Source of the DNA: Hirsutella rhossiliensis | Taxonomy: Eukaryota; Ascomycota; Sordariomycetes; Hypocreales; Ophiocordycipitaceae | Reading direction: 5' to 3' | NCBI RefSeq assembly: GCF_020360975.1 | Contig: NW_025408672.1 | Location: forward strand, 2,666,001 to 2,730,000 | DNA length: 64,000 nucleotides | Part shown: piece after piece, positions 1 through 64,000 of the stretch | Position numbering within the stretch: the first letter of the stretch is position 1 | How the letters are laid out: the number at the start of each line of letters is the position of its first letter | Program-made: the position numbers and the translations under genes | Notes under the pieces: generated by a model | What the model was told of the DNA's origin: nothing | Databases searched by the model: none | What the model saw: the letters and a program-made list of their open reading frames with translations, nothing else

Positions 1-424
1 CTGCAGCTGCCCGAGTCGTACAAAATGAAGAACCTATTCCACGCCGACCGTCTTCGAAAAGCAGCCGATAACCCTTGCCCCAGCAGATCCAGTCACCTCC
101 GCCACCCGAGGAGATCAACGGTGAACCTGGAGTGGAGGTTGATCAAGTCCAGCAGTCTCGAGTAACCGGTAGGAGTCGACGACTGGAATACCAGGTCTTA
201 TGGAAGGGATGTGACCCTGATGAGACCTGGTACCCGGCTAGGAATTTCCGTAACGCACCAATGGCATTGAAGATTTTCCACGATGAACATCCGGACGCAG
301 CAGGCCCACCCGTCAACCTGCAATACTGGATCGAATGTGCTGCAGCGAAGGAGGGCTGCGAGGAACGAGACGATGACGACACAGCAGAGAAAGCCGTGAA
401 ACCAAGAACCCGCCGCCACGACTG
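1..424 (+). pseudogene. 3' end of chromovirus pol: integrase C-terminus plus chromodomain (element Y)
   Basis: C-terminal end of a Ty3/gypsy polyprotein that begins outside the window. Bases 1-72 encode the integrase tail in frame 1 (LPESYKMKNLFHADRLRK). From about base 75 the reading continues in frame 3 through a Pro-rich linker (PQQIQSPPPPEE) into a chromodomain: RLEYQVLWKGCDPDETWYPA, then the helix ALKIFHDEHPDAAGP typical of fungal chromovirus integrases. Chromodomains steer integration to histone-modified chromatin. The frame change at the short C run near 75-79 fits a one-base deletion, so this copy is probably dead, although a sequencing error is possible. The stop is TGA at 422-424. 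CpA and TpG are normal, so unlike nearly everything else here the segment has not been through RIP. Confidence 0.85.
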
Positions 425-463
425 ACTACCTTGATACGCATATCAAGGCCTTAGACGGGGTAG

Positions 464-685
464 TGTCACGACCCTGGGCGCCAGCGTAGAGCCGCCAGCG
501 CAGAACCTCACCAGTGTCACGTGCCCAAGCAGCATCACGTGCCCACGCGCGACCTCGTGTCTATATAAGGGCCCGCTCGGTCGTGTAGTCTAGTCTTCCT
601 TTCTTGCTCCTTAGCTTTGAGTCTTCGTTCATAGTGCCAATACATCTTTATAGCCGTCAAGGCTCGTATGTGCCTGGCCGTAACA
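464..685 (+). repeat. 3' LTR of element Y (222 bp, not RIP-mutated)
   Basis: Begins TGTCACGAC and ends CCGTAACA, so it has TG..CA ends. It is preceded by a short purine tract (gacggggtag) as expected of a polypurine tract. It contains a TATA box (tatataag, about 562-569) and two CACGTG boxes upstream of it. The 5' LTR lies outside the window, so the target duplication cannot be checked. Confidence 0.8.
518..569 (+). promoter_or_regulatory. LTR promoter: paired CACGTG boxes and TATA box
   Basis: Two palindromic CACGTG hexamers lie at 518-523 and 536-541, each inside a repeated TCACGTGCCCA, 18 bp apart. The TATA box (ctatataag) follows about 20 bp downstream. CACGTG is the core site of bHLH regulators. 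That such a factor binds here is inference. Confidence 0.55.
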
Positions 686-852
686 GGTAGCGTATAGCTT
701 TTTAAGGACCTTTCCTAAGTAGTTAAGTAGACTTATAACCCTATAGGCCTTAGGGATAGTATAGTCTAGCTTATTTTACTTAGGAAGTATAATTCCTATA
801 GCTTCCTTTTATACCTTAAAGTAGTATCCTTAGTTAAATAGAGCTTTATAGG
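686..852. other. Unassigned RIP-mutated spacer
   Basis: AT-rich, CpA-depleted sequence between the unmutated LTR of Y and the LTR of X. I see no reading frame, terminal repeat or match to the other elements here. Confidence 0.5.
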
Positions 853-1482
853 TATTACGACTATAGCTACTAGGCCGCTAACGGTCGACCGCGTTAAGCA
901 CGTAATACGGTCTAACGGATAAATAGTCGGCACGACTATCTAATAGATATAGGATCGAGGGGATCGTAAAGATCTAAGTAATCTAGGATTAACGAGATTA
1001 CTACGCTCTATACGATTTAACGTTAGGGATTATAGCTAGGCCTATAATCTAAGGATAGTCTTTATAGGTATATATAGCTACTTACTTTTACTCCTTTAAA
1101 TAAATAGCTTAATAGCTTTTATATATTATAGATCTTTATTACGATTCTATCTTTAATTTTAATTACTTAGTTATAGTCTATAGTCTATAACCTCTAACTT
1201 ATTACTAACGTAATATATATATTATTACTTAGACTACGCCCTATTATATCTATTAATATAAACCCCTTAATAGGTTTATCCCTTAAGAATAATACCGGTC
1301 GTTATATATTAAAAGCTCTTATTTAGTATAATACTACGTTACTCTAAGTAATATTATAACTATTAATATACTTATATAATAAACTAGATTAACTAACTTT
1401 AAAGCTACTATATCGCTTTAGGATATAATATATAAGATTATTACCCTTTAATATAAGGTATAGTTACTTAGGAATAAAGGAG
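853..1482 (+). mobile_element. Truncated family-A chromovirus X: 5' LTR (853-1306) and leader
   Basis: The LTR starts tattacgac (TGTTACGAC after RIP) and ends gtcgttata. It matches the LTRs of element A through the landmark gctaacggtcgaccgcg. The leader 1307-1482 matches A up to the early gag region (ggaataaaggag) and then stops exactly at the LTR end of D. No gag or pol of X remains in the window. Confidence 0.8.
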
Positions 1483-1937
1483 TATAACGACTAGTATTAT
1501 TCTTAAGAGATAAACCTATTAAGGGGTTTATATTAATAGATATAATAGGGCGTGGTCTAAGTAATAATAAGTATATTACGTTAGTAATAAGTTAGAGGTT
1601 ATAGACTATAGACTATAACTATAACTAAGTAATTAAAATTAAAGATAGAATCGTAATAAAGATCTATATTAAAAGCTAGAGAGCTATTTATCTAAAGGAG
1701 TAAAAGTAGGTAGCTATATATACCTATAAAGACTATCCTTAGATTATAGGCCTAGCTATAATCCCTAACGTTAGATTATATAGAGCGTAGTAATCTCGTT
1801 AATCCTAGATTACTTAGATCTCTACGTCCCCTCGATCCTATATCTATTAAATAGTTATACTAACTATTTATCTATTAGACTATATTATATACTTAACGCG
1901 GTCGACCGTTAGCGGCCTAGTAGCTATAGTCGTAATA
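1483..1937 (-). repeat. 3' LTR of D
   Basis: Starts tataacgac and ends gtcgtaata, the reverse complement of TGTTACGAC...GTCGTTACA. The polypurine tract complement follows immediately (cgatatctcccctcc). Confidence 0.85.
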
Positions 1938-2079
1938 CGATATCTCCCCTCCTTTTAGTCTTATTTATAAGACCTACTATAGCTGCCTTAGCCGCTATAT
2001 ATAAATATATCCTTATTACGTTATACGTAAGTATATCGTTCCTTATTTCTTTATCTTTTTAGGATATACTACTAATAGT

Positions 2080-2758
2080 ATATCTAGTCGTATACTAAAA
2101 AATCGTTCCTAAAAAGCCTTTAAGCGCGCTACTCTTACTAAATATATTGATTTAAGTAAAGATCCTATTAATATACTATATACTTAATACTTTAAGGTAA
2201 AGAAGATAAATTATTAAATAGCTGAAAATTCTTCGCGCTATAATAATTATATTGCTAGTAGTTATCCTTATTATAATAGTATTTTAATAGCCTCTTTTTA
2301 TAAGTATCTTTTAATTCTTTCTATACGTAGTAGCTAATATATTTCTTTTAGTAACTAAATTATTAGTAGAGTAGCGTAGGCTATATTTTAAAGAAGAGGA
2401 AGCTAAGGAAGCCTTATTAGAGCTTTAAGTATAGCTTACGAACCTTTAGTCGTTAATATCTATCGCCGTTAATCGTTTAGCTTATATCTAAAAGATTCGG
2501 AATTATATAAAGGAAAAGAGTTCTAAGTTATTTTATCGTAGTATCTAAGAAGTAAATACTAAGGATAGCGTTTTACCTACGCTTAATACGTATAAGTATT
2601 AAGTAGTAAATAACTTATAATTATTAGGCGTTCTTAATAAGGCGAATTAGTCTTTATTTAGTATTAGTAAGGAGTTTATAGATCTTAGTCCTTTAATCCC
2701 TCTTAAACCTTTTAATAGAATTATTAAAGTAAAGAGCTATAGTAGGTTAAGTACTTAA
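2080..2758 (+). pseudogene. Antisense gene of D: Zn2Cys6-like, coiled-coil protein
   Basis: Lies between the chromodomain end and the 3' LTR of D, on the strand opposite gag-pol. The start is ATA at 2080, an ATG lost to RIP, and the first residues after it (SSRILKNRS) match the copy in A. Exon 1 is 2080-2299 and exon 2 is 2352-2758. The 52-bp gap ends in ttcttttag, contains a gctaat branch-like motif, and begins ataagt, a GTAAGT donor damaged by RIP. Exon lengths 220 and 407 bp equal those in A exactly. Exon 2 encodes a Glu-rich helical stretch (EEEEA, then LLEL). The six-Cys block is largely Tyr. Function unknown; the motif suggests a nuclear DNA-binding protein (inference). Confidence 0.65.
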
Positions 2759-5700
2759 GTAGTTCTTAAGTATTTTCTTTTAGTCTATATCCCTTCTACT
2801 TAATAAGGTACTCTTATTACTAACCTTATTTTCTTATATCTAGTATTTATTTTACTTTATATTCTTAATTATTATCGACTTTAATTTTTCCCTATAGTAT
2901 AGCGTTTTATAGCGCTAGTTCTAATAATAAGATATAAAATATTAGGTATATCTATATTATTATTAATAGTAAAAGTTTATAGTTAACTTTTAAAATAGTT
3001 TTCTTAACCTTAAATAGTCTAAGTTTCTCAAAATCTAATTTATTACTTAGTTGTTTTATTTTAATATTTTATTATATAAGGTAGACTATATCTCCCTCTT
3101 AAAAGATTAGTCCTTATAATCTTTTCCGATTATAGTAAGTAGATATTCGTTCTTTAATAAATTAAAGTTCTTATTATATTTTTTTATATAATTTGTATAG
3201 CTAATCTACTTATAGTATCGCTCGTTTTACTTATAGTCCTTATTAAATAACCTTAAATACTTCTAGGTTATATCTATAATTAGCGTATACTAGTAAGAGC
3301 TTAGTTATTTCTATAACTAAGCTATTATAAGCTAGTTACGCTATTAGTAGCTATTTAACTTAATTGTTTTATTCGTAGCTAATATAATATCGTAAATATT
3401 ATTTAAGCGTTTAGTTAAGTCGTTCTATTTATCTATTTATTTATAAGTAATAAGCTATACTAAGCTTATATTTCGTTCTTAATTATACTATAAGAGCTTA
3501 CTAAAACTTAGCTATAAATATACTTCCTTTATTAAAGATAATCTTATTTAGTAGTCTATAATTACTAATAATTATTTATAGGAATATATATACTAGCTCT
3601 TTTATATTACTTACTTCTTTATATAGTAAGAAGTACTTATACTTCGTTAGTCTATTAGTAATAACGAATATACTATCGTACTTAACGTTAGTTATAGGTT
3701 CTTTTAATAGTAGTAGCTTTATAATATAGTTAAAAGCTATTAAATCCTATGGTTTTTCTAGTACTAGTAGTAGTTATAATTCTCTATATAGTTTATATCG
3801 TTTAGCTTTACTTTATATATAAAGTTTATATTCTTTAATAATTTATTATATTACTTCTTTAAGCTATAAGAAGTTATATTATCGTTTAATCCGTTTTATT
3901 ATTCTTTAGATTCCTTAGTATCTATATATTAAATATTCGTATATATCTTATATAACTTTATCTTATAATTCTAGTAGTATCTAGATTTTATTTTTATATA
4001 TTAGAACTTCTAAATATCCTATATTATATCCGTTTAATACTTTATATTCTTTTATCTATTTTAGGATCTTTTAGTATATTAAGTTATTAGGTTATACTTT
4101 AAATATTATATTTAGCTATCGTTACTAGTAGTTCCTATTTTCGTTAATTTATAGGAGCTATCCTTTTACTATAGATGCCCTTCTATTATAGTTACTTTAT
4201 CGACTAAGGGTATTAGCTCGACCGTTTTTTATTCCTTTTCTATAAATTATCTTATAGTCGAATTCTAATAAGTATTTAGCTTATTAGATCTATCGTTCGT
4301 TTAACTATTATATTATTATAAAATATAAGATATTCTTATAGTCTATATAGACCTTAACTTTATATTTACTTTTAAAAAGGTAGTATCGAAATTCCTTAAA
4401 AGCTTAAATAATTATAAGGAATTCTTTATTATAGATAAGGTAATTAAGTTCTACGCTATATAGCTTTTTCGAGTAAAATATAATTAGTTATAGTCTTCCT
4501 TTATTATCTTTTTATCCGATTTATACTCTTAAAGTAAAGTCTAATATATTAGTTTTAAGTTTAATTTATCGTTTTAAATTAAAGGTAGTTAAGACTAGTT
4601 CTTATATAATTATAGTCTTAATATAATCGAAAGCTTTATTAGCTTTATCGTCCTATATAAATTCTTTTTCCTTCTTTATTAAGTTATATAGTAATACTAT
4701 AATCTTTTTAAAATCTTTAATAAATCGTTAATAGTAATTTATAAATCCTAGGAAACTTTATATATCCTTAACGTTTTTTAGTATTAGCTATTCTTTAACT
4801 AAGTTAATTTTATCTTATTATATTTATATCTCTCTTAGTAGGATTATATATTTAAAGAAGTTTACTTCCTATATATAGAACTTACTTTTCTTTAGTTTAA
4901 CTAGTAACTTTATATTCTAAAGTACGCGGAGTACCTTATAGACGTATTCCTTATATTCTTCTAAGGTATCTAAGAAGATTAAGATATTATCTAAGTATAC
5001 TACTATAAAGATATCTAAGTATTTATATAAGATATTATTAATTATCTGTTAAAAGGTAGCTAATATATTTATAAGTCTAAATAGTATTACTAGATATTTA
5101 AATAGTCTAAGTTTTATTTTAAAGGCTATTATCTATTTATATCCCTTTTTTATATATATTAAGTTATAGGCGCCTTTAAGGTTAAGGGCTATAAACTATT
5201 TTTTACTATATAGTCGATCTTATAGTTTTAATATAAGCGGTAATAGTATTTAGTCCTTTATTATAATATCGTTTAAGCGTCTATAGTCGGTAACTAGTTA
5301 TAGCTTACTATTTTTCTTTAAAATAAATATAACTAGGTAGCTTACTTTAGATATTAATATTCGTATATATCCCTTTTATAGATTCTTATTAAGGTAGTCG
5401 CGTAGTATTTATAGTTGCTTTTTATTTAGGTTATAGATTTTATAGAACGTCGGCGTTATTTTATCCTTAAGATAAATTTTATAGTCCTATTAGCTATATT
5501 TAAGTAACCCTATCTTAAGTTCTTCTTTAAAGAGTTTATTATATTTCTAGTATTCCTAAGGGATATTCTTTATTCTATCTTATAGGCTTTATTCTTTCTT
5601 TTAAGAGCTAGTTTCTCTTAACTTAAGCTCTTTATTAATTTATTTAAGGTCTTTCCTTAAAGTAGTAATAACTCTTTAGATCTTTATATTATATTCTTTA

Positions 5701-8700
5701 TTCTATTTATATTAAATACTAGGTTATATAGCTATATTAGTTAGTATATAGGTCTTATTAATCGATTTTATTATATCCGCTAGTTTAGTTACTATTTTCG
5801 TTTATATTACTAAAGCCTATAATAATTTACTTAAATAGTTATCCCTTTTATCTTATTTAGTAGCTAAATTATTATAAAATTTTACTTTCTTTTAAATTTA
5901 TTAGTCTTAAAAACTTATATCTTTATCTTAATATAGCTAGCTAGTTTTCTAGTTAATTAATAGGTTACTCTCCTATAGCTATAAAAGTCTTAGTATAAGG
6001 TTATATTCTTTAATATTTATAATATCGAAGTTAACTTATTTATTATAGCCTTAGATATTAATATTAAGGTAATTATTCTCTATATTAATAATTCTATTAT
6101 TATAGTTAAAGGCCTCTCCTTCTATATTTATAAGTTTATATAGATCTATCTTATATCTCTATATAAGTTAGTAACGATTAATAACTTTAGGTAAAACGTA
6201 ATTACCTATTACGCTATAGTCTAAAAGTATATATATATAATATCCCGCGATTTAGATATCTAATACTATTTAGTCGCTATAGCTTACTATTACTATATAT
6301 AGGGTCCTTAAATCTTATTATATCGTGCTAGTCTATAGCCCTTTTATAGATAGTATACCTTATTTTTTATTTAGTTTTTATTTGTTTTATTTAGGTATTC
6401 TTCTTTAATTTATTATTAATATTATTTCTTTATATTTTTATTATATAGTATTATATTAGGGCTTAAGAAACTAATTTCTTATAGCTAATCGAAGATTTCT
6501 TATTTCTTAACGCTATATTATTTATATTATACTACTTCGTAGTTAATTATATATTATACTTTATAATTCTATTTATTTTTATACTAAAGGTTAAGTTTTC
6601 GTTTAGCGTCTTTTTATTTTTTATATAGTATTTCTATATCGATTTTTCCTTAGTTAAATATAGCTTATAGCCTTTATATATATTACTAATAATCTTTTAG
6701 TATACTATTATATTATTTATACTATACTTATACCTTTTTATATTTATAAAGTCTATAGTTTAAGTATATATATTTATTATAATTTTCTTTATTATATTTA
6801 ACTTATTATATAAGTCTTTAAAAGATTAAGGGTTTAGATACCTTAAAGTACGTAGCGTTATACTATTCCTTTATTTTAGCGTATTTATAGATTTTATATA
6901 TCTCTAAAAGATATCTTATTAATAAACTATAATTATCGCGGTATTTAAGTAGTATACTATAATTAGGTTCTAATAATATAACTTAGTTATTTAGGTAGCG
7001 TTAATCGATTTTCTAATAGTTTAGTTTTATACTTAGGTAAGGTTTCGAAAGTACTTATCCTTTAAACCTAACTAAGAAGGCGTTATATCGTGCCTTTATT
7101 TAAAAGTATATTATATAATCTAGGTAGATATATAATATCTATAAAATATACTTATAGTACTTATAAGTAAGTAGTATTTATAAATTGTCTTTAAATTCTC
7201 CTTATAGTTACTATTTTTATTATAGAGCTATAAAGGTATCGACTATAGCGATAGCTATAGTATAGTCTCCTCCGCGTAGTACTAGTTAATATCGAATTAA
7301 TATAGCTTATTAGTTTTCTATAAGAATTTAAGGTATTTATTAGGTTTTAATTTTAAGTATTTCTTTAAATTCTTTAAAGTATAAAGCGTATTTTTTAATT
7401 ATAGTATTTTCCTTTAATAGTAAAGGTAGTAGTATAAGTTTATTCTTATCTTTTATTTCTTTAAGTATTTCTTATTCTTTAAAGCTTATATCGTTAATAC
7501 TTTATTATTCCTCCTTAAGTTATTATCTAAGTTTCGTAAGTATAAGGGCTATATCTATATCTTCTTTATTATATTATTTATAGACTACCTATTATTATTA
7601 TCGATTTTTATTTTATATATCTTCTTAGAATTATTTACTATTTTTCTTAATCTAGTCTTAAAAGACTCCTTTAAGATAAGGGTATTTTAGTTCTATAAAT
7701 TTAACTTATTTCTATATTTTAAGGTCCCTTTATTATATTATTATAAGGGTCTTCTTTAGTAGCTTTAAGAACTATCTAGTACCGTTCTTATCGCTTAAGT
7801 ATATTATATATTCGTCGTTATAATATATAGTTTAACTAAGGAGTTTATACTTTAGTTCCTATCTATTAATAGCGTTTAAGTATTTCTTACCTTCTAAGGC
7901 TAGTACCTAGTAGGTTTTCTTCTCCTTATAAGGTTATCTATATTCTTTAAGGTAATATCTAAGTTTCCTATAGTTAAAATACTTTCTTTTACTTTTTTAT
8001 ATTATATTTAGGTCTATCTTACCTAGGTTAGTTATATAGGTATAAGTAATAAAAGTTTCGCGCTTTTTTTATAATTAGCGCGTTAGTTAAAGTTATTCCT
8101 ATAAAAAGGGTTTTAGTTTCCTCTTCTTTATTTCTTTTCTTAGTATTATATATACTATCTATTATTAATTCGTACTACTATAGTAATCTAGTCTAAGAGG
8201 CTATTAGGTCGATTTTCCTTATAGAGCTTATCCTTAATTTCTTTTTTAAGCCTATCGTAGAATTATAATATAAGGGGTTTATTATCCTAATTAAGCTTTA
8301 AGGTAACTTAATAGAACTTTATAGTATAATCTAATACTAAGATCCTTTATTAAAGTTCTTAAAGTCTTTATTTAGCTTTTTATTCCTTATTAATTATTCT
8401 AAATACCTTTATAATAGCTTCTTTAAATCCTTAGAAACTAGTAAAGACTTCGTCTATCTTATTATCTTATTATACTAGTTAGTTATTAAGAAAATCCCTT
8501 ATAATAGGTCTAAACTAAGCGAGTACTATTCTAGATAAATAATTTCCTATATAAAGTACCTTTTCGACTAAGTCTAAGAGTTTAGTAAGGTAAAACTAAT
8601 AGTAGGCCTTAAGTTAAGTAAGAAAGTCTTAAAGCGTACTATAAGTACCGTTAAATAGTCTTAGTTATTTTAGTTTAACTACTTTTTTAAGGTCCTTAAC

Positions 8701-8887
8701 TTATTTATTACCTCTTTTATTCCTAAGTAACTATACCTTATATTAAAGGGTAATAATCTCGCGTATTATATCCTAAGGCGATATAGTAGCTCTAGAGTTA
8801 GTTAATCTAGCTTACTATATAGGTATATTAATAGTTATAATATTACTTAAAGTAACGCGGTATTATACTAAATAAGAGCTTTTAATA

Positions 8888-9337
8888 TATAATAACTATT
8901 ATTATTCTTAAAGGATAAACCTATTAAGGGGTTTATATTAATAGATATAATAAAGCGTAGTTTAAGTAATTATAAGTATATTACGTTAGTAATAAGTTAG
9001 AGGTTATAAACTATAGACTATAACTAAGTAATTAAAATTAAAGATAGAATTATAATAAAGATCTATATTAAAAGCTAGAGAGCTATCTATTTAAAGGAGT
9101 AAGAGTAGGTAGCTATATATACCTATAAAGACTATCCTTAGATTATAGGCCTAGCTATAATCCTTAACGTTAGATCGTATAAAGCGTAGTAATCCTATTA
9201 ATCTTAGATTACTTAGATCTCTATAATCCCCTCGATCCTATATTTATTAGATAGTTATACTAACTATTTATCTATTAGACTATATTATATACTTAACGCG
9301 GTCGACCGTTAGCGGCCTAGTAGCTATAGTTATAATA
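8888..9337 (-). repeat. 5' LTR of D
   Basis: Starts tataataac and ends gttataata, 450 bp, homologous to 1483-1937 along its length with C/T and G/A differences. Confidence 0.85.
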
Positions 9338-10420
9338 AAAACTAGTATAAGAAAAGGGGAAATTAAAGTTTTTTATATTAAATTAAAAGATAATATAGCT
9401 AATATTTTTATAATAGAATTAAGACCTAGATTACTCTATAAATTTAAAGATAGTCTATCCTTAATATAAGTTCCTAAGTAATTAAAAGGGGTTTTTAGAT
9501 ATTTCTTATACTTTCTATATCTTTCCCTTACTAGGTTTTTCCTTTTAGGTTTCCTAGAGAAATATTTACTAGGTTTTTATCTATTAAGATTTTCCTAGTA
9601 ATAATAGGTTTTACCTTATATAAGGTTATCCTATAAATAATTATTATAACTATAGATTTTTCTTATTATAGGTTTTTCTATTAATATATACCTAAGGATT
9701 TTTTTTCCTAAGAAAGAATAGGTTTTTATATATCCTATTAAGGTATAAGAATAGTTTTACTAAATTAAGTTTTTACTCTATATATATACTACTATAAATA
9801 AATTAGTAAAGAGTATATAAATCTACTCTTTAAGGGAGGCTATAAGGAACGGTGTTTTCTTATTATAAATAAAGCAGCTATAATATACTCTCTTAATTAT
9901 ATAAGCTAATAAGTAGTATATTAATTATAGATAAAATCCTATTATATAAAGTAAGAATCGCTCGTTATTTTATATATTATTATATATTAAATAGGTTACT
10001 AGTTACTATATAATTAAGAATCGAAGGAATAGAGCTAGCTTAGAATACTAGCTTAGACCTCTTAAAACCTATTAAGAATACCGGTATAACTAACCTCCTT
10101 TAAATACGAATATTAATAGAATTAAGATACTTCTAGATATACTTAAGGTATTACGGAATTCCTTAGTCTTAGGGCTATATAGCAGCTTAAATCTAGTCTT
10201 AAAAGGTTCTTTTATTTAGCTATAATTATCTATATAAGATAGTATATCTACTAGTAAATAAAGATAGAATTATTAACTTTAATACCTCTTTTATATACTA
10301 ATATACTACTAATAAATTCTATTAAAAATCCTACCTTATACTCCTTCTTCTCCTTTATTATATAGTCTTATATAATTCCTTAATTTCCTAAAATTCCGCT
10401 TTTACTTATATACCTTAAGA
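9338..10420 (+). mobile_element. Truncated copia element: RNase H end, 3' UTR and 3' LTR (9841-10420)
   Basis: Closely matches the 3' end of copia element K: residual RNase H end (9338 to about 9470), a long T-rich 3' UTR, polypurine tract aagggaggc, then an LTR beginning tataaggaacggtgtt and ending ccttaaga. Its left side is cut exactly where D ends. On the right it abuts element F inside the chromodomain segment, so it was inserted into F. Confidence 0.8.
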
Positions 10421-11098
10421 AGTATATAGCCTATATCCCTTTAACCTTAAATCTTTTATCCCTTTTTACCTTAATAATAAGCGGTTAAGCGTCCGCTACT
10501 TTTTATTTAGGTAGTAGGTTAAAGGAGGCTTAGTAAAAAAAGTTAACGTTAATCTTATTATAGACCTTTATTAAAAGACTATTAAGCTTTATTACTTATA
10601 GACTAATAACCCTTTATATTATAAACTTTATATATAGCTAGTTTAGCCTTTTCTTTAGCTATACTAACCTATAGTTATAGAGGTTAAGCTATACTTTATC
10701 TCTTACTATAAACCTATTTACTAGGGCCTTAGTCTTATTAGTATACTATTTTTAAACCTATACTAAGGCGGCTATTATAGATTAATAGTATTTTATAGTT
10801 TCCTATAGCTTCTATATAAATATAAAGGTATAGCTCCTTAATAATAAACTACTATATTACTTTACTACTATATTTATAGTAAATAAGATTAAGAAAGGCA
10901 GCTTAAAGCTATATATAATAAAGAAGGGGGCTATTTTAATAAAGACCTATAGTTTACTATTAAACGTAAGCTAGGCTATAAGGAGCTAGCGGTCTTAGTT
11001 TATTTACTTATAGGCTACTATTACCTATAAATATACTTATACTTCTTAGTTAACCTTCTTAAGTCCCTTATTAGCCTATAAGTAATAAGCTATACTAA

Positions 11099-11667
11099 TA
11101 TAAGGAACGGTGTTCCTACTATAAATAAAGTAGCTATAATATACTCTCCCGATTATATAAGCTAATAAGTAGTATATTAATTATAGATAAAACCTTATCT
11201 TATAGAGTAAGAATCGCTCGTTATTTTATATATTATTATATATTAAACGGGTTGCCGGTTATCGTATAATCGGGAATCGAAGGAACAGAGCTAGCTTAGA
11301 ATGCTAGCTAAGACCTCTTAAGAACACCGGCACGACTAACCTCCTTTAAACACGAATATTAGAGGAACTAAGACACTTCTAGATTTACTCGAGGTATCAC
11401 GGAATTTCCTAGTCTTAGGGCTATACGGCAGCCTAAATCTAGTCCCGAAAGGTTCTTCCGTTTAGCTATAATTATCTATATAAGATAGTATGTCCGCTAG
11501 TAGATAGAGAGAGAATTATTAACTTTAACACCTCTTCTATACACTAATATACTACTAATAAATTCCGTTGAAAATCCTACCTTATACTCCTTCTTCCCCT
11601 CTATTACGAAGTCTTATATAATTCTTTGATTTCCTAAAATTCCGCTTTTTGCTTATATACCTTTAGA
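11099..11667 (+). repeat. 5' LTR of K
   Basis: Begins tataaggaacggtgttcc (TGTAAGG after RIP) and ends cctttaga. It is 569 bp, like the 3' LTR, and is followed directly by the candidate primer-binding site. Confidence 0.85.
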
Positions 11668-11701
11668 GGTTATAAGCCCGGCTTACTCCTTTTAAGCCGG
11701 G
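11668..11701 (+). promoter_or_regulatory. Candidate primer-binding site and hairpin of K
   Basis: Right after the LTR comes ggttataagccc. With one RIP change (TG to TA) it is complementary to the anticodon arm of initiator tRNA-Met (gggctcataacc). Drosophila copia is known to prime from a tRNA-iMet fragment cleaved near the anticodon. The next bases form a perfect 8-bp hairpin, cccggctt (11677-11684) with aagccggg (11694-11701) and a 9-base loop, which may serve reverse transcription or packaging (inference). Confidence 0.5.
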
Positions 11702-11829
11702 AAATTAACTACTTATACCTTTGAAATTCCTCGTCGAAATATTTAATTAAAATTCCTTTTAAAATTCCCCCTAACTTCTTTTACCTTCCTACGCTCTTAA
11801 ACTCCCGTTTAAACTTCTCGATCCCTATA

Positions 11830-12580
11830 AATAAAAAAATACCGAATTTATATAAAATAGGTAGATAGAAAGAATACGAATTTACTAGACTTAAGGGAAA
11901 TTTAAATTATACCTTATAGACTACGAGGATAGAAGCTATCCTTATAAAAGAAAAGCTTATTGCTGCTCTAGAGCAAGCAAATTATATATAGACTACGGAG
12001 GCTTTATCTATAATATTCCTTTAAGTTAAAGATAGTCCCTTAATATAAATTCGGCATCTAAAAAATGCTAAAGAAGCGTAGGATAAGCTTAAAAAGCTAA
12101 ATAATCCGTCGAACTTTTCGTCGAATTATCTACTTATTAAGCAGCTCTTTAATCTTAGTCCCTCGGACTCTAATTTAAAGAAATACCTTTATAAGGTAAA
12201 GGAAATCTATAAGGATTTAAAATCCTATAATATAGAAATTCTAGAAGTTATTCTTATAGCATAGATTCTTAATTGCCTTAATAAGGAATTTAGAAGCTAT
12301 ATTATAAATATTACGTAGAGCCTTAGGCATAATTCTATAGCGTTTACCCTTAAAACCCTTATAGCTAGTCTTTTAGACGAAGCTAGAAGAATAGAGGATA
12401 TAGACAAATCTTTAGAGAAAGCCTTCTTAATACGAAAGAAGCCTTAGAAATCCTATAGAAATTCTACGGATACTCCTTATTATAAGGAGTGCAAAAAACC
12501 AGGGCATTTTATAGTAAATTGCTATAAATTATACCCGAATAAGGCTCCTGCTTATTAGGTATTAAATAAAGGAAAAAAGG
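11830..12580 (+). pseudogene. K gag region with CCHC zinc knuckle
   Basis: A degenerate copia gag (UBN2-like): LKGNLNYTL, then a stop at a Trp position, KEKLIAALEQANYI, and NKEFRSYI further on. It ends in a nucleocapsid zinc knuckle at 12482-12523, read as YYKECKKPGHFIVNCYKL, where the first Cys or His is Tyr and ECKKPGHFIVNC keeps C-x4-H-x4-C. Stops are TAG or TAA at Gln/Trp positions. A Lys/Ser-rich linker (KKRKSSSSSRKK) follows. The protein would coat genomic RNA in virus-like particles. Confidence 0.75.
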
Positions 12581-12899
12581 ATAATAGGACTCGAATTTCT
12601 AAGAAGAGAAAATCTTCTTCTTCTTCTAGGAAGAAATCCCCTTCTAGTAGTATTTCTACTACTAATAAAAGAAGGAAGGCTCGAATTACTAAGCTAAAGT
12701 CCGATTCGGAAGATAGTAATAAGGTCTTAAATATAGCTTTATAAGAAGAAAATATAGACTTAGATATCGACCTTATAGACTTCTCTAGGGCCCCGACCCC
12801 TATATAAACGTCTAAGGATTTAGAGGTAATTTTAACCTCTATAAATACCCCTATAGTAGAAGCTAATAAAGACTCTCTTTTAGGACCTTTAAAAGCTTC

Positions 12900-13960
12900 G
12901 ATTCCTAGAATAAAGGAATTAGTCTTAAAGGTAAGAAAAGGAGGATTTCCTAGTTATAAGAATAAAAAGATCTTTGATTTTATCTATAATACCGGAGCTA
13001 CTAGGCATATAGTATCTAATAAGAATTTCCTTATTAATAATAAAGAAATTAAGTTTAAAGTTTACTAGGGAAAAGCTTCCTTTATATTAGTAAAAGGAAA
13101 GGGGGACTTAGTATTTAAGTTCTTATATAGTAGAAAAAGGTATATCCTTCGAGACTACTTTTATATACCCGAATTAGGGGTAAATATACTATCCTAATCT
13201 TATTTTAATAATACCTATGCCTTAATAGGAGGAAATAAAGTCCTTTTATTAGATAATAAGGCTAAGGTCCTTACTAAAGGATTTCTTAGAAATAAATTAT
13301 ATTATATTCTTATAGAACCTTTATTAGAAAGCTAATCGATCCTTATTATATCTTTAAAAGCAAAGGATATAGATTTTTATACTTAGCACTTACGCTTAGG
13401 GCATATAAATAGTAGGGCTATTTTAGAAATATTAAAAAGATATAATAAGGATATAAAAATGCCTTTAAAAGAGGAAAATAAAATAAGGCAATACGAAATA
13501 TATATTAGAGCTAAAGCAACGAATAAGGTTAATAAATAACCTTTATATAAGTCTTATTCTTATTTAGAAAAATAGTATTAGAAAAAAGGGAGAAGCTCTA
13601 GATAGGTTCCTAGAATTTAAAAATAAGGTAGAAAATAACCCTAAAAATACTAGGATTAGAGAAGCATTTTCTAATAATACTAAAGAATTTATATATAAAA
13701 TAAAGCTTTATTGCAAAAAAAAAGGAATTACCTTTAATTCTAGTCCTCCTAGGACGCCGGAATCTAACGGTAGAATAGAAAGAATAAATCGTACTATATT
13801 AGAAAAAGTACGAGCTCTTTTATTTACTACTAGGCTTCCTAAATATCTATAGGGAGAAGCTGTTTTAATAGCTACCTATTTATATAATAGATTACCGTAT
13901 TCTACGATAGGATTTAAAAGTCCTATAGAAAGAGGATAATATAATACTACCCTTCGAGAC
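12900..13960 (+). pseudogene. K protease and integrase region (integrase core partly deleted)
   Basis: The protease block reads FDFIYNTGATRHIVS at about 12975-13017, so the catalytic Asp of D-T-G-A is Asn, the result of a G-to-A change. The GAG-pre-integrase motif HLRLGHIN follows at 13387-13410. After a Lys-rich segment (to about 13550) the frame shifts. The integrase resumes only near 13650 with its second half: KEFIYKIKLYCKKKGITF, SPPRTPESNGRIERINRT, then LPYSTIGFKSPIER. The first catalytic Asp region is not visible and the spacing is too short, so I infer an internal deletion of part of the core around 13550-13640. Confidence 0.7.
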
Positions 13961-14429
13961 CTTAAATAAAATTAAGACCTTCGAAGCCTTATATATTATA
14001 AGAATAAAGACCCTAAAGATAAGCTAGATAATAGAGCTTTTAAGGGAATAATAGTAGGCTATTTAGAAAATGCATATAAAATCTAGGATTTTTCTAAGAG
14101 AAAGATTACTATCTCTAGAGATATTACTATACTAGAAAATAAATTTATAAAAAATCTAGAAATCTCTAGTAGTAATAATACCTTTGATTTTATATGCATT
14201 TTCTAAATAAAGATAAGCTAGAAAGCAATATCCCTATAGAGGAAGCTACTAAAGAACCTAGAGATAAAAGTCCTTGCCCTTTATGAAGAAGAGTCTTTAA
14301 ATAACGATCCTATTCCTACTACTAGTCAAAATAGTAGAATTACCTAAGAAGCTGGAAGGGTCTGATTCTAACTATATCGAATACCCTAACGTTAATTTAT
14401 TTCTAAACTGCGATTTTATAGAGTTAATT

Positions 14430-15830
14430 CTAGCTAGTATAGAAAATCAGGATCTAAAAATTCTAAAGACCTATAAATAGGCAATAAATAGCCCTAAAAT
14501 AGTATTTTAGAAAGATACTATAATTAAGGAAATTATCTAGCTAATTAAATATAAAACTTAGGAATTTTCCTACCTCCTTAGGGATAGGGAGGCTATAGGA
14601 GGCCGCTAGGTCTATACCGTATATACCGATATAGATAGCGAAGTATATATCGATCTTCCTATAGGCTATAAAGAATACGCTCTTAAAGAATATTATTTAA
14701 AATATAGATTAGCTTATAGAGCTAAAGGAATTAAATTAACTAAATCCCTAGACCTATATAAAACCAGTCAAATTAAAGCAAAGCTAAAGAAAGCATTATA
14801 TAGCCTAAAATAAAGTCCTAAGCTCTAGTATAATTATTTAAAAATTATACTAAATAATCTCGGATTTCTTCCTCTTTTAATAGATAAAGGAGTATTTATA
14901 AATAAGGACTATAGTATAGCCTTAGTAATTTACGTTAACGACTTTCTTATAGTAGGGCCTTTAAATCTATAATAAAAAAGATTATTTAAAGAATTATCTA
15001 AATTCCTAGATTTTACTATCTTAGGAGATATAAAAGACTTCTTAGGTCTAAATATTATAATAAACTGAGAAAATAAAGAGCTATATATATCCTAAGAAAA
15101 TTATACCTTAAATAAATTAAAGGAATTTAATAAAGAAGGTTTAGGAACTTTAAATTTACCTATAATAGGCTTTAAGCTTATAAAAGCAAAGGAATTACCT
15201 TCTAAGGAAGATATATTATAATTTTAGAAAGAAATAGGATCTCTATTATACTTAGCCTTATTTACTAGGCTAGATATCTTATATTCTATAATTTCCTACG
15301 CTAGATTCGCGGCTAAGCCTAACTAAATGTACTTTAGGGCTTTAAATATAATTTAGAAATATTTAAATAAATTCCCTAGCCTAAAGATTAAATATAATTA
15401 TAATATCCCTTTACCTATCTATATATAAAGGGTTTTACCGACTCTAGCTAGGCGTCGGATTTAACGGACGGAAAATCCTTTTCTAGTTACTATTTTTATA
15501 TATATAATAATATAATAAGCTAGGCTTACTCTAAGTAGAAAGCCGTTGCCCTTTCTACTTATAAAGTAGAGTATATTAACCTTAGGGAGGCAAATAAAGA
15601 AGCTATTTATTTAAATATACTTTTTAAAAATATTACTAAGGATCTATTTAGTAAGATTCCTAATACTATACCTCCTATTTTAACGGATAATACTACTACT
15701 ATTAAATTAGTAGAAAATCCGGAATTTTATAAAAGGTCTAAGTATATAAGATTAGCCTATTACTATACTAGAACTAGTATAAGAGAAGGGAAATTAGAGT
15801 TTTTATATTAAATTAGAAGATAATATAGCT
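14430..15830 (+). pseudogene. K reverse transcriptase and RNase H (copia type)
   Basis: RT motifs in order: SEVYIDLPIGYKEYALKE, KALYSLK followed by a stop at a Gln position, then SPKL (copia ALYGLKQSPRLW), and the active site VIYVNDFLI at 14925-14951, where YVDD has become YVND. GSLLYLALFTRLDILYS follows. A frame change near 15420 precedes the RNase H remnants, which end in REGKLEFLYIKLEDNIANI if the frames are followed. Stops are TAA and TAG. Catalysis is lost by both the stops and the Asp-to-Asn change. Confidence 0.78.
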
Positions 15831-16269
15831 AATATTTTACGAAGGAATTAAGACCTAGATTACTCTATAAATTTAAAGACGGTCTATCCTTAATATAAGT
15901 TCTAAGCAATTAAAAGGGTTTTAGATATTTCTTATACTTTCTATATCTTTCCCCTATTAGGTTTTTCCTTTTTAGGTTTCCTAGAGAAATATTTACTAGG
16001 TTTTTATCTATTAAGATTTTCCTAGTAATAATAGGTTTTACCTTATATAAGGTTATCCTATAAATAATTATTATAACTATAGATTTTTCCTACTATAGGT
16101 TTTTCTATTAGTATATACCTAAGGATTTTTTTTTTCCTAAGAAAGAATAGGTTTTTATATATCCTATTAAGGTATAAGAATAGTTTTCCTATATTAGGTT
16201 TTTACCCTATATATATATTACTATAAATAAATTAGTAAAGAGTATATAAATCTACTCTTTAAGGGAGGC

Positions 16270-16838
16270 TATAAGGAACGGTGTTCCTACTATAAATAAA
16301 GTAGCTATAATATACTCTCCTAATTATATAAGCTAATAAGTAGTATATTAATTATAGATAAAACCTTATCTTATAGAGTAAGAATCGCTCGTTATTTTAT
16401 ATATTATTATATATTAAACGGGTTACCGGTTATTATATAATCGGGAATCGAAGGAATAGAGCTAGCTTAGAATGCTAGCTAAGACCTCTTAAGAATACCG
16501 GCACGACTAACCTCCTTTAAACACGAATATTAAAGGAACCAAGACACTTCTAGATTTACTTAAGGTATCACGGAATTTCCTAGTCTTAGGGCTATACGGC
16601 AGCCTAAATCTGGTCCCGAAAGGTTCTTCCGTTTAGCTATAATTATCTATATAAGACAGTATGTCCGCTAGTAGATAGAGAGAGAATTATTAACTTAAAC
16701 ACCTCTTCTATATACTAATACACTACTAATAAATTCCGTTGAAAATCCTACCTTATACTCCTTCTTCCCCTCTATTACGTAGTCTTACGTAATTCCTTAA
16801 TTTCCTAAAATTCCGCTTTTTACTTATATACCTTAAGA
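16270..16838 (+). repeat. 3' LTR of K
   Basis: 569 bp, preceded by the polypurine tract aagggaggc and followed by the target duplication actaa (16839-16843). Confidence 0.85.
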
Positions 16839-16843
16839 ACTAA

Positions 16844-18436
16844 GTAGCTATATACTTTAAAGTAGCTAATATAAGTACTATTAAAAGTAGCTAGTTTAGT
16901 TCGATCCTTTATAATAAAGGTTAGCTAGCTATATAAGCGGGCTTAGTATTATAAAAAGCGCTTTATATAAGCCTTTATATTTATAAATAGTATTAGCTTT
17001 AATACTATTAATTTACTAAGCTAGTTCTTAATTACCTATATATAGCGGTTACTACTTTTTATAGGTAGAAGGTCTATTATAAAGTCTATCTATATATATA
17101 TATAAAACTAGTTAAGTACTAAAAGCTACTTAAGTAGCCCTTTAAGCTATACCCTTTAAATCTTAGTATAGCTATAGATATTATAGTTATAAAGGAAGCG
17201 GCAAATATAGTATTATAAGAGGGGCTAGTAAAAATTCCTTATAAGGCTTACTACTATACCTTACCGACCTAAGTAGCCTATAATACTAAAGTTATAAACG
17301 AGCTAAACTAGCTTCCTTTAAAGCTCGCTTTATTTATTTAGCTCTAGCGGTCTATCTTTCTCCTTAGCTTTTATAGTATATAGCGCGCTTAGTACCTATA
17401 GTCTCCCTTACTAATATAAATACCCTTATAGGTTAATATAATAGTTAGCTACTTATACCTTTAGCTTTAGCTTTAGATTAAGGTATTAAGCGCCGGACTT
17501 AATAGCGCGGTATATACTCTTATAAGTACGGTCTAGAGATAATATCTTATCTTATAATTATTAAAGGACCTTATCTTAAAATACCTACGCTATACGCGCC
17601 CTTAAGCTAGTCTATCCCTCCTTACTAAATTAAAGTAAAAGTATAAGAAAAAGCTTATCTATTAATACCGCGCTTTCCTTTACTAAGAAAGCTCTTATAT
17701 AAGTCTATAGCACCTTTTATAGGATAAGCTATAGATCCTAGGCCTTAATATCTACTCTTATTAGCTAATCTTAATCCCTTTAAGAAAGTATATTTAAGAC
17801 TATAAAGTCTTACCTTAGCTAGTACTTAATTAAGAAGTTAAATTATAAAAGGTACTTTACTTAGCGGGCTTACTACTTTAAGAGGTATTAATAGGTTATA
17901 AAGTACTTAAGGTTCTTATAGTCTATAAGGACCTTAAAGCTCTTATAACTTTAAAGCTCTACTTACTACTACTTAAGGTAGCTAATAATCGCTAGTATCT
18001 CCTTATTATAAATAGCGTAATTTTAATTTACTAAGGTTAGCTTATAAGAGTAAAAGGCTACTAGTTACTTTTACTTATTTACTTTTTAAGAAAGCGTCCT
18101 TTTAAGTACCTAGCTATTATAGTTTACTTTAACTATTATAGACTAGTTAAAGTCTTACTAAGGTAGTACTAAAGCTTATAAAAATAAGTCCTTAAGTATA
18201 TAGAACGCTCCCTCTTATATAAGCCCTTAATAAAAAGCGGTCCTTTTCTAGGTAATCTTATTTAAAAGTATTATAATATAAGAGAAGCCCTTAATAAATA
18301 TCTTATAATAGTTCGTAAACCTAAGGAAGCTCTATATACCTATTTATATAGTTAGGGCCGCTTAGTCTTAGATCGCTTAGATCTTTATAAGGTCCGCTTA
18401 TATACTTATACTTATATAGATAATAAAGCCTAGGTA
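16844..18436 (-). pseudogene. F integrase core and RNase H region
   Basis: Minus-strand remnants of the integrase core: KGYSLKGYLSSF, then IDFIIDLLPIKSS (MDFITDLP in intact relatives), with the RNase H and zinc-binding part further right up to the MITE. The integrase C-terminal part continues beyond K at 10430-11098 with motifs PFFIIYSFKLPFLI and VRDKV followed by a stop at a Trp position. Stops are TAA and TAG. Confidence 0.65.
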
Positions 18437-18810
18437 CTTTAACGGGGACGAGGGTATATACCTAAAGCACGCGCAGCACGTAGCAAAGGATTAGCAGAGC
18501 AATTAACTACGCAATTATCTAATTACTTAGTCTATATATAGCTCTATAGGCTTTAGGTTATAAATGCGAGTCTTAGAGATTTCTTTACTCTATGCCTCTT
18601 CGTTTCTGCTAGAGTCGCGCAACTAGCGGCATCTGCTTTAAAGGGGAAAAACAAAAATTTAAATTAACTATAATTAAGGATGATGCCTAATTAGATAATC
18701 GAGGTCTTTATAACGCCTTTAAGTATACTAGGAAGAAAGTTAGAGGGTGCTAGGGGTCTTATCCCTCTAACGGGCTAATGTCTATAGGGGTATAATCTTA
18801 CCCGTTAAAG
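18437..18810. mobile_element. MITE with TA target duplication (374 bp), unmutated
   Basis: The ends are ctttaacggg and cccgttaaag, 10-bp perfect terminal inverted repeats, flanked by TA on both sides (18435-18436 and 18811-18812). The F-family sequence in G at 60369-60376 shows the empty site (ggtacttaac). TA duplication and size fit a non-autonomous Tc1/mariner-type element. It has no coding capacity. It keeps many CpA and TpG dinucleotides (for example caaaggattagcagagcaat), in contrast to the surrounding F sequence, so it is a late arrival that escaped RIP because it is short or low-copy. Confidence 0.8.
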
Positions 18811-18812
18811 TA

Positions 18813-19340
18813 CTTAACTTTCTTAACCTTAAATTTATATTTATCTAAGTTAAGGTAAAGCTTATAAAGCTAGAAGCGCTCTAAGACCTTTTATACTTTC
18901 TATATATAGTCCTTATAAGATCCGCTTATATAAATAAGGATATTATTTATATATATAAAAGCGAACTTATTAAGGAAGTTTTAAAGTATATTATTAATAT
19001 AATACTAAAAGGTAGTAAGTGCTCTTAAGAGGCTAAAGGGCGTTATAAGCTACTTAAATAAGCTATAGTAAGTATAGAATACTATCTTTTACTTATTGCC
19101 TTTTAAGATCTATACTTTATAAAACGCTTATTTTATATTTAACTTTATAAACTACTTTACCTTTAAGAAGTTATAAAGTATATCTAAGATTAAGGGTAAG
19201 GGGTAGTAGTCTAGCCTTATAATTATATTTAAAGCCCTATAGTTATAATAGAACTATATCCCGCTTCCTAGCTTATATATAAATAGGACTAGCGCTCTTA
19301 CTTTATAGCTACTTACTTAAATAAAGCTCTTATTTAAGAG
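18813..19340 (-). pseudogene. F reverse transcriptase
   Basis: Read on the minus strand: SPIYI, then LNLRYTL and KVKYKISVL, and the active-site block FIYINNILIYI (catalytic YIDD changed to YINN). KDYI, LNLDKYKFKVKKVKYF follow at the right edge of the MITE insertion. The order and motifs are those of Ty3/gypsy RT. Stops fall at Gln and Trp positions. Confidence 0.75.
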
Positions 19341-21366
19341 GTCCCTTAATATCTTTTTTAGTACTAATAGCTCTATATATAATATACTATATAGCGGCCT
19401 AAATAGTATAAGTAGTTCTTACTTCTTTTTATTAATATAGGGTATAACCTTATAGTTTACCCCTAGCTTATATAAGTTAAGCTTATTTACTTCTTAGGAC
19501 TTAAATAATAAAAAAAGATTATAAAAGCGCTTTAGTATTTACTACTATAGCTTAGCGGGCGACTTTAGCTTCTTTATTTAAAAGGCCTTATTAATATCCG
19601 CTAAGCTAACTATATAGACTATTATATCTACTACTATATAGCCTTTCTCTTACTTTAATCGTTATATAGTTCTTATAAAGATAAAGGTAAGGACCTCTTA
19701 TACTAAGTATAAAGCTTATATACTTAGTCTTATACTTATAGAACTATTATTATAGCGGACTTACTATTATATAAGCTTAAACTATAGCTTCTTTTAGTAT
19801 AAAATTAAGTATAACTTTATATATAATAACTAAGGTTTCTTAAGAATTAAAAGAAACTTTAGTTAAGGGATTATATAAGCTATAATAAGCTTATAATAGC
19901 TATTAACCTTTATAGCTAGCTATATAATACCTTTAATCTCTATACTTTTTATTATACTTAAGGTACCTTTTACTTACCTTAAAGCGATCCTTTTTACTAA
20001 TACTTATATCTTTTATATAAGCGCCTTATTAATTATAGTATAGTACTAATAGCCCTTATTTATAAGGGCAGCGACTAATAAAGAGTTATTAATTATAACT
20101 TATATTAAAGTAAGCTCCTCCTTTATATAAGCGGATAACTCCTCTTTCTTTTTTACTAGTATTAATAATTAAGGCTTTAAAGCCTATCTTTACTTTAAAG
20201 CTATTCTTTTTCCTTTAGCCTTAAAGGGGTAGAGTCCTCCTTATTATCTAAGGTAAGGAGCGGTTTTATCTTTACTACTTAAACCGCTATAGGCCGCTTA
20301 GCTAAAAAGAAGGGGTATTTTAATATAAAGTATATAAACGCGCTATAATATAAGTAGCGGCTATTAGTCTTCCTCTTTTTAATTTCCTTACTTATTACTT
20401 ACTTTACTTACTACTTAAAGTATAAAGCGGTATAGGGGGTAGTCGATAGCGTCTTTTTACTACGTTTAGCCCGGTTTATATAGGTAGCTAATATTAAGGT
20501 ATCCTTATTTATATTAACCGCTAGCTATTTATCTTATAAAAGAGCGGTAATCTTATTAATACTATATAGCGTATACTTATAAAGCTTTTAAAAATATAGC
20601 GTTTACTTATAGCCCTATACTACCTTTATTAACTAGCTTATATACTTACTATAGTTAGTAAGTATAATTATAGGAATAAGTAGCTTTTATAAGGCTAGCG
20701 TAATTAAATTTTATAGCTATATAAGCTTCGCGCTATCTTCTTATACTATAGTCCTTACCGCTTATAAGAGCGTCTCTTTAAAATTAAGGATAAATTTACT
20801 AAAGGTTTATCTATCTTTTTACTAAAGGGTTTATAGCTTATCTTATGCTTTCTCCCGCTCTTATATATTACCGAACGTATATATAAGGTATTAAAAGAAG
20901 TCTTATAGGTCGCGTTTACTTTTAAGGCTGCCCTTATCTTAGAATCTAAAGATCCGCTATATTTAGGGCTCTAGTAGCGTATAGAGGAGCGAATACTATA
21001 CTATATTATAGTAGCTATTTAAGCCCTATTTCTCGTTAGTTATAAACTTTATTTATAGCTAGCTAAGAAAGAAGTAAAAGGACTTAGGCTTACTATCTTA
21101 AGTCGGCTAAGGGAGCGGCTTTTATATTAATAGTATCGCCGCTATAACTAGCGTTATAAAGGTTATAGGGGTTAAAGCTAGTCTTATAAACGGCTCCCTT
21201 AGTATAGCGAGAACCTTATCTTTCTTACTAGCTATCGTGCTTTTAATTGCTTCTAAGATAGCTATAATACTTTTTATCTATTTAAGGAGGGGTAAAGTAC
21301 TCCTTTAAGAAAGTAGTACCTTCTTTAAAGAAATATCTATTAAATCTATTAATTAATAGCTTATAC
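19341..21366 (-). pseudogene. F gag, protease and leader (degenerate)
   Basis: Region upstream of RT in the minus-strand element. Scattered in-frame stretches can be read (for example DKVLAILREPFIRLALTP near 21200), but I cannot define clean domain borders or a zinc knuckle. The placement as gag and protease rests on position between LTR and RT. Confidence 0.5.
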
Positions 21367-21554
21367 TATTATAAAGTAAGTAGAGGTATATATATAAGTA
21401 CTATCTATAAAATAATATTAATAAGCTATATAAAGCTCTTTTATATATAGCTAGCCTATATATATATATATAGGATCCGGCCCTTTATATATAACTATAT
21501 AGCTTAGGCTATAGCTTAAGCCTATAACCTATAATAGTTAAAGACTCTTATATA
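21367..21554 (-). repeat. 5' LTR of F (188 bp)
   Basis: Starts tattataaagtaagtagagg and ends gactcttatata. The same 188-bp length and sequence recur at 56157-56344 next to G, which defines both ends. On the minus strand it reads TATATAAGAG...CTTTATAATA (TG..CA after RIP). Confidence 0.8.
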
Positions 21555-22088
21555 GATCCGCTCTTATAAAAGTATAAGTACTTAATTTATAAACCTATAC
21601 TTTTATATACTAAAGTAGTTTATAAGTAAAAGCCCTTAAGCTTTTATTATATAGTTAATACGTTCTATAATAACTACTTCTTAGATTTTACTAAGCGTTA
21701 ATAAGAGAGAAACTAATTACTATACCTTAGCTAAGGTATAATCCCTTTTATTTAGTTTCCTTAAAAGAATAATCTTAGCTATTTACTATTAATAAGGCAC
21801 TATACCCTCTTAGAGTAACGAGCTAAAGAGCGTCTATATATAGTACTTTACTACTATAATAGTCTTAACTAAGTATATTAATAACTAGCTAAGTAACTAG
21901 AATAAGTATCTTAAAGCTAAGGAGAAAGAAAGAAAAGAAAGAAAAGAAAAAGATCTAAAAAGTAATATAAGCTCTTAAGTAAAGCTTAAGAGACTAGGTA
22001 GGGCTTAGTTAAGAGTAGAGCTAAGAGACTAGGTAGGGCTTAGTTAAGAGTAGAGCTAAGACCCTTATAGGCTCTACTTATTATAATA
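21555..22088 (-). repeat. LTR of element I, truncated by F
   Basis: On the minus strand it begins tattataataag (TGTTATAATAAG) directly after the polypurine tract. The far end is lost where F begins. Its U3-side part contains two perfect copies of a 35-bp repeat. Confidence 0.65.
21991..22060. repeat. 35-bp direct tandem repeat, two perfect copies
   Basis: The unit starts agactaggtagggctta and ends gtagagctaag, at 21991-22025 and 22026-22060. It lies near the U3 start of the LTR of element I and resembles duplicated enhancer-type repeats of LTRs. The two copies are identical despite surrounding RIP, which suggests duplication after mutation. Confidence 0.75.
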
Positions 22089-23010
22089 CCCCCTTTCTTT
22101 TCCTCCTCCCTTTTATAAAAGGTTATCTTAATTTAACTTTCCTATATACTTCCTTATACTTTACTAGTACTATTATATCTACTATATATTTAACTAGTTC
22201 CTAAGTCGGTCTTATTTATTTAAACTATTTTACTAGGACTTTCTATTCCTTTTTAACTTTCTTTTTATTTAATATTTATTTTACTTTTTATAACTCGCTA
22301 CTATTAGTTAAAATAGCTAGTAGCTAGTAATTATTAAATATTTATAATAAAAGCAGCTTATTTATTATTAGTTATAAGAGTATAATATAAAATTTATTAT
22401 AGATTCTTAGAAGCGTATCTAGCTAATATATATATAATCTAATTATCTTTAAAATAGTATACTTAGCTAATAGCTAATTTAGTTTCTTATATAGCCTATT
22501 AAAGTAAATATTATAAAGTTATAGCTATACCTTATCTCTTAGCTTAAACTAATTTAAAGGCTATCTTTATATATTAGTATTGCTTTCTTATTACTTTTAC
22601 GCTAACGTAATTACCGCTTAGGCCTATTTAATAGCCTCTTAAAACCGCTAAATAATACTTTTAGCCTTAGTAATTAGTAACTACTTACTAGTATATAATT
22701 TTTCTTTAACTTAGATTAAGTCTATATAATATCTATATATTATAAAGAATAAGCTAGGACCTATTAAAGTTAAGTTATAGTTATTAATAGCTAGTATAGC
22801 CTTAGGTAAAAGCTTATCTTAGTTATCTTAAGTATATATTATAAAGATTTTAAGATATCTCTTAACTTTTTAATTAGCCCTCTTAGTTATACTATTAGTC
22901 TTAAGATACTATATAGTTAATAGTCTTTACTTTATATATAATAACTTATATAGTCTTTATTAAATCCTACTTATAAACTAAGTACTATAATCGCTAATAA
23001 TCGCGTAAGG

Positions 23011-23582
23011 TATACTAAATTAAACGGTAGTTATAGTAGCGAGGTTAAGATTAAAAATATCGCTTAATTATCTTAACCTACTAATATATAGAAATATCTA
23101 GACTAGACTTACGATCTAAAGGACGCCTTTAAGGTAGCGCCTAAACGCTTTTATCGTAATAAAATAAAGATCCTCTATATAGTAGATTATATATATAGTA
23201 ATTATAAAGTAAGATAGCGCTAATACCTTAAAGAATAAACGCTAATTAACTAAACTAAATATAGTATAAATTAAGTATACTTTAAGGAATAGATATTTAT
23301 CTTAATTAAAGATACTATAAATAAGGAGATACTATTAGTAATATAATTAAAGGAGGCTTACTAATAAGAAGGCTAGTCCCCCTTAGAGTTTAGCTTATAC
23401 CTTAACTCCTTAAAGAGGTATTTTAAATGCTTATTAGAAAAGGCGCGTACTCTTACGTTTTTCGCTAAGCTAGAGCTATAACTTTAAGACTAAATTAACC
23501 TTTATTTAATACTTATTTATACCTATTAATAGGAAGAGCTTATATAAGTTACCTAACGATATTAAGATATTATTAGGTTTAG
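23011..23582 (+). pseudogene. Family-H gag fragment
   Basis: Matches 29515-30062 of H1 base for base apart from C/T and G/A differences, for example the shared block ggaagagcttatataag. It ends at gatattaagatattatt, where the LINE begins. It may be the left part of H2, but about 2.1 kb of H sequence between it and the H2 fragment at 28560 is missing. Confidence 0.65.
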
Positions 23583-23599
23583 TTTAGCTAATACTATAG

Positions 23600-26500
23600 T
23601 CCTATTATTATAAGTCCTCTCCCTTTCCTAGGTTGCCTTAGTAAGAGAAGTAGTTAGCTAAGGTAGTCTTAGTTAGGGCCGCTCTATCTCCGGCGCGACC
23701 CTAGTCCTATTATCCGGCTTATCTATATATAGCCTCTAAGCTAGGTCGAACTAACGGAGCCTACCTAAGTAAAGGAGCTATTATACTAGCGGCGCTACTA
23801 TATTTTTCCCTTAAAGGCCCGCTCTTATATCGCTTATATCCTAGGCCTATATTAAGAGGGACTTCCTTACCTTTTCTATTAATAGGTAGTTAATTATTAT
23901 ATAGTAAATAGTATCCCGTTTTTATCTATAGGTATATATTAGCGAGACTATACTAAGGACTTATTAGTTAAAGAGGAAGTTATTAAGCCCGATCTTTCTT
24001 ATATATATCTAAGTAATTATTATACTAATATACTTAAGGAGGCCCTTATAGCGATCTAGCGTTATCGCCTTATCGAACTATAGTAGGAAGTTAGCGGGGT
24101 AGAGGGTAGTTTAATATTATTAGATCGCGTCTTCCTTAGCGTTCTACTAAGCGGCCTATTCCTTATTTAGCCTTTTAAGTAACTTAGCTTTATCTAAGAG
24201 GTCGTCCGATCCTATCTAGCTCCGGACCCCTCTTATCTCCTTTATAAGGGGGGGCCTACTAGGTAGTAGCGCCGCTAAGGGCCTACTCTCCCTCTAGCGT
24301 CGCCTCCTCTTAAGTATATCCGCGACTATATTAAACGCGCGTTAAATTTAGCTTAGGAGCCCTAAGTCTTTTAGCCTCTAAAGGGTATTTATTATTCTTT
24401 AGTTTAAGTAAAGGTCGATTAAGGGTACCTATACTTCCGCTTTTATTTAGTAAACCGGGGTCGTGCGGTAGGCACCTATTACTACTTAGAGGTAGGCTAA
24501 CTAGTCCTATACTAGGTCCCGCGCGATCCCGCGTAGTTTCCCCCCCGCGGGCGTTATCTTATAGAATATAACTATAGCGTAGGAGATTAAAGACCGGATT
24601 ACCTTACTATAGACTTCCTTAGCGCGCGGTAGGGTATAGCCCTATATAGACGCTATAAGCTTAGTTAGGGCTATAGTCTAGCACGTTATCTTTACTTAAA
24701 GCTATTTTAGGTACGCCTTCTAACGTAATTTCTAGTATACCTAAACCCTTAGTAAGCGGGCCTCTTAGACTAGTATTACTATATTAGCCCTAAGGCTAAC
24801 TAGTATTATTATTACTTATCTCCTCTACGTAAAGTATATTAACTTACTTTTCGATAGTTTAAAAGTAACCGCGAACTTAGTCGCCTACTCTATATATACC
24901 TTCTAGGCCTCTTTTAAGCGCGCTATTATAATATCCTCGTTAGGTCTAATACTAACTATATTTATATCGTTAGTAAAGCTAACGGTATAAATACTATATA
25001 TTATACTAAGCCTCTTATATAAGGGGGTTATATAGTATAGGAATAGGATTAAGGATAGGGGGGAGCCTTAAGGGACTCTTAATAGTACCTAAGTTAGTTC
25101 TAAGGTCCTCTTATTAAAGTAAAAGGTCGATCTTCTATCGCTTACGAAGCTTTATATTAAGCTTATAAGCTATCTAAGGTATCCCTTAAGCTTTAGTTCC
25201 TTTATAAGCTTATTATAGTTAACTATATCGAATATACCCTTAATATCTAGCTATAGGAACGATATAATACCTTTATAGGCCTAGGTCGCGCGTATTAGTT
25301 CCGTTACTAATAAGATCGCCGCCTTTATAGAGCGTTCCCTCTTATTCCCTATTTATCCTTTTAATAGGATATCGTTCGCCTCTACTACCCCCGCGATCCT
25401 CTAGGCTAGTATCTACTTAAGTACTTTCCCTACTATAGGTAGAAGGGAAATAGGTCTCTATCCCCTTACTATATAGTAAGCTTCTAGCCTCTTACTAAGC
25501 TTTTAAATTACTACTACGTTCGCGCTATAGAACCAGCCTAGGAAATATAAGAGTTAGGTATAGGCGTTAAAGATCGTAGCTAGTCGCTAGACTAGGGCTA
25601 GTCTATACTTCTTAATAAACCCTAGGGGGACGCTGTTTAGTCCCGCCGCTTTCTAGCTTATTATCTTACCTAGCGCCGCCGCGACGTTAGCTAGTTAGAT
25701 CTATTAGTCGACTATAAGGGTCGCCTTAGCTATAGGCTAGGGTAGCCCTTAGGTCGTGCCGGCCTTTAGTAAGAAGAACTTAGCGGCTAGTATTTAGGCC
25801 TTCCCTTTAAAGGTTTCTATTAGTTAGTCCTTGCCCTCCTTAACTAGCGGTAGGATATAGGTTAGTTCTAGTAGTAGCTTACTATAGAGTCTAGCCTACC
25901 TCTCTACGTTCTAGAGCTTAGTATTATCTATACTAAATTCCTTTAAGAACTCGTGCTAGTAGGCCCTCCTTGCCTCGCGGACGGTCTACTTTTAAGCTAT
26001 AGTCGCCTTATATAAGTCTTCTTAGTTTACCTTACTCCTTTCTCGCTTATACTTCCTCCTCGCCCTCTTAGCCTCCCTTATTACCCTTCCTACCTCTAAG
26101 GTAAACTATACGTTGCCCTTAAGTAATACTCGCCCTTAGTATAGAACTATAGCTTTCGCGATCTACGTAAGGGTAGTAAAGATATAGTCTAGGTCTTAGT
26201 CGATATCCTTAAGCGTTTAAAGCGTTAGCTAAAGTAGCCCTAGCTAGGATATAGTCTTAGCTTCGACTAGCTTTACTTTTACTTCTTTCTACCTTAGGGC
26301 CGGTTTAGGTGCCTAGGCCTAGGTATTAACCTATAGTATAATAGTTTAAGGGATATAGTCTAACCTAGATAGGTCTAGGTTAAGCCCGGTATACTATATC
26401 TTAGTCTCTAGCGTTACCTAAGCTAGGTTAATAGTACTATCTCTTTAGCTATAGAAAAATCTTATATACTCCCCTCTTAGGGTAGCGAGTTTAAGTTATA

Positions 26501-27000
26501 GTCTTATCGCCTCCTATATAAGTTATATTGCCCTATCTAAGGTTCTATTATATCTATCTTAGAGCGGGTAGTAAATATTAAAGTCCCTTACTATTACTAT
26601 AGGGTGCTTTAGTTCGATTACGCTTAGGTCCTATAACGCCCTAGCCCTCGCGGCCCTTAGTAGTAAGTAAATCGCTCTTAGTCTAGTACTATCCCCGAAA
26701 ATCACCTCGCTTTAATCTAGTCTAGACCAGGGCGACTATATCCCTAGCCCGAGCCTTTTATATATATATAGCGTATACCTCCCCTCCCTATAAACTAAGC
26801 TATAAGGCGCCGCTTTAAGGGGTAGGGCCCCGCCTCCTAGTATAGCTTTTACTTTTTATAGTACTATTAAGTTAAAGCTAGCCTAGTAGTAAAGCGCTAA
26901 CTAAGCTAGCTTATATCTCTTTTATATATTCTAGTATAGTACTTTTAGTTATATATAGTAAGGTTAGGGTAAAGGGGTTCGTCTATATAGGGAGGGAGGC
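23600..27000 (-). pseudogene. LINE ORF2: APE endonuclease, reverse transcriptase, C-terminal domain
   Basis: The endonuclease block at about 26535-26645 reads IVIVRDFNIYYPL (VGDFN.HHPLW in intact relatives). RT runs about 24950-25570: PISLLPIVGKVLK, NDILLKG, IGNKRERS, LDIKGIFDIVNYNKL (AFDTVNH), RVP-stop-GSPLSLILFLYYITPLYK, and the active-site block SFTNDINIV, where FADD has become FTND. The C-terminal block at about 23930-24060 (RKIGLNNFLFN, Y-x-Y in place of C-x-C, KRDTIYYIIINYL) is the conserved Cys/His tail of fungal LINEs. This enzyme would nick chromatin DNA and copy LINE RNA by target-primed reverse transcription. Confidence 0.78.
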
Positions 27001-27099
27001 GCTCTATCTCCTAGCGCTTCTTTATCTACTATATCTATAAATATTATTTATACTCGGTTTAGCCTCCCTAGCCCTATTAGCCGGCGGGTATCTTAAGCT

Positions 27100-28520
27100 C
27101 GACCTCTTATCTTAGCGCGGTCTACCCGGTCCCTACTTCTAGACTATAGGCAGCTTAGGGACGCCTTAGGTTTCGACGGTAGGTAGCACTTATTACTTAG
27201 CGTAAGTCTAGGAGTTTACGAACTATTAAGGTTATTATAGGTAGTTTTCCCTTACCTTTTCCTAGGCTTTATTTACTATAAGGTAAGTTTAGGTCTACGA
27301 TAGGTAGTCTCCTTAGTATAAGATATAGTTATAAGGGATTTCGCCCTTCTTAGCCCTATATTTATCCTTGCCCTTATTATATACTATACTCTTATATCGG
27401 CTATAAAGTTATATCGATATATACCGCTTAGCGATATAGCTATACCTATAGTAATTATAGTATCTCTATAGTTAGACTAACTTATTATAGGGTTTATATC
27501 GGAAGATTTATATTTTAAAGACTAGGCCTAGGTTATAAAGCCTATTAGCCTCTTTTAAGCTACCGACCTTAATACGTATAGTCGTCGCTATCGATATCTT
27601 AGATTAAGGGTATAGCGCCTAGGCCTAGAAGACCTTAACTTTATTTACCTTTATAATCTTATAGAGTAGTCGCTTCCTATTTACTATCGTTACCCTTAAG
27701 GGGATATTCTTAGCGACTACTATATACGCGCGGTAGGTAATTATAGCCTTTAGTCTAAACGCGGCCTTAACCTAGCCTTAGTCCCTTTAATAGGCTCTCG
27801 CCGAGGTATTAAATATAACCGCGATATCCCTACTTTAGAGGCGCCTCGCCGCTATAGCGCTCGTAGTCTTTAAGGCTATATTTACCGCCTTTATTATATC
27901 TTTTAGTTCGCGGCCTAGGATTTTAGGCGGTGCCTTAATAAGGACTATAATAATTTTACGTTCGTAGCGCGGTAGGACCTATTTTACCGCGGCTTTATAT
28001 TAGGTCGGTCCCTTAGTCTTAGCTACGACCGCGGCCTAGGTTCGGTTTAGGCCTTCTAGGCCTAAAGCAACGCCTAGGCGGAGTTCTTCCTTAATAGCCT
28101 CTTTAATTACTTCCTAGATTATCGTTTTAAAGTTCTTATCCGCGTAGAGCACCGCCGATAACGCGCTACTAGCGCGGCTCTTTGCCTTAGAGAGCCGTTT
28201 AACTACTACCTATACCCTACTAAACTATACGCTTAGGACGAAGCCCGCGAGTTCGTCGTATACTGCTTTTTCTATAAGGTCGCTCGGCGCTTAGGTAGGT
28301 ATCGTATCGCTACTTTAGGTTTATTAACTCGCCTTATTAGGGTATATAAATTCGGGTAGCGTCTCCTTACGCTACGCGCTCTAGTTAAGCCCGGTACGTT
28401 AAGGGCCGCTACCGCGTCTACCTACCCCTCGGCCTTAGCGTAGTATCGTTACTTAGGGTAATTAATACTACTAAATTAATTCCTAGTATTAGTTAGTATT
28501 TTAGTCGCGATGCGAACCTA
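27100..28520 (-). pseudogene. LINE ORF1: gag-like protein with zinc knuckles
   Basis: Minus-strand frame with an Ala/Val-rich N-terminal half and CCHC motifs at about 27340-27460: YNYYRYSYIAKRY corresponds to CxxC...H....C with every Cys changed to Tyr by TG-to-TA mutation. A second partial motif follows (LYSRYKSIVYNKGKDKYR). ORF1 proteins bind LINE RNA. The start codon is not identifiable. Confidence 0.65.
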
Positions 28521-28852
28521 CTATAAGCGCGTATTAGTATCGTAAAAAGTTTTTTTTTATTAAGGACCTATTATATTTAAATACTAATAATATTATATTA
28601 AAGGGGTAGTATATAAAGTAAAGGTATTATTAAACTACTATAACCTTTAAACGTTTATATACTAGACCTCCTTAAATAAAAGGTAAGTAAGATAATATAT
28701 ATATTTAGTACTATTTAACTTTACGATTAAGTATTATATAGGTAAATCTAACCTAGCGAACGCGCTATTAAGAATACTTAGATATAAGGGCGAGAAGCCC
28801 TTATTTATAGAACTATTATTAAAGCTATAAGTAAAACTAGCTACTATTAATA

Positions 28853-29109
28853 TATAAGAGCGCTATTAAGAGGTATAGGCTAATAAGGTACTTAGGTATA
28901 TAGTACTAATATATTAGTAGGGTATTAATAGGGAATTATACCTACCCCGCTTATATATTATAGACCTCTCGCTACTTTAACTAAAGAGGAAAAATCCCTC
29001 TTTTTATAAGCTTTAGTCTTATAATAAGGAGAATATAATATATATAGCATAGTACCTCTAGCTATTTCTATTACTTAACTAATCGTACTATAATATATAT
29101 TCCCTTATA
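28853..29109 (+). repeat. 5' LTR of H1 (257 bp)
   Basis: Begins tataagagcgct (TGTAAGAGCGCT) and ends tcccttata. Same length as 52102-52358. Confidence 0.85.
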
Positions 29110-29179
29110 ATTTTTAAAAATTCCCTTTTTAGTTACTTAGTAAAGATAGCTACTTAAAGAAGACTATATAACGCTCTTA

Positions 29180-30900
29180 TAGCGCGACGTAGTAGTTAAC
29201 TAGTTAAGGCCTCTTTATTACGTATATTAGGTATTTACTTAAGAGATAAAAAACTAGAAGATATATCCTTAAAATAGACCCTTATTATAGATAATATTCT
29301 AACTATATTAAAGATATCGCTACTTATAAGTATAAGACTATTAACTTATAAAGAAAAGCTTACGGCCTTATAAGCGCGTATTAAGGAGCTAGAGGAGACG
29401 AAACGCTTATAAGGCCGCGTTATATAATTAAAGGAGGAAATTACTAAACGTACTAGCGCTATCGCTCTCTATTTAAGAAAGTATTAATAGTCCTACTCCC
29501 TTAAATTAGATAGTAGTCGCGGTAGTAAAGTTAAGATTAAAAACATCGCTTAATTATCTTAATCTACTAATATATAGAAACGTCTAAACTAAACTTACGA
29601 TCTAGAAAACGCTTTTAAGGTAGCGCTTAAACGCTTTTATCGCGATAAAATAAAGATCCTCTATATAGTAGATTATATATATAGCGACTATAAAGTAAGA
29701 TAGCGCTAATACCTTAAAAAGTAAACGCTAATTAACCGAACTAAATATAGTATAAATTAAGTATACTTTAAGGAATAGATACTTATCTTAATTAAAGATA
29801 CTATAAATAAAGAGATACTATTAGCAATATAATTAAAGGAGGCTCGCTAATAAGAAGGCTAGTCCCCCTTAAAGTTTAGCTTATACCTTAACTCCTTAAA
29901 GAGGTATTTTAAATACTTATTAGAAAAGGTATATACTCTTATATTTTTCGCTAAGCTAGACCTATAACTTTAAGACTAAATTAACCTTTATTTAATACTT
30001 ATTTATACCTATTAATAGGAAGAGCTTATATAAGTTACCTAACGATATTAAGATATTATTATTAATAAAAGGCGATATATTAATACTACTTTTACCCTTA
30101 AAGGAACTAAGAATAAAAGTAATACTATACCTTAAGGCGGTATATATAAGGGAAGAAATTAAAGAGGCTAATAAGCTAGGCTAAATCGTTAAGGAAATAC
30201 TACTAATTTAACTAATAATTAGTAAGCTAGTAATATACTTATTAAGGGCCGAACTAAGGGATGTTATTAAGAAAGAGGATCTTTTACTTAATCGGGAATT
30301 ATATATTTCTAATATAATAAGCTAGGATACTTATCTATAAAATATACTAATTTTTTAAAGGTAGAAACCTTAGTAAAGACTCTTAGACTTAATACCTTAA
30401 AATAAAGAAAAGGTAAGATATTAAGGTAAACGCCTCTCTTTTAGTAAACTTAATACTTATAAGATAGTTACTTAAAACTCCTATAATAATATTAAGGCGA
30501 AACCCTACTAAAGTCCTTATATACTTAGATACTTATAATACTATTAACCTCGTAAATATATACTTTACTTAATAGTAAGGATTACTATAAGTAGCGCTAT
30601 TATACCCTAAGTTATTAAGGCTTAGTAATAGTAAGGTAAGGGAGTATAAAGTATAGTTAGTACTACTTTAAATAATAGATATAAGAGGCACTAAAAAGAT
30701 AATTACTTATTTTTATATTAGTATTAATAAGTTAACGCTAAACGATTAAGTACTAATCCTTTTATTAGTTACTACCTTAAAGGATAAATATATCTATATT
30801 ATCTTATAGAAATAATAGTAGTAGTTTAAGTATTAATTAAATAGCGAAACCCTATAAAATCTATATAGATTCCTTTAAGAATATAAGAATAAGGTAAGGG
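29180..30900 (+). pseudogene. H1 gag and protease region
   Basis: Plus-strand coding remnant between LTR and RT. It is shared with 23011-23582, which confirms it as repeat-family coding sequence. Frames are interrupted by TAA and TAG. I cannot place a zinc knuckle or the protease active site with certainty. Confidence 0.55.
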
Positions 30901-30979
30901 TATATATAATAGCGCTTAATCCTAAGCTAATCCTGCTACTAAATAAAGATAAGGATAAAGGGATTTTATAAAAAGAATA

Positions 30980-32450
30980 GGCCGAAATCCTACTAACTCT
31001 TTACTAGTTTAAAGATACCCTCTTAGCTAATAAATCCGATTTATTACTAGCTAGAAAAGGAATAGATTACTTAATTAATTTAATCCTTAATATAGAACCT
31101 CCTTATAGACCGATTTACCCTCTATTATAAAGGAAACTCTAAGTATTACGCGACTAGATCTAAAACGCGATAAAAAGGAAAATAATCTAAGAGTTAAAGA
31201 GCCTAGCTAGGGCGCTTATCTTTTTCGTTTTAAAAAAGGATAGTACTTTATAGCTATATATAAACTACTAAGGACTTAACTAAGTTATATAAAAGAATTA
31301 GTACCCTTTACCCTTTATTTTAGAGATTATTAACCGCTATTAAAAGGCTAAGTATTTTTCTAAGATTAATATATAGAATACGTATTAATATATTTAAATT
31401 TAGGAAGGAGATAAATAAAAGACCGCTTTCTAAATATAGTATAGATATTTTAAATACCTAGTAATACCCTTTAGACTTATTAACGCACTAGCTATATTTT
31501 AAAGCTATATTTATTAAGCGCTTAAAGGGCTTATAGATATAATCTATATAGTCTACCTTAACGATATCCTTATATACTTTAAGATAAGAAAAGAATATAC
31601 TAAATACTTAAGATAAGTAATAAAAAGGCTAAGGGCTATAGAGCTCTATATAAAACTATTAAAGTATATTTTCTATTAATAGTTAGTTAAGTTCCTTAGG
31701 TTTATATTATCTATTAATAAGGTATTAATAGACCCTTAATAAGTAAAGGTAATAGCTTAATAGCCTAAACCTATAACCTACTATAATATTTAGGTTTTCC
31801 TTAAGTTCTATAATTTTTACTAACGATTTATATATAGGTACTTAGGAGTTATAGCGCCCTTAACTATATTATTAAAGGGGAGTAAAAATAGAAAGAAGCT
31901 AGGGAGTATAGAGCTAAACCTTACTAAAAGGGTAGCGTTTTAGGCTCTTAAAGATACTTTTTAAGGAGCCTTACTCCTCCGATATTATAATCTAGAAAGA
32001 CGTATTTATATCGAAATAAATATATCGTAATTTATAATAGTAAGGATTATCTCTTAACCTAATAATAAAGGGCGTTACTATTTAATTGTATTTTAGTTAA
32101 GGAAGTTTACTGGAGCTAAACTTAATTATAGTATTTTAAACTAAGAACTCTTCGCTATCGTTAAGTTATTTAAATACTAGCGATATTATATTAAAGGGGT
32201 AGCGTATAAAGTAAAGGTATTATTAAACTACTATAACCTTTAAACGTTTATATACTAGACCTCCTTAAATAAGAGGTAAGTAAGATAGTATATATATTTA
32301 GTACTATTTAACTTTATAATTAAGTATTATATAGGTAAATCTAACCTAATAGACGCGCTATTAAGAATGCCTAGATATAAGGGCGAGAAGCCCTTATTTA
32401 TAGAACTATTACTAGAGCTATAAGCGAAACTAGCTACTATTAATACTATA
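30980..32450 (+). pseudogene. H1 reverse transcriptase and RNase H
   Basis: Motifs in order: PPYRPIYPLL, ELKSLARALIFFVLKKDSTL, NYQGLN-like block with a stop at a Gln position, LPFILEII, FKYLVIPFRLINALAIF, active site IVYLNDILIYF at about 31548-31580 (YLDD changed to YLND), VLIDPQ-like block and the RNase H start IYIEINISQ. These are Ty3/gypsy motifs in normal order. Stops are TAA and TAG at Gln or Trp sites. Confidence 0.78.
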
Positions 32451-32879
32451 TTTATATAAAGAAATAACGAGGCGTTTTTATAAGTAAAGAGATACTTAAC
32501 CTTAAGTTAATATAAGCGTAGTAAAGTGCCTTTATATAAGGAAAATATATAAGCTTATTTATAGTAAAACTATAATAATTTAGGCGCGAGACCTAAATAA
32601 TTAGCCGATTAAGCTAAAGAGAGAGCTAGTTATAAATAGTTACTCTTAAAGAAGACCGCTAAAGAAGCGGCCTACTATATAAAGGTTTATATAGTAGAAG
32701 TTTTAAAACCGTTATTAAAGTTACTAAAATATACTTAATCGGTTAACGTAGTAATTAATAAGCTAAAGGAGACTAAAAACTTTTTAAAAGGGAAGGGTTT
32801 CTAGTTAATACGCTTAGATAGACTACTACTATAAAAGGGTTATATTATAGTACCTTTAAAAGTAGCCTTATAGTAAGAG

Positions 32880-34115
32880 CTAATATAGCTCTTTTATAAC
32901 GATCTATTAATAAGATACTTTAGCTCTTAATATACTAGTAAACTACTAGTAAGGAACTTTTATTAGGATAGAATAATAAAAAATATAAATAAATACGTTT
33001 AGTTATACTTAGTATATTAAGGTATAGTATCTAAGAGGTATTGCCCTTATAGTACTATATAATTACTATTATATCTTATATAACTATAAGAAGAATTATT
33101 AATAGACTTTACTATAAGTCTACTTAAAGTATAGTATAATAGATAAGACGTTAATACGATCTTAGTAATTATAGACTAATATACTAAGTATTGCCTCTTC
33201 TTTCCTATCTCTAAGATAATAATAGCCCTAGAGCTAATAGAATTATTTTATTACTAAGTTAAATTAGTATATAGACCTTTAAAAGGCATTATCTTAGATA
33301 AAGGGTCCTTATTTATAAGTAAGTTTTAGTTAGATCTCTATTTTATTTTATAAGTAAAACGTAGGCTATTAACGGTATTTTACTTATAAACTAATAGGTA
33401 AATAAAATAAATAAACTAAGCTATATAGTACTACTTAAGATACTTTACTAACTTAAAATAAACTAACTAAGAGTTACTCCTATATATTACTTAATTTATA
33501 TATAATAATATAAAGAACGTAATAACTAGGTTATTACTTAATAAAGCGTTAATAGGTTACTAACTAAACTTCTATATTAATACTAAGGATAATATTATTT
33601 AAAAGGGGGTACTTAAAGTAAGAGTAAGAGTTATTAGGCTATAAGAGCTATAAAAGAGGCTTAAGGAATACTAAGGAAAGGCTATTAAATCGTAAGTAAA
33701 ATACTATAATTTAAAGTACTAACCGCTTATATTAAAAGTAAGAGACCTTATAGTATTATCGATAAAGAACTTATACCTTAAGGACGAAAAAAGAAAACTC
33801 TTACCTAAGTATATTAGACCGTTTTAGGTCCTATAAGCTATTAGAAAGTAAGTATATCGTCTTATACTCCTTAAAAAGTACTTATACTTTTATAACGTTT
33901 TTTATATTAGTCTCTTAAAGCTATAAAAAAAGCGTAAAGGCACTTATAAAGATAGTAAAACCCTACCGATACTAAACTTAAAGGATAATAAAGGTAAATA
34001 GGAAGTCTAAGAGATTAAAGACTAAAAGAGATCTAAGGGCGATACTTTTTTCCTTATTAAATAAAAAGGATAGCTAGCTAAGTATAACTAATAAGTCGAT
34101 GCTAAAGATATAGCG
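32880..34115 (+). pseudogene. H1 integrase and chromodomain
   Basis: Integrase core: IDFTISLLKV at 33102-33131, TILVIID, YTKYCLFFPISK, IILDKGSLFISKF at 33290-33325 (second catalytic Asp kept), and TNR-stop-IK (third acidic residue Glu changed to Lys; the H2 copy at 53310 keeps Glu). A basic C-terminal region follows, then a chromodomain at about 33970-34110: KRSKG-like stretch, FFPY or FSLIK-stop-KG, W positions now stops (KWKGWPAEYNQW type). A stop after the Lys-rich tail KKKRYKTK ends the frame near 34180. Confidence 0.75.
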
Positions 34116-34463
34116 AATAGCTAAGACCTTATTAAAGAATATACTACTCGCTTAACTAGGAAAAAGAGGTATAAAACTAAGTAAGGTAAGGAAACCTATT
34201 AGCGTAAGGAGACGCTACTAAATTAGTAATAAATCCTTATTAAATCGCTACTAACTTATTAATATATTAATACGCTTAAATATCTTATAACTATATATAA
34301 AATAGTAAAATAAGAGAATAAGGGAAAACTATCTATACTACCTATTAAATATTATTAAGAAAAATAAAAATAAACTATAACTCTATTAAGGCCTTAACGA
34401 TAAAGGAGAGAAGGATAGTTATAGCTAAATAAAAGAAAGATAAGACCTATCTATTACTTTTAA

Positions 34464-35348
34464 CTACCCTTCTTCTTCGCTAATATAGCAGGAACTAACT
34501 AAGGCGCTCCCTTTACTATACTAAATACCTCTAGAAATACTAGAACTACCCTATTATCTACTCCTTTCTTATCCTCTATATTAAGACCTATCTCTATTAG
34601 TATAGTACTTACCTCGGCCTTAATAAATAATAAGGTATATTGCTATAAAGTATAGCCTATATCGCTATTAATAAGGTAGAGTTTTAACTAAGATTCCTAG
34701 GCTTAGTACTCTAGGCTTATATAGGCGATATTAAATAAGGGCGCGGGGTTAAGGTAAATAATAAGCTCGCGGCGCTTATTAATTAGTATATAGTAGTTAG
34801 TACGCTTAACTTAGTATATCGTTAAGCGGTCGCTAATAAAAGGGTTAGATAAAACTTATAATAGTAAACTTTTATATACCTATAGTCTTAAAGGACTTAT
34901 AATAAGCCGTTTTAGCGGCGTTAAAAGCCTTAGCTAAATACTATACTATAATAGCGAGATAGCGCCGATTAGCCTCCTTAAAAATAAGCACGCTTACGTT
35001 TAAGCTATTATCCTTAGTATCCTTATTACTAGTCTTTAGCTTATTAAGCTCGCGTAGGTACTTAATAATAGCGACTATATTAGCCTAGTTACTAAATATA
35101 AGAGTAGCGGCCTTAAGAAGGATTAGCTTATTAATTATAATATTTAAAGTTAAAGGGAAACTTACTTAGTTATAGGTCGCGGTATATTTATAGTACTACT
35201 TATAACGCGTCGAGGAAACCCCTAAGAAAATATAGCTAATCGAGAGCACCTTAATAGGCTTAAGCTCGGTTATATTATACTCTTTAACGACCGTCCTAAA
35301 ATAATATATATACTAAAGCTTATAAGGGATAACCCTATAGGCCCTAAC
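34464..35348 (-). pseudogene. H1 antisense gene, 3' part (split by element B)
   Basis: C-terminal part of the 520-codon antisense frame described for H2. It ends with EEEG and a stop (34464-34466). The 5' part is at 51045-51719. Joined across B and counting the duplicated ctaac once, the two parts total 1560 bp, exactly the length in H2, so the two copies have no net indel in this frame. Confidence 0.65.
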
Positions 35349-35529
35349 TATAACGACCGGTATTATTCCTAAGGGATAAACCTATTAAGGGGTTTATATT
35401 AATAGATATAATAGGGCGTGGTCTAAGTAATAATAAGTATATTACGTTAGTAATAAGTTAAAGGTCGTAGACTATAGACTATAACTAGGTAATTAGAATT
35501 AAAGATAGAATCGTAATAAAGATCTATAT

Positions 35530-35980
35530 TATTACGACTACGGCTACTAGGCCGCTAACGGTCGACCGCGTTAAAGCACGTGACACGGCCTAACGGATAA
35601 ATAGTCGGCACGACTATCTAATAGATATAGGATCGAGGGGATCGCAGAGATCTAAGTAATCTAGGATTAATAGGATCACTACGCCCTATGCGATCTAACG
35701 TTAGGGATTATAGCTAGGCCTATAATCTAAGGATAGTCTCTATAGGTATATATAGCTACCTACTTTTACTCCTTTAGATAGATAGCTCGATAGCTTTTAA
35801 TATAGATCTTTATTACGATTCTATCTCTAATTCTAATTACCTAGTTATAGTCTACGGTCTACGATCTCCGACTTATTACTAACGTAATATATATATTATT
35901 GCTTAGACCACGCCCTATTATATCTACTAATATAAACCCCTCGATAGGTTTATCCCTTAGGAATAACACCGGTCGTTATA
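35530..35980 (+). repeat. 5' LTR of A (451 bp)
   Basis: Starts tattacgactacgg (TGTTACGACCACGG in the 3' LTR) and ends ggtcgttata. It keeps a CACGTG box at 35577-35582. It carries more C-to-T and G-to-A changes than the 3' LTR. Confidence 0.9.
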
Positions 35981-36041
35981 CGTTAAAAGCTCTTATTTAG
36001 TGCAATACCGCGTTACTCTAAGCAATATCGTAACTATTAAT

Positions 36042-38600
36042 ATGCCTATATAGTAAGCTAGATTAACTAACTCTAGAGCTACTATATCGCCTTAGGATAT
36101 AATACGCGAGATTATTACCCTTCGATATAAGGTATAGTTACTTAGGAACGGAGGAGGCAACGGATAAGTTAGGGACCTTAGAGAAGTAGTTAAACTAAAA
36201 TAGCTAGGACTATTCGACGGTACTTATAGCACGCTTCGAGACTTTCTTACCTAACTTAAGGCCTACTACCGGTTTTACCCTACTAAACTCTCGGACCTAG
36301 TCGAAAAGGTACTCTACGTAGGAAATTGTTTATCTAGAACGGCACTCGCCTAGTTTAGACCTATTATAAGGGACTTTCTCGATAACTAACTAGCGCGACG
36401 AGATAACGAGATAGATAAAGTCTTTGCTAGTTTCTAAGGATTCGAAGAAGCTATTATAAAGGTATTCGGAACAACCGACGAGGAACGAGAAGCCGAATAA
36501 AAACTTCGAGAACTCCGATAAAGGATCTTAGTATCGGATTATACTACGAAGTTCCGATAAGTTACCTTAAAGCTTAATTAGGACGACGAACCTCTTATAT
36601 TACGATTCTACGATAGGCTTAAAGAAGAAGTTAAGGACGAACTCTATAAGGAAAATCGACCTAATAACCTCTCGGACTATATTACTATAGTAGTACGAAT
36701 CGACGATAGATAGTACGCGCGACGCTAAGAAAAGAAATAAGGAAGAGGAAACTAGAACCCTTCCTATAGGAATAACTTTAACCGACGCGCTAACTATAAA
36801 AAGAAGCGCGAAACTCCTATTACCTATGCCTATATAACTAACCTAGGTAGGATAGATCTAGATATAATATAGAAAAGTAAAGGAAAGTATTTTAACTACG
36901 GGAAACTTAGATATTACTCTAAAGAATATAGATAACCTCGTAAGGAGAAGAAAACCTACTAGGTACTAGCCCTAGAAGGTAAGAAACACCTAAACGCTAC
37001 TAATAGATAGGAACTAAAGCATAAACTCCTTAGTTAGACTATATACTACGACGACGAATGCACGGTATACCTAAGCGATAAGAACGGTACCGGATAGTTC
37101 TTAAAGCTACTAAAGAAGACCCTTGCAATAATATAACGAAGGGATCCTAAAATATAGAAATAAGTTAAATTCGTAGAACTAGAATACCCCTATCCTAAAG
37201 GAGTCTCCTAAGACTAGATTAGGAAGAACGGCAAACGATTCTAGGAAGATATATAAAATAAAAATCGATAATAACGATAGGCAGTCTATAAACAATATAA
37301 TAAAGAAGATATAGATATAGCCCTTATACTTACGAAACTCGGACAATAACCTAAAGAGGAACAACGAAGTGTCGACGATATAAGCTCTAAAGAATAAGAA
37401 ATACCTAGAGAAACGGAAGACGAGAACGAACTTATACTACTACCCTCGCTACTAAGGGAGAATGCTACGATTAGAGAACACGCTCTATACTTCGAAGAAT
37501 TCGAAGAAATGCTTAAAATTAGAACCTAATAAACACCTTAAATTCTCACGGAAAACTAATAAGCTATACTAGTTCGATATTAACCGGCACTACGCGGAGG
37601 AGACTACGCTATAGCTATCGCTATAGTCGATACCTTTATAGCTCTATAACGAGAATAGTAACTATAAGGAGAATTTAAAGACGATCTATAAACACTACTT
37701 ACTTATAAGCACTATAAGTATATTTTATAGATATTATATATCTACCTAAATTGCATAATATACTTCTAGATAAAGGCACGATACGACGCCTTCCCGGTTA
37801 GGTTCGAGGGATAAGTACTTTCGAAACCCTACCTAAGCATAGAACTAGACTACTAGAAAATCGATTAACGCTACCCGAATAACTAAGTTATATTATTAGA
37901 ACCTAATTACGGCACGCTACTTAAATACCGCGATAATTACGGTTTATTAACGAGATATCTTTTAGAGACATATAAAATCCATAAACACGCTAAAATAAAG
38001 GAATAGCATAGCGCTACTCGCTCTAAGACATCCGAACCCTTAATCTTCTAAAGACTTACGTAACGAGTTAAATGCGACGAAGAAGATTATAACGAATACG
38101 TATACCCGAACTATAGAATTTATAAACACGAAAAAGCATAAGTATAGTATAAACGATATAATAGTATATTAAAAGATTATTAGTAATACGTACGAAGGCT
38201 ATAAGCCGTATTCGACTAAGGAAGAATTAACACGGAAATACTATATAAAAAATAGAAAGACGTAAAACGAAAACTTAACCTTTAGTACGAAAACGAATAG
38301 AATTACGAAGTATAGTACGCAATTAACTACGAAGTAGTATAATATAAACGATATAGCGTCGAGAAATAAGAAATCTTCGATTAGCTATAAGAAATCAGTC
38401 TCTTAAGCCCCGATATAATACTACGCGATAAAAATATAAAGAAACAATATTAATAATAAATTAAAGAAGAATACCTAAATAAAACGAATAAGGACTAGGC
38501 AAAAAACGAGGTACGCTATCTATAAAAGGGCTATAGACTAGCACGATACGATAAGATCTAAGGACCCTATATATAGCAACGGTAAGCTATAGCGACTAAA
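36042..38600 (+). pseudogene. A gag polyprotein (RIP-inactivated)
   Basis: The intact ATG at 36042 opens frame 0: MPI, stops at Gln codons, ARLTNSRATISP, then the retrotransposon gag domain FDGTYSTLRDFL, LKAYYRFYPTKLSDLVEKVL, NCLSRTALA, FRPIIRDFLDN. The nucleocapsid zinc knuckle is at 36888-36929, read YFNYGKLRYYSKEY: every Cys and His of CxxCxxxxHxxxxC is Tyr through TG-to-TA and CA-to-TA changes. Frame 0 goes on for a further ~1.6 kb (LVRY, GGDYAIAIAIVDTFIAL, LLEPNYGTLLKYRDNYGL), an unusually long tail. Stops are TAA and TAG at Gln/Trp codons only. The 3' border is approximate. Confidence 0.78.
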
Positions 38601-41600
38601 TAGTATTAGATATCTAAATCGCGGGATATTACGTACGTATACTTTTAGACTATAGCGCGATAGGCAATTACGTTTTACCTAAAGTCGTTAATCGTTACCG
38701 ACTTATATAGAGATATAAGATAGATCTATATAAACTTACGAATATCGAAGGAGAGGCCTTTAACTATAATAACGGAATTATTAATATAGAGATTAATTAC
38801 CTTAATATTAATATCTAGGGCTACGACGAATAAGTTAACTTCGATATTATAGATATTAAAGAACACGACCTTATATTAGGACTTCTATAGCTATAGGAGA
38901 GCAACCTACTAATTAACTAGAGAACTAGCTAGCTACGTTAGAACGAAGACGTAAGTTTCTAGGACTAGTAGATTTAGGAGAAAGTAAAATTTTGCGATAA
39001 TTTAGCTACTAAATAGGATAAAAGGGATAACCGTTTAAGTAAATTATTACGGGCTTTAGCGATATAAACGAAAATAGTAACCGAACTAGCGGATATAATA
39101 AAATCGACTAATAAGACCTACGTACTAACTAACACGGCTGTATAACCTAGCATCCGATATAAATAAAATAAAAGATATAATACGAAGATCTAAAGAGTTA
39201 TTGCTACTTTAAGGAAAGACCTTAAACAAATTAATAAAGAGCTCGAGTTAAGAGAAACTAGCTCTTAAAAGAAAGAATAAAGCCTATAAGATAGAATAAA
39301 GAATATCCCCTAGGAATACCGGAAATACAATAAACTCTTTAAGGAAGAACTCGAGATAGGGTTACCTAAATATAGCTAATAGGACCACGAAATTTATCTT
39401 AAGGATAGAATAACGCCGACGTTCTATAAGATCTATAACCTAAACGAAAAGCAACTATAAACGCTACGCGACTACCTCGACGAGAATCTACGAAAGGGAT
39501 ATATACGAATATCTATATCCGAAGTAGGCTACCTAGTTATATTTATTCTAAAGAAAAACGGCAAGCTACGACTAGTTATCGACTATAGACGCTTAAACGA
39601 TATTATAATAAAGGACCGAATACTATTACCGCTTATATCGGAACTACGAGATCGACTATATAGTAAAAAATAGTTTATAGCCCTTAATCTTAAAGGCGCC
39701 TATAACTTAATACGTATAAGAAAGGGACACGAATAGATAATAGCTTTTAGAACGAAATTCGGACTATTTAAATATCTAGTAATGCTATTTAGACTTATAA
39801 ATGCACTAGCTACCTTCTAATAGATAATTAATAATATCCTACGCGAACACTTAGATATCTTTATAGTAGTATACCTAGATAATATCCTAATCTTCTTAGA
39901 CACCCTAGAAGAATATAAGGAATACGTCTATAAGGTACTCCGCGTACTTTAGAATACGAAGTTACTAGTTAAACTAGAGAAAAGCAAGTTCTATATATAG
40001 AAAGTAGACTTCCTCGGACATACGATCTTACTAGGAGAGATATAAATATAATAAGATAAGATTAACTTAGTTAAAGAATAGCTAACGCTAAAGAATATTA
40101 AGGACGTATAAAGTTTCCTAGGATTTATAAATTACTACCGACGATTTATTAAAGATTTCGGAAAGATTATAGTACTATTATACGACTTAACGAAGAAGGA
40201 AAAAGAATTTATATAGGACGATAAAGCTAACGAAGCTTTCGATTATATTAAGACTACGATTACGTAAGAACTAGTCCTAACTACCTTTAATCTAGAACGA
40301 TAAATCGAACTTAAAACCGATATATTAGACTTTGCTCTAGGAGTATAAATCGGATAAAAAGACAATAAAGGAAGACTACGATTAATTGTATTTTACTCGA
40401 AAAAGCTATATAGCGCAGAACTTAATTACCCTATCTACGATAAAGAATTCCTTATAATTATTTAAGCTTTTAAAGAATTTCGACACTACCTTCTCGGAAG
40501 TAAATATAAAGTTAAGGTCTATATAGATTATAAGAATATCTTATATTTTACAACGACGCAATAGTTAAACGGACGATAGATTTAATAGGCCGAATATTTA
40601 TCGGAATTCGACTACGAAATAATCTATAGAAAAGGAATAGAAAACGGTCGAGCTAATGCCCTTAGTCGACGAAGTAACTACGATATAGGAGCACCTATAG
40701 CGAAAGGACAGCTCCTAGAAATCAACGAAAATAGGAACTACTAGTAACGATAGCTAAATATAATATTTAAAGTATAACCCGACGACTCGATATACTAAAA
40801 GATCCTAAAATAGATAAAAGAACACGAAGTATTAAACGGATGCGATATAGAATATTTAGAAGTTCTAATATATAAAAATAAAATCTAGATACTACTAGAA
40901 TTATAAGATAAAGTTATATAAGATATATACGAATATCTAATATATAGATACTAAGGAATCCGAAGAATAATAGAACGGATTAAACGATAATATAACTTCC
41001 TATAGCTTAAAGAAGTAGTATAATAAGTTATTAAAGAATATAAACTTTACGTATAAAGTAAAGCTAAACGATATAAACTATACGGAGAATTGCAACCGCT
41101 ACTAGTACTAGAAAAACCATAGGATTCGATAGCTTTCGACTATATTATAAAGCTACTACTATTAAAAGAACCTATAACTAACGTTAAGTACGATAGTATA
41201 TTCGTTATTACCGATAGACTAACGAAGTACGGATACTTCTTACTATATAAAGAAGCAAGCAATATAGAAGAGCTAGTATATATATTCCTACGAACAATTA
41301 TTAGCAATTATAGACTACTAAACGAGATTGTCTCTAATAGAGGAAGTATATTTATAGCTAAGTTTTAGCAAGCTCTTATAGTATAATTAGGGACGAAATA
41401 TAAGCTTAGTATAGCTTATTACCTATAAATAGATAGATAAATAGAACGACTTAACTAAACGCTTAAATAATATTTACGATGCTATATTAGCTACGAATAA
41501 AACGATTAGGTTAAATAGCTATTAATAGCGTAACTAGCTTATAATAGCTTAGTTATAGAAATAACTAAACTCTTACTAGTATACGCTAATTACGGATATA

Positions 41601-42193
41601 ACCTAGAAGCATTTAAGGTTACTCGATAAGGACTATAAGTAGAACGAGCGATACTATAAGTAGATTAGCTACGAAAATTATATAAAGAAATATAATAAGA
41701 ACTTTAATTCGTTAGAGAACGAATATCTACTTACTATAATCGGAAAAGATTATAAGAACTAATCTTTCGAGAGGGAGATATAGTCTACCTCGTACGACGA
41801 AATATTAAAATAAATCAACTAAGCAATAAATTAGATTTTAAGAAACTTAGACCGTTTAAGGTTAAGAAAATTATTTTAAAAGTTAACTATGAACTTTCGC
41901 TACTAACGATAATACGGATATACCCGATATTTTATATCTTATTATTAGAACTAGTACTACGAAACGCTAAACTATAGGAAAAAATCGAAGTCGACGATAA
42001 TTAGGAATATAAAGCCGAATAAATACTAAATATAAGAAAATAAGGTTAGCAATAAGAATACCTTATTAAATAGAAAGGATATAGACTAGAAGAGAATACC
42101 TAGGAACTACTTAAGCACTTAACCTACTATGGCTCTCTACTTCGATAATTTTACTAGAAGGTTTAGGAGGGATTAAAGGACTAAGATCCGTAA
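38590..42193 (+). pseudogene. A pol: protease, RT, RNase H, integrase, chromodomain
   Basis: One frame (frame 2, -1 relative to gag) with no indel over 3.6 kb. Protease: LLDYSAIGNYVLPKVVNRY at 38642-38698 (DCSATGN type) with DIKEHDLILGLL near 38850. RT: RDYLDENLRKGYIRISIS at about 39468, LVIDYRRLND, and active site VYLDNILIF at 39869-39895 (YLDD changed to YLDN). RNase H: LKTDILDFALGV at about 40310. Integrase: ITDRLTKYGYFLLYKE near 41205, and SNRGSIFIAKF, where the catalytic Asp of SDRG is Asn. Chromodomain at 41987-42124: EYLIK-stop-KGYRLEENT-stop-ELLKHL (KWKGY..NTWE). Stops are almost all TAA or TAG at Gln/Trp. Confidence 0.88.
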
Positions 42194-42790
42194 ACTCCTC
42201 GCTAATACCGAATAAGGACTAATTCGCCTCGTTAGGAACGCCTAACGATTATAAGTTATTTGCCACCTAATGCTTATACGCATCGAGCGTAGGCAAAACG
42301 CTATCCTCGGCATCTACTTCTTAGATACTACGACGAAATAACTTAGAACTCTTTTCCTTCGCACGATTCCGAATCTTCCGGATATAAGCTAAACGATTAA
42401 CGGCGATAGATATTTACGACTAAAGGTTCGTAAGCTATGCCTAAAGCTCTAATAAGGCTTCCCTAGCTTCCTCCTCTTCGGAATATAGCCTACGCTGCTC
42501 CGCTAATAATTTAGTTACTAAAAGAAATACGTTAGCTACTACGCGCAGAAAGAATTAGAAAGATACCTATAAGAAGAGGCTACTAAAACACTATTATAAT
42601 AGGGACGACTACTAGCAATATAATTATTGCAGCGCGAAGAATTTTCGGCTATCCGATAATTCGTCTTCTTCGCCTTAAAGCATCGAGTGCACGGTATATC
42701 GGCAGGATCTCCGCTTAAGTCGATGTGTTCGGCAAGAGTAGCGCGCTCGGAGGCTTTTCGGGAACGATTTTTTAGTATACGACTAGACAT
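42111..42790 (-). pseudogene. A antisense gene: Zn2Cys6-like and coiled-coil protein, one intron
   Basis: Runs convergent to pol between the chromodomain and the 3' LTR, overlapping pol's last ~80 bp. The start is the intact ATG at 42788-42790 (MSSRILKNRSRKASERATLA); another in-frame ATG lies upstream at 42847. Exon 1 (42571-42790) has IPCTRCFKAKKTNYRIAENS then SRCNNYIASSRPY, C-x2-C-x7-C-x8-C-x2-C-x6-C with three Cys now Tyr. Exon 2 (42111-42517) opens LTKLLAEQRRLYSEEEEARE, a predicted coiled coil, then IAVNRLAYIRKIRNRAKEKS, and ends after PPKPSSKIIEVESHS. Joined exons give 209 codons. A Zn2Cys6 fold implies a nuclear DNA-binding protein (inference). Confidence 0.72.
42518..42570 (-). other. 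Intron in the A antisense gene (donor lost to RIP)
   Basis: 53 bp on the minus strand: ataggtatctttc... gtagctaac (branch-site consensus gctaac) ...ttcttttag. The expected GT donor reads AT, as a TG-to-TA RIP change at T|GTAGGT would give. The coding phase (1) and flanking residues Ser-Ser-Leu agree with the intron in B and D. Confidence 0.65.
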
Positions 42791-42913
42791 ACTATTAGTA
42801 GCATATCCCGAAAAGATAAAGAAACAAGGAACGACACACTTACGCACGACGCGATAAGGGTATATTTATACACGGCGGCTAAGGCAGCTATAGCAGGTCT
42901 TACGGATAAGACT

Positions 42914-42926
42914 AAAAGGAGGGGAG
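42914..42926 (+). promoter_or_regulatory. Polypurine tract of A
   Basis: aaaaggaggggag lies just upstream of the 3' LTR (start 42933). This is the primer site for plus-strand DNA synthesis. The same tract precedes the LTRs of B and D on the minus strand. Confidence 0.75.
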
Positions 42927-42932
42927 ATATCG

Positions 42933-43383
42933 TGTTACGACCACGGCTACTAGGCCGCTAACGGTCGACCGCGTCAAAGCACGTGACACGGCCTAACGGA
43001 TAAATGGTCGGCACGACTATCTAATAGATATAGGATCGAGGGGATCGTAGAGATCTAAGTGATCTAAGATTAATAGGATCACTGCGCCCTATGCGATCTA
43101 ACGTTAGGGATCATAGCTAGGCCTATAATCTAAGGACAGTCTCTACGGGTATATATAGCTACCTACTTTTACTCCTTTAGATAGATAGCTCGATAGCTTT
43201 TAATATAGATCTTTATCACGATTCTATCTCTAATTCTAATTACCTAGTTATAGTCTACGGTCTACGACCTCCGACTTATTACTAACGTAATATATATATT
43301 ATTGCTTAGACCACGCCCTGTTATATCTGCTAATATAAACCCCTCGATAGGTTTATCCCTTAGGAATAATACCGGTCGTTATA
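42933..43383 (+). repeat. 3' LTR of A (451 bp)
   Basis: Starts TGTTACGACCACGG with the TG end intact. It contains a CACGTG box at 42980-42985. Ends ggtcgttata, followed by the target duplication tatat. Confidence 0.9.
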
Positions 43384-43388
43384 TATAT

Positions 43389-43677
43389 TAAAAGCTAGAG
43401 AGCTATCTATTTAAAGGAGTAAAAGTAGGTAGCTATATATACTTATAGAGACTATCCTTAGATTATAGTCTTAGCCGTAATCCCCTTTATAGCTTACTAT
43501 AGCTTACTTATAAGCTATACTCTTAAGTAATAATCTATCTATATAAGGCTTACTTAGCTTATATACGCTCTAGGTAAGCTAAGCCTAAGTAACTTCTTAT
43601 CCTAACTATTATTCTAAGCCGCCTTATTATATAAATATAGCCGGCTCTCTTACGGCCCGCTAACTATAGTTATAATA
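43389..43677 (-). repeat. Right part of the 3' LTR of B (U3 side)
   Basis: Continues the LTR interrupted at 35529. Ends gttataata, followed by the polypurine tract complement. Its U3 (ccggctctcttacggcccgc region) is unrelated to that of A. Confidence 0.85.
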
Positions 43678-43812
43678 TAATATCTCCCCTCCTTTTAGTC
43701 TTATCCGTAAGACCTACTACTACCTTAGCCGCCGTATATAAATATACCCTTATCGCGCGTATATATATTCCCCGTTTATTCTTTCTATCCCTTAGGATAT
43801 ACTACTAATAGT

Positions 43813-44439
43813 ATATTTAGTCGCGTGTTAAAGGATCGTTCTTATAAGACCCTTAAGTATATTTATTTAGCTAAGTCTATTAATCGTCTTAGTTTCGACG
43901 TTATACTATATTCTTTTTATTCGTTACGCGGCTTCCGCTATAAAATACTAGAGAAATCTTCTAAGTATACCGAATATATATAGCGGGGTCGTTCTTATAA
44001 TACGTTAGGCGTAGCGATTAGCTCCTATAAGTAACTTTATTATCCTACCTATTATTTATAGCTAATGTATATCTTAGTATCCTAAATAAATCTAGAGTTT
44101 AATCGATTAAATAAAGAAGAAGAAATTACTAAGGAGCGAATATTAAAAGCTTAAGCCGACCTAAATAAAGCCTTAGCTCGTTTAGTAAGGCTTCGCCGTT
44201 AAAAGCGCTAGCTAAAGATAAAGGGTACTAAGATAGTCTATCGGGGCCTTTATTCTTTAAATAACCTTAATAAGGCTAAGCGCCAAGAATCTAAAGCGGT
44301 AGTCGATATTTAGTCTATAGGTAGATTTAATATAATTAATTAGAATACTATTAGTTTATTAAGTGATTTTATAATACCTAGGGTAGATTTTACTAGTAAA
44401 ACTATCGAAGTAAAGAACTATAGTAGGTTAAGTACTTAA
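43813..44439 (+). pseudogene. B antisense gene: divergent Zn2Cys6-like and coiled-coil protein, one intron
   Basis: Same position and orientation as in A and D. It starts at an ATA (mutated ATG) with FSRVLKDRS. Exon 1 is 43813-44026 and exon 2 is 44078-44439, 192 codons together. Exon 1 carries YSFYSLRGFRYKILEKSS then KYTEYI-stop-RGRSY, i.e. C-x2-C-x6-C-x8-C-x2-C-x6-C with all six Cys changed to Tyr, exact Zn2Cys6 spacing. Exon 2 reads LSQ-like start, LEFNRLNKEEEITKERILKA, ALARLVRLRR and LYSLNNLNKAKRQESKAVVD, a coiled-coil type sequence. Sequence identity to the A protein is low outside the pattern, so this is an old, diverged family. Confidence 0.68.
44027..44077 (+). other. Intron in the B antisense gene (donor lost to RIP)
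   Basis: 51 bp: ataagtaacttt... tagctaatg ...atatcttag. The donor is AT for GT, as in D. Phase 1, between Ser-Ser and the second base of a Leu codon, the same position as in A. Confidence 0.65.
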
Positions 44440-47400
44440 GTAGTTCCTAGGTATTTTCTTTTAGTCTATATCCCTTCTACTTAATAAGGTATTCTTATTA
44501 CTAACCTTATTTTCTTATATTTAGTATTTATTCTACTTTATATTCTTAATCGTTATTAACTTTAATTTTTTCCTATAGTTTAGCGTTTCGTAGTACTAGT
44601 TTTAATAATAAGATATAAAATATTAGGTATATCTATATTATCGTTAGTAGCGAAAGTTTATAGTTAACTTTTAAAATAGTTTTCTTAACCTTAAATAGTC
44701 TAAGTTTCTTAAAATCTAATTTATTACTTAGTCGTTTTATTTTAATATTTCGTTATATAAGGTAAACTATATCTCTCTCTTAAAAGATTAGTCCTTATAA
44801 TCTTTTCTAATTATAGTAAGTAGATATTCGTTCTCTAATAAATTAAAGTTCTTATTATATTTCTTTATATAATTTTTATAACTAATCTACTTATAGTATC
44901 GCTTATTTTACTTATAGTCTTTATCGAGTAACCTTAAATACTTCTAGGTTATATCTATAATTAGTATATACTAGTAAGAGCTTAGTTATTTCCGTAACTA
45001 AGCTATTATAAGCTAGTTATACTATTAGTAGCTATTTAACTTAATTGTTTTATTTATAGCTAATATAGTATTATAAATATTATTTAAGCGTTTAATTAAG
45101 TCGTTTTATTTATCTATTTATTTATAAGTAATAAGCTATACTAAGCTTATATTTCGTCCTTAATTATACTATAAAAGCTTACTAAAATTTAGCTATAAAT
45201 ATACTTCTTTTATTAAAGATAATCTTATTTAATAGTCTATAATTACTAATAATTATTTATAGGAATATATATACTAGCTCTTCTATATTACTTACTTCTT
45301 TATATAGTAAAAAGTATCTATACTTTATTAATTTATTAGTAATAATAAATATACTATTATACTTAACGTTAATTATAGGTTCTTTTAACGGTAGTAGCTT
45401 TATAATATAGTTAAAAGCTATTAAATCCTATAGTTTCTTTAGTACTAGTAGCGGTTATAATTCTCTATATAGTTTATATTATTTAGCTTTACTTTATATA
45501 TAAAGTTTATATTCTTTAATAACTTATTATACTACTTCTTTAAGCTATAAGAAGTTATATTATTATTTAATCTATTCTATTATTTTTTAGATTCCTTAGT
45601 ATCTATATATTAGATATTTATATATATCTTATATAACTTTATCTTATAATTCTAGTAGTATCTAGATTTTATTTTTATATATTAAAACTTTTAAATATCC
45701 TATATTATATCCGTTTAATACTTTATATTCTTTTATCTATTTTAAGATCTTTTAGTATATTAAGTCGTTAGGTTATACTTTAAATATTATATTTAGCTAT
45801 TATTACTAGTAGTTCCTATTTTTATTAATTTCTAGGAGCTATCCTTTTACTATAGGTACTCCTATATTATAGTTACTTTATCGACTAAGAGCGTTAGCTC
45901 GACCGTTTTCTATTTCTTTTCTATAGATTATTTTATAGTTAAATTCTAATAAATATTTAGCCTATTAGATCTATTATCTATTTAACTATTATATAGTTAT
46001 AAAGTATAAGATGTTTTTATAATCTATATAGACCTTAACTTTATACTTACTTTTAAGAAGGTAGTATCGAAATTCCTTAAAAGCTTAAATAATTATAAGG
46101 AATTCTTTATTATAGATAGGGTAATTAAGTTCTATACTATATAGCTTTTTCGAGTAAAATATAATTAGTTATAGTCTTTCTTTATTATCCTTTTATTTAA
46201 TTTATACTCTTAAAGTAAAGTCTAATATATCGGTTTTAAGTTTAATTTATTATTTTAGATTAAAGGTAGTTAAGACTAGTTCTTATATAATTATAGTCTT
46301 AATATATTTAAAAGCTTCGTTAGCTTTATCGTCCTATATAAATTCTTTTTTATTTTTTATTAAGTTATATAGTAGTACTACGATCTTTCTAAATTCTTTA
46401 ATAAATTATCGGTAGTAATTTATAAATCCTAGGAAACTTTATATATCCTTAACGTTCCTTAGTATTAGCTATTCTTTAACTAAGTTAATTTTATCTTATT
46501 ATATTTATATCTCTCTTAGTAAGATTATATATCTAAGGAAGTCTACTTCCTATATATAAAACTTACTTTTCTTTAGTTTAACTAATAACTTTATATTTTA
46601 AAGTATATAAAGTACCTTATAGACGTATTCCTTATATTCTTTTAAGGTATCTAAGAAGATTAAGATATTATCTAGGTATACTACTATAAAGATATCTAAG
46701 TATTTATATAGGATATTATTAATTATTTATTAAAAGGTAGCTAGTATATTTATAAGTCTAAATAATATTACTAGATATTTAAATAGTCCGAATTTCGTTT
46801 TAAAGGCTATTATTTATTTATATCCCTTTTTTATACGTATTAAGTTATAGGCGCCTTTAAGGTTAAGGGCTATAAACTATTTTTTACTATATAGTTAATC
46901 TTATAGTTTTAATATAAGCGGTAATAGTATTTAGTCTTTTATTATAATATCGTTTAAGCGTTTATAGTTAATAACTAGTTATAGCTTACTATTTTTCTTT
47001 AAAATAAATATAATTAGATAGCCTACTTTAGATATTAATATTTATATATATCCCTTTTATAGATTCTCGTTAAAGTAGTTATATAGCGTTTATAGTTACT
47101 TTTCGTTTAGGTTATAGATTTTATAGAATATCGGCGTTATTCTATCCTTAAGATAAATTTCGTAGTCCTATTAGCTATATTTAGGTAACCTTATCTTAAG
47201 TTCTTTCTTAAAGAGTTTATTATATTTCTAGTATTCTTAGGGGATATTCTTTATTCTATCTTATAGGCTTTATTCTTTCTTTTAAGAGCTAGTTTCTCTT
47301 AACTTAAGCTCTTTATTAATTTATTTATAGTCTTTCCTTAAAGTAGTAATAACTCTTTAGATCTTTATATTATATCCTTTATTCTATTTATATTAAATAC

Positions 47401-50400
47401 TAGGTTATATAGCTATATTAGTTAGTATATAGGTCTTATTAGTCGATTTTATTATATCCGCTAGTTTAGTTACTATTTTCGTTTATATCGCTAAAGCCTA
47501 TAATAATTTACTTAAATAATTATCCTTTTTATCTTATTTAGTAGCTAAATTATTATAAAATTTTACTTTCTCTTAAATCTATTAGTCTTAGAAACTTATA
47601 TCTTTATCTTAACGTAGCTAGCTAGTTTTCTAGTTAATTAGTAGGTTGCTTTCTTATAGCTATAGAAGCCTTAATATAAGGTTATATTCTTTAATATCTA
47701 TAATATTAAAGTTAACTTATTTATTATAGCCCTAAATATTAATATTAAGGTAATTAATCTCTATATTAATAATTCTATTATTATAGCTAAAGGCCTCTCC
47801 TTCGATATTCGTAAGTTTATATAGATCTATCTTATATCTCTATATAAGTTAGTAACGATTAATAACTTTAAGTAAAATATAATTACCTATTGCGCTATAG
47901 TCTAAAAGTATATATATATAATATCCTATAATTTAAATATCTAATACTATTTAGTTATTATAGCTTACTATTACTATATATAGGGTCCTTAGATCTTATT
48001 ATATTATACTAGTCTATAGCCCTTTTATAAATAGTATACCTTATTTTTTACTTAGTCCTTATTTATTTTATTTAGGTATTCTTCTTTAATTTATTATTAA
48101 TATTATTTCTTTATATTTTCGTTATATAGTATTATATTAAGGCTTAAGAGACTAATTTCTTATAGCTAATTAAAGATTTTTTATTTCTTAACGCTATATC
48201 GTTTATATTATACTACTTTATAGTTAATTACGTACTATACTTTATAATTTTATTTGTTTTTATACTAAAGGTTAAGTTTTTATTTAGCGTTTTTTTATTT
48301 TTCGCGTAGTATTTTTATATTAATTCTTCCTTAGTCGAATACGGCCTATAGCCTTTATATATATTACTAATAATCTTTTAGTATACCGTTATATCGTTTA
48401 TACTATACTTATACCTTTTTATATTTATAAATTCTATAGTTTAGGTATATATATTTATTATAATCTTCTTTATTATATTTAATTTATTATATAAGTCTTT
48501 AAAAGATTAATAGTTTAGATACTTTAAAGTAAGTAATATTATACTATTCCTTTATTTTAGTATATTTATAGATTTTATATATCTCTAAAAGATATCTTAT
48601 TAATAAACTATAATTATCGCGGTATTTAAGTAGTATACTATAATTAGGTTCTAATAATATAACTTAGTCGTTTAAGTAGCGTTAATCGATTTTCTAGTAG
48701 TTTAGTTCTATACTTAGGTAGGGTTTTAAAAGTACTTATCCTTTAAACCTAACTAAGAAGGCGTTATATTATACCTTTATCTAAAAGTATATTATATAGT
48801 TTAGGTAAATATATAATATCTATAAAATATACTTATAGTACTTATAAGTAAGTAGTATTTATAGATTATCTTTAAATTCTCTTTATAGTTACTATTCTTA
48901 TTATAGAGCTATAAAGGTATCGACTATAGCGATAGCTATAGCGTAGTCTCTTTTATATAGTACTAGTTAATATTGAATTAGTATAGCTTATTAGTTTTCT
49001 ATAAGAATTTAAGGTATTTATTAAGTTTTAATTTTAAGTATTTCTTTAAATTCTTTAAAGTATAAAGTATATTCTCTAATTATAGTATTTTCCCTTAATA
49101 GTAAGGGTAGTAGTATAAGTTTATTCTTATCTTTTATTTCTCTAGGTATTTCTTATTCTTTAAAGCTTATATCGTCGATATTTTATTATTCCTCCTTAAG
49201 TTATTACTTAAGTTTTATAAGTATAAAGGCTATATCTATATCTTTTTTATTATATTATTTATAAACTACCCGTTATTATTATCGATTTTTATTTTATATA
49301 TCCTCTTAGAATTATTTACTATTCTTCTTAATCTAGTCTTAAGAGACTTCTTTAAGATAAGGGTATTTTAGTTCTATAAATTTAACTTATTTTTATATTT
49401 TAAGATCCCTTTATTATATTATTATAAGGGTCTTCTTTAAGGGTTTTAAGAACTATCTAATACTATTCTTATCGCTTAAGTTTTCTATATATTTATCGTT
49501 ATAATATATAGTCTAATTAAAGAGTTTATACTTTAGTTCCTATCTATTAATAGCGTTTAGGTATTTCTTACCTTCTAGGGCTAGTACTTAATAGGTTTTC
49601 TTCTCCTTATAAGGTTATCTATATTCTTTAAAGTAATATCTAAGTTTCCTATAGTTAAAATACTTTCCTTTACTTTTCTATATTATATTTAGATCTATCT
49701 TACCTAGGTTAGTTATATAGGTATAGGTAATAAGAGTTTCGCGCTTCTTTTTATAGTTAGCGTATTAGTTAAAGTTATTCCTATAAAAAAGGTTTTAGTT
49801 TCCTCTTCCTTATTTCTTTTCTTAGCGTTGCATATACTATCTATCGTCGATTTATACTACTATAGTAATATAGTTTAAGAGGTTATTAGGTCGATTTTCC
49901 TTATAGAGTTTATCTTTAACTTCTTTTTTAAGCTTATTATAAAATCGTAATATAAGAGGTTCGTCGTCTTAATTAAGCTTTAAGGTAACTTATTAGAACT
50001 TTATAATATAATCTAATACTAAGATCCTTTATCGAAGTTCTTAAAGTTTTTATTTAGCTTCTTATTCCTTATTAGTTATTTTAAATATCTTTATAATAGC
50101 TTCTTTAAATCCTTAAAAACTAGTAAAGACTTTATCTATCTTATTATCTTATCGCGCTAGTTAGTTATTAAAAAAGTCCCTTATAATAAGTCTAAACTAA
50201 GTAAGTATTATTTTAAATAAATAATTTCCTATATAAAGTACCTTTTTAACTAGGTCTAAGAGTTTAGTAAGGTAAAACTAATAGTAGGCCTTAAGTTAAG
50301 TAAGAAAGTCTTAAAGCGTGCTATAAGTACTATTAAATAGTCCTAGCTATTTTAGTTTAATTACTTCTTTAAGGTCCTTAACTTATCTATTACCTCCTTT

Positions 50401-50500
50401 ATTCTTAAGTAACTATACCTTATATTAAAGGGTAATAATCTTATATATTATATCCTAAGGCGATATAGTAGCTCTAGAGTTAGTTAATCTAGCTTACTAT
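44440..50500 (-). pseudogene. B gag-pol (degenerate)
   Basis: Minus-strand homologue of gag-pol of A and D, co-linear along its whole length. The RT active-site block at about 46655-46700 reads YLDN. RNase H lies near 46000-46300, integrase about 44600-45950 and chromodomain near 44450-44560, with gag to the right up to about 50500. More CpG sites are lost than in A. Confidence 0.78.
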
Positions 50501-50569
50501 ATAGGTATATTAATAGTTACGATATTACTTAGAGTAACGTAGTATTATACTAAATAAGAGCTTTTAACG

Positions 50570-51039
50570 TATAACGACTAGTATTATTCTTAAGGGATAA
50601 ACCTATTAAGGGGTTTATATTAATAGATATAATAGGGCATAGTTTAAGTAATAATAAGTATATTATATTAGTAATAAGTCGGAGGTTATAGACTATAGAC
50701 TATAACTAGGTAATTAGAATTAAAGATAGAATTATAATAAAGATCTATATTAAAAGCTAGAGAGCTATTTATTTAAAAGAGTAAAAGTAAGTAGCTATAT
50801 ATACTTATAGAGACTATCCTTAGATTACGGTCTTAGCCGTAATCCCTTTTATAGCTTACTATAGCTTACTCGTAAGCTATACTCCTAAGTAGTAATCTAT
50901 CTATATAAGGCTTACTTAGCTTACGTACGCTCTAGGTAAGCTAAGCCTAAGTAACTTTTTATCCTAACTATTATTCTAAGCCGCCTTATTATATAAACGT
51001 AGCCGGCTCTCTTATAGCCCGCTAACTATAGTCGTAATA
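50570..51039 (-). repeat. 5' LTR of B (470 bp)
   Basis: Starts tataacgactag and ends gtcgtaata. Target duplication ctaac follows (51040-51044). Confidence 0.88.
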
Positions 51040-51044
51040 CTAAC

Positions 51045-51719
51045 TAAGCGGGCTTTAGCCTTAGATTAAGTATACTTTTTTATAGGAGCGCGACCGCCTT
51101 ATACCGCTGCTTAGGTACCCTTATCTCTAGCGCCGCTATTCTTAAGTTCGTCGGTAAAAGAAGTCGGATCGCGGCCGTCTCCGTTATTACTATTATCGTT
51201 ATCTTAGCCCTCGTTTAGCTAAGTATTAAGATAGTCTTAGCCCTTATTTAGCTAGGCCTTATCGTTAATATTAGCCTACTTATTCTAAGGAGCGGCCTAG
51301 GTAATAATCTCTTATTAGCTAAAGCTACCTTATTAAGATAAAGTAGCTAGGTTATCGGTACTTACCTAAGAGCGCTTAAGTATAATCTCCTTACTAGTAT
51401 TAATATCGCTAATAAGGGTAATAAACTTATAAGTTTCTTAGCCTATAAAGGTAAGCTTATTAATAGCTAGAGTTAAGGTATTTAGCGGGGTAATAGGGGT
51501 ATAACCCTCGCTAATATTAGGTCCTAGACTAAAAGTTTCTTAGGACTAAGATTCCCTTATACCTTTCTTAGCTTTCTTTACTAAGAGGGAACTAGCGTTA
51601 TTATAAGACTTTTAAGCTAATCGCTTATACTTTAAGGGCGAACCCGCCGCTACCTACTCTTATATATAGCGTAAGAAATCGGCGTTATAGTTCTTTATCT
51701 TCTTTAGTATAAAAGGTAT
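51045..51719 (-). pseudogene. H1 antisense gene, 5' part
   Basis: N-terminal half of the 520-codon frame, starting at an ATA (51717-51719) that aligns with the start in H2. It encodes the Gln/Asn-rich stretch with a repeated LNKGQ-type motif. It continues at 35348 beyond element B. Confidence 0.62.
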
Positions 51720-52101
51720 TATTATTAATAAATTATTAATAAAAAGTAATATAAAAAGGTATAAGGGATTAATAAAAAAAAGGTATAAAACTCTATAGTA
51801 ATTATAAGTAGAAGAGTTAAAGAAGAAAAGAAAATAAAAGAAGTAAGAGATATATATATACGCTCTTTATATTATAGTTATACGGCCGATATATAGGCAA
51901 TACCGTAACGGTTACTTAGCGGTAACTATTAATATAATAACTATTAATATTATAGAGCGTAGACTAACGTATATTTATATAAGCGTATATACGCGATATA
52001 TAACTAAAACTACCTCTTTTCTTAACTAAATATATATAGTATAGCGAAAGTAATATATATTAAAGATATAGCTAAGATATCTATATAAGAGGGGAGATAA
52101 T
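51720..52101. other. H1 3' UTR between antisense gene and LTR
   Basis: AT-rich and without frames. Contains inverted stretches (ggttacttagcggtaac at about 51910) and ends in the polypurine tract aagaggggagataa. Confidence 0.5.
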
Positions 52102-52358
52102 TATAAGAGCGCTACTAAGAGGTATAAGCTAATAAAGTACTTAGGTATATAGTACTAATATATTAGTAAGGTATTAATAGGGAATTATACTTACCTTACT
52201 TATATATTATAGACCTCTCGCTACTTTAATTAAAGAGGAAAAATCTCTCTTCTTATAAGCTTTAGTCTTATAATAAGGAGAATATAATATATATAGCGTA
52301 GTACCTCTAGCTATCTTTACTACCTAACTAATTATACCGTAATATATATTCCTTTATA
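52102..52358 (+). repeat. 3' LTR of H1 (257 bp)
   Basis: Starts tataagagcgct and ends cctttata. Target duplication taata follows. Confidence 0.85.
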
Positions 52359-52799
52359 TAATACTACATCTATATAAAGAAATAATAAGGCGTTTTTATA
52401 AGTAAAGAGACGCTTAACCTTAAGTTAATATAAGCGTAGTAAAGTGCCTTTATATAAGGAAAATATATAAGCTTATCTATAGTAAAACTATAATAATTCG
52501 GGCGCGAGACCTAAATAATTAGCCGATTAAGCTAAAAAGAGAGCTAGTTATAAATAGTTACTCTTAAGAAAGACCGCTAAAGAAGCGGCTTACTATATAA
52601 AGGTTTATATAATAAAAGTTCTAGAACTATTACTAGAGTTACTAAAACGTACTTAGTTAGTTAATATAGCGATTAGTAAGCTAAAGGAGACTAAAGACTT
52701 CTTAAAAAGGAAGGGTTTTTAGTTAGTATACTTAAATAGACTATTATTATAAAAGGGTTATATTATAATACCTTTAAAGGTAGCCTTATAATAAGAGCT

Positions 52800-54090
52800 A
52801 ATATAGCTTTTTTATAACGATCTATTAATAAGATACTTTAGCTTTTAATATACTAGCGAACTACTAGTAAGGAACTTTTATTAAGATAGAATAATAAAAG
52901 ATATAAATAAATACGTTTAATTATACTTAGTATATTAAGGTATAGTATTTAAGAGGTATTGCCCCTATAATACTATATAATTATTACTATATTCTATATA
53001 ACTATAGGAAGAATTATTAATAGACTTTACTATAAGTCTACTTAAAGTATAGTATAATAGATAAAACGTTAATACGATCTTAGTAATTATAGACTAATAT
53101 ATTAAGTATTACCTCTTCTTTCCTATCTCTAAAATAATAATAGCCCTAGAGCTAGTAAAATTATTTTATTATTAAGTTAAATTAGTATATAAACCTTTAA
53201 AAGGCATTATCTTAGATAAAGGGTCCTTATTTATAAGTAAGTTTTAGTTAGATCTTTATTTTATCTTATAAGTAAAATATAAGCTATCGATAGTATTTTA
53301 CTTATAAACTAATAGGTAAATAGAATAAATAAACTAAGCTATATAGTACTACTTAAGATACTTTACTAACTTAGAATAAACTAACTAAGCGTTACTCCTA
53401 TATATTACTTAATTTATATATAATAATATAAAGAATATAATAACTAGGTTATTACTTAACGAAGCGTTAATAGGTTACTAACTAAACTTCTATATTAATA
53501 CTAAGGACGATATTATTTAAAGGGGGGTACCTAAAGTAAGAGTAAGAGTTACTAGGCTATAGGAGCTATAAAAGAGGCTTAAGGAATACTAAGGAAAGGC
53601 TATTAAATTATAAGTAAAATACTATAATTTAAGGTACTAACCGCTTATACTAAAAGTAAGAGACCTTATAGTATTATCGATAAAGAACTTATGCCTTAAA
53701 GATAAAAAAAGAAAACCCTTACCTAAGTATATTAAACCGTTTTAGGTCCTATAAGCTATTAGAAAGTAAGTATATTATTTTATACTCCCTAAGAAGTACT
53801 TACGCCTCTATAACGTTTTCTATATTAATCTCTTAAAGTAATAGAAGGAGCGTAAAGGCACCTATAAAGATAGCGAAACCCTATTAATACTAGACTTAAA
53901 GGACGATAAAGGCGAATAGGAAGTCTAAGAGATTAAAGACTAAAAGAGATCTAAAAGTAATACCTTTTCCCTTATTAAATAAAAAGGATAGCTAGCTAAG
54001 TATAACTAATAGGTCGATACTAAAGATATAGTAAATAGCTAAGACCTTATTAAAGAATATATTACTTGCTTAACTAAGAAAAAGAAGTAT
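52800..54090 (+). pseudogene. H2 integrase and chromodomain
   Basis: Second copy of the H integrase. DFTISLLKV lies at about 53020, IILDKGSLFISKF near 53205, and the NR-stop-IE-stop-IN block near 53310 keeps the third catalytic residue, Glu. The chromodomain at about 53890-54030 reads KRSKSNTFSLIK-stop-KG-stop-LAKYN, each stop at a Gln or Trp position of a KWKGWPAEYNQW-type motif. Confidence 0.75.
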
Positions 54091-54381
54091 AAGACTAAGT
54101 AAGGTAGGGAAACTTATTAGTATAAGGAGACGCTACTAAACCGGTAATAAATCCCTATTAAATCGCTACTAACTTATTAATATATTAGTATGCTTAAACG
54201 TCTTATAACTATATATAAAATAGTAAAATAAGAGAATAAGGGAAAACTATCTATATTACTTATTAAATATTATTAAGGAAAATAAAACTAAACTATAACT
54301 TTACTAAGGCCCTAATAATAAAGGAGAGAAGGATAGTTATAGCTAAATAAAAGAAAGATAAGACCTATCTATTACTTTTAA

Positions 54382-55941
54382 CTACCTTTTTTCTTCGCTA
54401 GCGTAGTAGGAATTAACTAAGGCGCCCCCTTTACTATACTAAATACCTTTAAAAATACTAAAACTACCTTATCCTCTACTCCTTCCTTATCCTTTATATT
54501 AAGACCTATCTTTATTAGTATAGTACTTACCTTAGCCTTAGTAAATAGTAAGGCGTATTACTATAAAGTATAGCCTATATCGCTATTAATAAAGTAAAGT
54601 TTTAACTAAGATTCCTAGGCCTAGTACTCTAAGCTTATATAGGCGATATTAAATAAAGGCGCGGGGTTAAGGTAAATAATAAGCTTATAGCGCTTATTAA
54701 TTAGTATATAGTAATTAGTACGCTTAACTTAGTATATTATTAAGCGGTCGCTAATAAAAAGGTTAGATAAAACTTATAATAGTAGACTTCTATATACCTA
54801 TAGTCTTAAAGGACTTATAATAGGCTATCTTAGCGGCGTTAAAAGCCTCGGCTAAATACTATACTATAATAGTAAGATAGCGCTAAGTAGCCTCTTTAAA
54901 AATAAGCACGCTTATATTTAAGCTATTGTCCTTAGTATCCTTATTATTAGTCTTTAGCTTATTAAGCTTATATAAGTACTTAACGATAGCGACTATATTA
55001 GCTTAGTTATTAAATATAAGAGTAGCGGCCTTAAAAAAGATTAGCTTATTAATTATAATATTTAAAGTTAAGGGGAAACTTACTTAGTTATAGGTTATAG
55101 TATATTTATAATACTACTTATAGCGCGTTAAAGAAACCCCTAAGAAAATATAGCTAATCGAGAGTACCTTAATAAGCTTAAGCTTAGTTATATTATACTC
55201 CTTAACGACCGTCCTAAAATAATATATATACTAGAGCTTATAAGGGATAACCCTATAAGCCTTAACTAAGTAGGCTTTAGCCTTAGATTAAGTATGCTTC
55301 TTTATAAGAGCGCGACCGCTTTATACTACCGCCTAGGTACCCTTATCTCTAGCGCCGCTATTCTTAGGTTTATCGGTAAAAGGAGTTAGATCGCGGCCGT
55401 CTTTATTATTACTATTACTATTATCTTAGCCCTTATTTAGCTAAGTATTAAGATAGTCTTAGCCCTTATTTAGCTAAGCCTTATCGTTAATATCGGCCTA
55501 CTTATTTTAAGGAGCAGCTTAAGTAATAATCTCTTATTAGTTAGAGCCGCCTTATTAAGATAAAGTAGCTAGGTTATTAATACTTACTTAAGAGCGCTTA
55601 AGTATAATCTCCTTACTAATATTAATATCGCTAATAAGGGTAATAGACTTATAAGTTTCCTAGCTTATAAAGGTAGGCTTATTAATAGCTAGAGTTAAGG
55701 TATTTAGTAAGGTAATAGGGGTATAACCCTTATTAATATTAGGTCTTAAACTAAAAGTCTTTTAAGACTAAGATTCCCTTATACCTTTTTTAGCTTTCTT
55801 TATTAAAAGGGAACTAGTATTACTATAAGACTTCTAAGCTAATCGCTTATACTTTAAGGGTAAACCTACTACTACTTACTCTTATATATAGTATAAGAAA
55901 TTAATATTATAGTTCTTTATCTTCTTTAGCGTAAAAGGTAT
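54382..55941 (-). pseudogene. H2 antisense gene: 520-codon frame of unknown function
   Basis: Opposite to pol, between chromodomain and 3' LTR. A single frame runs 1560 bp from an ATA (mutated ATG, 55939-55941; two more ATA codons lie directly upstream) to TAG at 54382-54384, broken only by TAA/TAG at likely Gln or Trp codons. N-terminal part: PFTLKKIKNYNINFLYYI, later IKKAKKGIRES. Middle: QLNKGQDYLNT-like repeats and an Asn/Ser/Asp-rich, RDLTPFTDKPKNSGARDKGT segment. C-terminal half: AKAYLVKAYRVIPYKL, YYFRTVVKEYNITKLKLIKV, IINKLIFFKAATLIF, LNNILS, probably helical. I do not recognise the family. The H1 copy has the same length. Confidence 0.68.
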
Positions 55942-56156
55942 TATTATTAATAAATTATCGATAAAAAGTAATATAAAAAGGTATAAGGGATTAATAAAAA
56001 AAAGTATAAAACTCTAGTAATTATAAGCGAAAAAGTTAAAGAAAAAAAGAAAATAAAAAAAGTAAGAGATATATATATATACTCTTTATATTATAGTTAC
56101 GCGGCTAATATATAAGCGATACTATAATAGTTACTTAGCGGTAACCGCTAGTATAA
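55942..56156. other. H2 3' UTR remnant
   Basis: Aligns with 51720-51940 of H1 and is cut by the LTR of G. I see no frame or other feature. Confidence 0.5.
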
Positions 56157-56344
56157 TATTATAAAGTAAGTAGAGGCGTATATATAGGTACTATTTATAG
56201 GATAATATTAATAAGTAATATAGAGCTCTCCTATATATAGCTAGCCTATATATATATATATAGGATCTAGCCCTTTATATATAACTATATAGCTTAGGCT
56301 ATAGCCTAAGCCTATAACCTATAATAGTTAAAGACTCTTATATA
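56157..56344 (-). repeat. 3' LTR of G (188 bp)
   Basis: Starts tattataaagtaagtagagg and ends gactcttatata. Same length as the F LTR at 21367-21554. Confidence 0.82.
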
Positions 56345-56641
56345 ATACCCTCTCTTAAGTATAGCGCAGCGTTGCTTTATTAATAGCTTTTATACTATAA
56401 GGCCTATACCGCTAGCTTTACCTTACCCTTTTCCGTTAATTATACTAGCCCTATTAGCCTTATTATCCCTATACCTATTAGCCTAAGTAGCTAGAACCGG
56501 GCTCTATACTTATTAGCCGGCTAGCCGTTTAAATAAGGGCGTAACTTATTATATACGCCCTTAGGTAGCTAGCGGCCGGCCTAGACCTACGTAAGCTTTA
56601 GGTTACCCGTCCCCTTAGCCTTAGGCAGCCTTCTCTACCTA

Positions 56642-56656
56642 AGGGTATATAAAGCG
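56642..56656 (+). promoter_or_regulatory. TATA box of the G antisense gene
   Basis: gggtatataaagcgg is followed by a pyrimidine-rich stretch (cccctctttcctctttccc), a common layout of fungal promoters and transcript starts. It lies ~140 bp before the probable start of the antisense frame. A promoter role is inference. Confidence 0.5.
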
Positions 56657-56784
56657 GTATCCCCTCTTTCCTCTTTCCCTTCCTTCTCCTCTTTCTTTAA
56701 CTATAGTAATAGTAGTTATAAGTAAGTTCCGCTTTACTTAAAGCATTAGTTTATTCTTAGCTATATAGGCCGCTTTATTAACGT

Positions 56785-57798
56785 ATACTTATAGTAATAG
56801 CTATAATAGTAATAATAGCCCTAATAATAATAACTTTAACTAGTAAGTTCTCCGCCCTATAGAGTAGGAGGCTATAATCCGTAATACTAACTTCCGTAAT
56901 AAATATATCTACCTCCCCCTCCCCTGCTTCCTCCTTCTTAGAGCGTACGGAGTTATTTATCGACGCCGTGCTAGGCACGGCTAACGATAGCTCCGCTGCT
57001 ACCGCTACTCTTACCCGCGCCCCCGCGACCGCGCCTACCGCCGCCGCCTCTACCTCTACTACGCTAGCCGCCCTTACGTCGCCCTTCTAGGTAATAACGC
57101 CGTCTACGCCACTAGCCGTAACGCCCGGCCCCTCTACCCCTACCTCCGCTACTACTACCCCTATAAGTCCGCTACCTAGCGAGCGTAGTAGCTATTTTCC
57201 GCTAACTTCTTAAAGTATAAACGCTAAGTATAGGCCGGAGCCGCCCGCGCGGCCTCCTATATACGGTGCGCGTTATAAGAGCTCCCCTACGCCGACTAAG
57301 TTAGGCGCCGCCGTAGTAGTAGTTATTACTAGTACGCGCGTGCCGGCCGCGCCTATAAAGCGGCGCCTCCTATCCTACTCGCTATAGCGTTGGCTTAAAA
57401 GGCCGGCGCGTATAGGTAGGCACGGGGGGCTACTAAGAAGCGCCTTACCGCCGCCGCCGCCGCCTACCGTAATCTCCGCGCCCTTAAGCGCTAGGGCCTT
57501 ATCCTTAAGTAAGTTCCTCTTATCTAGCTCTTTTACTTCCGCTATTAACTCTCTTAGTACTAAGGATACTACCTCCGTTGCCTTATTAGTAGTCCCCTTA
57601 GCTATGCCCGCCGCTGCCCCTACCGCTATTACTAGCCGGGCCCCCCCTACCCCCGGAGCCCCTAGAGCTACCGCTACTACCGACTAGCTCGCGGGCCTAG
57701 AGGGCCGCCTAAGCGCCTTAGAGAGCGCCGCCGCTATTAATAAGGTAGAGGAGGATAATAAGGATAAGGATAACGATAACGATAAGGATAAGGAGTAG
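56785..57798 (+). pseudogene. G antisense gene: Ser/Thr/Pro/Ala-rich protein with acidic Asp/Lys/Asn tail
   Basis: On the strand opposite G's pol, between chromodomain and 3' LTR. About 338 codons in frame 1, starting at one of several ATA codons (mutated ATG) near 56785-56797 and broken by few TAA/TAG. Low-complexity blocks: SVINISTSPSPASSFLERTE, TRAPATAPTAAASTSTT, LPPPPPPTVISAPLS, RAPPTPGAPRATATTD. A heptad-like segment LAGLEGRLSALESAAA precedes the tail KVEEDNKDKDNDNDKDKE. GC content is far above the surroundings because Ala, Pro and Thr codons offer few CpA sites. No known domain is recognised; a structural or nuclear role is only a guess. Confidence 0.62.
57754..57795 (+). repeat. Hexamer microsatellite (gataag/gataac)
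   Basis: A run of gatAAB-type hexamers (gataat, aaggat, aaggat, aacgat and so on) encoding alternating Asp-Lys/Asn at the C-terminus of the G antisense frame. Confidence 0.7.
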
Positions 57799-57959
57799 GT
57801 CTAGGTAGTTTAAGGGCTCTACTTTAAAATAAACGCTATTTTTATCTCTACTTATATAATTACGCTCGCGTTATTATAACTACTTACTCCGCTTTACCTA
57901 CTTTATAGTCCTAGCTTAAGCTACTATCGGTAGTCCGTTAGTTTATTATTCTTATCTAT

Positions 57960-59500
57960 TATTTTAAATAAGGCTTTAAACTTATCGAGGGCTATAGTTC
58001 CTATAAACTTATATATAGGTTCCTATATAAGGTCGAGATACCCGCGCTACTTAACGAGGACCTCTTAGCGTTTCCCCCTACTAACCTTTTTCTAGCGCGC
58101 GGCCTATATCTCTTTAACCTTAAACTTATCCTCTCCCTCTACCTTAATTATAAGCGATTAAGCGTCTACTATTTCTTATCTAGGTAGTAGGTTAAAGGAG
58201 GCTCTATAAAGGAGGTCTATATTAATCTTATTATAGACCCCTATTAGGAGACTATTAAGCTTTATAACCTATAGGCTAATAACCCTTTATACTATAAACT
58301 TCGCGTATAGCTAGTTAAGCTTCTTCTTTAGTTATACTAACTTATAGTTATAGAGGTCTAGCTATACCTTATCTCTTACCGCGAACTTATTTACTAGGGC
58401 CCTAGTCTTATTAGCGTACCGCTCTTAATCTTACGCCGCGGCGGCTATCGCGGATTAGTAATAATCTATAGTCTCTTATAGCTTTCGTATAAATATAAAG
58501 GCATAGCCCTCTAGTAACGAATTACTATACTACTCCGCTACTATATCTATAGTAAAAGGAACTAATAAAGGTAGTTTAAAGCTATATATTATAAAAAAAG
58601 GGGCTATCTTAATAAAGGTATATAGTTTACTATTTAATATAAGTTAGGCCGCGGGGAGCTACTAGTCTTAGTTTACTTAATTATAGGCTATAATAGCCCG
58701 TAGGTAAGCCTATACCTCTTAGTTAACCTTCTTAGGCCCTTTATTAGTCTATAAGTAATATACTATACTAAGTAGCTATATAATTTAAAGTAGCTAGTAT
58801 AAGTACTACTAAAAGCGGCTAGTTTAATTTAATCCCCTATTACTTATAATAAAGGCTAGCTAGCTATATAAGTAAGCCTAGTACTATAAGAAGCGCTCTA
58901 TATAGGACTTTATATCTATAAATAGTATTAGCTCTAATACTATAGACTTACTAAGTCGGTCCTTAATTACCTATATATAGTAGTTACCGCCCTCTATAGG
59001 TAGGAGGTCCGTTATAAAGTCTATCTATATATATATATAAAACTAGTTAGGCACTAGAAGCTACTTAAGTAGCCCTTTAAGCTATACCCTTTAGATCTTT
59101 ATATAGCTATAAATATTATAGTTATAGAGGAAGCAACGAACGTAGTACTATAGGAGAGGCTAGTAAAAGTCCCTTATAAGGCCTACTACTATACCTTATT
59201 TACCTAGGTAACCTACGACGCTAAAGTTATAGATAAGTTAGACTAGCCTCCTTTAAAGCTTATTCTATTTATCTAGCTCTAGTAGTCCCTCCTTCTCCTT
59301 AGCTTCTATAGTATATAGTATACTTAGTACCTATAGTCTCCCTTATTAGTATAGATACCCTTATAGGTCGATATAGTAGTCGGCTACCTATACCTTTAGC
59401 TTTAGCTTTAGATTTAAGCGTTAAGCGCTAGACTTAATAGCGCGGCGCACGCCCTTATAGGTGCGGTCTAGAGCTACTATCTTATCCTATAAGCGTTAAA
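57960..59500 (-). pseudogene. G chromodomain and integrase
   Basis: The chromodomain, minus strand, about 57960-58125: AAR-stop-KKVSRGKR-stop-EVLVK-stop-RGYLDLI-stop-EPIYKFIGTIALDKF, each stop at a Trp or Gln position (EVLVKWRGY..TWEP). The integrase C-terminus and core lie to the right and align with F 10430-11098 and 16844-17500. The copia target site is intact at about 58764. Stops are TAA and TAG. Confidence 0.75.
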
Positions 59501-60516
59501 GGGCCTTATCTTAAAATACTCTCGCCGCGCGCGCCCTTAGGCCGGTCTATCCCTCCTCGCTAGACTAAGGTAAGGGCGCGGGGGGAAGCTTATTCGCTAG
59601 CACCGCGTCTTCCTTTACTAAGGAAGCTCCTATATAAGTCTATAGTACTTCCTATAGGATAAGCTATAGATCCTAGGCCTCGATATCCGCTCCCGTTAGC
59701 TGGTCTTAATCCCTCTAGGAAAGCGTATCTAGGACCGCGGAGTCCCGCTTAAGGCGGTACTTAATTAAGAAGTTAAAGCGTAAGAGATACTCCGCTTAGC
59801 GGGCTTACTACTCTAAGAGGTATTAGCGAGTTATAAAGTACTTAAGGTTCTTATAGTCTATAAGAACCTTAAAGCTCTTATAGCTCTAGAGCTCCGCTTA
59901 CTATTGCTTAAAGTAGCTAATAATCGCTAGTATCTCCTTATCGTAAATAGCGTAATTCCGCTCTACTAAGGTTAGCTTATAAGAGTAGAACGCTACTAGT
60001 TACTTCTACCCGTTTACCTCTTAAAAGAGCGTTCTTCTAAGTACCTAGCCGCTATAGTTTACTTTAACTAATATAGACCGGTTAAAGTCCTATTAAAGTA
60101 GTACTAGGGCTTAAGAGAATAGGTCCTTAAGCGTATAAAACGCTCCTTCCTATATAGGCCCTTAGTAAAAAGCGGTCCGCTTCCTAGTAATTTTATTTAA
60201 GGGCATTATAATATAGGAGAAGCCCTTAATAAATATCCTATAATAGTTCGCGAACCTAAGGAAGCTTTATACGCCTATTTATATAATTAAGGTAGCTTAG
60301 TCCTAAATCGCCTAGATCTTTATAGGGTCCGCTTATATACCTATACTTATATAGATAATAAAGCCTAGGTACTTAACCCTCTTAACCTTAAATTTATACT
60401 TATCTAGGTTAAGGTAGAGCCTATAAAGTTAAAGGCGCTTTAGGACCCTCTATACTTTCTATATATAGTCCTTAAAAGAGCCGCTTATATAAATAAGGAT
60501 ATTATCTATATATATA
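59501..60516 (-). pseudogene. G RNase H and RT C-terminal part
   Basis: Aligned with F 17500-18960. The RT end reads LYRLYLNLDKYKFKVKRVKYL at about 60376-60440 (the empty site of the MITE is here). The left limit of RT is inferred from F. The RT active site is at or just beyond the E junction. Confidence 0.65.
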
Positions 60517-60997
60517 TATTACGACTATAGTCTAGTAAACTACGGGGACTAGTATATATTATAAGGATATATAACGTAGGGAGCAAGGAATATTAAACGG
60601 ACTAATAAGCTAATTAAGTTTAGAGCGATAGGTTACTTTAGCGCTTTAACGCTTTATAGCTAGGATTATAGGATCGCTCTAGCGCCTTAGCGCTCCTAGG
60701 CGACGGGATTACTTAGTGCTCTCGGCGATCTAAGGAAACTCTTAAGATATATAAAGAAGGAACGGAATACTCCTTTAAATAAATAGCTCGATAGCTTTTA
60801 ATATAATATTTACGATCTTTATTATAATCTTATCTTTAATTCTAATTACTTAATTACTTAGTTATAGTCTATAGTCTATAACCTTTAACTTATTACTAAC
60901 GTAATATACTTATTATTACTTAGACTACGCCCTATTATATCTATTAATATAAACCCCTTAATAGGTTTATCCCTTAAGAATAATACTAGTTATTATA
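60517..60997 (+). repeat. 5' LTR of E (481 bp) with a distinct U3
   Basis: Begins tattacgactatag and ends gttattata. Only the 3' half, from about actcctttaaata (60770), matches the LTRs of A and B. The U3 half (gcgctttaacgctttatag region) is unrelated to either. Confidence 0.75.
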
Positions 60998-61058
60998 CGT
61001 TAAAAGCTCTTATTTAGTATAATACCGCGTTACTTTAAGTAATATTATAACTATTAAT

Positions 61059-64000
61059 ATACCTATATAGTAAACTAAATTAACTAACTCTAGAGCTATT
61101 ATATTGCCTTAGGATATAATATATAAGATTATTACCCTTTAATATAAGGTATAGTTACTTAAGAATAAAGGAGGTAACGGATAAGTTAAGGACCTTAAAG
61201 AAGTAATTAAACTAAAATAGCTAAGACTATTCGACGGTACTTATAGTACGCTTTAAGACTTTCTTACCTAACTTAAGGCCTACTACTAGTTTTACCCTAC
61301 TAAACTCTTAGACCTAGTTAAAAAGGTACTCTATATAGGAAATTATTTATCTAGAATAGTACTTACTTAGTTTAGACCTATTATAAGGGACTTTCTTAAT
61401 AACTAACTAGCGCGATAAGATAATAAAATAGATAAAGTCTTTATTAGTTTCTAAGGATTTAAAGAAGCTATTACTAAGGTATTTAAAATAACTAACGAAG
61501 AATAAGAAGCTAAATAGAAACTTTAAGAACTTTAATAAAGGACCTTAGTATTAGACTATACTACTAAATTCTATTAAGTTACCTTAAAACTTAAATAAGA
61601 CGACGAACCCCTTATATCGCGATTCTACGATAGACTTAAGGAAGAAGTTAAGGATAAACTCTATAAGGAAGATCGACCTAACGGCCTCTTAAACTATATC
61701 GCTATAGTAGTATAAATCGATAATAGATAGTATATATAACGCTAAGAAAAGAAATAAAAAAGAGGAAACTAAAACCCTTTTTATAAGAATAACTTTAACT
61801 AACGCGCTAACTATAAAAAAAAGCGCGAAACTCTTATTACCTATACTTATATAACTAACCTAGGTAAGATAGATCTAAATATAATATAGAAAAGTAAAGG
61901 AAAGTATTTTAATTATAAGAAACTTAGATATTACTCTAAAGAATATAAATAACCTTATAAGGAAAAGAAAACCTATTAAGTACTAGCCTTAAAAGGTAAG
62001 AAATACTTAAATACTACTAATAGATAGGAACTAAAGTATAAACTCCTTAGTTAAACTATATACTATAACGATAAATATATAGTATACTTAAGCGATAAAA
62101 ACAGTACTAAATAGTTCCTAAAGCTATTAAAGAAAACCCTTATAATAATATAACGAAGGGATCTTAAAATATAAAAATAAGTTAAATTTATAGAACTAAA
62201 ATACCCTTATCTTAAAGGAGTCTCTTAAGACTAAATTAAAAAGAATAGTAAATAATTCTAAGAAGATATATAAAATAAAAATCAATAATAATAATAGGTA
62301 ATCTATAAGTAATATAATAAAGAAGATATAAATATAGCCCTTATACTTATAAAACTTAGATAATAACCTAAAGAAGAATAATAAAGTATCGACGATATAA
62401 GCTTTAAAAAATAAGAAATACCTAGAGAAATAGAAGATAAGAACGAACTTATACTACTACCCTTACTATTAAGGGAGAATACTACGATTAGAGAATACGC
62501 TCTATACTTTAAAGAATTTAAAGAAATACTTAAAATTAAAACTTAATAAATACCTTAAATTCTTATAGAAAACTAATAAGCTATACTAATTCGATATTAA
62601 CTAGTACTATATAAAGGAGACTACGCTATAGCTATCGCTATAGTCGATACCTTTATAGCTCTATAATAAGAATAGTAACTATAAAGAGAATTTAAAGATA
62701 ATCTATAAATACTACTTACTTATAAGCACTATAAGTATATTTTATAGATATTATATATTTATCTAGATTATATAATATACTTTTAGATAAAAGCATAATA
62801 TAATACCTTCTTAGTTAAGTTTAAGGGATAAGTACTTTCGAAACCCTACTTAAGTATAAAACTAAACTACTAGAAAATCGATTAACGCTACTTAAACGAC
62901 TAAGTTATATTATTAGAACCTAATTATAGCACGCTACTTAAATACCGCGATAATTATAGTTTATTAATAAGATATCTTTCGGAGATATATAAAATCTATA
63001 AATACGCTAAAATAAAGGAATAGTATAGCGCTACTCGCTCTAAGATATTAAAACTATTAATCTTTTAAAGGATTATATAATAAGTTAAATATAACGAAGA
63101 AGATTATAACGAATATATATACCTAAACTATAGAGTTTATAAATATAAAAAAGTATAAGTATAGTATAAACGATATAATAGTATACTAAAAGATTATTAG
63201 TAAAATATATAAAGGCTATAAGCTATATTCGACTAAGAAAGAATTAATATAGAAATACTATATATAAAATAAAAAGATATAAAACGAAAACTTAACCTTT
63301 AATATAAAAATAAATAAAATTATAAAGTATAATATATAATTAACTACGAAGTAGTATAATATAAACGATATAGCGTTAAGAAATAAGAAATCTTTAATTA
63401 GCTATAAGAAATTAGTCTCTTAAGCCTTAATATAATACTATATAATAAAAATATAAAGAAATAATATTAATAATAAATCGAAGAAGAATACCTAAATAAA
63501 ATAAATAAGGACTAAGTAAAAAATAAGGTACGCTATCTATAAAAGGGCTATAAACTAGTATAATACGATAAGATCTAAGGACCTTATATATAGTAATAGT
63601 AAGCTATAGCGATTAAATAGTATTAGATATCTAAATTATAAGATATTATATATATATACTTTTAGACTATAGCGCGATAGGTAATTACGTTTTACCTAAA
63701 GTTATTAATCGTTACTAACTTATATAAAGATATAAGAAAGATCTATATAAACTTATAAATATTAAAGGAAAGGCCTTTAACTATAATAATAGAATTATTA
63801 ATATAGAGATTAATTACCTTAATATTAATATCTAGGGCTACGATAAATAAGTTAACTTCGATATTATAGATATTAAAGAATATAACCTTATATTAAGGCT
63901 TTTATAGCTATAGGAGAGCAACCTATTAATTAACTAGAAAACTAGCTAGCTATATTAAGATAAAGATATAAGTTTCTAGGACTAGTAGATTTAAGAGAAA
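61059..64000 (+). pseudogene. E gag and protease (partial)
   Basis: The gag start aligns with A's ATG but reads ATA at 61059. The retrotransposon gag domain follows with heavier damage (for example the FDGTYSTL block kept at about 61229, then many TAA). The zinc knuckle at about 61905-61946 has all Cys replaced by Tyr. The protease block DYSAIGNYVLPKVI lies at about 63665-63706. Pol continues beyond the window. Confidence 0.72.

Follow-up and report, generated by a model that had tools for sequence, protein, structure and literature searches.

Several retrotransposons of this locus have long reading frames on the strand opposite gag-pol, in the stretch from the chromodomain to the 3' LTR; what are they? 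RIPed repeats make up most of the window (the whole 64-kb stretch of DNA that was analysed), from which CpA/TpG is nearly gone. An earlier note on this DNA proposed that three chromovirus families, A/B/D, H1/H2 and G, had each filled this slot independently with an antisense gene. We searched the genome (82 Mb, 40 contigs) for further copies. Elements A (- strand), B (- strand) and D (+ strand) turn out to be a single Ty3/Gypsy family with a common gag-pol. A 48-aa piece of the RIPed D pol gives zero Pfam matches. In the un-RIPed copy L057, whose DNA matches D pol, the domains rve (E 1.6e-9), SH3_Tf2-1 (Tf2-1-like SH3, E 3.3e-19) and Chromo (E 3.6e-17) are all above the Pfam cut-offs. The family is a Ty3/Gypsy chromovirus, as the L057 pol has a chromodomain C-terminal to its integrase. 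Elsewhere in the window, positions 1-850 lie at the edge of the AT-rich block, with about 50% GC and hardly any RIP, and the element at 11099-16838 is of copia type (RVT_2, Retrotran_gag_2), with LTRs 96% identical, nested inside an older element that matches 58102-60374. The features of A, B and D used below are as follows.

35532..35991, + strand: 5' LTR of D, from LTR comparison
41756..42130, + strand: D pol, integrase C-terminal SH3-like part and chromodomain, RIPed, placed via un-RIPed L057
42571..42790, - strand: D antisense exon 1, 220 bp, with ATG at 42790 and the Zn2Cys6-like motif, from sequence reading
42518..42570, - strand: D antisense intron, 53 bp, donor GT changed to AT, branch GCTAAC, acceptor TAG, from the sequence and the GT donor in L012
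42111..42517, - strand: D antisense exon 2, 407 bp, encodes the coiled coil and the conserved C-terminal part and closes with the stop codon 42113-42111, from sequence reading
42858..42871, - strand: TATA-like box of the D antisense gene, about 70-80 bp 5' of the ATG, a putative promoter from position and sequence
42914..42927, + strand: polypurine tract preceding the D 3' LTR, identified by eye
42933..43171, + strand: U3 of the D 3' LTR, exchanged along with the antisense gene, from type comparison
~43146-43159, + strand: sense TATA within the U3 of the D 3' LTR, position read
43172..43396, + strand: R-U5 of the D 3' LTR, constant across types, from type comparison
2080..2758, + strand: A antisense gene, 220 bp, 52-bp intron and 407 bp, same type as D, from sequence reading
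43813..44439, + strand: B antisense gene, a diverged homologue (type B) with exons of about 214 and 362 bp on either side of a 51-bp intron (44027-44077), exon split by reading
43381..43677, - strand: U3 part of the B 3' LTR, unlike the U3 of A and D, from LTR comparison

That A, B and D carry a real antisense gene is practically beyond doubt. The split frame of 220 and 407 bp that the earlier note saw in A and D is found on reading both, and its frame in B is a diverged homologue of the same gene. In D the frame has 8 internal stops ahead of the final stop at 42111, and its product of ~208 aa combines a six-cysteine Zn2Cys6-like motif with a coiled coil, which is also the protein type that had been named for A/B/D. 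Cysteines 3, 5 and 6 of the D motif are read as Tyr, fitting RIP expectation. In A the frame has 12 internal stops and its first codon is ATA. We read 21 distinct copies of this AD type (the window and 20 elsewhere in the genome). In all 21 the 220-bp exon 1 is preserved, as is an intron of 52 or 53 bp, and the exon-2 stretch measures 413 bp in 20 of them, the alignment of L023 being incomplete. The ATG is intact in 12 copies and the AG acceptor in 20, the GT donor survives in one (L012) and is AT, the expected RIP product, in the rest; a stop-free antisense frame occurs in none of the 21. The statement that the frames are broken solely by RIP-type stops stands as weak evidence, because TG is almost gone from RIPed DNA and TGA is therefore rare in every frame. 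The TATA-like box upstream of the gene is also present in types B and T3 and is absent from T5 and T6. All six cysteines are present in L051 (type B) and L048 (T3), both of which also carry stops, and one stop-free antisense protein of this genome is 100% identical to the Hirsutella rhossiliensis protein P0017, which makes the host this ascomycete species or a very close relative of it. Among the metagenome relatives P0009-P0013, several start where exon 2 of the window gene starts, which suggests a common intron position.

Relatives of the protein are spread across the Sordariomycetes, with E down to 2e-58. The six cysteines, arranged as CX2CX5-9C...CX2CX5-8C, are invariant in all 33 chosen aligned sequences; the six-cysteine arrangement is seen in 115 of 136 sequences, with CX7C in place of CX6C in 80 of the 115. 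The best score against Pfam Zn_clus (PF00172) is 17.9 bits, under the gathering cut-off of 21, and for this reason we call the motif Zn2Cys6-like; 8 of the 33 family members match Zn_clus at E up to 1. Among solved folds, HAP1 comes out tentatively as the nearest. A PDB sequence search (query A4) gives nothing significant, the best value, 0.067, being a coiled-coil match and the Zn2Cys6 subunit RSC30 appearing at E 3.2. A viral-contig scan (query A2) finds zero relatives, and an early protein search with a single RIPed copy found none among 155 candidates at E 0.01. The RIPed AD protein shares 31% identity with B of the same genome, 55% with the metagenome protein P0001 and 49% with a Trichoderma protein. 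The identity of T5 to a protein of Colletotrichum truncatum (67%) exceeds that to T6 (57%), and T6 matches a partial protein from Beauveria at 77% identity over 127 aa. Judged by these identities, alleles of the gene appear to cross genera. Independent capture of unrelated genes is rejected for the five types AD, B, T3, T5 and T6, which are all homologous within one six-cysteine family; what looked like repeated, independent filling of the slot comes from diverged alleles of one gene being swapped along with the U3.

The position of the gene is nearly constant. Integrase-chromodomain DNA adjoins it in 55 of 56 loci (duplicates counted; exception L032), and it is antisense to pol in 69 of the 70 loci of the final set that have both, the exception, L029, spanning D and B and so mixing two elements. 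In A/B/D it sits beyond the conserved part of pol and ends at the pol edge. By position and conservation it is an aORF-3R, a conserved ORF that runs antisense to gag-pol in the space from pol to the 3' LTR. Open relatives, which the earlier note had suggested looking for together with purifying selection, do exist, both as stop-free database proteins and as the open T5 and T6 frames. Selection is measured on one pair, T5 versus T6, these being un-RIPed types with open frames (178 codons). The two proteins are 59% identical, with dN 0.339 and dS 2.18, and dN/dS is 0.156, an approximate value as dS is near saturation. The antisense frame has a pN/pS ratio of 0.38 and the mirror frame, which has the same third positions, one of 0.47; the four remaining frames give 1.14-1.57. 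In this pair the antisense frame is under purifying selection, and the other frames, the mirror frame apart, are not. The un-RIPed T5/T6 elements (L049, L050, L057-L071) differ chiefly by small indels with few substitutions (22 mismatches and 16 gap openings in 5360 bp between L049 and L050). These indels break gag-pol and often the antisense frame too; they may be assembly homopolymer errors or mark young degenerate copies.

The other two proposed families fare differently. H1 and H2 are + strand elements whose antisense stop density is like that of the sense strand: 46 stops fall within the 549 codons of the best antisense frame of H2 (53650-55300), and the best sense frame, with 550 codons, contains 50. 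Being no more open than the sense strand, the H1/H2 frame is discarded as evidence of an antisense gene. A 270-codon piece of the H2 antisense frame contains stops in all 142 copies scored, of 395 candidates, from a list that favours RIPed copies. In G, where pol is on the - strand, the S/T/P/A-rich + frame (window 56920-57789) is interrupted by 0-7 stops over some 290 codons in 135 copies scored of 1004 candidates, and one full-length copy has this frame without stops. The DNA of G has about 65% GC, and the opposite-strand frame in L072 has 1 stop in 307 codons. As an antisense gene the G frame is ambiguous. G is a very abundant element, in which the GC-rich S/T/P/A-rich frame is conserved (window 56920-57789, L072, L073) and both strands are nearly open.

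A comparison of the types reveals how the gene moves. Because RIP makes only transitions, we counted transversions alone, using five selected copies per type for AD, B and T3 and a single copy for T5. Between types, the transversion difference is 0.002-0.003 in pol, equal to the within-type level, and rises to 0.12-0.16 in the antisense slot (shuffle control 0.173) and 0.11-0.16 in the U3, while R-U5 shows 0.008-0.021. RIP as the source of the type differences is ruled out by these counts. Between D and B, 16 transversions are found in 6400 gag-pol sites (35732-42131), then 46, 51 and 49 in the successive 200-bp bins past 42131, 8 in the bin of promoter and polypurine tract, 49 in the U3 and 43 in the first bin, which is the 5' U3. 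The same scan of A against D shows no abrupt step. In un-RIPed T5 and T6, 648 of 648 integrase bases (L057/L064) and 224 of 225 R-U5 bases (L049/L065) are identical, and the U3s are 76% identical versus 71-76% in shuffled pairs, the real pair having fewer gaps. The T5/T6 difference already starts at the chromodomain region, where T5 has a dS of 0.31-0.35 to two T6 elements. Five gene types (AD, B, T3, T5 and T6) occupy one pol backbone. Gene type equals U3 type in 68 of 68 rows with both. Removal of 11 duplicate loci and L029 leaves 56 distinct scorable loci, all 56 concordant and zero discordant, although these stand for few exchanges since copies within a type are not independent; three T6 loci lack a U3 that can be scored, and the two G loci lack both a scorable gene and a scorable U3. 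Divergence in place under positive selection is rejected, as the T5-T6 antisense dS is ~2.2 against an integrase dS of 0-0.043 and the U3 switches with the gene. We hold with high confidence that antisense gene and U3 are exchanged as one block. As expected of a regulator-operator module, the gene and its putative target sites appear to be inherited together in this block.

The U3s carry type-specific repeats. A single copy per type was tested for words and dyads against shuffles. Significantly repeated type-specific words are found in three of the five U3 types: GGATCA nine times in T5 and GATCAC six times in T6, each reached in 0 of 500 shuffles, and GCTCAC six times in B, reached in a fraction of 0.002. 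The top word is not significant in AD (0.54) and T3 (0.57), which do have an excess of repeated words (AD 0.02, T3 0 of 500 shuffles); R-U5 gives no repeated-word signal in the same shuffle test. Dyads are enriched in the U3 of T5 (0 of 300 shuffles), B (0.003), T6 (0.01) and weakly AD (0.04). T3 U3 has no dyads, and the R-U5 dyad test gives 0.07-0.27. In AD and B, a dyad of equal geometry (8-nt arms, 6-nt spacer, the arms differing between the two) lies just upstream of the sense TATA. The U3 dyads look like operators, because a dimeric zinc-cluster protein would be expected to bind dyads.

On balance, we favour the reading of antisense gene and U3 as a cassette of regulator and operators, in which DNA binding would be the function of the protein. 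The Zn2Cys6-like, coiled-coil protein is encoded opposite gag-pol, between chromodomain and polypurine tract, on what would be an antisense transcript. The swap of gene and adjoining U3 between near-identical elements would come about most simply via template switching in reverse transcription. Most likely the protein is nuclear, dimerises through its coiled coil and binds the type-specific dyad repeats of the U3. With the antisense gene on one side of the U3 and the sense TATA on the other, one protein could set both gag-pol transcription and its own expression. Acting in trans, it could control every copy with a matching U3. Self-regulation fits best of the roles listed in the earlier note, which were silencing control, counter-defence against RIP or heterochromatin, and self-regulation. 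A self-regulator of its own U3, of either sign, is the more probable role, and we favour a repressor that would limit copy number. Several results speak against the cassette: Zn_clus scores below the cut-off, T3 is without dyads and AD has weak ones, AD and T3 fail the top-word test, and T5 and T6 are without the TATA-like box of the other types.

The same cassette might work with the opposite sign, the protein activating its own U3 and each exchange providing a new private promoter with its activator. HAP1, the nearest fold found, is a transcriptional activator in yeast, and anatomy and exchange data fit activation equally well, but action in trans would also feed competitors with the same U3, and we regard this version as rather unlikely. 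It is contained in the self-regulator reading, and our confidences accordingly do not sum to one. The linkage of gene and U3 could also be passive because they are neighbours. The protein would then act elsewhere, on host chromatin, silencing or RIP, the U3 would diversify separately to escape host control, and the two would move together by their adjacency at the 3' end of the RNA. Indeed, both would be carried along by one template switch upstream of the gene, and in the crapaud element the U3 diversifies on a common internal region, for which the authors, in the available text, propose promoter selection or chance (PMC10787394). Since hitch-hiking alone leaves type-specific U3 dyads beside the gene of a likely dimeric DNA-binding protein unexplained, we consider it unlikely, if a little less so than activation.

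Two further readings dispense with a working protein. If the antisense RNA were what matters, through double-stranded RNA and silencing, neither purifying selection on the protein frame nor invariant cysteines would be needed, and both are found. Antisense transcripts can silence elements, and such a role is proposed for plant antisense ORFs in the accessible part of PMC7264820; here we consider it improbable. Chance open frames, complementary to sense-coding or LTR sequence, account for H as far as tested and possibly for G. For A/B/D this reading is refuted by the conserved intron, the relatives to E 2e-58, the in-frame selection and the position beyond conserved pol, and it is hardly credible.

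Temperate-phage immunity regions consist of a repressor and its operators. The present cassette resembles them in having a regulator gene beside type-specific repeated dyads, swapped as a unit in a constant backbone; it differs in lying in a retrotransposon, in its antisense placement and in that the regulator function is deduced from such features. By analogy, we tentatively suggest a form of retrotransposon immunity: each type would have its repressor and U3 operators, and cassettes would be traded within one pol lineage, copies thereby escaping the repression of residents like heteroimmune temperate phages. The alleles would then be older than the present pol backbone and shared across fungal genera. 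HAP1-like fungal Zn2Cys6 regulators likewise have a six-Cys cluster followed by a coiled coil, with tentative structural matches among them, whereas the present protein comes from the antisense strand of a mobile element, is under the Pfam cut-off and often has CX7C, not CX6C. Zhao et al. (2011) reportedly described brtn in Boty-like chromodomain elements of Botrytis cinerea.

Antisense genes in this slot are already known, according to the accessible parts of the sources, from plant Grande/Retand and from Botrytis Boty brtn (PMC7264820, PMC8365987, PMC4227169, PMC5987419). As described in these same texts, brtn is like the present gene in being an additional antisense gene in a fungal chromodomain Ty3/Gypsy element (PMC8365987, PMC4227169, PMC5987419, PMC7264820); compared by description only, it is unlike it in that U3 exchange is not described there. 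The plant aORFs (Grande gene23, RIRE2, Retand TRP28) are also antisense and between pol and 3' LTR, the Grande gene has its own promoter, and plant aORF proteins are suspected to be nuclear or DNA-binding; in the accessible text, they differ in having no Zn2Cys6 protein, in belonging to the non-chromovirus Retand lineage and in that linked U3 exchange is not described (PMC7264820, PMC11963269). The roles of antisense accessory genes of LTR elements are described as undetermined in the available part of PMC7264820. The crapaud element of the Podospora anserina complex, like the present family, is a chromodomain element under RIP. It has 14 LTR subfamilies that differ mostly in the U3 before the TATA box, and its internal regions do not track LTR type; unlike the present family it is drawn with two ORFs, the word 'antisense' is absent from the accessible paper text, and the cause of its U3 subfamilies is left open by the authors there (PMC10787394). 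A term search of the available text of 'LTR Retrotransposons in Fungi' (PMC3248453) also does not return that word. Our literature search, in which subscription papers were mostly outside the scope and which is thus weak evidence of absence, turned up neither a Zn2Cys6 antisense gene nor an exchange of gene plus U3 in print. An antisense gene of DNA-binding type that is exchanged together with the U3 is apparently new, in the sense of not found in print.

For the present antisense accessory gene a molecular role is likely, selection can be measured, and the exchange with the U3 points to its target. The U3 types may serve as operators for regulators that travel with them, and this would offer a testable explanation for U3 subfamilies that so far have none, as in crapaud. 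If this is true, retrotransposons would manage their mutual competition through specific regulators.
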